Positions 1-49,239 of a stretch of DNA of 49,239 nucleotides are shown one piece after another. The notes below the pieces were generated by a model. That model was not told where the DNA came from. It made no database searches and was given only the letters and a program-made list of their open reading frames with translations. The stretch is from Hellea sp. (GTDB lineage Bacteria > Pseudomonadota > Alphaproteobacteria > Caulobacterales > Maricaulaceae). Location: assembly GCA_020627655.1 (NCBI GenBank), contig JAHDGM010000019.1, positions 1-49,239 on the forward strand, read 5' to 3'. Both the position numbers and the translations under genes were made by a program. Numbering within the stretch: the stretch's first letter is position 1; every line of letters starts with the position of its first letter.

Positions 1-91
1 GCGAGCAGAATTGGAGATTTTCTAGCTATCACTCAAGCCCAGAATGTAGGGTTGGTTTACGTCAAACAAGTTTTTGGGATAGGCTTCAATA

Positions 92-244
92 ATGCCAACA
101 CTTAAACAAGCCCAAAAAGACCCCGAAGCCATGAAGCAATTCATTAAGGAACGTGAGGGTGATGAAATCGAAGAACAAGACTTCGATAAGGTCGTGCAGT
201 CTATGATCTCTGCGGGAACACCGTCAAAAGCTCAGGAAGCATAG
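92..244 (+). CDS. 50-aa acidic small protein carried with the IS1595 transposase
   Basis: The frame starts at ATG 92 and stops at TAG 242-244. The product is short, charged and probably helical: it begins MPTLKQAQKDPEAMKQF and has an acidic middle (EREGDEIEEQD). It has no signal peptide, membrane segment or known catalytic motif. Its last 44 bases overlap the 3' end of the transposase gene on the other strand, so the two genes converge and could form complementary transcripts. No strong Shine-Dalgarno is visible upstream. Its location inside the element suggests an accessory gene of the insertion sequence, perhaps affecting transposition, but that is inference. It could also be a remnant of a host gene cut by the insertion. 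Confidence 0.55.
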   Translation: MPTLKQAQKDPEAMKQFIKEREGDEIEEQDFDKVVQSMISAGTPSKAQEA

Positions 245-1073
245 TCTCAGGACGCTTACGACGATTATAGATAAACTCTGTTTCACCCGCATACTTGCTT
301 AGGTGCTTCTGTGAAACCCATATATGAGTGCCTTTGATCGTGCGTTTTAGGTGCATGAAAAAGCCTTCGACAGAGTTCGTAGACTCGCCTTCTGGCCCGA
401 CATACTGTTTCGCGCTGTGGTCTACACTTTTGTATTTATAATCACGATCATAAGCGAGGCGGTTATACGCTGGCAGTTCATCCGTATGTATTTCAGTGCC
501 TTCTAGGAGATTCTCTTTGATAATCGGGTAAAGCGTTAGGCGTTTGCGGTCTTTGACCACATGCGTCATGACGTTGCCGTCTTCCTCTATCATACCCATA
601 ACGATAGCTTTATCTTTGCCGCCTTTAGCGCCCTTTTTATAGCCGCCAACAAAAGTTTCATCAATCTGTACAATTTTACCTAAGCCGCCTAGAGGGCCAT
701 TACCGTCTACAGCCGCCATATGCTTACGTATTTCATGCCCCATGCGCCAAGCAGTCTTGTAGGTAACACCTAGCTGGCGCTCTAATTCCTTCGCTGACAC
801 GCCATTACGGGACTTTACGAATAGGAATATAGCAAAGAACCATAACTGTAAGGATGTACGAGACTTGGCAAATGGCGTGCCTACGGTAGGGTGAAGATGA
901 TTACCGCACCACTGGCAGGAATAAGCCCGTTCTGCTTTAATTCTATACCACTTTGCAGAGCGCTTACACTTAGGGCACTCATGGCCTTGACCAAAGCGAG
1001 ACTCAAATAAATGCACTAGGCATGTTTCATCATCTGGGAAGCGTTTGAAGAAGGATTGAACGGTCTGTTTCAT
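201..1073 (-). CDS. IS1595-family transposase
   Basis: This 290-residue protein is full length for the family. The N-terminus has a zinc ribbon with C33, C36, C53 and C56, followed by a helix-turn-helix-like region around residues 90-118 (GVSAKELERQLGVTYKTAWR). The C-terminal DDE-type domain shows the expected acidic residues: D138 in QIDET, D198 in HTDE, H219 and E236 in NSVEGFF. These features match the DDE_Tnp_IS1595 family, which moves DNA by cut-and-paste or replicative transposition. All catalytic residues are present and the frame is intact, so the element may be active. The 3' end overlaps the small plus-strand gene at 92-244. Confidence 0.95.
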   Translation of the reverse strand: MKQTVQSFFKRFPDDETCLVHLFESRFGQGHECPKCKRSAKWYRIKAERAYSCQWCGNHLHPTVGTPFAKSRTSLQLWFFAIFLFVKSRNGVSAKELERQLGVTYKTAWRMGHEIRKHMAAVDGNGPLGGLGKIVQIDETFVGGYKKGAKGGKDKAIVMGMIEEDGNVMTHVVKDRKRLTLYPIIKENLLEGTEIHTDELPAYNRLAYDRDYKYKSVDHSAKQYVGPEGESTNSVEGFFMHLKRTIKGTHIWVSQKHLSKYAGETEFIYNRRKRPETMLPELLTVFPQRS

Positions 1074-1132
1074 ACCTATTATATAGATATTGTAGCACCG
1101 TATGTAAAGGGGATAACTACCAAAACTTACTC

Positions 1133-1152
1133 GCTATGCAAAACTGCATAGC
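1133..1152. repeat. Perfect 8-bp inverted repeat next to the IS right end
   Basis: GCTATGCA, a 4-base AAAC loop and TGCATAGC form a perfect hairpin about 11 bases outside the inferred right end of the insertion sequence. Only three T residues follow, so it is a poor intrinsic terminator. It may be a target-site feature favoured by the element, a weak terminator, or part of the 5' region of the small gene at 1227. Confidence 0.5.
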
Positions 1153-1226
1153 TTTGTCGGCGTCTCTGGCGGTTCTCTTTTTGGTCTGAAAATCATACAT
1201 ATAGATCAACAAAACAGGAGACCGAT

Positions 1227-1385
1227 ATGACCACTCATTTTAATGGTCGTGAATTTACAGTTGAAGCCGTTCGGACATTTACGCCGACATTTGAAGGTGC
1301 TCAGTCACGCCGTGATCGTAACATGGCTAGCTTGATTACGCGCCGGAATGCTCGCCGTGATCGCAGGGCGAACCGCGCGATCTAA
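1227..1385 (+). CDS. 52-aa arginine-rich small protein
   Basis: ATG 1227 follows a good Shine-Dalgarno (AACAGGAGACC, about 7 bases upstream), and the frame ends at TAA 1383-1385. The first 25 residues are neutral with several Phe and Thr; the second half is strongly basic, with repeated RR pairs (SRRDR, ITRRNARRDRRANR). There is no signal peptide or membrane segment. The basic tail could bind nucleic acid or be a ribosome-associated peptide, but no family is recognised. The stop codon overlaps that of prmA on the opposite strand by four bases. The insertion sequence ends about 100 bases upstream and may have altered its promoter. Confidence 0.65.
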   Translation: MTTHFNGREFTVEAVRTFTPTFEGAQSRRDRNMASLITRRNARRDRRANRAI

Positions 1386-2269
1386 AGCGTCAATTCACGC
1401 ATAGAACCTAGTAATGAGGTCCATCCTGAAAGGGAGGGGCCTTTTTTCGTGGTGATACCGGCTTCCATGAAGCAGGCCATAACCTTATCGGCTTGCTCAT
1501 CCAGTATTCCAGATAAGATAACGTGCCCGTTTTCTGATAGAGCCGATGCGATGTCAGGGGCAAGTTCCATTAGAGGTCCAGCTAATATATTGGCAAAAAT
1601 CAAATCAAACTTTTGATCTTTCAAGACATCACTTTCAAAACCGTCGGCTGGATAGGTTGAAATAAGGTTTTCGACCGCATTTTGTTTTGCATTGTCAATC
1701 GTGACAGCCACGGCATCCGGGTCAATATCTGTGGCAATGATCGGTGTCGCCAGCGCTTTCGCGGCAGCGATTGCCAGGGTTCCGGCACCGCATCCCAGAT
1801 CCAAGATTTTACTCGGTATTTTTCCGTTTTTCAAAATTTCGTCGAAAATTAACAGGCAGCCTTTTGTCGTGCCGTGATGACCAGTCCCGAATGCTTGGCC
1901 GGCCTCAATATGAATAGGCCAAGGGCAGTTTTCAGGAATGTTGTCAGCATCATGGGCCCCATATACCCAGAAACGCCCGGCCTCGACGGGCGGCAGGCCT
2001 TTTTGGCTGAGCGTAACCCAGTCTTCATCAGGAAGCTGTGTAATAAAGCATTCAAGGTTTTTCGTAACGTCGAGATTAGCCAGTGCCGTTTCAGCGTTTT
2101 CAGCTGTTTGATACAAGGCTTGAAGATGGAACATCCGTCCGTCAGAACTATCTTCAAAAATAGAGACGGCCAATGCTTCAATTTCGGTTTCAAATCCCAG
2201 TGCATCTGCCAGCTCGAAAACTTTAGTCTGAGGCCCGCGAATATAAAGAGCGTGGAGTTGTAAGGTCAC
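1382..2269 (-). CDS. prmA: Ribosomal protein L11 methyltransferase
   Basis: PrmA trimethylates ribosomal protein L11 using S-adenosylmethionine. The 295-residue product has the family-typical GQAFGTGHHGTTKGCL stretch, the SAM-binding motif I LDLGCGAGTLAIAAAK, an acidic loop TDIDPDAV and the NILAGPL motif. It starts with GTG at 2269; the overlapping ATG one base upstream runs straight into a stop. An AAGG lies a few bases before the GTG. It lies 14 bases after the lipoprotein gene at 2284-3657, so it probably ends the uvrD transcript. The assignment is firm. Confidence 0.93.
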   Translation of the reverse strand: MTLQLHALYIRGPQTKVFELADALGFETEIEALAVSIFEDSSDGRMFHLQALYQTAENAETALANLDVTKNLECFITQLPDEDWVTLSQKGLPPVEAGRFWVYGAHDADNIPENCPWPIHIEAGQAFGTGHHGTTKGCLLIFDEILKNGKIPSKILDLGCGAGTLAIAAAKALATPIIATDIDPDAVAVTIDNAKQNAVENLISTYPADGFESDVLKDQKFDLIFANILAGPLMELAPDIASALSENGHVILSGILDEQADKVMACFMEAGITTKKGPSLSGWTSLLGSMRELTL

Positions 2270-2283
2270 ATCAAGCCTTGCAT

Positions 2284-3657
2284 CTAATTTATCTCAGCCA
2301 GAGATTTGGCGAGACAGCTTTCGTCATTTTGCGAGCCGCTTTGTGCGCCGCAGAGCATTAACAAAACAAGCTCCGGTTCAGATACATGTTTGGAATGGGC
2401 CTGTAGAGGGTCGACAAAATCTTTGATCAGTCCGACGATTGGGTCGGCGAATTCAAGGCGTATATCGACAAAGTCAAAGCCAAGAGCATGGCTTAAATTT
2501 TCTCGTGCGCGAAAATCAAATTGTGGGCGCTGTTGACCTTCGGGAACATATTGCTGATTCCAGAGGTTTTCAAAAAATGGATTTATTTCATAGGATAAAA
2601 AGTCGTTTATTTCCGATAAGGCAATGATACGCGGACGAGGCCTATCTTTGTCATATTGGGCGGGCTTAACAGGCGTTGATGACAAGTCGCTCAGCGAAAG
2701 CAAAGCAATCTGATTGGCCATCATATAGATTTCAGTACCGGCAATCATCTTGTCCAGTATTGTACTGCGCTGGTCTGTCATGGCTTCCCGCATCACATCA
2801 AAAGTGATCTTACTGCCCAGACTTTCACTCACAAATGCAAATTGATTGATTTCAGATAAGTTTTGATCTGCCATATTACAGGCCTGATCGGCAGATATCA
2901 TTTTGCCTTGCTGTTTAAAGCTTGTGCCTGCTGCGTCCATGGCTGCAGAGCACATAGCGCCTTTAATAGCATATCGAATTTGCTGCCCAGCCGGGCCAAG
3001 ATACATCACAGCGTCAGAAAAGCCGTAATTGACCATTTCATCTTTGAGGCGGCGATTATACTTACGGCGTAATTGAGTGAGACTTCGTGAGTAACCTAAG
3101 TGATCGTCTTGCCCGACATGAGGATCTTGAAGTCTTTCCCAAAAGATTTCATCCCAGAAAACACGGTAGACGACATATTCAAGATCATCACTGACCTTTA
3201 ATGTCTGACGATCCAGGCAGACCAGTTTATCCAGTTTGAGCTGAACACCGGGAATGACAGTTTCATAAATTACAGGCTGGTCACCTGTCGTAATGTCTAT
3301 TGAGGTGGAAACTCTTTCGGTTTCTCCGTCATTATCTTTTATACCGCATCGGGATTCGAGTATGTTGCCTTCAATCGTAAGGCCATAGGCATTGGCAATG
3401 CCTGCCATAAAGTTCCCGGCAAGGGGATCGTTTTCAGGGTCTTCGGTCCAGCCAATGCCGTGTAAGTAGAAGATGTTGATGCGGTTTTTTCCGTCATTTG
3501 CGACCGAGTTTGCAAGAAACTCTAACCCTTTAAATGATCCATCATCATTAATATCGTCATTAAGACCATTGATTTGCATGATGTTGAGTTTCGTTGGGTT
3601 TGACGAACAGGCCGTTAGGGCCAAAACAGACAAGACAAGTAATAGGAAACGGATCAT
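2284..3657 (-). CDS. Lipoprotein with alpha/beta-hydrolase-like motifs
   Basis: I chose ATG 3657 because it gives a lipoprotein signal (MIRFLLLVLSVLALTAC, lipidated Cys17) and lies one base after the uvrD stop with GGAG upstream; a longer frame starting at 3684 would put nine extra residues before the signal. The mature protein is likely anchored in the outer or inner membrane. Two motifs suggest an alpha/beta hydrolase: IFYLHGIGW resembles an oxyanion-hole HG strand, and FVSESLGSK around S278 resembles a nucleophile elbow with Ser in place of the first Gly. The catalytic acid and His are not obvious. Several Cys (SRCGIK, LVCLDR, QACN) could form disulfides. No substrate can be assigned. Confidence 0.8.
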   Translation of the reverse strand: MIRFLLLVLSVLALTACSSNPTKLNIMQINGLNDDINDDGSFKGLEFLANSVANDGKNRINIFYLHGIGWTEDPENDPLAGNFMAGIANAYGLTIEGNILESRCGIKDNDGETERVSTSIDITTGDQPVIYETVIPGVQLKLDKLVCLDRQTLKVSDDLEYVVYRVFWDEIFWERLQDPHVGQDDHLGYSRSLTQLRRKYNRRLKDEMVNYGFSDAVMYLGPAGQQIRYAIKGAMCSAAMDAAGTSFKQQGKMISADQACNMADQNLSEINQFAFVSESLGSKITFDVMREAMTDQRSTILDKMIAGTEIYMMANQIALLSLSDLSSTPVKPAQYDKDRPRPRIIALSEINDFLSYEINPFFENLWNQQYVPEGQQRPQFDFRARENLSHALGFDFVDIRLEFADPIVGLIKDFVDPLQAHSKHVSEPELVLLMLCGAQSGSQNDESCLAKSLAEIN

Positions 3658-3658
3658 C

Positions 3659-5974
3659 TCAGACTTTCTCCACAAAACTATCAATTACTTTTTTCTCACC
3701 GGCTTTTTCAAACGCTACGGTTAGCTTGCTCCCGTCGGCGGATTGAATTGTGCCATAGCCGAATTTTTGATGAAATATACGTTCGCCCACAGCAAAATCT
3801 GACTGTTTTTGAGGCGCATTACGCCGCCGGGCAGAACCGTCAATGACAGGGGCGCTTTGTTTGTTTCGTTGGTAGCGCTGCCATCCCGGGGAACTCCGAT
3901 TTCGATCAAAACTTGAGACGAAACTTTCGGATACTTCTTCGGCAAAGGCGCGGTGATCATAATATCCCGTATCGGATTCAGCTGTCACATGTTGAGGCGG
4001 CAACTCATCGATGAAACGCGATGGGATGCTGGATTGCCAGGATCCATAAACTTGCCGATTGGCGGCAAAATATATTTTGGCTTTCTCGCGGGCGCGGGTC
4101 AGGCCGACATAGGCAAGACGTCGTTCTTCTTCCAGTCCGGCCAGACCGTTTTCGTCAAGGGATTTTTGCGATGGGAAGACGCCTTCTTCCCATCCTGGTA
4201 GAAAGACCAGTGGAAACTCCAGGCCTTTTGCGGCGTGAAGTGTCATTAATGACACTTCATCTTCTTGAGGTCCTGACTCGATATCCAGAACCAGAGAAAC
4301 GTGCTCAAGATAGCCTTCAAGCGTATCAAATTCGCTGATAGCCTGCATAAGTTCTTTAAGGTTTTCGAGACGCCCTTGGGACTTGGCGTCCTTATTGTCA
4401 CGCCACATCTGCGTGTATCCGGACTCATCCAAAATACGCTCGGCGAGATCCACTGGATTAAGCGCTTTTGCATCATTTCGCCAGCGCTGAAGATCGAGCG
4501 TAAAGGCTTTGAGAGCCTGGCGGGCTTTACCGCGTATCTCATCTGTTTTCACCAATTCTTGCGTGGTTCGCTCAAGACTTTTACTCATGGCGCGAGAGGC
4601 CATTTGGAGTTTCTGTATGGTGGTTTGTCCAATGCCGCGTTTGGGAACATTGACTACGCGTTCAAAGGCGAGATCATCGGTCTCGGATATAACAAGGCGA
4701 AGGTAAGCATGGGCGTCGCGAATTTCCTGCCGTTCGAAAAAGCGAGGTCCGCCAATGACGCGATATGGCAGGCCAAGCGCTATAAATCTTTCTTCAAAGG
4801 CTCGCATTTGCCGTGACGCGCGGACAAGAACCGCAATGTGATTGTAATCACGCCCCCGGCTTTTCCAATTTTCAATTTCATTGGATATCAACCGTGCTTC
4901 AGCAGGGGCGTCCCAAACGCCTGTTACCGTGACGAGTTCACCGCCGTCATCTTCAGTCCATAATGTTTTACCCAGGCGGTCCTGGTTGGCTGAAATAAGA
5001 CCAGAAGCAGCACCTAAGATATTGCCGCTGGAGCGATAATTTCGCTCTAATTTCACAACCTTTGCACCGGGGAAATCTTTTTCAAACCGTAGTATGTTAT
5101 CGACTTCAGCGCCGCGCCATCCATAGATTGATTGATCATCATCGCCGACAACGCAGAGATTACCGGTTCCTTGGGCTAGAAGCCTGAGCCAGAGATATTG
5201 GCAGACATTTGTATCTTGATACTCATCCACTAGGATATATCGAAACTTTTGGTGATATTTTGCCAACACGTCAGGATATTTTGTAAAAATAGTAATATTG
5301 TGAAGGAGTAAGTCCCCAAAATCACAAGCATTTAAGGTTTTGAGACGCCCTTGGTAGATTGCGTAAAGCTTGCCCCCTTTACCTTCGGCGAAGCGGAAAC
5401 TTTCCTTGGCTGTAATTTTGTCAGGCGTTAGGCCCTTATTCTTCCAATTGTCGATTAGCGTGGCCAGATATCGCGGCGTCCATCGTTTTTCGTCAATATC
5501 TTCGCTTTTGATGATTTGTTTAAGTAGGCGGATCTGATCATCAGTATCTAAAATGGTAAAGCTTGATTTCAAATCGACCAGTTCAGCATGAATGCGGAGT
5601 ATTTTTGCAGCAATAGAGTGGAAAGTTCCAAGCCATGGCAGGCCTTCGACTGTCTGTCCAATCAGGTCGCTTACGCGCTCGCGCATTTCTCTAGCGGCTT
5701 TGTTGGTAAACGTCACTGACAGGATTTGTGATGAATAGGCCAGGCCGCCTGCTAAAATATGGGCCAGGCGGCAAGTCAAAACCCTTGTTTTGCCTGTTCC
5801 GGCACCTGCGAGAACCAAAACAGGGCCTTCTGTTGTCAGTACGGCGTCCTTTTGCTCTGGATTTAAGCCGCTTAGATAGTCGTTTTGTTCCGTCCGCATA
5901 GGCATAGCCTGCGCGGATAGAGGGCCGCGCGCAGGTGGCGGCGGGGCCGGACGGAAGGAATCAGGGCTAGACAT
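3659..5974 (-). CDS. uvrD: UvrD/PcrA-type ATP-dependent DNA helicase
   Basis: This is a superfamily 1A 3'-5' helicase that acts in nucleotide excision and mismatch repair. The 771 residues show Walker A AGAGTGKT (56-63), the VDEYQDTN box, GDDDQSIYGWRGA, ERNYRSS, TLHAAKGLEFP and YVGLTRARE, i.e. all helicase motifs in order. The C-terminal GERIFHQKFGYGTI segment is the Tudor-like domain found in PcrA/UvrD, which contacts RNA polymerase. The N-terminus has a Pro-rich leader of about 30 residues. It heads a minus-strand unit with the lipoprotein (1-base gap) and prmA. UvrD normally removes the UvrBC-incised oligonucleotide, which is notable because uvrB in this window is frameshifted. Confidence 0.95.
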   Translation of the reverse strand: MSSPDSFRPAPPPPARGPLSAQAMPMRTEQNDYLSGLNPEQKDAVLTTEGPVLVLAGAGTGKTRVLTCRLAHILAGGLAYSSQILSVTFTNKAAREMRERVSDLIGQTVEGLPWLGTFHSIAAKILRIHAELVDLKSSFTILDTDDQIRLLKQIIKSEDIDEKRWTPRYLATLIDNWKNKGLTPDKITAKESFRFAEGKGGKLYAIYQGRLKTLNACDFGDLLLHNITIFTKYPDVLAKYHQKFRYILVDEYQDTNVCQYLWLRLLAQGTGNLCVVGDDDQSIYGWRGAEVDNILRFEKDFPGAKVVKLERNYRSSGNILGAASGLISANQDRLGKTLWTEDDGGELVTVTGVWDAPAEARLISNEIENWKSRGRDYNHIAVLVRASRQMRAFEERFIALGLPYRVIGGPRFFERQEIRDAHAYLRLVISETDDLAFERVVNVPKRGIGQTTIQKLQMASRAMSKSLERTTQELVKTDEIRGKARQALKAFTLDLQRWRNDAKALNPVDLAERILDESGYTQMWRDNKDAKSQGRLENLKELMQAISEFDTLEGYLEHVSLVLDIESGPQEDEVSLMTLHAAKGLEFPLVFLPGWEEGVFPSQKSLDENGLAGLEEERRLAYVGLTRAREKAKIYFAANRQVYGSWQSSIPSRFIDELPPQHVTAESDTGYYDHRAFAEEVSESFVSSFDRNRSSPGWQRYQRNKQSAPVIDGSARRRNAPQKQSDFAVGERIFHQKFGYGTIQSADGSKLTVAFEKAGEKKVIDSFVEKV

Positions 5975-6162
5975 AGGGTGAACATAACGCTCTGGGGCGG
6001 GATTGCTAGGCGTGTCATAGATAAGAATTTTGGGAAAGATTAAAATACGGACAGAATGCGGTTAAAAGGGTTAGATTTGTATTCCGTTCATCTTATTTGT
6101 AGTAGGAACTTTTAAAACAAGCCGTTATGTTGCTTATATCTAACCAGAATACGGGATTGACT

Positions 6163-8586
6163 ATGATGTCCAACTTCAAGACTTATCTTCTCTCAGCGGC
6201 GTGTCTCAGCCTAGCAGCTTGCGGGGGCGGGAGTTCCGGATCTAGCGGAGGTGGCGGCACCAATACAGACCTAACTGCGCCAACTGTGTCATTTTCGCCA
6301 AATACTTTATCAGTGCAAGGCGGCGCAACTGGAAGCTCCACACTAAGCGCATCGGATAATGTAGGTGTGACATCTAATACTGTGTCCTGTACCAATGGCG
6401 GCTCATTTACCAACAATACTTTTACCGCCCCTGATGTTGCTGTGGATACCACAAGTGTTTGTACTGCAACAGCTAGAGATGCAGCAGGGAACAGCTCAAC
6501 AGCAACTCTTACAGTGAGTATAACACCTGCGCCCGATACGATTGCGCCAACTGTTACAATTTCGCCTGATACATTCACTCTATTCTCTCTTGGAGAAACT
6601 GTGATAAGTTGGACGATAACTGATAACCGGGCCGGGTATACTATTAATCCAGTGACGTGTGACAATGGTGGGACTTATGACAATGGTACATTCACAGCGC
6701 CCGCTGTAACGGTAGAAACCGTAACGGTATGTACATTATCGGCGACTGACCAGGCTGGCAATGTCGGTAGTGATACATTTACAGTAACAGTTCAGCCGGA
6801 CACAGAAGCTCCTGTGGTTAGCTTTAATCCTACAACACTTACACTTAACTCGGGCGAGACAGCAGGGCTGGCCGTCACTGCGACGGATAATGATCGCATA
6901 GTTTCTGGTCCTGATGTAACCTGTACTGACGGCAATCATACTGGAGATCAGTTTACTGCGCCGGTGACTCAAACAGATACTACAATAACTTGTACGGCTA
7001 CGGCTACTGATCCGGCAGGACTACAAGGAACGGCAAACATTACGATTAACGTGGTTGGCGTGACTACTCCCACAAGCGTTACGGTTAGCGGCAAAATCAC
7101 ATTCGATCATGTGCCGTTTAATACGACGACAAACGGCCTGAATTACAATGGTATAACTCAAAAACCTGCCCGCGGCGTTACGGTTGAAGCAGTGACGTCA
7201 GCAGGCGCGGCTCTGAGCCCCGCTGTAACGGGCGTAACAGATGCCAATGGAGATTATTCACTTCAATTACCTCTAAATACAGATGTTCGTATTAGGGCGC
7301 GGGCTGAAATGGTGTCGACAACTGGTACCATGTGGGACGTGAAGGTGGTCGATAACACCAGCAGTGATGCCCTTTATACTATGCAGGGTAGTGTATTTAA
7401 TACAGGTACCGCTAATGTTGGACGCAGCTTAAACGCCGCGTCGGGTTGGGGAACAACCAGCTATACAGGCACGCGTGTGGCTGGTCCATTTGCCATCCTA
7501 AATCCAATCTATGACGCCTTGCAAAAGGTCGCCGCAGCGGACACAACGGCAAACCTGCCTGCGATGACATTTAACTGGAGTCCTAACAACACGACGGCCA
7601 GTGGCAATCTTACAACCGGTGCTATTGGAACGTCATTTTATTCTAATGGTAAAGTTTACATTCTTGGCGATGATGACAATGATACAGATGAGTATGACGA
7701 CCATGTTGTTGTTCATGAATGGGGACATTATTTTGAAGACAAAATGTCCAGGTCAGATTCTATAGGCGGCGCGCATAGCGGCGGTGACAAACTTGATCCG
7801 CGCGTGGCATTTGGCGAAGGGTTTGGTAATGCCCTATCTGGCATGATCTTAGATGATCCGTTTTATCGGGATAGTCGCGGGTCACAGCAATCACAAGGTT
7901 TTGCTATTAATGTTGAGAGTAACTCGACGATAAATGAAGGCTGGTTTAATGAAAGCTCGGTGCAATCTATCTTATATGATATTTATGATAGCGCTGCAGA
8001 TGGAAGCGATAATATAAGCGCCGGTTTCGGTCCAATTTATAATGTTCTTGTTTCAGATGCTTATAAAAATACGCCATATTTTACTACCATTTTCCATTTT
8101 GCATCTGAGTATAAGACGGCAAATACAGGTGATGTGGCGGGCGTAGATGCTTTGCTGACAGCTCAGACAATAAATGGAACAGGAGCAACCGGTACTGGTG
8201 AGACCAATAGCGGTGGTGTGTCAAACGCTTTACCGCTCTATAAAACTATTACGGTTGGAACACCGCTGAATATATGTTCATTGGATGACTCAGGTACTTA
8301 TAACAAGCTAGGTGTGCGTAACTTCCTGGTTTTCGCGCCCACAACGACAGCGTCATACACGCTGACAATGACGCGCGCTGCCGGTGTGACGGCAAGTTTG
8401 GATCCTGATTTTGTTATTTATAATAAAGGTTCTCAAGTTGCCTCTGCGGGATCTGGTGTCGCCAATAGCGAAACAATCACGCGGACGCTGCAATCAGGGG
8501 AGACCTATTTAATTGATGCGTCCGAATATAATAATGTTCAAGGCACGAATGGCGATTACTGCTTTGACTTTACGATAAGCAATTAA
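6163..8586 (+). CDS. Secreted multidomain zinc metallopeptidase lipoprotein
   Basis: I start at ATG 6163 (MMSNFKTYLLSAACLSLAAC, lipidated Cys20, then a Gly/Ser linker) because it places the lipoprotein signal at the N-terminus; an upstream ATG at 6127 would add 12 residues. Three Ig-like repeats of about 85-90 residues follow, each with a pair of Cys and an APxVxxxP opening. Next is a carboxypeptidase-regulatory-like domain (VSGKITF... DANGDYSLQLP). The catalytic part has HEWGHYFE (H518, E519, H522) and a downstream GEGFGNAL with E552 as likely third zinc ligand, as in gluzincins. The C-terminal ~100 residues resemble a pre-peptidase C-terminal (PPC) beta domain. It probably cleaves extracellular protein. 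The neighbour at 8597 is likely co-transcribed. Confidence 0.85.
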   Translation: MMSNFKTYLLSAACLSLAACGGGSSGSSGGGGTNTDLTAPTVSFSPNTLSVQGGATGSSTLSASDNVGVTSNTVSCTNGGSFTNNTFTAPDVAVDTTSVCTATARDAAGNSSTATLTVSITPAPDTIAPTVTISPDTFTLFSLGETVISWTITDNRAGYTINPVTCDNGGTYDNGTFTAPAVTVETVTVCTLSATDQAGNVGSDTFTVTVQPDTEAPVVSFNPTTLTLNSGETAGLAVTATDNDRIVSGPDVTCTDGNHTGDQFTAPVTQTDTTITCTATATDPAGLQGTANITINVVGVTTPTSVTVSGKITFDHVPFNTTTNGLNYNGITQKPARGVTVEAVTSAGAALSPAVTGVTDANGDYSLQLPLNTDVRIRARAEMVSTTGTMWDVKVVDNTSSDALYTMQGSVFNTGTANVGRSLNAASGWGTTSYTGTRVAGPFAILNPIYDALQKVAAADTTANLPAMTFNWSPNNTTASGNLTTGAIGTSFYSNGKVYILGDDDNDTDEYDDHVVVHEWGHYFEDKMSRSDSIGGAHSGGDKLDPRVAFGEGFGNALSGMILDDPFYRDSRGSQQSQGFAINVESNSTINEGWFNESSVQSILYDIYDSAADGSDNISAGFGPIYNVLVSDAYKNTPYFTTIFHFASEYKTANTGDVAGVDALLTAQTINGTGATGTGETNSGGVSNALPLYKTITVGTPLNICSLDDSGTYNKLGVRNFLVFAPTTTASYTLTMTRAAGVTASLDPDFVIYNKGSQVASAGSGVANSETITRTLQSGETYLIDASEYNNVQGTNGDYCFDFTISN

Positions 8587-8596
8587 GGAGTATTTT

Positions 8597-9196
8597 ATGA
8601 CTTTGCTTGCAAAAACTTTTATGGCGTCCACCCTCTTGGCTTTGACAACGGCAGGATGTTCAGGCGCTGCCGAAAATGTGAATGTCAAATCAAAAGCGGT
8701 TAAAATGCAAAGCCAGCCTGATAATGTAATCTCAAATACAAGTTCAACCGGTTATAGCAAACCATCGGCGGCTATTGACTTTCAACATGATTTTTCTGGA
8801 CGTAGTACTTTAGGAAGTGTTGAAACTCTCAATTTGAAAATTTCGGACCGTTATCCAGGTGGCACTGTTGAAATTATCGTCAATCCGACTGACGGGCTGG
8901 AAGTCTTTAAAAACGGCAATCGCCAATCGTTTAAGATGGGAAGTGGCGCCAATAATATGACCCTTCAGTTTCAGCCAAAGTCTGAAGGTGTTCACCGCTT
9001 GAACTTTCTTGCTGTTGTGAAGACAGCAGATGGTCAGAGCATCAGCAAGAGCTATAGTATCCCTGTCTATGTGGGGGATCAGTTTGTGCCAGAGAAAAGA
9101 GTTGGTAAAAATATTAGAGATAATGTGAAAGCTCCAAAAACCTCAGGCGGCCTTGTTATTATGGAGGCAGAAGAAACTGTCACCAGTTCGGATTAA
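8597..9196 (+). CDS. Small secreted protein, probable partner of the metallopeptidase
   Basis: It starts 10 bases after the metallopeptidase with a strong AAGGAG, so the two genes almost certainly share a transcript. The N-terminus (MTLLAKTFMASTLLALTTAGC) is a signal peptide with a Cys at the end of the hydrophobic core; Thr at -3 makes the lipobox imperfect. The rest (about 175 residues) is beta-rich and polar, with an Ig-like or bacterial-surface look (VETLNLKISDRYPGGTVEIIV, VHRLNFLAVVKT). No catalytic motif is seen. It may be a chaperone, inhibitor or surface anchor for the peptidase; this is inferred from linkage only. The stop overlaps the convergent RHH gene's stop. Confidence 0.75.
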   Translation: MTLLAKTFMASTLLALTTAGCSGAAENVNVKSKAVKMQSQPDNVISNTSSTGYSKPSAAIDFQHDFSGRSTLGSVETLNLKISDRYPGGTVEIIVNPTDGLEVFKNGNRQSFKMGSGANNMTLQFQPKSEGVHRLNFLAVVKTADGQSISKSYSIPVYVGDQFVPEKRVGKNIRDNVKAPKTSGGLVIMEAEETVTSSD

Positions 9197-9414
9197 CTTG
9201 ACTTCATTACCTGTTTCAGAGCCCAGACTCTGAGGTAGGATGCAAGACCAGACCTGCTTTTCTCTTCCACACGCTGGTCATCGATTTCAGCAAGCAGTCC
9301 CGCTAGGGGCTGCTTTCTTTTTTCTGCTTCACTTTCAATAACCTGCCAGAATTCGGGTTCCAGAGCGATGGAAGTCCTATGTCCGTGCAATGAGAGTGAT
9401 CTTTTTTTCTTCAC
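9193..9414 (-). CDS. Ribbon-helix-helix domain protein (DUF4095/RHH_4 type)
   Basis: This 73-residue protein fits the small RHH family common in alphaproteobacteria. The pattern HRTSIALEPEFWQVIESEAEKR is a predicted beta strand followed by a helix, then LAGLLAEIDDQR and SGLASYLRVWALKQV as the second helix region. Such proteins usually bind DNA as dimers. It lies 4 bases after the DUF4169 gene and ends the sspB-fumC-DUF4169-RHH unit, an arrangement conserved in many alphaproteobacteria. Its target is unknown. Confidence 0.85.
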   Translation of the reverse strand: MKKKRSLSLHGHRTSIALEPEFWQVIESEAEKRKQPLAGLLAEIDDQRVEEKSRSGLASYLRVWALKQVMKSS

Positions 9415-9418
9415 AGGC

Positions 9419-9601
9419 CTAAGTCTCGCGCTTGTGATCGTCGATAGATTTGTTGCGCTTGTCTCGTATTGATGTATCCCGTTGTTTTTGGGCTTTGGTA
9501 CGGCCGAATTTGATGCGGTTTGCTTCGGCTTGTTTATCTTTGCGAATACGCTGCAGCGCCTTTTTGGCCTTGCCGAACTTTATGACATTGTTATCTGTCA
9601 T
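9419..9601 (-). CDS. DUF4169 family small protein
   Basis: The 60-residue, highly basic protein begins with an NVIKFGKAKKAL motif followed by many Lys/Arg and Gln, ANRIKFGRTKAQK and SIDDHKRE, typical of DUF4169. Its ATG overlaps the fumC stop as TAATG, so it is translationally coupled to fumC. It is likely cytosolic and helical; the function is unknown. The link to fumC is conserved but unexplained. Confidence 0.87.
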   Translation of the reverse strand: MTDNNVIKFGKAKKALQRIRKDKQAEANRIKFGRTKAQKQRDTSIRDKRNKSIDDHKRET

Positions 9602-10992
9602 TAACGGGGTTTGATCATCAATTCTGGCCGGACGACTTTATCAAATTCAGCTTCGGTTACAAAGCCAAGACGGACGGCTTCATCGCGCAGAGTTGTGCCG
9701 CGCTTATGGGCTGTTTTAGCTACTTTAGTAGCGTTATCATAACCGATAGTCGGCGCGAGGGCTGTTACCAGCATGAGCGAACGGTTAAGCAGGTCTTCAA
9801 TGCGGTCTTCATTGGCTTTAATGCCGACCACGCATTTATCCGTAAAGGCGTTACAGCTATCAGTCATAAGCTGAATAGATTGAAGCATATTGTAAGCCAT
9901 CACAGGCTTATAGACGTTGAGCTCAAAATGCCCTTGTGATCCGGCAATGGTTATGGCGGTGTGGTTGCCCATGATTTGAGTGCAGACCATTGTCAGGGCC
10001 TCACATTGTGTTGGGTTGACTTTACCGGGCATAATGGATGAGCCAGGCTCATTGGCCGGCAAAGATAATTCTCCAAGCCCAGAGCGAGGGCCAGAGCCTA
10101 AAAACCGGATGTCATTGGCAATTTTGAGCAGGCTGGCGGCGACTGTGTTGATTGCGCCATGCGCTGATATATAGGCATCATGGGCGGCAAGCGCTTCAAA
10201 TTTATTTGGAGCGGTTTTGAAGGGGAGCTTGGTATAACTTGCGACTTCTTCAGCAAACTTTTTGGCAAATCCGGGTTTGCTGTTCAGGCCTGTTCCGACA
10301 GCTGTACCGCCTTGCGCAAGGTAATAGAGCTCTTTAAGGCCTCGTTCCACACGCTTAATACCATTATCCAGCTGAGCCGTGTAACCTGAAAATTCCTGAC
10401 CAAGTGTGACAGGCGTTGCGTCTTGGGTATGCGTACGTCCGATTTTGATGATCTTTTTAAATTCCTGCGATTTGTCATTCAAGGCATTTCGCAGCTTTCG
10501 CAGAGCAGGGAGCAGGCTGTGATGAATTTCCTCGGCGGCCGATATATGCATAGCTGTTGGAAATGTGTCATTGGAGCTTTGGGATCTGTTGACATGGTCA
10601 TTAGGGTGGACTGGGTCTTTTGATCCGACTACGCCGCCAAGGATTTCAATTGCCCTATTGGAGATAACCTCATTGGCATTCATATTGGACTGCGTTCCGG
10701 ATCCTGTCTGCCAGACAGAGAGCGGGAAGTTATCGTCTAGCTTGCCTTCTGCGACTTCGGAGGCCGCGCGAACAATTGCCTTAGTGCGTTTGGCATCCAG
10801 ATTTTTTAAAGAGCGATTAGTTAAGGCTGCAGAGCGTTTTATAATGCCCAGGGCCCGGATCAAAGATGGAGGCATGGTTTCAACGCCAATTGGGAAATTG
10901 ATCAGGCTACGGGCTGTTTGAGCACCGTAATACTTATCCGCAGGCACTTTAAGCTTGCCGAAACTATCCGTTTCAGTGCGCATTTTGGTCAT
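9601..10992 (-). CDS. fumC: Fumarate hydratase class II
   Basis: FumC interconverts fumarate and malate in the TCA cycle as a cytosolic homotetramer without an iron-sulfur cluster. The 463-residue protein has the fumarase/aspartase superfamily signature [17 protein letters not shown], the [10 protein letters not shown]-like substrate segment ([17 protein letters not shown]) and the [18 protein letters not shown] segment. It is of normal length. It sits 21 bases after sspB and is followed by two small conserved genes. The assignment is firm. Confidence 0.97.
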
Positions 10993-11013
10993 GATATTCT
11001 CGTGTAATTGGAG

Positions 11014-11565
11014 TTATTTTTTCCGAAAAGCATCTAGGCTGACGACTTTATCGCCGTCTTCCTCATTGGAAGGCATCTCGGTTTGCTTTTTCTTTTTGGA
11101 CTTGGATTTGGGTTTAGCCGCTTTTGGTTTTGGTTCAACGGCAGCGGGAGCGGTTGCTGGTTCCGCTTTCGGTAGAGTTTCAATGGTTGCGGAGGCTTCC
11201 ATTTCACGTGGTGTTTCAAACTGCAAAGCAAAGCCGACGCTCGGGTCATGAAAGCGCGTAATCGCCATATAAGGTACTTTGAGATATTTGGGTACGCCGC
11301 CAAATTTCAAAGTGACTTCGAAGTCTTCTTCATTGGCTGTCAAATCCCAAAATTGATGTTCCAAAACAATCGTAATTTCTTCCGGGTATTTCTTGGCTAG
11401 AGTTTCGTCAATTTCTGCACCGGGGTAGCGGGTCAGGAAAGTGATATAGAAATGATGAGCTCCAGGTAAGGCATCTTCGCGGATGACCCGACGGACAGCG
11501 TCCCTAACAACACCTCGCAGTGCCATTTGGGTCATAAGTTCATAATTCATCAGGTCCTGTGCCAT
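11014..11565 (-). CDS. sspB: SspB-like ClpXP adaptor (alphaproteobacterial type)
   Basis: SspB tethers ssrA-tagged and other substrates to ClpXP. The first ~125 residues form the SspB fold (MNYELMTQMALRGVVRDAV..., HHFYITFLTRYPG, IVLEHQFWDL, FEVTLKFGG). A long Ala/Pro/Lys-rich low-complexity linker of about 45 residues follows, and the protein ends with DKVVSLDAFRKK. That tail fits the short ClpX-binding (XB) peptide that SspB uses to dock on the ClpX zinc domain. In Caulobacter the homologue is SspB-alpha. It is the first gene of the unit with fumC. Confidence 0.9.
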   Translation of the reverse strand: MAQDLMNYELMTQMALRGVVRDAVRRVIREDALPGAHHFYITFLTRYPGAEIDETLAKKYPEEITIVLEHQFWDLTANEEDFEVTLKFGGVPKYLKVPYMAITRFHDPSVGFALQFETPREMEASATIETLPKAEPATAPAAVEPKPKAAKPKSKSKKKKQTEMPSNEEDGDKVVSLDAFRKK

Positions 11566-11686
11566 GCGTATAGACTAAATCAATGACGGAGCGCGTCAAC
11601 ACTAATTCACAACTCAATTAGCAAAACTTCGCGTTATGCTGAGAAGAGCTGTTTACAATCTCTCGGAATCCTGATTCACAGAGAGC

Positions 11687-12577
11687 ATGACACCTCGTTC
11701 GATCTCTATTCCCAAAAACTTTGAAACGTTTAGTCTGGCTAGCGCTTTTTCAGCTTTTATATATCCGGCAATCGGCATAACCGTTCTGATCACTATGATC
11801 TTGATTGGAGTATTTGCTAAAAATGTGGATATGGCGTGGTGGTATGTACCCGCTGGTCTTTTTACAGTTGGTTTGTCCATATTGATCTGCAACGCCGGAA
11901 TAGGGCCTTTACATCGATTGTTGCAGCATAAGGCTGGATACATGAAAGCTCCGGCTCAGATTATCACCATGATTAATCTGATGATTGCAATGCAGGGCAA
12001 GGTACAAGATTGGGTGAATTACCACAGCCAGCACCATCGTTTTGCTGATGGTCCAGGTGATCCGCATAATCCGGCGGAGGGCCGCTTTTGGGCGTGGGTA
12101 GGGTGGATTATCTGGCGGGACGAAAAAGATATGAGCCGTCCTATGGCTATGTGGCTGAAAGAACGGCCGATTATTGTGTGGATGGACCGTTTTTATCATC
12201 ATTTGTCTATCGGTTTACATGCAGGTGTTCCGGCTTTGATATATCTGATAGTCTGGCTTTGCGGCGGGTCACTGGTTTTAACAGCGATTCTGCACGCTTG
12301 TTTCATGATAGGTCGCGCTATTCAATTCCACGCAACTGTTTATGGTATCAATGTGCTTGGACATCTGCCGACCCCTAAATGGGCGGATTACGGAATGGCT
12401 ATGCTTACAGGCGGTGAGGCGTTTCATGACCACCATCACGATGAGCCACAAAGCGCGCTCCATTTACCTCGTAAGGGGTTTTGGAACCGCTTCTTCGACT
12501 ATAATGGCACATTGCTCTTAGTTTACGAAAAGCTGGGATGGGCCAAAGAGCTGAAAATAGCGCCGCGATTTGCCTGA
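11687..12577 (+). CDS. Membrane fatty acid (acyl-CoA type) desaturase
   Basis: The 296-residue protein has the three His boxes of di-iron membrane desaturases: HRLLQH (76-81), HSQHH (113-117) and FHDHHH in the C-terminal third. Hydrophobic segments near residues 28-48, 52-70 and 180-215 fit the usual four-helix topology with His boxes in the cytoplasm. The family inserts a double bond in saturated acyl chains, often delta-9, to adjust membrane fluidity. The gene stands alone between divergently placed sspB and convergent rpoH, whose stop is 15 bases away. The exact position and donor (acyl-CoA, acyl-ACP or phospholipid) cannot be read. Confidence 0.88.
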   Translation: MTPRSISIPKNFETFSLASAFSAFIYPAIGITVLITMILIGVFAKNVDMAWWYVPAGLFTVGLSILICNAGIGPLHRLLQHKAGYMKAPAQIITMINLMIAMQGKVQDWVNYHSQHHRFADGPGDPHNPAEGRFWAWVGWIIWRDEKDMSRPMAMWLKERPIIVWMDRFYHHLSIGLHAGVPALIYLIVWLCGGSLVLTAILHACFMIGRAIQFHATVYGINVLGHLPTPKWADYGMAMLTGGEAFHDHHHDEPQSALHLPRKGFWNRFFDYNGTLLLVYEKLGWAKELKIAPRFA

Positions 12578-12592
12578 TATCTCAAAGGGGAA

Positions 12593-13570
12593 TTAAGCGG
12601 GGTCCGCTTCAATCAAACCGGTTTTGCCGGCAGCGGCTAGCATAGCTTCTTGTAACTTCTCAAAAGCTCTAGCTTCGATTTGCCGAATGCGTTCCCGGCT
12701 TACGTTGTAAATACCCGCAAGCTCTTCCAGTGTTTTAGGGCTGTCAGATAGCCGGCGTTCTGCTATAATGTGTCGTTCGCGATCATTAAGATCCGCCATA
12801 GCGTCCTGTAAAAGGTCCATACGCGCATCATGCTCTTGAGTCTTACCTAAAACAGTTTCTTGGCTATCTGAGTTGTCCTTCAACCAGTCTTGCCATTCAG
12901 ATCCACCATCTTCGCCGCCAACAGTCACATTGAGGGATGCATCACCACCCGATAACATTCGCCTGTTCATTGATGTAACTTCATCCTCTTTGACATTTAG
13001 GCGAGTTGCAATCTTTTTCACCTGATCGGGATGCAGGTCACCATCATCAATTGCTTTCATTTCGCCTTTGAGGCGCCGTAGGTTGAAAAACAGCTTCTTT
13101 TGAGCGGCTGTTGTGCCCATTTTAACCAAAGACCAAGAGCGCAAGACATATTCTTGGATAGCGGCTCTAATCCACCACATGGCGTAAGTGGACAGCCGGA
13201 AACCTTTGTCCGGGTCAAACTTTTTGACAGCCTGCATAAGACCGACATTGCCCTCGGAGATGACTTCGCCGATTGGGAGACCGTAACCACGATATCCCAT
13301 GGCAATTTTGGCGACTAAACGCAGGTGAGATGTAACCATGCGTTCCGCAGCTTCGGTATCGCCGTCTTCGCGCCAACGTTTGGCTAGTATGAACTCCTCG
13401 TCTTTTTCCAGCATTGGGAACTTGCGAACCTCGCTGAGGTAGCGGTTCAGTCCCTGTTCCGGAGACAGGGAAACAGAGAGGCTCATATTGCCAGAATAGC
13501 TGGCGTCCGCGACAGAGGCCTTCTGAGGCTTGCGCTTGGCTATTGTTGTTTGTGTTTCGTCCTTAGACAT
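12593..13570 (-). CDS. rpoH: RNA polymerase heat-shock sigma factor sigma-32
   Basis: The 325-residue product is a group 3 sigma-70 factor. Region 1.2/2 is visible as LSPEQGLNRYLSEVRKFPML and IGEVISEGNVGLMQAVKKFDPDKGFRLSTYAMWWIRAAIQ-like segments. The RpoH box QKKLFFNLRR is present, and region 4 ends with RLSDSPKTLEELAGIYNVSRERIRQIEARA. A strong GGAGGATTTTA precedes the ATG. It directs transcription of chaperones and proteases after heat stress. It lies 65 bases downstream of rluD, an order common in alphaproteobacteria, and may be read from rluD as well as from its own promoter. Confidence 0.96.
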   Translation of the reverse strand: MSKDETQTTIAKRKPQKASVADASYSGNMSLSVSLSPEQGLNRYLSEVRKFPMLEKDEEFILAKRWREDGDTEAAERMVTSHLRLVAKIAMGYRGYGLPIGEVISEGNVGLMQAVKKFDPDKGFRLSTYAMWWIRAAIQEYVLRSWSLVKMGTTAAQKKLFFNLRRLKGEMKAIDDGDLHPDQVKKIATRLNVKEDEVTSMNRRMLSGGDASLNVTVGGEDGGSEWQDWLKDNSDSQETVLGKTQEHDARMDLLQDAMADLNDRERHIIAERRLSDSPKTLEELAGIYNVSRERIRQIEARAFEKLQEAMLAAAGKTGLIEADPA

Positions 13571-13635
13571 TAAAATCCTCCAGAAGCTTTCATATAGGAA
13601 CGCCGGTGCAGAAATAAAGTCATGGATTAATATTT

Positions 13636-14667
13636 TTAGATGTTTAAGCCAGTAAGTGCTGTTTCAAGAACCTTCATGTCATCGGGTAATGGAGCTTCAA
13701 AGAACATTTCTTCTTTAGATATGGGGTGGATGAAGCCTAGAGATTCGGCATGGAGGGCTTGTCGTTTGAAAGTTTGCAGGCAGTCCCTTAGAATAAGTTC
13801 GCCTTCATTTTTAGCGGTATTAAAAGCTCTGTTCTTTCCGTAAAGGGGATCGCCAATCAAAGGGCATCCGGAATGGGCCATATGAACGCGGATTTGATGA
13901 GTGCGGCCGGTTTCTAACCGACACACGATTTTAGAAAATTGAGCTGTACCAACAGAGGCTTTAGGTGAACTGCCAAAGCCTTTGATATATTTATAATTTG
14001 TGATTGCGTGGCGACCTGTTTCTGATGCTTCCATATTCCCCCAGGTCCCGCGAACAACGGATTGTTTTTTCCGGTCGTGAGGCGAGCGGGCAAGGCGGCT
14101 TTCAATTCTGCCTTCGCGAGGTTTAGGCTGTCCTCTAACAAAGCATATATATTGCCGGTTCACGCTGTGTCGGGCGAACTGTTTGGATAGATATTGATGG
14201 GCTTTATCCGATTTTGCGACGACAAGTAGGCCCGACGTATCCTTGTCTATTCTGTGGACGATTCCTGGCCGTAAAACGCCGCCAATGCCCGAGAGGCTGT
14301 CTTTGGCGTGATGGAGTAGCGCGTGTACAAGTGTGCCAGATCGTGAGCCCGGTGCTGGGTGAACAGTCATGCCCGAAGCTTTGTTCACAACGATGATAGC
14401 GTCGTCTTCATAAGTGATATCAAGGGGGATGTTTTCAGGTTCAGGTGTGTCGGAGGCGGGTGGGGGGACCAATATGGCATATTCAGCCCCGGCTATGATT
14501 TTAGCCGAAGGATTCGTCACAATGTCGCCGTCCACCCTCACAGCTTCAGATTCTATCAAAGCGCGGATACGGCTGCGTGATAGCTCTGACCGATCAGCGA
14601 GCCATTTATCCATACGCTGGCCTGCATGTTCTGGCTCTGCTTGCAAGATGCTGAATTTACCTGTCAT
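13636..14667 (-). CDS. rluD: 23S rRNA pseudouridine synthase, RluA/RluD family
   Basis: RluD-type enzymes isomerise uridines in helix 69 of 23S rRNA. An S4 RNA-binding domain occupies residues ~15-75 (QRMDKWLADRSELSRSRIRALIESEAVRVDG). The catalytic signature GIVHRIDKDTSGLLVVAK carries the catalytic Asp, and LETGRTHQIRVHMAHSGCPL is the second family motif. Length (343) is normal. The S4 domain and location upstream of rpoH favour RluD over RluA or RluC. No good Shine-Dalgarno is visible at the ATG. Confidence 0.9.
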   Translation of the reverse strand: MTGKFSILQAEPEHAGQRMDKWLADRSELSRSRIRALIESEAVRVDGDIVTNPSAKIIAGAEYAILVPPPASDTPEPENIPLDITYEDDAIIVVNKASGMTVHPAPGSRSGTLVHALLHHAKDSLSGIGGVLRPGIVHRIDKDTSGLLVVAKSDKAHQYLSKQFARHSVNRQYICFVRGQPKPREGRIESRLARSPHDRKKQSVVRGTWGNMEASETGRHAITNYKYIKGFGSSPKASVGTAQFSKIVCRLETGRTHQIRVHMAHSGCPLIGDPLYGKNRAFNTAKNEGELILRDCLQTFKRQALHAESLGFIHPISKEEMFFEAPLPDDMKVLETALTGLNI

Positions 14668-14861
14668 GTGGGGTTACTAGGACTAAAGCTTTGGAGAAGC
14701 AATCAATGAGACGACGAGTTGTGATGTTTTAGCAACATGTTCCAAAAATCTCACGCTATGGCTTGCGCTGTTTGCGGATAGGCGGTAACGCTTAAGTTAT
14801 AGTTGCGTCAAAAATTGGCGCGGGGAAATATCTAATTTAACCATTTAATCCCGGGGATAAT

Positions 14862-17582
14862 ATGCTCAAAAAAACATTCCTAATTTCATCATCTTTTACT
14901 ATGGCTTTGGCTATTGCTGCGCCCGTAACTGCTCAAGACTATGAGGATGAAATCATTGTTACTGCAACCAAGCGTGCAACAACTTTACAAGAGACAGCCG
15001 TCGCAGTGGCTGTTGTACCTGAAACTGTTATAGAGCAGGCCAAAATTTCTGACATCAAAGACCTTCAGTCTGTTGTGCCATCATTGCGCGTGACACAGTT
15101 GCAAAGCTCTCAAAACACTAATTTCCTGATCCGTGGTTTTGGTAATGGTGCAAACAATGCCGGTATTGAACCGGCGGTTGGTGTTTTCATTGACGGTGTC
15201 TACCGTTCGCGTGCCGCGGCTCAGATCGGTGATCTGCCGAAGCTTGAGCGTGTTGAGGTTCTAAAAGGGCCGCAGTCAACACTTTATGGCAAAAACTCAT
15301 CAGCGGGTGTTATCAGTATTGTCACAGCCAAGCCGAGTTATGAGACTACTGGTTATGTTGAAGCCGGATATGGTAATTATAACGCCTTTAATCTGAAGGG
15401 TTATCTTTCAGGCGGTGATGATGACGGTAAATATGCCTTTAGTCTTGGCGGCGGTATGAATATGCGCGATGGCTATGCCAAGAGCGCGAATTCTCTCACT
15501 CCGGATTTGAATGACCGTGACCGCTGGAACATTCGCGCGCAGGCTTTATTCACGCCAAGTGATAACTTTGAAGCTCGCCTGATTTACGATATCAGTAAAA
15601 TTGATGAGCAATGCTGTCTAACCGGCTTCTTGGATGCGGCAAACGGCCTAACACCAGACGGAACAGCATTTGGTGGTCTTAGTGTCATTGGAGCTATAAC
15701 GACACCAACTAATCTTGGTGGACTAGGTGGTAATGTAAATGATCCATTTGCTTATGTGGCCGATTTCAACGGGGCTTTCGATAATTTTGTAGATGACAGT
15801 GGTGTATCCCTACATTTGGATTGGGGTCTTGGCGGTGTTGATGTGACGTCTATTACGTCTTACAGAAATAATGAAGGCGGATATGATACAGAGGTTGATT
15901 ACACAAACCTGCCTTTAGCTGACTCAGTTCGTCTGGAGAATGATATAAGCACATTTACACAGGAACTGCGTTTCGCGGGGTCTTTTGATCAGGCTGACTG
16001 GCTTGTCGGTGGGTACTACTTCAACGAAGATATAACATCTGACACGTCCCTCGAGTATGGGGCTGGAATGCGAGCTTATGCCGACCTACTAACTGGAGGA
16101 GCTTTGGCTGGTATCGAGCAAATTTTGATGCCTACGACGCCCTATTTTGCCCAAGGTGCAGGAACGGCTGCAAGATTTACGCAGGATGACGAAGCTTGGT
16201 CTGTTTTTGGTCAGCTTGATTTTGATGTGACGGATCGCCTGACTATCACGGTTGGGGGTAACTACACTGATGATAAAAAAGACGTCAGTTTTGCTCAGAC
16301 ACGGAATACTGATACATTTGCTCAGATTGACCTTGATGGAGCTGAAGGCATTCAGGTTCTAACTGTTGGCGGTTTGGCAGATACGTTTGGTCAGTTCTCT
16401 GGATCATGTCTGGATGCTAATAATATGCTGTTTGGGGCCTTACCATTCTCCCCACAGAATGTCGGTCTGATCCTGACAACATCTCCTGGATGTTTTGTAC
16501 AGCCGGACCCAAATCAACCGCCTGTAGCTATTCCTGCTTCGGATGCTTATAATGGTTATTTGGCACTAGTTCAGGCAGGTGCAATCAATCTGGCCGGTAG
16601 CCCAAATAATCCACTGTTAGGATTAGCATCGTTTCAGTTCTTACCACCTTTAACAGGTTTCCCGAATGCATTTGAAAATGGTAAGTCAGATGACAACAAG
16701 TTTACTTATACCATTCGCGGGGCTTATGAGGTATCTGACAATCTTAATGTTTATGCAAGCTATGCGACTGGCTTCAAGGCAACTTCTTGGAACCTGTCAA
16801 GGGATACACGCCCAACGACAGCTTATGCCACGAATGGTGTGCCAATTGCGCATCCAAATGAAGGTTTAGGTACACGGTTTGCAGGTCCTGAAGAAACATC
16901 TGTTATTGAATTGGGTCTTAAAGCCCGTTTCGCGAAAGGTGCTTTGAACCTGGCTGTTTTCGATCAATCGATCGAAGGTTTCCAGTCCAACCTGTTCCAA
17001 GGAACGGGTTTCAAATTGGTCAATGCGGGTGAACAAAGTGCTCGTGGTGTAGAATGGGATGCCACTTACAATCCGATTGATGCCTTGCGACTGGACTTTA
17101 GTGGTACTTATCTGGATCCTAAATTCGATTCATTCCAAAATGCGCCTGGCCCATTCGGCTATGAGTTTGACCGTACAGGTGATAGGCCAACCGGTATTCA
17201 TGAGTGGAGCATGAACTTTGCGGCTACATATAATCATGATTTTGGAAATGGTATGGAAGGTTATATCCGCGGATCATACCTCTATGAAAGCCCTGTGCAG
17301 ATTGTTCCAAATTACGCAACAGTCAGTCAGCTGACAGCTCAAGGTTTCACTATTGCTAACACTTTAAATGGCCTTAACAATACAGAGCGTAAAGTCAGCA
17401 CATTTGATGCTTCTGCAGGTATCTCGCTGGATAACGGTATTTCACTCCAGGTTTGGGGCCGGAACATCTTTAATGATGAGTATCTAATGAGTGCCTTCCC
17501 GGGTGTTGCTCAGCCAGGCACTTTCTATGGATATCCTAACCCGCCGCGTACTTATGGTGCCGCGCTGCGTTACGATTTTTAA
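14862..17582 (+). CDS. TonB-dependent outer-membrane receptor
   Basis: The 906-residue protein starts with a signal peptide (MLKKTFLISSSFTMALAIAAPVTAQ, cleavage near 25). The TonB box is probably DEIIVTATKR directly after it. The plug domain shows NFLIRGFGN, GVFIDGVYRSR and ERVEVLKGPQSTLYGKNSSAGVISIVTAKP. The rest is a beta barrel ending in an aromatic residue (YGAALRYDF), as required for outer-membrane insertion. No nearby genes reveal the substrate; siderophores, vitamins and glycans are all possible. A 190-base upstream region separates it from rluD, and a strong terminator follows, so it is monocistronic. Confidence 0.95.
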   Translation: MLKKTFLISSSFTMALAIAAPVTAQDYEDEIIVTATKRATTLQETAVAVAVVPETVIEQAKISDIKDLQSVVPSLRVTQLQSSQNTNFLIRGFGNGANNAGIEPAVGVFIDGVYRSRAAAQIGDLPKLERVEVLKGPQSTLYGKNSSAGVISIVTAKPSYETTGYVEAGYGNYNAFNLKGYLSGGDDDGKYAFSLGGGMNMRDGYAKSANSLTPDLNDRDRWNIRAQALFTPSDNFEARLIYDISKIDEQCCLTGFLDAANGLTPDGTAFGGLSVIGAITTPTNLGGLGGNVNDPFAYVADFNGAFDNFVDDSGVSLHLDWGLGGVDVTSITSYRNNEGGYDTEVDYTNLPLADSVRLENDISTFTQELRFAGSFDQADWLVGGYYFNEDITSDTSLEYGAGMRAYADLLTGGALAGIEQILMPTTPYFAQGAGTAARFTQDDEAWSVFGQLDFDVTDRLTITVGGNYTDDKKDVSFAQTRNTDTFAQIDLDGAEGIQVLTVGGLADTFGQFSGSCLDANNMLFGALPFSPQNVGLILTTSPGCFVQPDPNQPPVAIPASDAYNGYLALVQAGAINLAGSPNNPLLGLASFQFLPPLTGFPNAFENGKSDDNKFTYTIRGAYEVSDNLNVYASYATGFKATSWNLSRDTRPTTAYATNGVPIAHPNEGLGTRFAGPEETSVIELGLKARFAKGALNLAVFDQSIEGFQSNLFQGTGFKLVNAGEQSARGVEWDATYNPIDALRLDFSGTYLDPKFDSFQNAPGPFGYEFDRTGDRPTGIHEWSMNFAATYNHDFGNGMEGYIRGSYLYESPVQIVPNYATVSQLTAQGFTIANTLNGLNNTERKVSTFDASAGISLDNGISLQVWGRNIFNDEYLMSAFPGVAQPGTFYGYPNPPRTYGAALRYDF

Positions 17583-17603
17583 TCCACATAATTATACAAA
17601 AAT

Positions 17604-17630
17604 AAAACCGCCCGGATGGGCGGTTTTTTT
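17604..17630. terminator. Bidirectional intrinsic terminator
   Basis: CCGCCC and GGGCGG form a 6-bp GC stem (17608-17613 / 17618-17623) with a GGAT loop, extended by AAAA before and TTTTTTT after. It ends the TonB-receptor transcript. Read on the minus strand it is also followed by a T-rich run, so it can serve the convergent glycosyltransferase gene. Confidence 0.92.
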
Positions 17631-17644
17631 ATGGCATGAGATGA

Positions 17645-18457
17645 TTATTGATTCTTAAGCCATTGTTTCCAAATCAAGAAGATTTTTGGACCTTCAACCA
17701 GATAGCGTTTCCACAACCGTTTGGGTTCACTGAGCAGACGGAAAAGCCATTCCAGCCGAACTTGCTGCATCCATTTAGGCGCGCGTTTGGTCCGCCCGCC
17801 AATAAAATCCAAGCTAGCTCCCACGCATAATCCGAGGCCTTTGCAATCACCTCGTTCCAATGCGGCCTTAGCGACCATTTCCTGTTGTGGGGAGCCTACA
17901 CAGATAAAGACATAACGAGATGGGTGACGGGCTATAAACTCTGCGCATTTAGCAACTTCATCGGGTTTACGGCGCAGGCCCATGGGTGGTTCATAATGAT
18001 GAATTTTCTTGAGGCCGTATTTCCCGCGTACAATCGAGATGATCTCAATATCAGCCCCGATAACCGTAATAGGATCATCTTGCTGGATCACATTGTCAAA
18101 GAGTTGTTGGCTCAGGTCAGAGCCTGGAACAGCTTTCAGGGGAATATTTGATCGCGATGCTAAAAGCTCTAGAATGCGAGAGTCGCACACTGAAAGCCAT
18201 GCTGCTTCATATAATGGCTTGAAGATTTCCGGTTCTTTTGTCAGACGTACAATGTGATCGACATTAGGCGTAACGATATATCTAAAATCGTGATCAGCCG
18301 TTATGGATTTAGCGCGAGCTAATGTTTGTACTGGGTCAAGTGGATGAAACTCAGCCCCTAAAAATTCATATGAGCGCGGTTTCATCCGCCAGTCTATCTG
18401 TGCATTTGAGTCCGTTTCGGACGGCCCGTTATATGTATATTGTGCGTCGTGTGACAT
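17645..18457 (-). CDS. WecG/TagA/CpsF-family glycosyltransferase (GT26)
   Basis: Members add N-acetylmannosamine-type sugars to lipid-linked acceptors during surface polysaccharide synthesis. The family features are YIVTPNVDHIVRL, the SVCDSRI active-site stretch (an Asp where many members have NDG), VGSPQQEMVAKAAL, GLCVGASLDFIGG and RAPKWMQQVRLEWLFRL. I chose ATG 18457 because GGTGGGA precedes it; earlier ATGs at 18484 and 18469 lack a ribosome binding site. The basic C-terminus may mediate membrane association. It stands alone, away from any polysaccharide cluster. Confidence 0.88.
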   Translation of the reverse strand: MSHDAQYTYNGPSETDSNAQIDWRMKPRSYEFLGAEFHPLDPVQTLARAKSITADHDFRYIVTPNVDHIVRLTKEPEIFKPLYEAAWLSVCDSRILELLASRSNIPLKAVPGSDLSQQLFDNVIQQDDPITVIGADIEIISIVRGKYGLKKIHHYEPPMGLRRKPDEVAKCAEFIARHPSRYVFICVGSPQQEMVAKAALERGDCKGLGLCVGASLDFIGGRTKRAPKWMQQVRLEWLFRLLSEPKRLWKRYLVEGPKIFLIWKQWLKNQ

Positions 18458-18523
18458 ATTTCCCACCATTATTTGGTGGACCATAACAAAATAGTCTTAG
18501 AATAGGGTTTACGCTTTGAAGAT

Positions 18524-19711
18524 TTAGCGGGCGAGCTCTTTCATGGCATTTTCCAACCCGGAAAGCGTCATTGGGAACATCCTGTCTTGTCCAATTATGT
18601 CTTGTATCATTTGTGTGGATTGCGAATATTGCCAGTACTTTTCCTGGGTTGGGTTGATCCAGACAAGGTTTGGGTAAACATCCACAAAGCGCTGAAGCCA
18701 TAGAGCGCCCGGTTCATCATTCCAGTGTTCTACAGAACCGCCTCTTACAGCTATTTCGTAGGGGCTCATGGCAGCATCTCCAACAAGAACGACGCGATAA
18801 TCGGATGGATATTTATGCAGGATATCCCAAGTCGGTGTTACCTCACGCATTCGGCGGATATTGTCTTTCCAAACATGCTCGTACAGGCAATTATGGAAAT
18901 AGAAATATTCTAAATGCTTGAATTCGGATTTCGCTGCAGAAAACAAGTCTTCCACCTGTTTGACATGACCATCCATGGAGCCGCCAATGTCAAATAAGGC
19001 GAGGACTTTCACGGCATTACGTCGTTCAGGCCGCATATGAATATCCAGCCATCCCTGTTTAGCTGTGCCTTTAATTGTGCCGTCCAGATCAAATTCTTCA
19101 GCCGCGCCTTGGCGTGCAAACTTTCTTAGTCTTCGCAACGCTACTTTAATGTTACGAGTGCCGATTTCTTTGTCACCATCCAAGTTTTTAAATTGGCGTT
19201 TATCCCAGACCTTCACTGCTTTGCCGTGTCGGCCTTCTTTTTGGCCAATGCGTATGCCTTCAGGGTTAAATCCGTTTGCGCCAAAGGGAGAGGTGCCTGC
19301 AGTACCAATATTCTTATTGCCACCTTCATGGCGCTTGTCTTGGTTTTCAAGACGCTCACGTAGGGCTTCCATGATTTTGTCGAAGTCGCCTAGGCCTTCA
19401 ATTTCGGCCATTTCTTCGGGCGTTAGATATTTTTCTGCCATAGCTCGTAGCCAATCGACAGGTATTTCACCTTCAGCAGTACCGAATATATCGTCCAGAT
19501 ATTCCATCCCGCGAAAGACATGAGAAAAAACCTGATCAAATTTATCAAGATCACGTTCATCTTTAACAAGGGCGGTTCTGGATAAATAGTAAAACCCGTC
19601 TACGCTGTCTTCAGTGACGTTTTTATCGAGGCCCTCTAATAAAGTGAGGTATTCCCGTATGGTCACAGGGATTTTTGCAGAGCGTAATTCCGTAAAAAAG
19701 GTCTGAAACAT
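18524..19711 (-). CDS. VWA domain protein, CoxE-like
   Basis: The 395-residue protein matches the CoxE-like VWA family. The N-terminal half is helical (TIREYLTLLEGLD, YYLSRTALVKDERDLDKFDQVF). The VWA domain starts near residue 234 and its MIDAS is FDIGGSMDG (D241, G243, S245); the first Ser of the usual DxSxS is Gly. Such proteins usually work with a MoxR-type AAA ATPase to insert metals or remodel enzymes. No such ATPase gene is adjacent. A Gly/Asn-rich segment at ~130-150 is likely a flexible linker. It is cytosolic by appearance. Confidence 0.88.
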   Translation of the reverse strand: MFQTFFTELRSAKIPVTIREYLTLLEGLDKNVTEDSVDGFYYLSRTALVKDERDLDKFDQVFSHVFRGMEYLDDIFGTAEGEIPVDWLRAMAEKYLTPEEMAEIEGLGDFDKIMEALRERLENQDKRHEGGNKNIGTAGTSPFGANGFNPEGIRIGQKEGRHGKAVKVWDKRQFKNLDGDKEIGTRNIKVALRRLRKFARQGAAEEFDLDGTIKGTAKQGWLDIHMRPERRNAVKVLALFDIGGSMDGHVKQVEDLFSAAKSEFKHLEYFYFHNCLYEHVWKDNIRRMREVTPTWDILHKYPSDYRVVLVGDAAMSPYEIAVRGGSVEHWNDEPGALWLQRFVDVYPNLVWINPTQEKYWQYSQSTQMIQDIIGQDRMFPMTLSGLENAMKELAR

Positions 19712-20047
19712 AAAGCTGACCTAATCCCTAACCGGTTTGATATCAAGTTATGATCGACATTCATCTATATAGGCTGGACGGTTCTGAGCCACGGTAGCCA
19801 TGCATTCACCATTATGGGGTAATGTTGTTTTGTTTTTTGGAGCATGCGGCGATAAAACTGGCTTGCGTAAATAAGTGCGGTCAAAGTGAATTTTCAACAT
19901 TTCGGATGTTCCACTTTAAAGCGTTAATAATAACTGCAAAAACTATGAGCGCGCATGGATTTTTACTAGACAGTTTTGTAAAAATTTCTACATATGGTTG
20001 CGGGATAATCCAAATCTTACCAAAATAAAACCAAAAAGGGGAACTTA
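19712..20047. other. Divergent intergenic region between the VWA and M43 genes
   Basis: This 336-base AT-rich stretch separates two divergent genes and must hold both promoters. A short inverted repeat AACAT-TTCGG-ATGTT lies about 140 bases before the metallopeptidase, and AAAAAGGGGAACTTA gives a good ribosome binding site for the 20048 ATG. Open frames of 60-68 codons here lack ribosome binding sites and look random. I see no tRNA or riboswitch. Confidence 0.6.
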
Positions 20048-21022
20048 ATGAACAAGTTTGCAACTAAACTCGCTTTGTCGGCGTCAACCGTTTTTGCGTT
20101 CAGCATGATGTCATCTTTACCGGCAACTGCTCAGGATTACTCAGCATGGGACAATGCTAATCAAAACGCCAGTTTTAAACGCTGCGGTACACGCGATCTT
20201 TCAGAGCGCGAAATCGGTATGATCGAAGCGGCCGTTCAAAAGCGTATCAATAACGCCAAAAAACCAGATCACGCTGGTGGCGGCGGTGGGGGCAATGGCG
20301 GCGGCGGCGACGGCGGCGGCGGTGATGATACCACACGTCCAGCAGGTACTGTCGTCTTTGATACATATTTCCACGTCATGTGCGATGATAACGGCAATAA
20401 CTGTAGAAATACTCAGGCCGAAGTCGATGCTCAAATGGCAGTGTTAAATAATGCATTTGCGGGCGGTACAGGTGGTACGGCCACACCGTTTGCTTTTAAT
20501 TTGGTGCAAACAAATTTTGTAAAGAAAACAGACTGGCTGACCATTAGTAGCGGCAGCTCTCAAGAAACGGCTATGAAAAGCACACTTCGCCAAGGTGATG
20601 CAGCAACGCTGAATATTTACTCTACTAATCTTGATGGCGGTCTATTGGGTTGGGCTACCTTCCCAACTGATTATGCTTCTAATCCGCTGCGCGATGGTGT
20701 TGTGATTTTGGCTGAATCAGTTCCTGGCGGAACAGCCGCGCCTTATAATGAAGGTGATACCGGAACACACGAAGTGGGTCACTGGTTAGGTCTTTACCAC
20801 ACATTCCAAAGCGGTTGTCAGGGCGGCGATTTGGTTGCTGATACAGCGGCCGAGCGTTCGCCAGCCTACGGATGTCCAGTGGGTCGTGATACCTGTAAGA
20901 AAGGTGGCGAGCCGGATCCAATTTACAACTTCATGGATTACACAGACGATAGCTGTATGTTTGAATTCACAAACGGTCAGGCTTTCCGTGCTGACACACT
21001 GTCTCTGCAGTATCGTAAGTAA
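20048..21022 (+). CDS. Secreted M43 (pappalysin/cytophagalysin)-type zinc metallopeptidase
   Basis: The signal peptide ends near ATAQ (residue 29). A conserved pre-domain (QNASFKRCGTRDLSEREI, residues 40-56) precedes a glycine-rich linker (76-94). The catalytic domain has HEVGHWLGLYH with H241, E242, H245 and H251 as zinc ligands and general base, the metzincin pattern HExxHxxGxxH. The Met-turn is NFMDYTDDSC (M296). Several Cys likely form disulfides, as in other M43 enzymes. It is probably an extracellular protease for nutrient acquisition. It has its own terminator and is monocistronic. Confidence 0.93.
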   Translation: MNKFATKLALSASTVFAFSMMSSLPATAQDYSAWDNANQNASFKRCGTRDLSEREIGMIEAAVQKRINNAKKPDHAGGGGGGNGGGGDGGGGDDTTRPAGTVVFDTYFHVMCDDNGNNCRNTQAEVDAQMAVLNNAFAGGTGGTATPFAFNLVQTNFVKKTDWLTISSGSSQETAMKSTLRQGDAATLNIYSTNLDGGLLGWATFPTDYASNPLRDGVVILAESVPGGTAAPYNEGDTGTHEVGHWLGLYHTFQSGCQGGDLVADTAAERSPAYGCPVGRDTCKKGGEPDPIYNFMDYTDDSCMFEFTNGQAFRADTLSLQYRK

Positions 21023-21027
21023 AAATA

Positions 21028-21043
21028 GACTTATCCATAAGTC
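21028..21043 (+). repeat. Short inverted repeat before the terminator
   Basis: GACTTAT-CC-ATAAGTC is a perfect 7-bp inverted repeat six bases after the metallopeptidase stop and just before the terminator. It has no T run of its own. It may stabilise the mRNA 3' end. Confidence 0.5.
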
Positions 21044-21050
21044 AAAAATT

Positions 21051-21075
21051 AGGGTGCCTCTGGGCACCCTTTTTT
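21051..21075. terminator. Bidirectional intrinsic terminator
   Basis: AGGGTGCC and GGCACCCT form an 8-bp stem with a TCTG loop, followed by TTTTTT on the plus strand. It ends the metallopeptidase transcript. On the minus strand the stem is followed by AATTTTT, so it probably also ends the DUF533 gene. Confidence 0.92.
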
Positions 21076-21101
21076 ATTTGTGTATGAACTTTTAGAGAGA
21101 G

Positions 21102-21812
21102 CTAACCCGTTCTAATGTCTGTTTCGATACGGGCGGCAAGCTCGGGGTCAAGCCGTAGGGCCATGGCCAGATCATCCAGATAATCCCGTTCTTTTTCGTT
21201 TAGGCCATTTGCTATTCTGCAAGACGCCGCATAAATTTCGCGCTCTGCCTGCGGGCTATCAGCGAGTTTGGCAATCATGCGGGGATCTGCCGGTTGATCA
21301 AGGATATCGCCGAGGTCATCTGAGTCATGACTTTTGATCAATTCCATTTCTGATTTAGAGATGCGACCATCGGCTTTTGCTGCGGCTACCATGGCACGTA
21401 AAATGGCTTCCGATCGTTTTTCTGCTTCAGGGCCTTTGATCAGGCCAACAACTTCGCCTTTCCAATTTGCCGGCATCTTTCCGCCATTTTTCTGATAGGC
21501 TTTATACGCAACAGTACCTAGGCCTGCGAGGCCCCCAAGAGTTGCTAGCTTACGACCGGATTTAGAGGATAAGAGCAATAATAGGGCGCCTGCAGCTGCG
21601 CCGGTTCCAACGCCTTTGCGTAAAGCGTTTCGGATAGCGGGTGTATCCTCCAGGCCAAGTTTTTCGATCAACATGTCTTCGCTTTTTGAGGCGACTTCTT
21701 TGCCTTTTGCGGTCACGCCGCTTGTTGCCTCTTTACCGTCGGCGATGACTTCGCGTCCCGTTGAGAGTATTTGTTCCAATATGTTTTGAATATTTACGTT
21801 AGTTTGGTTCAT
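21102..21812 (-). CDS. DUF533 family protein with TerB-like domain
   Basis: I start at ATG 21812, which has GGGGAC six bases upstream; an in-frame ATG at 21824 would add four residues. The protein has an N-terminal helical part, a hydrophobic glycine-rich segment around residues 70-105 (GTGAAAGALLLLLSSKSGRKLATLGGLAGLG) that may insert in the inner membrane, and a C-terminal helical TerB-like domain with an acidic metal-binding look (AAAKADGRISKSEMELI). This matches DUF533/YebE. The function is unknown; related TerB domains link to metal or stress responses. Confidence 0.88.
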   Translation of the reverse strand: MNQTNVNIQNILEQILSTGREVIADGKEATSGVTAKGKEVASKSEDMLIEKLGLEDTPAIRNALRKGVGTGAAAGALLLLLSSKSGRKLATLGGLAGLGTVAYKAYQKNGGKMPANWKGEVVGLIKGPEAEKRSEAILRAMVAAAKADGRISKSEMELIKSHDSDDLGDILDQPADPRMIAKLADSPQAEREIYAASCRIANGLNEKERDYLDDLAMALRLDPELAARIETDIRTG

Positions 21813-21895
21813 GAACGTCCCCATTTTGTTTGAATATTAGTCGGCACTATCTCTATACTATCATCAAACATAAATGAATGGGGAATGAGGCGCAT

Positions 21896-24052
21896 ATGAA
21901 ATACATCAAAGTTGGTCTTTTAGTATTATTCGTAGGTGCGATTTTGCTAGGCTATTGGTTGAAGACCCCTAAGAGGGTTCAGCCAGATGTTATGGCCATA
22001 AAAGCAAATGCTGCAACATACGATGCGCGTATCATTCGTGACAATTGGGGCGTTGCTCATATTTTTGGAAAAACCGATCCGGACACATCATTTGGGCTGG
22101 GATATTCGCATGCAGAAGATGACTGGGCGACGATACAAGATGTTATTATGACCTCCCGCGGGGTCTCGGCTGAATATTATGGCAAGTCTGTCGCGCCTCA
22201 GGATTATATGTTTGATCTGTTACGCGTTCGCGAGGCTGTTAATGAGAAAGCGGATACCCATGTTACAGTGCCAGCTCGAGCTATGGCAAAAGCCTATGCT
22301 GACGGATTGAATTTGTGGGGCATTGAGAATCCAAAGGCGGTATTACCGGGCATTTTGCCCGTAACAGATAAAGATATTTTAGCGGGATATACTTGGGCAA
22401 CACCATTTTTCTATCGTATGGATGAAGTCCTAAAAGAACTTATGGCTGCTAGTGATGCGCCAGAAGTCAGTCCGTGGAAGAAGTTAAGTTCTGTAGATAA
22501 TCTTCCTGAAGCTGTACGCGGCTCAAATGCATTTGCAATTGCGCCTAAACGCAGCGCTGATGGGCATACAAGGCTTGTAATCAATTCGCATCAACCCATG
22601 GTGGGGCCTTATGCTTGGTTTGAGGCCCATGTTGTATCAGACGAAGGATTAAATTTAGCTGGGGCCGGATTCCCAGGAACCCCAATCTTAGCTCAAGGTG
22701 TCACGCCAACCCATGGATGGGGGCATACTGTTAATCGCCCTGACCTAGTGGATATTTATAGGTTGGAAACGGATGGAAAGAACAAGCCCAAACAGTATAA
22801 AATTGACGGTCAATGGAAGGACTTTGATATCCAAAAGGCCGAGTTTCGAGTTAAACTGTTTGGGCCATTTTCTCTTCGAGTCAGAAAAGATATGTACTGG
22901 TCGGATCATGGGCCTGTATTGGAAACGCCGCATGGATTTTATGCGTTACGCTATAGTGGTTTGCAGGCAATGGGCGCGCTCGATCAATGGTATGCTATGA
23001 GCAAAGCCAATAATCTTAAGGAGTGGAAAGCAGCAATCGCCCAAAATGGAGTGTTGAGCTTTAACATTATTTATGCCGATCATGAGGGCAATATAGGTGA
23101 GATTTACAACGCCAAAATGCCCAATAGAATTGATGGCCCAAAATGGGCTGAAACATTGCCGGGTAATGATTCATCCTTGATCTGGCAAAGCTATCGAAGT
23201 GTTGATGAGTTGCCGCAAATCTACAACCCGCAGAGCGGCTGGTTGTTTAGTGCGAATTCATCTCCCTTTTTTATTACAGAAGAGGGATATAATAATAAGC
23301 GCGAAGCATTTCCCGAAAGCTTTGGTATTGAAAACCGTATGACTAATCGGGCGCAACAGGCTCTTGCGTTATTTTCCAGAGATGAGGCCGTCACGCGGGA
23401 AGATCTTTTGCGTTATCGTGCAAACGGGCAATATCATCCAAATTCTAATCTACGGAAGATGGCGCGAGAAATCGCTGCTATGGATTTCGAAGATGAGACT
23501 TTATTCAAAGCCTGGAAGTTGATCAAAAACTGGAATGGTTCAACGGAAGTTCAAGACCGGCGCGCAGCCATCACTATTCTAACCGGGATGCACGCCATGG
23601 GTTATGAATTCATTGAAGATTTAATGCCGCTAGAGCAGGCTATGCAAGAAGCCGCAAAAGAACTTATAGAGGTTTACGGGCGAATGGATCCCCGTTGGGG
23701 GGAGGTGAACCGGTTGCGTCGAGGTGATGTGGATTTACCCTTACGCGGCGGCCCGGATACTTTAAGGGCTATTTATGGCCATTATGAAAACTTTGTTGAA
23801 AATAAAGGTCTAACGGCTGTAGCAGGTGATACCCATATTATGATTGCGGATTGGGACCAGGATGGTCAGCTTCGTGTCGACTCAATTCATCAATTTGGGG
23901 CGGCGACCCTGGATGAAACATCTCCGCATTATGCGGATCAGGCCGAATTATTTGCCAAGGGTGAGTATAAGTCCATGCCTATGACATTAGAAGCAGTCTT
24001 GCCACTGGCAACCAGGGATTATCGACCTGGGCAGTTTCTCAATAAGCCATAA
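21896..24052 (+). CDS. Penicillin acylase family (S45) N-terminal nucleophile hydrolase
   Basis: I start at ATG 21896, with GAGG just upstream, giving MKYIKVGLLVLFVGAILLGYWL as an N-terminal membrane anchor or uncleaved signal; an in-frame ATG at 21878 adds six residues. The alpha chain ends near VRG, and the beta chain begins with the catalytic Ser210 in GSNAFAIAP after self-cleavage. The family motifs INSHQPM, ILAQGVTPTHGWGHTVNRPD and the C-terminal GDTHIMIADWDQDG are present. Substrates in the family include beta-lactams, aculeacin-type lipopeptides and acyl-homoserine lactones; none can be chosen from sequence alone. It is likely periplasmic. Confidence 0.92.
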   Translation: MKYIKVGLLVLFVGAILLGYWLKTPKRVQPDVMAIKANAATYDARIIRDNWGVAHIFGKTDPDTSFGLGYSHAEDDWATIQDVIMTSRGVSAEYYGKSVAPQDYMFDLLRVREAVNEKADTHVTVPARAMAKAYADGLNLWGIENPKAVLPGILPVTDKDILAGYTWATPFFYRMDEVLKELMAASDAPEVSPWKKLSSVDNLPEAVRGSNAFAIAPKRSADGHTRLVINSHQPMVGPYAWFEAHVVSDEGLNLAGAGFPGTPILAQGVTPTHGWGHTVNRPDLVDIYRLETDGKNKPKQYKIDGQWKDFDIQKAEFRVKLFGPFSLRVRKDMYWSDHGPVLETPHGFYALRYSGLQAMGALDQWYAMSKANNLKEWKAAIAQNGVLSFNIIYADHEGNIGEIYNAKMPNRIDGPKWAETLPGNDSSLIWQSYRSVDELPQIYNPQSGWLFSANSSPFFITEEGYNNKREAFPESFGIENRMTNRAQQALALFSRDEAVTREDLLRYRANGQYHPNSNLRKMAREIAAMDFEDETLFKAWKLIKNWNGSTEVQDRRAAITILTGMHAMGYEFIEDLMPLEQAMQEAAKELIEVYGRMDPRWGEVNRLRRGDVDLPLRGGPDTLRAIYGHYENFVENKGLTAVAGDTHIMIADWDQDGQLRVDSIHQFGAATLDETSPHYADQAELFAKGEYKSMPMTLEAVLPLATRDYRPGQFLNKP

Positions 24053-24075
24053 AAAACCCTGCCTTAAAGGCAGGG
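24051..24075 (-). terminator. Intrinsic terminator of the DUF481 gene
   Basis: CCCTGCCT and AGGCAGGG form an 8-bp stem with a 3-base loop. On the minus strand the stem is followed by TTTTTT (the A run at 24051-24056), so it ends the gene at 24100-24858. It overlaps the stop of the plus-strand acylase, where no T run follows. Confidence 0.88.
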
Positions 24076-24099
24076 CGCAAATTCTGAATGTTCAGATAT

Positions 24100-24858
24100 T
24101 TATTTGATCGTGTAAACGACACCAAAACGAGCAGCCGTGTCAGTCTTTTCAGTTCCAGCAGGAACATCTGAGTGATGGTCGACACGGTATGAAATTCGAG
24201 CAGCCAAATTACCCATGAGTTGAGCACTCAGCCCAATTTCGTTCCAGATGTATGTATCGCTGTCTGACCAGATGATTTCGGTGTCATTATATAGTGAGAC
24301 ATTTTCATTCAGGGCGTAATCAAAGTCTGAGAAACCGCGTAGCGCGAGTTCGTTAGTCCGATCACTCATTACCCAAAGATTTGGCGTTACACTTGTATCT
24401 GTCACATCGCGAGACTTTTGAGAGCGATAACCTGCACCACCTTCAAGATTCCATGAAACAGGATCCGGCAGGATAACTTTATAACCAAGGCCTGTACCGA
24501 TGAAATATCCATCTTTATATGCCCCGAAACGATCTTGGTAATAATCTGCATTGGCATAAACATAAGCACGTTCGCTGATGTCACGATCGATTTGATAACC
24601 TAGAGCCCAACGTTGCTTGTTTTTGGAGCCAGAAACTTTGCCATAATCAACAAGGGCGTTAAATTTATGGCGCCACTTATCGTCTTCTTTTTCTACTTTC
24701 AGGCCTAAAGATAGATCTTCAGTTTCGGTATTACCTGTAGTTTTTCCGCCTGTCAGAGAGGCTTCGCCTGTCCAGCCATCCAGCATGCCTGTTTGTGCAA
24801 ATGATGTGCCCGCAAATGCAAGGCTAATTGCTGTGGCGATTGAAAGTTGTTTCAACAT
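24100..24858 (-). CDS. DUF481 (YdiY-like) outer-membrane protein
   Basis: The start is ATG 24858, after AAAAGGATTTTAAA, because it gives a clean signal peptide (MLKQLSIATAISLAFAGTSFAQ); an open frame extends 42 codons upstream but is not signal-like. The mature ~230 residues alternate polar and aromatic residues and end in RFGVVYTIK, a beta barrel. Openings such as WTGEASLTGGKTTGNTETEDLSLGLKV are typical of DUF481, formerly called salt-induced outer-membrane proteins. It is monocistronic with its own terminator. The function is unknown. Confidence 0.88.
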   Translation of the reverse strand: MLKQLSIATAISLAFAGTSFAQTGMLDGWTGEASLTGGKTTGNTETEDLSLGLKVEKEDDKWRHKFNALVDYGKVSGSKNKQRWALGYQIDRDISERAYVYANADYYQDRFGAYKDGYFIGTGLGYKVILPDPVSWNLEGGAGYRSQKSRDVTDTSVTPNLWVMSDRTNELALRGFSDFDYALNENVSLYNDTEIIWSDSDTYIWNEIGLSAQLMGNLAARISYRVDHHSDVPAGTEKTDTAARFGVVYTIK

Positions 24859-24996
24859 TTTAAAATCCTTTTTGTTTGCGTAAATTACGCGCGAGGCGGG
24901 GCAGTAAGGATTTATGGTGTATAAAATATGAACAAAAAGTTTGGACACTGTGCAAAGTTGTAGAGTGTTGCAATTTTGCAACAAGAGCGTGAGTTG

Positions 24997-27112
24997 CTAT
25001 TTTTTCAATTCTTCGATTTGATCACGGAGTTCTGCCGCTAACTCAAATTCCAGATTTTCAGCGGCTTCAAACATTTGCTTTTCAAGGTCGGCCATGACAG
25101 CAATAATATTGTCGCCAAACTTTTCGCGGGCCTCTTCTAGTAAGCCACGCTGAGGACGGCCTGTTTTCCCAAATTTATTGGATTTTTTGTGGCTAAAGGC
25201 GGCCTGGTCATCTTCGGCAACTTGATCTCTGACCACGTCTGACACGCCGCGCAGAACAGTTTGGGGCGTTATGCCGTATTTTTCATTGTGAGCTATTTGA
25301 ATATCACGGCGGCGCTTGGTTTCGTCCATGGCGCGCTGCATAGAGCCGGTGATTTTGTCTGCATAAAGCACAACATGAGCCTCGCTGTTTCGCGCTGCAC
25401 GGCCGATAGTCTGAACGAGAGACGTCTCAGAGCGCAGGAAACCTTCTTTGTCGGCATCCACCGACAAAAGCACATTCAGGGATATCCAGTCCTTCACGGA
25501 GCAGGTTAATACCGATCAAGACGTCAAAAACCCCAAGACGAAGATCCCGAATAATCTCGATACGCTCAAGTGTATCAATATCGCTATGCATATATCTGAC
25601 CCGTATGCCCTGATCATGCATATATTCTGTCAGATCCTCGGACATTTTCTTAGTCAGAGTCGTCACAAGAGATCGATACCCATTGGCAGCAACTTTACGA
25701 ACCTGATCAATCACATCATCGACTTGAGACGCGCCGTTCAGTGATACGGGACGGATTTCAACGGGTGGATCAATCAGACCTGTGGGGCGAATGACCTGTT
25801 CGGTGAAGACGCCGCTGGTTTTTTCTAATTCCCAATCACCCGGTGTGGCAGAGACATAAATAGTCTGAGGCCGCATGGCGTCCCATTCCTCGAATTTTAA
25901 CGGGCGGTTATCAAGGGCGGATGGGAGGCGAAAGCCATGTTCTGCGAGTGTCGATTTTCGGCTGTAATCACCCTTACTCATGGCCCCTATCTGTGAAACT
26001 GACACATGGCTTTCATCCATGAATAAGAGGGCGTTATCGGGCAGATATTCAAACATAGTCGGCGGGGGTTCACCCGGACCACGTCCTGTTAAATAACGGG
26101 AATAGTTCTCAATACCTGTGCAGAAACCCTGAGCGGCCATCATCTCAAGATCAAATTCAGTGCGTTGGGCCAGCCTTTGAGCTTCCAGAAGCCGTCCCAT
26201 ATCCTCATATTCCTTGAGGCGATGATTGAGCTCTTTCTTGATGCCTTTGATCGCCGTTTGTAGGGTAGGACGTGGTGTTACGTAGTGGCTATTGGCATAG
26301 ATCCTCACAGCGTCCAGTTTCTGAGTGGTTTTGCCAGTTAAGGGATCAAAAGCTGTAATGGCATCAACTTCATCACCAAAAAAGTCAATACGCCATGCCG
26401 TATCATCATAGTGGGCCGGGAAGACTTCAATCACATCGCCGCGAACTCGGAAAGTGCCGCGCGTGAAAGCAAGATCATTACGCTGATATTGCAACTCTAC
26501 CAATTGTGCCATCAATTCGCGGGGGTCCTTGCTATCGCCTTTTGCTATATCAACGGTCATGGCGGTATAGGTTTCAACAGAGCCAATGCCGTAAATGCAG
26601 GAGACTGAAGCAACAATAATACAATCATCCCGCTCTAAAATGGACCGGGTGGCAGCGTGGCGCATACGGTCAATCTGTTCATTTACGGAACTGTCTTTCT
26701 CGATGAATGTATCCGTTCGCGGCACATAAGCTTCCGGCTGATAATAATCATAATATGATACAAAATACTCGACCGAGTTATGAGGGAAGAAACTTTTGAA
26801 TTCGGCATAGAGCTGCGCCGCAAGAGTTTTGTTATGGGCCATGATCAGAGCGGGGCGCTGGGTTTCCTCAATGATCTTAGCCATAGTGAACGTCTTGCCT
26901 GAACCCGTGACGCCGAGAAGAACTTGATTGCGCTCTTTATCTTTGAGGCCGTCTACAAGTTCAGCAATAGCAGTAGGTTGATCACCCTTGGGTTCATATT
27001 CTGAAACCAATTGAAATTTCTTACCGCCTTCGACCTTCTGGGGCCGTGCAGGGCGGTGGGGAACCCAGGCGGCAGGTGCCTCTTGAAAGCTTTGATCAGG
27101 TGAATTGGCCAT
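24997..27112 (-). pseudogene. uvrB: Excinuclease ABC subunit B, frameshifted
   Basis: UvrB is the damage-verifying helicase of nucleotide excision repair. From 27112 the frame reads normally: Walker A GVTGSGKT (67-74), the beta-hairpin [25 protein letters not shown], and [16 protein letters not shown]. At V550 (25463-25465) it shifts and stops near 25427. The rest is in the +1 frame: [22 protein letters not shown] (helicase motif VI) and the C-terminal UVR domain (FEAAENLEFELAAELRDQ) to 24997. Compared with the usual ECALVAxLDADKEG, only 7 bases lie where 12 are expected, a net loss of 5. A perfect 8-bp inverted repeat spans the lesion. It could be a real null allele or an assembly error; the remaining sequence is undecayed. 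Confidence 0.9.
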
Positions 27113-27143
27113 TGAGAAATAGTTAGCGCCTCTGGCCTAATAT

Positions 27144-27497
27144 TCAAGTGGCGAGGAGTGAATGCGTTAGTAATATACTCAGAGTGCCGAACCCGATCCA
27201 GGATATATGTTTACCTTTAGAGGCAAACAGCGCGATTAGGGCGGATATCCCGAATGTTACTGCCATGATCAATATGAAGCTTTTACGGCTTTGAGCAGGA
27301 TAGAAGTGCATGGCCAGAAATTGAGCCGCAATAGCAAACCAGAAGAGTGTGGTGATATGCCATCCAACGCGCATCAGGCGTTTAATATAGGGCGGAGCTG
27401 TATCGCGGGTCATGAGCGGGCCGATGACAGTCTTTTCCCCTAAAATTGAATGAACTAAACCAATTGTTATTATGATTAGAGCTGTTGCCAAAAACAT
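27144..27497 (-). CDS. Small integral membrane protein of the DUF4166 operon
   Basis: ATG 27497 lies one base after the stop of the preceding gene (TAAaATG) with AAGGAAC as ribosome binding site; a longer frame to 27560 is only read-through of that gene. The 117 residues contain four hydrophobic segments: MFLATALIIITIGLVHSIL, ITTLFWFAIAAQFLAMHF, SFILIMAVTFGISALIALFA and IGFGTLSILLTHSLLA. A short basic loop (RDTAPPYIKRLMRVGWH) follows the first helix. No family is recognised. Coupling suggests it works with the SDH-like/DUF4166 protein. Confidence 0.82.
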   Translation of the reverse strand: MFLATALIIITIGLVHSILGEKTVIGPLMTRDTAPPYIKRLMRVGWHITTLFWFAIAAQFLAMHFYPAQSRKSFILIMAVTFGISALIALFASKGKHISWIGFGTLSILLTHSLLAT

Positions 27498-27498
27498 T

Positions 27499-29154
27499 TT
27501 AAGTTCCTTGCTGAGTGAGCCAGCCTTTATAACTAGCGATACGCCCAATAATCGGTACATTTAAAGTAACATGGAAAATGAATTTGCCGTCTTGTTCGGT
27601 CTCATAGGTTTCCCCGCCCGGCAACAGAAATTGTGGCATTGGAATTCCAAGAAAAAACCATCGCCGCGGGGTGAAATAGAGGCGGTCACCTTTTATAGTT
27701 AGGGCCATGGCAAAGCTAAGGGCCCCGAAAGTTTCCATCATCAAATGTTGATTTTTGCCTGTGCCGGCTTTGAGGCGACTCTTAAATTTTTGTCCGTCAA
27801 AATTCCGTTCCCAAAGCTCGCCATTTTTACCGGGTGTGATTGTTACGGTAACGGGGAGGTTTCCGGATTTAACGCGAATTCCGGCTATCAAACCGGCCAA
27901 TTTTCCCAGTAAGTTGGAGGGGCCTTGCACTTCAGCTTGACCGCACCAGACTTGCGGCTTTGTTGGTGAATGAAGTGCGCGAACAGTTTTTGGTAAGTTA
28001 TTGAAAGTACTGCAAAGTATATGTTCAAATTCATGATATGATTGTTTGTTGGCGATCCGCCAGCCATAGCGAATATCCCTCGTGGCAAAAAATGTTTTGA
28101 AATTATCCAGTTCAACTTCCTTATCGGCTATGCGCGCGCCGGTTGCGGGCGTGTCACCCGCGGCCCATTTGGTAATTAATGCAGCGCAGGCCATGGAAGG
28201 AATAAAGGGCCCGTCTTCGCCTTCTGCGATGATGTGCCAGCTTTTTTGCATCTTTGGTCCGCGTAGTTTCACATAGAGACCACCGCGATGCTCACCATGG
28301 CTCAATCCGTTGAGCAGGCCATGGGCTGGCTTGGCCAGAAAGCTGAATTTTGGCAGGCGTAATAGAGCTCGAAATTTTGAAAATGCGACTAGGCAGCGAA
28401 GCAAATATTCTGGCTTTGTCCCGGCTCCGACCCAGCTGTCTTTTATAGAGGGATTATTCTCAGCAAAAACCTGAAGATCTGGAGCATCGACAAAAGCGAA
28501 TAGCCGGTTACGAAGCGGCATTGCGCCTGGCGGGGCGATGGTTTGCCGACGTGTATTGGTAAGAGCTTTGACAGGTTTCGACACGCCGTTCTCATAACGT
28601 GTAATGTTACTGCCAGCATAATCGAATATACCCTGAACCACGCTTAGCCCCATGCGTGCAAATGGAGAGGGCGCGACGCCGATTTCGATGCTTTGAACTT
28701 GCATATCTTTTTGAGCTTCTTTGAGAACGGCGCCGGTTAAGGCCGGGCAGGTCGACAATCCGCTAATGATCGTTAGGTTTTTCCGCTTTGCGGCCTGGTT
28801 AAATTGGGGGACGCGCATAACGAATTCCGCGCCATCAGCCAAATCCAGATAATGGACACCGGCTTTGAGGCAGGCCTTGATCACTGCATAGGAATTATCC
28901 CGCTTTAAATTAAATGGACCGGATGCGTCGACAACGATGTCTGGTTTATAGCGATTAAGCACCGGGCCAAGATCAAATTTATCAAGTTTGATAGGGATAA
29001 AACCTGCGGCGCTGCCTGATAATTGAGCGCAAAACGCCTCAGCTTTTGCGTAATTGCGACCGCCAATAAACAATGTGAGTTTTGAGTTATGGGCTAATAA
29101 TCGTGCTAATCGTCCCCCAAAAGCGCCATATCCGCCTATGATAAGGATTCTCAT
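27499..29154 (-). CDS. Saccharopine dehydrogenase-like NAD(P)-binding protein fused to DUF4166
   Basis: The N-terminus is a Rossmann fold with ILIIGGYGAFGGRLARLL (GxGxxG at G8, G10 and G13) and IVVDASGPF, as in the saccharopine-dehydrogenase NADP-binding family. The central ~250 residues follow that family's second domain. From about residue 385 the C-terminal part matches DUF4166 (NNLPKTVRALH, GELWERNFDGQKF, LYFTPRRWFFLGIPMPQFLLPG). It overlaps its upstream neighbour as ATGA. The reaction is unknown; this fold also occurs in lipid- and polyketide-modifying reductases. Confidence 0.86.
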   Translation of the reverse strand: MRILIIGGYGAFGGRLARLLAHNSKLTLFIGGRNYAKAEAFCAQLSGSAAGFIPIKLDKFDLGPVLNRYKPDIVVDASGPFNLKRDNSYAVIKACLKAGVHYLDLADGAEFVMRVPQFNQAAKRKNLTIISGLSTCPALTGAVLKEAQKDMQVQSIEIGVAPSPFARMGLSVVQGIFDYAGSNITRYENGVSKPVKALTNTRRQTIAPPGAMPLRNRLFAFVDAPDLQVFAENNPSIKDSWVGAGTKPEYLLRCLVAFSKFRALLRLPKFSFLAKPAHGLLNGLSHGEHRGGLYVKLRGPKMQKSWHIIAEGEDGPFIPSMACAALITKWAAGDTPATGARIADKEVELDNFKTFFATRDIRYGWRIANKQSYHEFEHILCSTFNNLPKTVRALHSPTKPQVWCGQAEVQGPSNLLGKLAGLIAGIRVKSGNLPVTVTITPGKNGELWERNFDGQKFKSRLKAGTGKNQHLMMETFGALSFAMALTIKGDRLYFTPRRWFFLGIPMPQFLLPGGETYETEQDGKFIFHVTLNVPIIGRIASYKGWLTQQGT

Positions 29155-29582
29155 GTGGCCAATCGTTTCTGTCTCATTTTACTGGCTTCGCGATAGGCAA
29201 CTATGCCGCAAATTGTTCCGAAGACCGTAAAGGTCATAAGTATCCCAATTGATGCGAGTGGGTCGAGGCCTAACAAAGGCGCGAAAACACTTAACATGAC
29301 TATGCCTGTAAGTAGACCAAGTACTGTCGATGTTATGGGGCCATTGAGCCCAAAAAGATTACCGAAGAACCAAATGGGGTGTCCGAACACCTGACAAGCT
29401 ATCAATGCAATCACAATTGCGTAAATCCAAATCAAGAAAACTGCAAAAAATATCCCTGGACCATATTGAAAGCTGCCTACCAGTAAGCCTGCTAAAGCTA
29501 AAACTGTGAAGAACATGCTTAAAACTGTAGACGCTCTAAGGAGGCCCATTGTTCGTTCTTCAAAGGTGAAATACAGTTTCAT
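29151..29582 (-). CDS. Four-helix membrane protein of the DUF4166 operon
   Basis: The 143-residue protein has four clear hydrophobic segments (about residues 13-37, 45-65, 84-104 and 108-130) and a basic C-terminal tail ([10 protein letters not shown]) that should lie in the cytoplasm. The ATG overlaps the previous stop as ATGA and its own stop overlaps the next ATG in the same way. No family or catalytic motif is recognised. It may anchor or transport the substrate of the linked enzyme. Confidence 0.85.
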
Positions 29583-30259
29583 ATGACGCCCTCATCACAA
29601 AACATGGCGCTTTGATTAACCAATATACCGAAAATAGGATTTTCCAATTTCAAAGTGAATTCGAACCAGCCGTCACCGTGGTCGCCATGCCCAACGGTTA
29701 GTTGGCCGGGTGTGAGCCATTTGGGCAAAGGAAAGCGAAACCGTCCGAAGCCAAGATAATATCGATCGCTCAAAAATAATAAGGCTTCGTTTTCGACCTT
29801 GAGTTTAAGGCTCATGCCAATGCCATAGCCAATATATTCAAATAGCCCTGTTGGTCCTGCGAATTGTTTTGTGCTGTGAATGACTTGGGGAAAGCCTTCT
29901 CGGCGGCCATATTGGCGAGTCCAGAACTGGCCGCCGCCTTTACGGTCTTCTGTGACGGTGACTATAGCGGCTTGATCTTCATTATCGGTGTCTAAGGGCA
30001 GGGGCGCGCCGATAATTCGAAGGATATTCGCCAGCCAAAAGCCGGCGCGGCTTAACTTTGTATACTCAATATAACCTTTATAGACGGCGCTATAACCCTG
30101 ACCGAGACGTTTGCTAAAGCGTTTCCGAACGCTTTCTGGCAGCTCAGCCCAGTTTTCTTTACCGAGCAGGCGTCGAAATCTTAAATCGACAAGAGGGCTG
30201 TCGCATGTAGATTCGCGCGCTACATACCGGTTTTCGATATGTTGCTTGTGAACCTTCAT
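29579..30259 (-). CDS. Stand-alone DUF4166 domain protein
   Basis: The 226 residues form one DUF4166 domain: [21 protein letters not shown] near the start, then [30 protein letters not shown], and [17 protein letters not shown] near the end. The same pattern recurs at the C-terminus of the enzyme encoded two genes on, so the operon carries two copies. A perfect AGGAGGATAAA ribosome binding site precedes the ATG, 9 bases after the regulator stop. There is no signal peptide. DUF4166 has no established biochemical role known to me. Confidence 0.86.
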
Positions 30260-30268
30260 TTTATCCTC

Positions 30269-30841
30269 CTATTTTTCCTTCTTTCCGAAATTAACGAGGC
30301 CAACAATACGGTCGCCCATCTTCACAAGTTTGCTAAGGGTGCCAGAAGGCAGGCCCTGCATTTGCCTGTACCAAAGATCCATACTTGCCGTGAAATCCCG
30401 CATATCCGTTAGTCTCTTTTTTTGAACATTTGTGACGCACGGATCGTTTTTTGCAGACTCAAGGCAAAACTGTAGGGTTTGAATGGCTGGATCAATTTCC
30501 CTCGCTTTACGAACGGCCGCGATTTTACGGGCAATTTCCCAAACATCTGTATCAGCGGTAAAGTGGTCCCGTCTGTCACCCGCGATGGGCGTCCGACTGA
30601 TCGTGCCGATGGCTAGTAGTTCTTTAAGTGAATTAGATACGTTTGACCTGGCAACTCCTAAAATATGGGTAATGTCTTCGGCGTTTAGGGGTTCTTCGGA
30701 TAGAAACAAAAGCGCATGGATTTGCGCAACGGTGCGGTTCACGCCCCAGCTTGAACCCATATCGCCCCAATGCAGAATAAACCGCTGCATTGCCTCGGGG
30801 AGTTCATGTAGGGTTTTGGGGGTTTTTGTAATTTCTGTCAT
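30269..30841 (-). CDS. GbsR/MarR-family transcriptional regulator
   Basis: The 190-residue protein fits the GbsR-like group. The opening MQRFILHWGDMGSSWGVNRTVAQIHALLFLS is diagnostic of that group, followed by a winged helix-turn-helix (LNAEDITHILGVARSNVSNSLKELLAIGTISR) and the wing (DRRDHFTADTDVWEIARKI). The C-terminal ~80 residues are helical and likely dimerise. It is first in the five-gene unit. A perfect inverted repeat at 30831-30850 covers its start codon and first codons, consistent with autorepression. The ligand is unknown; GbsR of Bacillus senses choline, but nothing here supports that ligand. Confidence 0.9.
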   Translation of the reverse strand: MTEITKTPKTLHELPEAMQRFILHWGDMGSSWGVNRTVAQIHALLFLSEEPLNAEDITHILGVARSNVSNSLKELLAIGTISRTPIAGDRRDHFTADTDVWEIARKIAAVRKAREIDPAIQTLQFCLESAKNDPCVTNVQKKRLTDMRDFTASMDLWYRQMQGLPSGTLSKLVKMGDRIVGLVNFGKKEK

Positions 30842-30850
30842 AACAGAAAT
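30831..30850. promoter_or_regulatory. Inverted-repeat operator candidate over the GbsR-type start codon
   Basis: ATTTCTGT and ACAGAAAT are perfect 8-base arms around a CATA spacer that contains the regulator's start codon on the minus strand. Arm length and spacing fit a dimeric winged-helix repressor site. Binding would block transcription or translation initiation. A half-site ACAGAAAT recurs at 31004-31011, just before the divergent CitE-like gene, so both directions may respond. Confidence 0.7.
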
Positions 30851-31022
30851 ATATGAAATTGATAAAGAATCACAAGAGTGCAGATTGACGCAGCTCTTTA
30901 CCTTGGCGGTTGAAGCTGTAAAATTGATTGTAGGGGAGTGTTATTTGACCGCAAATCGCTGATTTTCTACAAGGCTATGCTTTTAGCCTGACGTAAAAAG
31001 CAAACAGAAATTAGGAAACTTC

Positions 31023-31832
31023 ATGCATCGCTCATTATTATTTGTCCCTGGCAATCGGCCTGACCGTTTTGAAAAGGCCTGCGCGTCAGCAGCAGATCTT
31101 GTTTGTATAGATCTCGAAGATGCGGTTGCGCCGCAGGGCAAGGACGGCGCGCGTAAGACAGTACTGGCTTATTTGTCTGGGACTGAACATAAGCATGTGG
31201 CCTTGCGCATAAACGGAGCTGATACTCCTTTTTATAAAGATGATGTAAAGGCTCTGTCTGCGTCTGGCTTGCGGCTACCATTTGTAATGGTGCCTAAGGT
31301 GGGAGCGCATTCAGACGTAAAGTCTCTGGACAAAGCCCTGCCGGATCGCTGCGGGTCATTCTTTGTATTGATTGAGAGTGCCAAGGGGCTTGTTAATTGT
31401 GAGGATATTTTATCGCATAAAAGGGTTGCCTATACTCTATATGGAGCCATTGATTATGCGGGGGATGTAGGCTGTGATGATGCGTGGAATACGCATCTTT
31501 ATGGCCGCTCGCGTTTGGTGGCTGCTGCTGCTGCAAATGATGTTTCGCTTTTTGACAGCCCTTATCCGGATGTGAAAGATATAGAAGGCCTTGAATACGC
31601 GACGCGAAAATCCCGCGGGCTGGGTATTTTCGCTCGCAGTGCCATACATCCAGCGCAAATAGGTCCAATCCATAAAGCTTTAGCGCCAAGTGATGCTGAA
31701 GTGGAGAAGGCTCGCCGTGTCATGGCTGCTTATGAAGCGTCTGAAGGGAACGTGGCTCTATTGGATGGTAAAATGATTGAGGCGCCTATCGTAAAAGCGG
31801 CGCAGCGCATACTTGCCTGGGATCAAAGTTAA
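31023..31832 (+). CDS. CitE/HpcH-HpaI-type CoA ester lyase
   Basis: The 269-residue TIM-barrel protein begins MHRSLLFVPGNRPDRFEKA and has VCIDLEDAVAP (metal-binding acidic strand), VALRINGADT, PFVMVPKV, VLIESAKGL with the second metal ligand Glu, LYGAIDYAGDVG and SAIHPAQIGPIH. These are hallmarks of CitE-like enzymes, which cleave or form beta-hydroxyacyl-CoA such as malyl-CoA, citramalyl-CoA or citryl-CoA. No citrate lyase partners are nearby, so it is a free-standing member. The stop overlaps that of the enoyl-CoA hydratase gene. Confidence 0.9.
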   Translation: MHRSLLFVPGNRPDRFEKACASAADLVCIDLEDAVAPQGKDGARKTVLAYLSGTEHKHVALRINGADTPFYKDDVKALSASGLRLPFVMVPKVGAHSDVKSLDKALPDRCGSFFVLIESAKGLVNCEDILSHKRVAYTLYGAIDYAGDVGCDDAWNTHLYGRSRLVAAAAANDVSLFDSPYPDVKDIEGLEYATRKSRGLGIFARSAIHPAQIGPIHKALAPSDAEVEKARRVMAAYEASEGNVALLDGKMIEAPIVKAAQRILAWDQS

Positions 31833-32614
31833 AATTTTGGTTTCCGTTTTTCCAGAAACGCTGTTCGGCCTTCATTAAAATCATCAGTGCCAAAGGCGTT
31901 GTAAAATTTCTGGATAGTCTGCTCGTTGTCTCCCCGTTGACCGTTTTGATAGGCGCCGATCATTGACTTCATCGTTTGTATGGCCTGACCGGAAAGCCCG
32001 CGGATCATATCGGTTTGGGCTGTGACTGTATCTTCCAGGTTCTCTGTTGGGCATACGTGATGAATAAGTCCCAGTGATTTTGCTTCGTGGGCGTCAACTT
32101 TGCGAGCTGTGAAAAGGAGCTCTTTGGCAGTTGGAACGCCAACGGCTTCGATTAATCTTTGGGTTTCTGTAAACGGATAGACGAGCCCAAGTTTAGCTGG
32201 CGTTATGGCTAATCTAGCGGTTTCATCAGCTATACGAATGTCGGTGCATAGCGCAATTCCGGCACCGCCGCCAACGCAAGAGCCCCTGATGGCGGCGATG
32301 GTGGGGACGGGAAAGTCTGCTAATGCATTAAATCCTGCCGCCATATCAGCGCTGGTTTTATCTGCGCTATCCAATGTGGCGTAAAGGTCGCCAAATTCAG
32401 AAATATCTGCGCCAGCACAGAAATGATCGCCTGCGCCCCGGATTATCAGGGCGCGCAATGCTGAATTTTCTGATGCGGTTGCTAAGGTTTCCGGCAGTGC
32501 TTGCCACATTGATGCGGATAGGGCATTTCGTTTTTCAGGTTGGTTAATGACCAGTTCTGAAATCTGATCGTCAACTTTTCGGATATAAAGGCGCTTTGTC
32601 ATGGAAAACTGCAT
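31829..32614 (-). CDS. Enoyl-CoA hydratase/isomerase family protein
   Basis: This 261-residue crotonase-fold protein has the oxyanion-hole strands LIIRGAGDHFCAGADISEF and ATIRGSCVGGGAGIALCTDIRIA-like motif (read as AAIRGSCVGGGAGIAL), followed by ARLAITPAKLGLVYPF. The usual catalytic Glu of hydratases after the GGG motif is replaced in this region by PAKLGL, so it may be an isomerase or another crotonase rather than a hydratase. Length is normal. The start at 32614 is the first ATG; one at 32602 is possible. It probably acts in fatty or branched-acid oxidation. Confidence 0.88.
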   Translation of the reverse strand: MQFSMTKRLYIRKVDDQISELVINQPEKRNALSASMWQALPETLATASENSALRALIIRGAGDHFCAGADISEFGDLYATLDSADKTSADMAAGFNALADFPVPTIAAIRGSCVGGGAGIALCTDIRIADETARLAITPAKLGLVYPFTETQRLIEAVGVPTAKELLFTARKVDAHEAKSLGLIHHVCPTENLEDTVTAQTDMIRGLSGQAIQTMKSMIGAYQNGQRGDNEQTIQKFYNAFGTDDFNEGRTAFLEKRKPKF

Positions 32615-32686
32615 AAAGCTCTGGGAAAAATGTGCAAATCCAAAGTGACTGGATTATATGGCGGTATGTAGAGTGGAGGGCATGTG

Positions 32687-33223
32687 GTGGTTACAGGTCA
32701 CGTATTTATAGCAACGTCTTTAGATGGGTTTATTGCCAGGGAAGATGGTTCGATTGACTGGCTTGATATGCCGGGCGTTGAGGTCGAAGACCATGGTTTT
32801 AATGAGATGATGGCATCTGTCGATGGCCTTATCATGGGGCGTGGGACGTATGAGAAGGTGTTAGAGTTTGGAGCTTGGCCCTATAACAAGCCTGTTATTG
32901 TTCTAACGAAATCCTTAAAAGCTTCAGCCATCCCAAAGCATTTGCAGGACAATGTGAGTTTTTGCTCCGATGAGCCTGAGCAGTTAATGCAGTCTTTAGC
33001 GGGTTGGAAAAGGGCTTATATTGATGGTGGAAGTGTGATTCGGTCTTTTCTATCTGCCGGCTTGATAGAAGATATGGTGTTGACCCGTATTCCTGTTTTA
33101 ATCGGAAGGGGTATCCCTTTGTTTGGGCCGTTGTTAAAAGATGTGCGGCTTCTACACATTGATACTGTAGCTTACCCATCTGGACTTGTAACGTCCCGGT
33201 ACAGGGTTGTTGCGCATGAATGA
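32687..33223 (+). CDS. Dihydrofolate reductase/RibD C-terminal-like reductase
   Basis: The 178-residue protein fits the small RibD-C family: VFIATSLDGFIAREDGSIDWL at the N-terminus, VDGLIMGRGTYEKV, KPVIVLTKSL, AYIDGGSVIRSFLSAGLIEDMVLTRIPVLIGRGIPLF at the C-terminal half. It likely uses NADPH; the substrate is unknown. Starts are GTG codons: 32684 and 32687 are both in frame, and I prefer 32687 because GGAGGG at 32675-32680 is then six bases away. It is not in an operon with the flanking genes. Confidence 0.85.
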   Translation: MVTGHVFIATSLDGFIAREDGSIDWLDMPGVEVEDHGFNEMMASVDGLIMGRGTYEKVLEFGAWPYNKPVIVLTKSLKASAIPKHLQDNVSFCSDEPEQLMQSLAGWKRAYIDGGSVIRSFLSAGLIEDMVLTRIPVLIGRGIPLFGPLLKDVRLLHIDTVAYPSGLVTSRYRVVAHE

Positions 33224-33310
33224 ACATGAAAACGCCTCATTTGCGACATATAGAGGCTTTACCGCAGGGCTGACTCGCGGCATAAGGCGGGCAAATCACA
33301 GGAAGCCGCT

Positions 33311-33718
33311 ATGTGGACTTTTATAAAACGTATTTTTACTTGGTGGAATGGTGCCACTTTTGGAACTCTGCTTCAGGTTCGCCGTAAAGGCGAAAAAATC
33401 GGCGCTGACGAATATGGCAACGTCTATTATCAAGAGCGCGGTGATAAAGGTTATGAGGGGCGTCAGCGCCGCTGGGTCGTTTATAAAGGCTATGCCGACG
33501 CTTCGCGGGTTCCCGCGGAGTGGCATGGCTGGCTCCATCATATGTATGATACTCCGCCGACTGATGAGGCTGGATTTGCTGATCACGATTGGATCCAAGA
33601 ACATCGCCCGAATATGACTGGTACAGTCTATGCCTATAAGCCCAAGGGTAGTCTTGATCGAGGCGGGGCGCGTGCCAAAGTTGCTGGTGATTATGAGGCG
33701 TGGAGCCCGGAAGGCTAA
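33311..33718 (+). CDS. NADH:ubiquinone oxidoreductase subunit NDUFA12 homologue
   Basis: This 135-residue protein matches the NDUFA12/B17.2 accessory subunit of respiratory complex I, found in mitochondria and alphaproteobacteria. It has the Trp-rich N-terminus (MWTFIKRIFTWWNG), GADEYGNVYYQER, RWVVYKG, ADASRVPAEWHGWLHHMYD and a C-terminal PKGSLDRGGARAKVAGDYEAWSPE segment. It overlaps the DUF2155 start as TAATG. It lies apart from the nuo operon, as is usual in alphaproteobacteria. Confidence 0.93.
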   Translation: MWTFIKRIFTWWNGATFGTLLQVRRKGEKIGADEYGNVYYQERGDKGYEGRQRRWVVYKGYADASRVPAEWHGWLHHMYDTPPTDEAGFADHDWIQEHRPNMTGTVYAYKPKGSLDRGGARAKVAGDYEAWSPEG

Positions 33719-34146
33719 TGCGCGCTCTATTTATTACGGGATTGTTGTTTGCGACATCTATGTCGGCAAGCGCCGAAAATATAGTTGGCGATAAAGTTGT
33801 ATTAAGAGCGCTTGATAAGGTGACAGCCACGACCGAGGATTTTACGGTCAAAGTTGGAAGTAGCTTGAACTATGGATCCTTGCGGGTCGACGTTAAACAT
33901 TGCGAGAAAAAGCCGCCGGAAGAAATTCCGCAAACTTGGGCGTTTCTGCAGGTTTTTGATACCCGTCTCAGTCCGGAAAATGAAGATGCTGAGCCCGTTG
34001 CGGGCAGTACGGCTATCATCATTGATGGGGCTGGGCGAAAGCGAGAGAAAATTTTCTCTGGATGGATGCTGGCGGAAAAGCCTGCCATCGCAGCCTTAGA
34101 GCACCCTGTCTACGATGTATGGGTTTTGGATTGTAAGGCCAGATAG
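33718..34146 (+). CDS. DUF2155 periplasmic protein
   Basis: The start is ATG 33718, coupled by TAATG to NDUFA12, and yields a signal peptide (MRALFITGLLFATSMSASA). The 142-residue product has the DUF2155 pattern: ATTEDFTVKVG, LRVDVKHCEKKPPEEIPQTWAFLQV, and IFSGWMLAEKPAIAALEHPVYDVWVLDC. Two Cys (HCEK and LDC) probably make a disulfide. It is likely periplasmic; its function is unknown, although it is closely tied to NDUFA12 and aat in alphaproteobacteria. Confidence 0.9.
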   Translation: MRALFITGLLFATSMSASAENIVGDKVVLRALDKVTATTEDFTVKVGSSLNYGSLRVDVKHCEKKPPEEIPQTWAFLQVFDTRLSPENEDAEPVAGSTAIIIDGAGRKREKIFSGWMLAEKPAIAALEHPVYDVWVLDCKAR

Positions 34147-34149
34147 CTT

Positions 34150-34758
34150 TTACTGGGCCGGGTTTGCGTGAAAGCTCGTTTTTATATTCAGGGCTGCTTT
34201 CAAAAGGTCGTGATATTCGGCGCGGATAATTTCGACAGCACCTAATGACTTTAAGTGATCCGTGATAAATTGCGTGTCGAGTAGCGTGTAGCCACGAACA
34301 TTGAGCCTTTGGATAAGGTGAAAGAGGGCGACTTTTGATGCATTCGTTGCTCTGGAGAACATGCTTTCTCCGAAAAATGCGCCGCCAATTGAAACGCCGT
34401 AAAGCCCGCCAGCTAGTTTGTCGTCTTTCCAGACTTCAACTGAGTGGGCATGTCCCATGGCATGGAGTTCATTGTATAAATAGGCAATGCCGCCATTGAT
34501 CCAGGTCTCCGGGCGTTCATTGGTTGCGCGCGCGCATTCTGAAATGACTTCAGGGAAGCAGTGGTCGTAAGTGACTTTGAACTCGCCGCGACGTATGACT
34601 TTGCTCAAAGACTTGGAGGTGTGGAAGCCGTCAAGCGGAATAATACCGCGAACATCAGGATCAACCAGGAAGATATTATTATCAGCTCTGCTTTCCGCCA
34701 TTGGGAATACGCCGCGTCTATAGCAGTCCAGCAATACGTTAGCGTCAAAGCGGTTCAT
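34150..34758 (-). CDS. aat: Leucyl/phenylalanyl-tRNA-protein transferase
   Basis: Aat adds Leu or Phe from tRNA to proteins with N-terminal Lys/Arg, creating N-degrons for ClpAPS. Diagnostic segments are LLDCYRRGVFPMAE, RGIIPLDGFHTSKSL, TWINGGIAYLYNELHAMGHAHSVEVW, LAGGLYGVSIGGAFFGESMFSRATNASKVAL and LLDTQFITDHLKSLGA. Length (202) is typical for alphaproteobacteria. It converges with the DUF2155 gene, with only three bases between stops. Confidence 0.95.
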   Translation of the reverse strand: MNRFDANVLLDCYRRGVFPMAESRADNNIFLVDPDVRGIIPLDGFHTSKSLSKVIRRGEFKVTYDHCFPEVISECARATNERPETWINGGIAYLYNELHAMGHAHSVEVWKDDKLAGGLYGVSIGGAFFGESMFSRATNASKVALFHLIQRLNVRGYTLLDTQFITDHLKSLGAVEIIRAEYHDLLKAALNIKTSFHANPAQ

Positions 34759-34900
34759 GGATTTATATGTATTCCTATTTGTGATTTCTTCAAGTCTGAT
34801 GGCCTATCTTAGGCGGTGTTCGGTTAATGTTCTCGTGAGCCGGTGAATTTAGGGTGAAAAATCAGCAATTATGCTTAATATTCCCCTAATTTGGCATTGT

Positions 34901-34947
34901 ATCCCATAAATTCCCATGTTATCCCATTCATGAGCGGCCTTATCCCA
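34901..34947 (+). promoter_or_regulatory. MraZ-box-like repeat array upstream of the dcw cluster
   Basis: TCCCA occurs at 34902, 34912 and 34922, spaced exactly 10 bases (one helical turn), with a fourth copy at 34943, 21 bases further (two turns). Its complement TGGGA matches the TGGG(A/T) repeats with 5-base spacers that MraZ binds in other bacteria. The array ends 16 bases before the mraZ ATG, so MraZ probably regulates its own operon. A TTGGCA at 34891 could be a -35 box, but no good -10 is clear. Confidence 0.75.
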
Positions 34948-34963
34948 GTCGCAGAGGGGAAAT

Positions 34964-35425
34964 ATGTTTTTATCAACCACGACCAATAATTTGGACGCGA
35001 AGGGCCGGATTTCAGTTCCGTCTGATTTTCGCGCCGTGGTTGGTGATGGTGGTTTTGACGGTATTGTTGTGTGGCCTAGTTTCGATGGTGATTACCTTGA
35101 GGGCGGTGGTATTGCCTTGCTTGAAAATTACATGCGGTCACTTGAAACTATGGATCATTACGACGAAGGCAGAATGGCTTTGCAGCGCGCCATTTTTGCT
35201 GAAAGTCGCAAGTTGGCTTTTGATGGGGGTGGTCGTGTGACGCTTCCGAGGGAACTGGCGGATTATGCGGGCCTAAACGGCACGGCGACTTTTGTTGGGC
35301 TGGGGCCTAGATTTGAAATTTGGAATTCGAAAAAATATGAATCACATATTGGTGATGTGCGGCGCTTGGCGCGCGAAAATCGGAACCGCCTTGTTTCGTT
35401 AAAGCGCGCCGGGGGGCAGGCGTGA
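34964..35425 (+). CDS. mraZ: Transcriptional regulator MraZ
   Basis: MraZ is a ring-forming DNA-binding protein that controls the dcw operon. The 153 residues contain two SpoVT/AbrB-like half domains, marked by DAKGRISVPSDFR and DGGGRVTLPRELADYAGL. AGAGGGG gives a good ribosome binding site. It heads the operon and its stop overlaps the rsmH GTG start (GTGA). Binding repeats lie just upstream. Confidence 0.95.
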   Translation: MFLSTTTNNLDAKGRISVPSDFRAVVGDGGFDGIVVWPSFDGDYLEGGGIALLENYMRSLETMDHYDEGRMALQRAIFAESRKLAFDGGGRVTLPRELADYAGLNGTATFVGLGPRFEIWNSKKYESHIGDVRRLARENRNRLVSLKRAGGQA

Positions 35426-36405
35426 AGCATTACCCCGTCATGCTCTCAGAGGTCATGGCGGCTTTGTCGCCTAAAGATGACGAGATTTATGTGGACGGCA
35501 CTTTTGGAAATGGGGGATATACGGAAAGTTTCCTCAAGGCTGCTAATTGCCAGGTTATCGCTTTGGATCAAGATCCTAATGTTACGGGTCGCATCGATGA
35601 GTTGTCGGAAGTTTATGATGGTCGCTTAAGTTTTGTGCAAACGCCCTTTTCAAAAATGGCTAAAGTGTTGACTGGGCAAAAGGTCGATGCAGTCATATTG
35701 GATATCGGTGTCTCCTCTATGCAGCTTGACCAGGCGGAGCGCGGTTTTTCCTTCATGCGGGCGGGCCCGCTTGATATGCGCATGAGGCAGTCAGGCCCTA
35801 CGGCCGCAGATGCAGTCAATAACATGCCGGAAAAAGACCTTGTTCGGATTTTCAAAGTTTACGGCGAAGAGCGCCGCGCGCGCCGGGCGGCGCAGTTTAT
35901 AGTGCGGGCGCGTAAAGAGGGGGCAATATCCACCACGGACTCCCTAGCGGACTTAATGGAGAGGGCGCTTGGGCGCACGGGAAAAATTCATCCGGCGACA
36001 CGTATTTTTCAGGCGCTGCGAATTTTTATTAATGATGAGCTTGGGGAGCTTTATGAGGGCTTATGCGCGGCTGAGCAGATATTGAAGCCTCAGGGGCGTT
36101 TGATTGTTGTCTCATTTCATTCGCTGGAAGATCGCATCGTAAAGAAGTTTCTGCGCCGCCGCTCTGAAAAGCCGTCCACAGGTTCGCGTTACGCGCCTGA
36201 GCTTGAGCAGAAGGCATTTGTTGGTAGTTTTGATATGTCAAAGCGCTCAGCTATTCTACCATTGGCACAGGAAACTTCTGAAAACCCCAGGTCGCGGTCG
36301 GCACGTTTGCGGTGGGCGATCAGGACAGATGCGGCAGCATTTGATAAGGATGAGTCATTATTGCCATCTGTGCCGCGTCTTGAAGATTACGGATGGGCTG
36401 CATGA
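35422..36405 (+). CDS. rsmH: 16S rRNA (cytosine-1402-N4)-methyltransferase
   Basis: RsmH methylates C1402 of 16S rRNA in the decoding centre. The SAM motif is YVDGTFGNGGYTESFL; other family motifs are VILDIGVSSMQLDQAERGFSF, PLDMRM, HPATRIFQALRIFINDELGEL and LIVVSFHSLEDRIVKKFL. It starts with GTG at 35422, overlapping the mraZ stop. Length 327 is normal. The next gene starts by an ATGA overlap. Confidence 0.96.
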   Translation: MKHYPVMLSEVMAALSPKDDEIYVDGTFGNGGYTESFLKAANCQVIALDQDPNVTGRIDELSEVYDGRLSFVQTPFSKMAKVLTGQKVDAVILDIGVSSMQLDQAERGFSFMRAGPLDMRMRQSGPTAADAVNNMPEKDLVRIFKVYGEERRARRAAQFIVRARKEGAISTTDSLADLMERALGRTGKIHPATRIFQALRIFINDELGELYEGLCAAEQILKPQGRLIVVSFHSLEDRIVKKFLRRRSEKPSTGSRYAPELEQKAFVGSFDMSKRSAILPLAQETSENPRSRSARLRWAIRTDAAAFDKDESLLPSVPRLEDYGWAA

Positions 36406-36749
36406 GGGCATATTATCCAGGATATGATGAGAAGACTGGCCGTACGGCAATATTCGTATTGTTTCTTTTAGGGGTTGTTCTGACGGTTGGTCTGTATTTT
36501 GTGAAAACGCGCGCGCAAACCGCCAAGGCTGAGGCGGGTCGGTTAGAGCGCCTTCTACGCGATGAGCAAAATGCGGTGAAGGTTTTGCAGGCGGAGCTTG
36601 CGCATTTAGAAAGCCCTGAACGTCTGGAAGAGCTCGCTATTGCCGAATTAGGTTTGTCCTCAATCAAGGTGGATAGGGTTATCACGGTGTCCGAGTTGTC
36701 TGAAACTTTTCCGTTGCGACGCGAGCCTGAACTAGAGCGTAGTCCATGA
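36402..36749 (+). CDS. ftsL: Cell division protein FtsL (predicted)
   Basis: I choose ATG 36402 (ATGA overlap with rsmH). The 115-residue bitopic protein has one membrane segment (TAIFVLFLLGVVLTVGLYFV) after a short cytoplasmic tail, then a periplasmic coiled coil (QTAKAEAGRLERLLRDEQNAVKVLQAELAHLESPERLEELA). Sequence identity among FtsL proteins is low; position between rsmH and ftsI and this layout support the call. It acts with FtsB and FtsQ to activate FtsWI. Confidence 0.88.
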   Translation: MRAYYPGYDEKTGRTAIFVLFLLGVVLTVGLYFVKTRAQTAKAEAGRLERLLRDEQNAVKVLQAELAHLESPERLEELAIAELGLSSIKVDRVITVSELSETFPLRREPELERSP

Positions 36750-38428
36750 CGGAGTATGGTGATATCGGAGGCCCTGTTCGCCGTCAGTTGAAGATCGCTG
36801 ACAGTGAGTTTGCGGCTGTGTCCGAGGGGCGTATCCGTATCCGAATTGGTGCCGCTATATTTATGTTTGCTTTGATCGTGGCGGTCATTCGTCTGGCTGA
36901 GGTGTCTTTGCTAAGTGGTTCAAAAGGCGGGAGTTTTTACAAATCTAATGAGTTTGTATCACGTGCTAATCTTGTGGATCGTAATGGAGAGCTTCTGGCG
37001 ACGACCCTTGAAACATATAGTCTTTATGCGCGGTCTAAATATATCTGGAATGCGGGTGAGACATCGCAGCAATTAGCATCTGTGTTTCCGGATATGTCTA
37101 GTGAGGCGATTCTTAACCGATTATCTCGCAAAGGTGATCAGCTTTTAATTCGCAGAGGTCTTACGCCTAAAGAAAAGCAGGCTGTGTTTCACTTGGGATT
37201 GCCCGGGATGGTTTTTCAAGCAGAGCCGCAGCGTGTATATCCGCGCGGAGCGCTCGCAGCGCATATTGTTGGGTTTACGGATGTAGATATGAAGGGCATT
37301 GCTGGAGCGGAGCGAGCTTTCGAAGAAGACTTATCTCAAGAAAACGCACCTGCAATGACTCTGTCAGTCGATCTGCGAGTTCAAAATGCGGTGGCGGATG
37401 AGCTGCAAAAGTCTTTAGTGCATTTTAAGGCTGATACTGGCGCTGCTATCGTTATGGATGTTCGCAGTGGTGAAATTCTCGCAATGGCGTCATTGCCCAA
37501 TTATGATCCGAACCGACCCGACACATCTTTGCCGCAAAACCTCTATAATCATGCCTCAATGTCGACTTATGAGCTTGGCTCAGTATTTAAACCCATCACC
37601 ATGGCGATGGCTCTGGAAGAAGGTGTGACTAATTTGACCGAGAAATTCCCCGTGCAAAATCCTTTGAAAGTTCGTGATAAGTTTATCCGGGATGATCATC
37701 CCAGCAAAACGCCCATGGCGATGCCTGAAATTTTGGCCGAAAGTTCAAACCGCGGGACTGCAATGATGGCTCTGCGGGTCGGGGGCGTGCAGCAACAGGC
37801 GTTTTTGAAGGAGCTCGGTCTCATGGACAGGGTGCCGATTGAATTAGTTGAGAGCGCCGCGCCGCAAGTTCAGCGTGAATGGCAGGATATCACCACAGTT
37901 ACAGTGTCTTATGGGCACGGTATTTCTGTAACACCGCTCGCATTGACAACAGCTATTGCAGCTTTGGTCAATGGCGGCGAATATGTAAAGCCGACGCTGC
38001 GCAAGCGAGATAGCGTTAATCCCGTTGAGAAGCGCCGCGTTATTACGAGGCAAACATCTGAAACTGTGCAAGATCTCATGCGCTATGTGGCAACACATGG
38101 TACTGGCAGAAATGCACGGGTCAAAGGATATGCTGTTATGGGTAAAACCGGCACAGCGGATAAGCCTTCAGTTGATGGATATGATGAACGGCGTCTTGTT
38201 TCATCTTTTATAGCAGCATTTCCATATGATGACCCTGCCTATGTTGTATTTGTGACCTTTGATGAGCCAAAGGCGGTTGAGGGGACTTATGGGTATGCGA
38301 CAGCGGGGTGGAACGCTGCGCCGACAACAGGGCGTATCATTGAGCGCATTGCGCCCATGTTAGGCGTGAGGCGGGACCCTGGACCGGCGACTCAAAGCCC
38401 ATTTTCTGGCGGGAGAGCAATGCGATGA
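36746..38428 (+). CDS. ftsI: Septal peptidoglycan transpeptidase FtsI (PBP3)
   Basis: FtsI crosslinks septal peptidoglycan with FtsW. The 560-residue class B PBP has a short cytoplasmic tail, one membrane helix around residues 34-52, a pedestal domain (LVDRNGELLATTL) and a transpeptidase domain with catalytic S279-V-F-K282, S336-S-N338 and K470-T-G472. Its ATG overlaps ftsL as ATGA and its stop overlaps murE. The protein looks complete. Confidence 0.96.
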   Translation: MTEYGDIGGPVRRQLKIADSEFAAVSEGRIRIRIGAAIFMFALIVAVIRLAEVSLLSGSKGGSFYKSNEFVSRANLVDRNGELLATTLETYSLYARSKYIWNAGETSQQLASVFPDMSSEAILNRLSRKGDQLLIRRGLTPKEKQAVFHLGLPGMVFQAEPQRVYPRGALAAHIVGFTDVDMKGIAGAERAFEEDLSQENAPAMTLSVDLRVQNAVADELQKSLVHFKADTGAAIVMDVRSGEILAMASLPNYDPNRPDTSLPQNLYNHASMSTYELGSVFKPITMAMALEEGVTNLTEKFPVQNPLKVRDKFIRDDHPSKTPMAMPEILAESSNRGTAMMALRVGGVQQQAFLKELGLMDRVPIELVESAAPQVQREWQDITTVTVSYGHGISVTPLALTTAIAALVNGGEYVKPTLRKRDSVNPVEKRRVITRQTSETVQDLMRYVATHGTGRNARVKGYAVMGKTGTADKPSVDGYDERRLVSSFIAAFPYDDPAYVVFVTFDEPKAVEGTYGYATAGWNAAPTTGRIIERIAPMLGVRRDPGPATQSPFSGGRAMR

Positions 38429-39861
38429 TGCTTTCTAAACTCATAGCGCCGCTTAGTCATACAGGCCGGAATGTTAATATCACCGAATTGTCTTGTGATA
38501 GCCGGACTGTAAGTGACGGTACGCTGTTCGCTGCTTTGCCCGGGACAGTCGCTGATGGCAGAGATTATATTGAAAATGCGATCGAAAATGGGGCTTCGGC
38601 TATTCTGTCAACTCCGAATTTGCCGCTGGATATGCCCTATGTGGCGAGTGAAAATCCGCGGCTGACCTATTCAAGATTGGCGAGCCGTCTTTATAGAGGT
38701 CAGCCCGAAACTTTAGTCGCTATGACTGGAACGAATGGTAAAAGCTCGACTGTAGAATTTTTACGTCAAATCTGGACTTATTCGGGCCTGAAAGCCGCGT
38801 GTTTCGGAACGCTGGGCGTTAGTTATGATGGCGGTTACATACCGCTTCATCACACAACGCCAGACGCTGTCGTTTTGCACCAGACATTATCCAAGCTCAA
38901 AGACATGGGTATTACACATGTAGCTATGGAGGCTTCCAGTCATGGCTTGAAGCAATACCGTCTGGATAGTGTGGATGTTACGGCTTCTGGATTCTCAAAC
39001 CTGACACAGGATCATTTTGACTATCATCCTGACGTTGAGGATTATTTTGGAGCCAAGGCGCGCTTATTCACAGAGCTTACCCCAGCAGATGCGCCGGTCG
39101 TTATTAATGTCAATGATGAGTACGGGCAGAAGCTAGCAAAGACTTGTGAGGCTCGTGGTCAGAAGGTTATTCGCGCGGGCTGGGCCGGTGAGGATATTCG
39201 CATTGATGAGGTAATGCCAAAATCCGCTAGTCAGAAAATTGACCTGATTGTCAGTGGTCGCCGCTATAAGGTCGAGCTGCCTTTAGTCGGCGAGTTTCAG
39301 GTTCTAAATGCTGTGGCGGCTTTAGGTCTCGCTCTGGAAACGGGGGTTGCTACTGATGTGGCTGTTGAGGCCTTAGGGCATCTTACGGGTGTGGCAGGAC
39401 GACTTGAAATGGCCGGACGAACTAAAGACGGCGCGCCTATACTTGTTGATTTTGCTCACACTGAAGACGGCCTGGACAAATTATTACGCAGTGTACGCCC
39501 TCATACGATGGGCCGAATGATAGTTGTTTTTGGCTGCGGCGGAGATCGTGATCCAGTGAAGCGTCCTAAAATGGGTGCTATGGCAGCTAAGCTGGCTGAT
39601 CATGTTATCGTGACAGACGACAATCCAAGAACGGAAAATGCCGCCGCTATTCGCAAAGCCGTTTTGAAAGGCTGCCCTGGCGCTGAAGAAATTGGCGACA
39701 GGGCGGCGGCTATCAGGCACGGTATTTCGCTATTGGGGGCTAAAGACTGCTTGATTATTGCCGGAAAAGGTCATGAGCAGGGCCAGATTATTGGCGATAA
39801 AGTCATCCCGTTTTCAGATGTAAATCAGGTCAAGCAAGCATTGATGGAGATAGCGGCATGA
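38425..39861 (+). CDS. murE: UDP-MurNAc-tripeptide synthetase
   Basis: MurE adds the third residue to the stem peptide in the cytoplasm. The 478 residues show the ATP loop AMTGTNGKSSTVEF (about 100-113), EASSHGLKQYRLD, NLTQDHFDYH, VDFAHTEDGLDKLL, and VTDDNPRTEN. The DNPR motif is the specificity loop for meso-diaminopimelate, so the wall is predicted to be DAP-type. Coupled by ATGA overlaps on both sides. Confidence 0.96.
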   Translation: MMLSKLIAPLSHTGRNVNITELSCDSRTVSDGTLFAALPGTVADGRDYIENAIENGASAILSTPNLPLDMPYVASENPRLTYSRLASRLYRGQPETLVAMTGTNGKSSTVEFLRQIWTYSGLKAACFGTLGVSYDGGYIPLHHTTPDAVVLHQTLSKLKDMGITHVAMEASSHGLKQYRLDSVDVTASGFSNLTQDHFDYHPDVEDYFGAKARLFTELTPADAPVVINVNDEYGQKLAKTCEARGQKVIRAGWAGEDIRIDEVMPKSASQKIDLIVSGRRYKVELPLVGEFQVLNAVAALGLALETGVATDVAVEALGHLTGVAGRLEMAGRTKDGAPILVDFAHTEDGLDKLLRSVRPHTMGRMIVVFGCGGDRDPVKRPKMGAMAAKLADHVIVTDDNPRTENAAAIRKAVLKGCPGAEEIGDRAAAIRHGISLLGAKDCLIIAGKGHEQGQIIGDKVIPFSDVNQVKQALMEIAA

Positions 39862-41243
39862 GGCAGCTTTGGACTTCGGAAGATGCCGCTAAGGCAACAG
39901 GGGGAGCCTCAAAGGGCAATTGGACAATTAGCGGTCTGTCTATTGATACGCGCAGCTTGCAATGGGGCGACTTATTTGTACCGCTTAAAGATGCCCGTGA
40001 TGGGCATGATTTTATTCCTCAAGCCCGCGCAGCGGGAGCCGGTGCTGTGATTTCTGAAAACCCTAATGAGCAAGCTCCTGCATTGATTGTCAAAGATAGT
40101 TTGCAGGCAATGCGTGATCTGGCCATTGCGGCGCGAGTGAGATCGCAGGCCAAGCGCATAGCCGTGACCGGCAGTGTTGGAAAAACCAGCCTTAAGGAAG
40201 CCATATCCGCCATATGCGCCGCCTCAGGGTCTACCCATAAGTCTCTGAAATCTTTTAATAATCATTGGGGCGTTCCATTGACATTAGCTACCATGCCGGC
40301 CGACACCAATTATGGTGTCTTTGAAGTTGGGATGAATCATGCTGGCGAGTTATCAGACTTATCGCCGCTGATATCGCCTCATGTCGCCGTCATTACAAAA
40401 ATTGCGCCCGCTCATTTAGCGCATTTCGAGAATGTGGATGCAATTGCGGCGGCTAAGGCTGAAGTGTTCGATGGCCTGATTGAGGCCGGTATCGCAGTAT
40501 TGAATCGCGATGATAGTTATTTCGATTTTCTAGCAAGCAAAGCTGCTTCGAAAGATGCGAAAATCATTAGCTTTGGTGAACATGAAGATGCCGATATTCG
40601 TATTTTAAATGCTGTTGCAGCGCCTGGAGACTTAAGGGCGACTTTGGAGATTTCTGGAGTTGAGTATAAGCTACACCTTCCGCTTGATGGTATGCACTGG
40701 ATACAAAATGCAGCCTGCGCCATAGCGGCCACGCAAGCCATAGGGATTGATATTGAAACGGCCTTAAAAGCATTGTCCGGCTTCAGGGCATTGCCCGGCC
40801 GAGGTGAGGCTGTGGATGTTAAACTCGACGGTAAAATATTCACCCTGATTGACGATAGTTATAATGCCAATCCAGAGTCCATGAAGGCTGCTATTTCCAC
40901 GCTTTCATCAAGGGCTAATGGCCGCAAAATTGCGGTGCTTGGCGACATGTTTGAACTAGGCAAAGACGAATTGGAATTACATGCTGCTTTGGCGGGGCCG
41001 TTGGAAGCAGCGGGCGTATCTCGCGTGATCGTTCTTGGAGAATGTATGCGTTCGCTAAAAGGCGCGCTGCCGCGTGAAATGCGCGGAGCCTGGTGTCGTG
41101 ACTGGTCTGGCGCTCTCGCGGCTTTGAGAAATGAACTGCAAGACGGGGATACCGTTTTGATTAAAGGATCTAATGCGACCGGGTTAGGGCACTTAGTTGC
41201 CGCTATCCGAAAAGAACAAAAAGGAGTCGCCGATGTTTTATGA
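39858..41243 (+). CDS. murF: UDP-MurNAc-pentapeptide synthetase
   Basis: MurF attaches D-Ala-D-Ala to the tripeptide. The 461-residue Mur ligase has the ATP loop [13 protein letters not shown] (103-115), [27 protein letters not shown], and [15 protein letters not shown]. It takes D-Ala-D-Ala made by the Ddl encoded at the end of the window. The 3' end overlaps the mraY start by 11 bases. Confidence 0.96.
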
Positions 41244-42339
41244 GTGGCTAGCCCCAATGGCTGAGGACTTTCAGTTATTTAATCTATTTAATTATATTAC
41301 ATTTCGGGTAGGGGGCGCCTTGATGACGTCTCTGTTGATTGCTTTTATCCTAGGGCCGCGCATGATCAATATGCTGCGCATGAAACAGGGCAAGGGACAG
41401 CCTATTCGTGAAGACGGTCCTGAAAGTCATATTATTCAAAAAGCAGGTACGCCTACAATGGGCGGCTTATTGATTTTACTTTCAATTGTAGTCTCGACTC
41501 TGCTGTGGGGGAATTTACGCAGTCCGTTTTTATGGACGGTGTTTTTAGTTACGGTCTCTTTTGGGGCAATAGGGTTTTATGATGATTATTTAAAAGTTTC
41601 CCGGCAAAACCCCAAAGGATTTAGCGGTAAAATAAAGCTCATCCTTGAATTTGCGATTGCGGCTTTTGCCGTTTACATTCTGACTCAGGCGTTTGAACCT
41701 AAAGCTGGCACGGCGCCGGGCTTTGAAACTGGGTTGGCGATTCCCCTACTTAAAGAATATTGGATCAATCTCGGTGTGTTCTTTATTCCCTTCGGCTGTT
41801 TGGTGATCGTTGGGGCTGCCAATGCCGTAAACCTCACGGACGGACTTGATGGTTTAGCTATTGTGCCGGTTATGATCGCCAGTATGAGCCTGGCTTTAAT
41901 TGCCTATCTGGTTGGGAACTATAATTTCAGTGAATATCTAGGCGTGCCTTTTGTCAAAGGGGGCGCAGAAGTCACAATATTCTTAGGGGCAATAGTGGGA
42001 GCGGGACTGGGCTTTCTTTGGTATAATGCTCCGCCTGCGATGGTGTTTATGGGGGATACGGGATCATTGGCGCTGGGGGGCGCTTTGGGTTCCACGGCGG
42101 TGGCTATTAAGCATGAAATAGTGCTCGCCATTATAGGGGGATTATTTGTCTTGGAGGCAGTATCCGTAATTGTACAGGTCGCGTCTTTCAAACTGACCGG
42201 TAAGCGGGTGTTTCGCATGGCCCCCATTCATCATCATTATGAAAAGAAGGGCTGGGCTGAGCCTACAATTGTTATCCGGTTTTGGATCATTGCGATTGTA
42301 TTGGCGCTCATCGGGCTTTCGACTTTGAAACTGCGGTAA
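41233..42339 (+). CDS. mraY: Phospho-MurNAc-pentapeptide transferase
   Basis: MraY makes lipid I by moving phospho-MurNAc-pentapeptide to undecaprenyl phosphate. ATG 41233 has AAGGAG upstream; an earlier in-frame ATG lies inside murF. The 368-residue polytopic protein shows [47 protein letters not shown] and [12 protein letters not shown], including the Asp pairs that bind magnesium. About ten membrane helices are expected. Confidence 0.96.
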
Positions 42340-42343
42340 AATT

Positions 42344-43789
42344 ATGATCAAGGCTGGAACATTTAAAGGTAAAACTATTGCGGTCTTCGGATTGGGACGC
42401 ACGGGTATTTCTACGGCGCTTTCTCTGAAGTCGGGCGGGGCGAAAGTCCATGCATGGGACGATAACTCGGAAACCGTGGAGCGAGCGAAGGAACAGGGTG
42501 TCCCCGTTACAGATCTCAGAGATGCGGACTGGTCTAAATTTGATGAAATCGTGCTTTCACCGGGTGTTCCGGATAATTTACCAAAGCCGCATTGGACAGC
42601 CGTCAAAGCACGTGAATTCGATGTGCCAATTATCTCTGATATTGAAATATTTGCGCGCGAGGTTATGGGCCGTGCTGAGGAAAACCGTCCCAAGATTATC
42701 GCTATTACCGGGACGAATGGAAAATCAACAACGACGGCCCTTATCGGACATATTCTAAGGGCGTGTGGTAAGGATGCTCAAATTGGCGGCAATATCGGAC
42801 GCGGTGTTCTTGACCTGGACCGGATGCATAAAGGAACCTATTATGTCCTTGAACTCTCCTCATATCAGCTAGAGCGCACAAATTCATTGTGCGCCAATGC
42901 AGCGGTTTTTTTAAACTTGACGCCGGACCACCTTGAGCGTCACGGGGATATGGATCGCTATGAAGCTGCTAAGCGCCGGATATTTTTGAACCAAACGGAA
43001 GATGATACAGTGGTCATCGGTGTGGATAACCCTGAAGGGCGGCGCATTTGCTCAGAGCTTAAAGTTTCCAATGGTCGCCGTATTGTCCCAATTTCAGGGC
43101 GCAAATCGCTGGGCTTTGGGGTGTGTGCTATCAAAGGCAAGCTCTACTGCAATCAAAAAGATAAAGTTGTCGAAGTTGCAAATCTGAACAAAGCACAGGC
43201 TTTGGAAGGTATGCATAACTGGCAGAACGCTGCGGCCGCTTATGCTGCCGTCAGGTCATTAGGGATTAATCCGCAAGCCATTGGTGATGCCATTCTGAGT
43301 TTTCCAGGGCTTGCTCACCGTATGGAAACTGTCGCCAAAATCGTTAAAGTTCGTTTTGTTAATGACAGTAAGGCCACCAATGCTGATGCTGCCAAGCAGG
43401 CGCTGACGGCCTATAATGATATTTTCTGGATCGCTGGAGGCGAGGCGAAATCTGAGGGTATCGACCCACTGGAGCCTCTGTTTAAGAATGTTCGCAAGTC
43501 CTATTTGATTGGAGAGGCGGGCCCAAGATTTCATAAAACATTGAGTAAGGCCAAAGTAGATAATAAAATTTCCGGCACGCTGGAAATGGCAGTGCTTTGC
43601 GCCCTACGGGATGCTTTAAACTCAGACGCAAAAAATCCCATAGTTTTATTATCACCAGCTTGTGCAAGTTTTGACCAATTTAAAAATTTCGAAGTCAGAG
43701 GGGATGCCTTTAGAACTCAGGTCCAGCAGCTTGACGAAATGTTCCAACGGGAAAAAGAAACCATGGCAAAGCGGGGGAGCGCCGCTTGA
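42344..43789 (+). CDS. murD: UDP-MurNAc-L-Ala-D-Glu ligase
   Basis: MurD adds D-Glu to UDP-MurNAc-L-Ala. The 481 residues begin with a UDP-binding Rossmann-like fold (TIAVFGLGRTGIS), carry the ATP loop ITGTNGKSTTTAL (121-133), ELSSYQLE, NLTPDHLERHGDMDRYEAAK and a C-terminal FVNDSKATNADAA and SPACASFDQF. It starts four bases after mraY. The stop overlaps the TTG start of ftsW. Confidence 0.96.
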   Translation: MIKAGTFKGKTIAVFGLGRTGISTALSLKSGGAKVHAWDDNSETVERAKEQGVPVTDLRDADWSKFDEIVLSPGVPDNLPKPHWTAVKAREFDVPIISDIEIFAREVMGRAEENRPKIIAITGTNGKSTTTALIGHILRACGKDAQIGGNIGRGVLDLDRMHKGTYYVLELSSYQLERTNSLCANAAVFLNLTPDHLERHGDMDRYEAAKRRIFLNQTEDDTVVIGVDNPEGRRICSELKVSNGRRIVPISGRKSLGFGVCAIKGKLYCNQKDKVVEVANLNKAQALEGMHNWQNAAAAYAAVRSLGINPQAIGDAILSFPGLAHRMETVAKIVKVRFVNDSKATNADAAKQALTAYNDIFWIAGGEAKSEGIDPLEPLFKNVRKSYLIGEAGPRFHKTLSKAKVDNKISGTLEMAVLCALRDALNSDAKNPIVLLSPACASFDQFKNFEVRGDAFRTQVQQLDEMFQREKETMAKRGSAA

Positions 43790-44928
43790 TTACGCGGACT
43801 ATATCGGCTGCCCGCACGGACCGTTCTCCGCTTTATGAATGGTGGCGCAGTGTCGACCATATATCCCTTGCATTTTTTGTCTGTCTTCTTGGCACCGGGT
43901 TAATCTTGTCTATGGCGGCGTCGCCAGCGGCAGCAGCACGTATGAGTGTGGATAACCCATTTCACTTTTTATATCGGCATGCGGTTTTTGTGTTGATGGG
44001 CTTTGGCGGCGCGGCAGTTCTTTCTTTTTTCACAACTGTAAATGCGCGGCGCATAGCAGTATTGGCTTTGCTGGGATGTTTTGTGCTCTTGGTTATGGTG
44101 AAATTTGCCGGACATGAAGTTAAAGGAGCGCAGCGATGGTTGCGTATTGGGGGATTCTCTTTGCAGCCTTCAGAATTTGCCAAGCCGGCTTTCATAGTTT
44201 TTGCAGCGTGGATGTTTTCTGTTCAAAAACGTGACCCAAATGTGCCGACAGTGCCTATTGTTTTTGCTGCCTATTTGCTGCTCGTTTTCTTTCTCATCCA
44301 ACAGCCGGACTTTGGTCAGTCCTTCCTGCTAACGCTTTGTTTTGCAGCGGTGTTTTTCTTTGCAGGGCTGTCTTTGGGCTGGATGTTGTTCCTGATGATC
44401 GGATCGGGAATAGCGGCTTTTATAGCTTATATTTTTATGCCGCATGTACAGGCCCGCATTCAAAGGTTTTTAAGCCCGGCAGGGGATGATAATTATCAGA
44501 CAGAGCGCGCATTAGAGGCCATTAGCAGCGGCGGTTTTTTTGGCCGGGGACCGGGTGAGGGTGATGTAAAATACTCACTGCCGGATGGGCATACGGATTT
44601 CATTTTTGCCGTAACAGTTGAAGAGTTCGGATTTTTAATCTCGGTCTTTATTATCGTATTGTTGGCGGGTTTTGTTATTCGGTCCTTCCGTAATGCGCTC
44701 AAACTCAATGACTATTTTTGTCAGTTAGCCGTAGCTGGTCTTGCGACAATGATCGGTATGCAGACGATCATCAATCTGTTTGTGAATCTGAATATGGCAC
44801 CGCCAAAAGGTATGACATTGCCCTTTATCTCTTATGGGGGGTCTTCCATGTTGGCGTTGTGTTTTACGGCAGGCCTTATATTAGCCTTTACGCGTCGCCG
44901 TCCCGGCGCATATGGTTTTGGGGACTAA
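43786..44928 (+). CDS. ftsW: Septal peptidoglycan glycosyltransferase FtsW
   Basis: FtsW is the SEDS-family polymerase that pairs with FtsI. It starts with TTG at 43786, overlapping the murD stop (TTGA), with GGGGGAG as ribosome binding site. The 380 residues carry about ten membrane helices, the motifs GAQRWLRIGGFSLQPSEFAKPAF and PPKGMTLPFISYGGSSML. The rare TTG start with overlap may limit its level relative to MurD. Confidence 0.95.
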   Translation: MITRTISAARTDRSPLYEWWRSVDHISLAFFVCLLGTGLILSMAASPAAAARMSVDNPFHFLYRHAVFVLMGFGGAAVLSFFTTVNARRIAVLALLGCFVLLVMVKFAGHEVKGAQRWLRIGGFSLQPSEFAKPAFIVFAAWMFSVQKRDPNVPTVPIVFAAYLLLVFFLIQQPDFGQSFLLTLCFAAVFFFAGLSLGWMLFLMIGSGIAAFIAYIFMPHVQARIQRFLSPAGDDNYQTERALEAISSGGFFGRGPGEGDVKYSLPDGHTDFIFAVTVEEFGFLISVFIIVLLAGFVIRSFRNALKLNDYFCQLAVAGLATMIGMQTIINLFVNLNMAPPKGMTLPFISYGGSSMLALCFTAGLILAFTRRRPGAYGFGD

Positions 44929-45003
44929 AAAGATACCTCAATTTTGCCTAGATAGTGCCTATTTCTAATCTTAAGGCCAAACTGGATTATATTCGGAGAT
45001 ATT

Positions 45004-46086
45004 ATGCCTAGACTTTTACTGGCTGCAGGCGGAACGGGTGGGCATATGTTCCCGGCGCAGGCTCTGGCTGAATGCTTAAAAGCTGAGGGTTGGGAGATAG
45101 CTATGCTGACCGATGCACGCGGTCAAAAACATGCCGGGCGCATTCCGGCAGACCCTATTATTGAAGTTGACGCGGCTTCTATTTCGCCGCGTAAACCGAT
45201 TCAAGCTATTGGCGGTGCTATACGTTTAACACGCGGGGTGAAAACCGCTAAGAAATTTATAAGGTCATGGAAACCTGACATAGTAGTAGGCTTTGGTGGT
45301 TACCCGGCTTTTCCGGCCATGCGAGCGGCTCAAAGCCTTGGCATTCCCACTGTGATACATGAACAAAACGCCGTACTCGGGCGGGTCAATAGGGTGTTCG
45401 CAACAAAAGCCGATATAGTTGCTTCCGGATTTGAAGCGTTGTCCAGACTTCCGTCTGGCGCCAACCATGTCTGCACGGGAAATCCGCTCAGGGCTCAGAT
45501 TATTGAAGCTATCCCTGAAACCTATAAGGCCCCTGACGGAATTATTCACATCCTGATTGTTGGAGGTAGTCTTGGTGCCAGATTAATCAGCGAGGTTGTG
45601 CCTCAGGCCATTGCGGGTTTACCCAAAACTCTTCGTGAACGACTTCATGTCGTTCAGCAGACCCGCGCCGAAAATCTTGATATTGCGCGATTGACATATG
45701 AAGAGGCCGGGGTGGCACATATTTGTGAACCTTTCTTTTCTGATATTGAAAAACATTTGGCAGCTACGCATTATGTCATAGGCCGCGCAGGTGCTTCGTC
45801 AGTCTCGGAAATTGCAGCTATGGGTAAGCCAAGCCTGCTGGTTCCGCTGGCTATTGCTATGGATGATCATCAGACTGCCAATGCTTTAGCATTAAAAAGC
45901 CTTGGGGCTGCCGATATTTTGCCTGAATCCGAGTTTACGCCAGAGCGCGTGAAATCTAGTTTGGAGGCAAGACTAAATGATTCGATCTGGCTTGAGACAG
46001 CGGCCAATGCTGCGCGAAGTGCCGCCCGCACAAATGCCACCACTGAACTGGCCAAATTGGTCGGGTCATTTGCGAAACCTGCCTGA
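45004..46086 (+). CDS. murG: Lipid II synthase MurG
   Basis: MurG adds GlcNAc to lipid I on the inner face of the membrane. It has the N-terminal [12 protein letters not shown] loop (about 7-18), [44 protein letters not shown] and the UDP-GlcNAc site [33 protein letters not shown] ribosome binding site precedes the ATG. The 75-base gap after ftsW is the longest in the cluster and could hold a secondary promoter. Confidence 0.96.
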
Positions 46087-46096
46087 GAGGCAAATT

Positions 46097-47524
46097 ATGG
46101 TAAAACCTGATGCGGCCAAGGCTATGGCCACAAAAGTTCCTTTTGATACGGGGCCAATCCATTTTGTGGGTATTGGCGGGATTGGCATGAGCGGTATCGC
46201 AGAAGTTATGCTCAATCTTGGCTATACGGTTCAAGGATCTGACCTGCGCGAAAATCCTAATGTGAAGCGGCTGCGTGATCTTGGCGCAACTATATTTATT
46301 GGCCAGAAGGCGGAACAGGTTCGCGGCGCCGGTGCTATTGTCATGTCATCCGCTATTAAAGCCGATAATCCGGAGCTTGTCGAAGCCCGCACACGGTCAA
46401 TTCCGGTTGTCAAACGCGCTGAAATGTTAGCTGAGCTCATGCGCCTGAAATGGGCTGTAGGTGTGGCCGGTACCCATGGCAAGACGACAACTACAACCAT
46501 GATTGCCGCATTGCTGGAAGGCGGTAATTTAGATCCGACAGTGATAAATGGCGGCATCATTAATGCCTATGGCTCTAACGCTAAGCTTGGTCTTGGTGAT
46601 TGGATGGTGGTAGAAGCCGATGAAAGCGATGGGTCGTTTTTAAAGTTATTTCCCACTGTTGCTGTGGTTACCAATATTGATCCAGAGCATATGGAGCATT
46701 ATGGCGATTTCGATACACTGAGAGCCGCCTTTACGACTTTTGTGGAAAACCTCCCATTTTATGGGTTTGGAGTTCTTTGTATTGACCATCCAGAAGTACA
46801 GGCGCTCGTGTCAAGGATTCAAGACCGCCGTGTGATTACATACGGCTTTAATCAACAAGCAGATGTCCGCGCCGAAAACCTACAGCTGGAGTCAACAGGT
46901 TCTCGTTTTGATGTGGTCTTTAGAAATGTAGACGGGATTGAGGATAGATGGGATGATTTGTTTTTGCCCATGGCTGGACGTCACAATACTCAAAATGTTC
47001 TCTCAGCGATTGCAGTTGCCCGCCGGTTGGGACTCTCCCAAGCTCAGGTACGAGCCGGGCTGGATAGTTTTGGCGGTGTAAAACGACGCTTTACACATGT
47101 TGGAGAATGGAATGGGGTCACAATTGTTGACGATTATGGCCATCACCCAGTTGAAATTGAGGCTGTATTGCAGGCCGCCCGACAAGTGACAGATGGTCAG
47201 GTTCATGCCGTGGTTCAGCCTCATCGTTATTCACGCTTGTCGGATTTGTTTGAAGAGTTTTGTACCTGTTTCAATAATGCCAATCAGGTTTACGTGGCGG
47301 ATGTCTATGCTGCGGGAGAAAGTCCTATGGAGGGCATTAGCGGCCCGGCCTTGGTTGAAGGTCTGATGGCGCATGGGCATCGTAATGCCCAAAGCATAAC
47401 TCAAAAGACATTAGCTCAAAGCCTGAAACCTAACTTGAAACCAGGCGATCTTGTGGTGTGCCTGGGCGCAGGTGATATAACCTTTTGGGCTGCAGGATTG
47501 GCCGATGCGCTGGAGAAAACATAG
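46097..47524 (+). CDS. murC: UDP-MurNAc-L-alanine ligase
   Basis: MurC starts the stem peptide. I use ATG 46097 ([13 protein letters not shown]) with GAGAGG upstream and a 10-base gap to murG; an open frame beginning at 45977 lies inside murG and is not used. The 475 residues show [18 protein letters not shown], the ATP loop [14 protein letters not shown] (122-135), [24 protein letters not shown] and [12 protein letters not shown]. Confidence 0.96.
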
Positions 47525-48436
47525 ATGTCCTTGCTCGGGCGTCTGCCGCAGGTTCGCGGAAAATTATCAGCCAATGTTCAGCTTGCGCCTTATACTTGGC
47601 TAAGAGTCGGTGGTCCGGCGGAAGCGTTTTTCATACCCAAGGATGAAGCTGATCTCGCGCATTTTTTATCCTCAACGCCCACGGATATTCCAATTCAAAT
47701 ACTGGGCGTAGCTTCAAATACACTTGTGCGGGACGGCGGAGTTAAAGGAGTCACTATTAGGTTAGGCCCTGGTTTTGCTAAAATTTCAACTAATGGCACT
47801 AGGGTAATAGCTGGCACAGCGGCTCTTGATAACAAGGTCGCCAAAATGGCGGCCAAAGCTGGCATTGCTGGGCTCGAATTTTACGCAGGCATACCAGGTA
47901 CTATTGGCGGCGCACTACGCATGAATGCTGGATGTTATGGTTCGGAAACCAAAGATGTTCTTAAAAGTGTCGTAGCGCTTGATAGACGTGGACGGCGTCA
48001 GATCATGGATCTGGAAGAGATGCAATATTCCTATCGGCACTCTGGAGCGGCAAGCGATCTTATCTACACTGAGGCTGTGTTCGAAGGTCAGAAGGACAAG
48101 CCTGGCGCTATAAAAGGGCGCATGGCGAATATTACTTCGCGCCGCGAAGAGAGCCAGCCTATTCGTGAAAAGACTGGTGGTTCAACTTTTAAAAACCCCG
48201 ACCCCGATCAATCCGGTGGGCGCGGTGCATGGCAGGTAATTGATGCTGCGGGTGGTCGCGGACTGAAAATCGGCGGGGCTCAGATGAGTGAGAAACACTG
48301 CAATTTCATGATCAATACCGGGGATGCCACCGCACATGATCTTGAAACTTTGGGCGAGACAATCCGCGCTATGGTCAAAAAGAGCGAATATGTGGATCTT
48401 GACTGGGAAGTTAAACGCATCGGAGAGCCTTCATGA
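47525..48436 (+). CDS. murB: UDP-N-acetylenolpyruvoylglucosamine reductase
   Basis: MurB reduces enolpyruvyl-UDP-GlcNAc to UDP-MurNAc with FAD and NADPH. The 303 residues carry [13 protein letters not shown], the FAD-binding [32 protein letters not shown] and [11 protein letters not shown] with the proton-donor Ser. The ATG directly follows the murC stop (TAGATG) and its stop overlaps the ddl ATG. Confidence 0.96.
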
Positions 48437-49239
48437 AGCAGCGCATTGCAGTCTTGAAGGGCGGTATGTCGCCGGAGCGCGATGTGTCATTGGTTTCAGG
48501 TCAGGCCTGCGCCGCCGCTTTACGCGCCGAAGGGTTTGATGTTGTCGAAATTGATGTTGGGTATAACCTTTGGGAGCAATTACATTCTGTTGATCCTGAT
48601 ATAATCTTTAATGCGTTGCATGGGGAATGGGGTGAGGATGGCCGCGTACAAGGCGTGCTTGATTTGTTTGGCGCCCCTTATACCCATAGTGGTGTCATGG
48701 CCTCGTCTTTAGCTATGGATAAACATCGTAGCAAAGCTATCCTGCGCGATGTGGGTATAAATGTGCCCAAAGGCACTCTTGTGGATAGGCTAGCCGCCGG
48801 GAAAGCTCATGCCATAGAGCCGCCTTATGTCATAAAACCTAATGCCCAGGGTTCGAGTGTTGGTGTTTACATTGTTCCTGAAGGCGCTAACCGACCTCCC
48901 TCAGAAGTTGCTGATAATGCTGCAATGGGCGATCTTGTGCTTGCTGAGGAATTTGCGCCGGGACGAGAACTGACCGTAACTGTGATGGATGGCAAAGCTT
49001 TGGCCGTGACAGAAATAATCCCCAAAGCGGGCTGGTATGACTATGAAGCCAAATATGCTGACGGTGGATCGAGTCATGTCGTGCCTGCCAAAATCCCGCA
49101 AGATGTGGAAAATTTATGCAAAACGTGGGCTTTGTTAGCTCATGAAACCCTTGGATGTAAGGGCGTAACGCGCTCGGATTTCAGATTTAATGATATTAAT
49201 GATGACTTAAGTGATATCGTAAACAAAATCGTAATGCTT
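48433..49239 (+). CDS. ddl: D-alanine-D-alanine ligase, partial at window end
   Basis: Ddl joins two D-Ala for MurF. ATG 48433 overlaps the murB stop as ATGA. The 269 visible codons have no stop and run off the window. Motifs are [19 protein letters not shown] at the N-terminus, [49 protein letters not shown] and [11 protein letters not shown]. The last visible residues, IVML, lead towards the expected LEVNTQPGMT. About 40 C-terminal residues are missing. Confidence 0.93.

Follow-up and report, generated by a model that had tools for sequence, protein, structure and literature searches.

A five-base gap private to one draft assembly splits uvrB at an inverted repeat derived from conserved codons

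The stretch of Hellea sp. DNA analysed here (49,239 nucleotides in full, hereafter the window) carries on its minus strand a uvrB gene that is divided over two reading frames. UvrB is excinuclease ABC subunit B, which plays a role in excision repair. The features at this locus are as follows.

25427 to 27112, minus strand: uvrB 5′ frame of 561 aa; the homologous part spans 25460-27112 and is followed by an out-of-frame tail to the stop at 25427
24997 to 25461, minus strand: uvrB 3′ frame (UvrB and UVR domains), put out of register by the frame break; read mechanically, it opens at a GTG at 25497
25460 to 25461, minus strand: junction left by the 5-base loss; its place, which may shift by one base with the identity of the lost letters, comes from five same-genus relatives and 51 of 53 alignments
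25461 to 25468, minus strand: arm reading CCGACAAA on the plus strand, the F-V-G codons of the 5′ frame; exact letters in 24 of 117 intact sites
25455 to 25460, strand not assigned: spacer CATCCA, five bases shorter than in the five readable same-genus relatives
25447 to 25454, minus strand: arm reading TTTGTCGG on the plus strand, the A-D-K codons of the 3′ frame; exact letters in 4 of 117 intact sites

The NCBIfam profile searches showed that the 5′ frame alone scored 828.8 bits against TIGR00631 (profile positions 1-515), above the curated cut-off of 750.1 bits, and that positions 518-658 of the same profile were covered by the 3′ frame. The model NF003673 was divided in a similar way, with positions 1-515 in the 5′ frame and 517-652 in the 3′ frame. 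In the Pfam search, the UvrB (PF12344) and UVR (PF02151) domains were found in the 3′ frame only, and Helicase_C was cut at profile position 87 of 110. All the domains of UvrB (TIGR00631) are present across the two frames together; the window differs from the known protein in that five bases are missing in the helicase C-terminal domain, because of which the remainder of the gene is out of frame, and the helicase C-terminal, UvrB and UVR domains are not joined in one continuous frame. A first-pass annotation of this DNA had placed the break after V550, with a net loss of five bases, and both statements proved exact: homology in the minus-strand 5′ frame breaks off after that residue, the rest of the gene lies in 24997-25497, and the site has 7 bases against 12 in each of the five readable same-genus relatives. 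In these relatives (G001, G003, G005, G006 and G008) the genus motif reads ECAFVG[I/L]LDADKEGFL. Aligned with them, the window stays in register through the glycine codon's GG and is back in register from the last part of the leucine codon and the aspartate codon onward; what is left of the spacer can still be read as the last bases of the Leu codon, Asp and the beginning of Ala. At the uvrB lesion five bases are gone, in one clean loss, from the spacer of an inverted repeat that derives from codons.

When a 501-base query spanning the lesion was compared with 61 genomes from the same genus, family and order, 55 gave a match and 6 none. Among 53 relatives, a count that leaves out the window's own row and two rows of genome G002, the target span was exactly five bases longer at the lesion in 51; the others were longer by two bases (G023, whose uvrB is an open frame of 777 aa) and by six (G121). 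A near-exact copy of the junction, with 0-9 extra bases allowed, was present in 1 of 137 family genomes, namely the window's own, a result that shows only the absence of near-identical strains because the flanks had to match exactly. Of the ten genus genomes, the window's own is broken, five read through, G002 has ten Ns, and three (G004, G007 and G009) have no uvrB over the site; the uvrB 5′ part shares 85-93% protein identity with the five same-genus UvrBs. Searches of a plasmid collection, and of viral contigs by pattern, gave no match, and among the best 80 of 587 matching stretches in a contig search the top identity was 75%. In a quick tree, the 33 rows of the window's family clustered together, separate from the named rows. 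The uvrB of a contig titled Nocardioides marinus (L055) stood beside Roseobacter in the quick tree, and this public genome is likely contaminated or mislabelled. The results established that the five-base gap is private to one assembly. This privacy, with 51 of 53 relatives five bases longer, argues for an assembly or consensus error and against a real deletion.

The uninterrupted relatives also bear on programmed +1 frameshifting, in which ribosomes would slip at the site and yield a full-length UvrB minus two residues. Such a shift would rejoin the two parts of uvrB, both of which are undecayed, but the product would be short of two residues in a highly conserved motif, and no conserved frameshift signal is expected because in all five readable relatives of the genus the gene is one uninterrupted frame. 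This candidate was rejected on account of the uninterrupted relatives and the two missing motif residues, and we regard it as extremely improbable.

The perfect 8-bp inverted repeat TTTGTCGG/CCGACAAA around CATCCA had been reported previously, and its letters, its coordinates and its place at the lesion are all exact. In the sense strand, the arm at plus-strand positions 25461-25468 reads TTTGTCGG and represents the F-V-G codons, and the other arm consists of the end of an alanine codon, an aspartate codon and a lysine codon. The F-V-G arm was found letter for letter in G001, G003, G005 and G006, and with one base different in G008; the A-D-K arm varies at synonymous sites and is exactly CCGACAAA in none of these five relatives. 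Analysis was then extended to the 117 distinct intact sites among the compared loci, a number from a search pattern that required an intact motif and could not count broken sites. Henriciella marina (L042) has TTTGTCGG/CCGACAAG, pairing at 7 of 8 positions with the frame intact, and the contig titled N. marinus has a 7-bp version of the repeat with partly different letters; in the other 115 intact sites the pairing runs in the same register were of 1 to 6. With F-V-G and A-D-K fixed here, and with codon usage taken from 23 window ORFs, a perfect 8-bp repeat would arise in 1.2% of cases, and an A-D-K arm that matches the existing F-V-G arm in 6.7%. Over the whole window, 20 perfect 8-bp stems with loops of 3-11 bases were counted, whereas 15 dinucleotide shuffles gave 7.4 (sd 3.2), and uvrB holds just one of them, the repeat at the lesion. 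Terminators may account for part of the window's excess of such stems. The repeat at the lesion is only mildly unusual, and it is what the codons of the conserved motif yield now and then.

The first-pass annotation had interpreted the site as the product of a quasipalindrome template switch, in which the polymerase would have copied one arm, made an imperfect repeat perfect and dropped five bases when it returned. In doing so it took the residue after V550 to be alanine, and the GG of the arm therefore seemed new; the genus has glycine there, which makes TTTGTCGG normal coding sequence. The interpretation could not be upheld for the F-V-G arm, which is already present in intact relatives (24 of 117 sites), an observation on which the rewriting of this arm by template switch was rejected. 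Moreover, the A-D-K arm encodes the expected residues, and the loss sits in the spacer, where nothing was copied. Neither a copy of the opposite arm nor an inverted spacer was found as the source of changed bases at the lesion; the 5-base spacer loss is the demonstrable change, and homogenisation of the arms is not demonstrable.

Quasipalindrome mutation is described, in part of one publication (PMC7202029), as leading to a more perfect repeat, and a portion of another (PMC8604942) gives arm homogenisation or spacer inversion as its products. The present case resembles the mutation class, as treated in that part of PMC7202029, in that the uvrB frameshift coincides with a short perfect inverted repeat; it differs in that both arms consist of ordinary codons belonging to a conserved motif, the bases lost are spacer bases, and no copying can be demonstrated. 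On the other side, the current repeat is perfect over 8 bp, and CCGACAAA in the A-D-K arm, absent from all five readable same-genus relatives, has a chance of 6.7%. The alignment of relatives for the ancestral arms gave a divided answer: the F-V-G arm was there already, which disagrees with a switch, while the absence of CCGACAAA is compatible with a synonymous rewriting of the A-D-K arm, as the relatives (72-79% DNA identity) stand too far off to reveal the immediate ancestor. An intact relative with the same repeat had been named as the observation that would speak against the switch, and H. marina comes close to it with 7 of 8 bp, short of the full 8. Taken together, a template switch is very unlikely, and the fuller scenario, in which a deletion of 5 bases in uvrB, guided by a hairpin, would just have deprived this alphaproteobacterium of NER (nucleotide excision repair) and the switch would have left its trace as a synonymous homogenisation of the A-D-K arm, is a shade less likely still.

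The uvrB 3′ part was compared with those of three relatives. The window shares 91.4% protein identity (139/152) with G001, 90.7% (137/151) with G006 and 90.1% (137/152) with G008, and the three relatives share 87.7-89.6% among themselves (G001-G006 87.7%, G001-G008 88.3%). The differences from the window by codon position were 13/4/85 (G001), 17/2/76 (G006) and 13/5/89 (G008), so that third positions account for most of them. Against these three relatives, neither protein identity nor the codon-position counts suggested that selection on the 3′ part has been relaxed, and the earlier statement that the rest of the gene is undecayed holds, the 3′ part faring no worse against the relatives than those do against each other. 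Because the gene is undecayed, the event is either very recent or not real, in agreement with the earlier wording "recent or an artefact". As for the partner genes, uvrA and uvrC are each open in one frame, uvrD/pcrA is open in the window (3659-5974), mutS is open, and a photolyase-family gene is predicted. Signs of a pseudogene in an NER-less lineage were not found, uvrA, uvrC and uvrD being open and the uvrB 3′ part not relaxed.

These observations weigh on the choice between an artefact and a real, very recent 5-base deletion, which would have arisen by an ordinary replication or end-joining error, would have cost UvrB its C-terminal part, and would leave the strain or a subpopulation without NER. 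The lack of decay in uvrB and the open uvrA, uvrC, uvrD and mutS favour an assembly or consensus error, and the unrelaxed 3′ part and the open uvrA, uvrC and uvrD tell against the real deletion. The latter agrees with the presence of the photolyase-family gene and with the position of the missing bases, which begin at the arm/spacer boundary of a possible hairpin. It also gains from the search for a second uvrB, which was carried out over the whole assembly as the first-pass annotation had proposed and found none in a draft that is itself incomplete. The second-best UvrB match, on contig C57, was rejected as a copy, as the similarity was 28% identity over residues 165-272 only, within an open frame of 1172 aa; this frame is presumably mfd, a guess on our part.

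The soundness of the window was assessed next to this. A tblastn search with the proteins of relatives gave matches over about 17.9-34.7 kb, and uvrB was the only split gene among those hit. Of 40 window ORFs scanned with Pfam (ORF 47525-48436 left out), 6 had no match and several had partial-profile matches, and the sole neighbours resembling pieces of one protein were the two uvrB frames; DUF4166 occurs in two nearby ORFs (window 27499-30259) and is complete in each, one of them being fused to a saccharopine-dehydrogenase NADP-binding domain. No further split gene was seen among the testable ones, and hence the contig is not generally error-ridden. The genes to either side of uvrB are colinear with those of G006, and identity is similar on both sides of the lesion for the two nearest relatives; together these ruled out a gross chimera at the lesion. 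Misassembly via words common to several species was without support, since the lesion does not lie at the peak of sharing within uvrB (14-mer sharing with other loci had a mean of 1.15 in the lesion bin versus up to 5.67 elsewhere in the gene). The colinearity, the absence of another split gene among the testable ones and the position off the shared-word peak count against an assembly or consensus error, and the first two support a real deletion.

Elsewhere in the window, a division and cell-wall cluster occupies 34964-47524 (mraZ, rsmH, ftsL-like, ftsI, murE, murF, mraY, murD, ftsW, murG and murC), the gene names being assigned from Pfam family and order and each gene being an open ORF. An IS1595-type transposase lies at 201-1073, near the left end of the contig.

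The draft as a whole is imperfect. The window's genome comprises 89 contigs and is listed as 100% complete with 1.03% contamination. The gene rpoC was not found in it by TIGR02386 or PF04998, both of which were positive in 14 of 14 control genomes, so that a housekeeping gene seems absent from the draft despite the 100% listing. Contig C65 (4,373 bases; L131:1-999) carries the 3′ part of a second uvrA at its very start, and against the full uvrA, which lies on contig C29, identity is 72% in DNA and 82% in protein; the find could be a stray contig of a relative or a true second uvrA. We infer that the draft is a metagenome bin. Furthermore, uvrB fails in other assemblies of the genus. The uvrB of G002 (L006 3100-3420, contig C66) has its ten Ns at the same motif; the segment after the Ns is best matched by gammaproteobacterial loci by a small margin (L091 81.5% versus the same-order L162 79.9%), and the sequence beyond that segment is 76.5% identical to the window, which suggests that the G002 gene is likely a chimera. 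In G004, only 58 bases of the uvrB 3′ end are matched before the contig stops. Among the matches listed, six partial uvrB matches start no more than 6 bases from a contig start (G008, G117, G111 twice, G081 and G058). Both the missing rpoC with the second uvrA end and the failures in G002 and G004 are in favour of an assembly or consensus error at the lesion.

Since the mirrored letters on either side of the gap are normal coding sequence, the most likely explanation is either an error of assembly or a recent deletion of the ordinary kind. We give slightly better than even chances to an assembly or consensus error and consider it somewhat likelier than a real, very recent loss of uvrB, which stands as a tenable, tentatively held alternative. 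Under the favoured reading, the five bases would have been dropped during draft assembly or consensus calling and not in the living cell, and the organism's own gene would be an ordinary intact uvrB. Against this, the five bases are tied to no specific assembly mechanism, and most of the evidence is equally expected under a real recent deletion. The case resembles the gene-fragmenting assembly errors of draft genomes treated in part of PMC12007338, in that a conserved gene has a private break without decay in an incomplete draft; it differs in that the subject of that paper, so far as this part goes, is long-read assemblies.

The gap in uvrB matters little unless it is confirmed to be real. 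Two cautions follow from it: conserved codons can give rise to a palindrome at a lesion as a by-product, and gene loss should not be concluded from a broken frame in a draft genome. If the deletion is real, the predicted photolyase-family protein would remain to the organism, and the locus would present a snapshot of the first step in the loss of NER, with the partner genes still intact.
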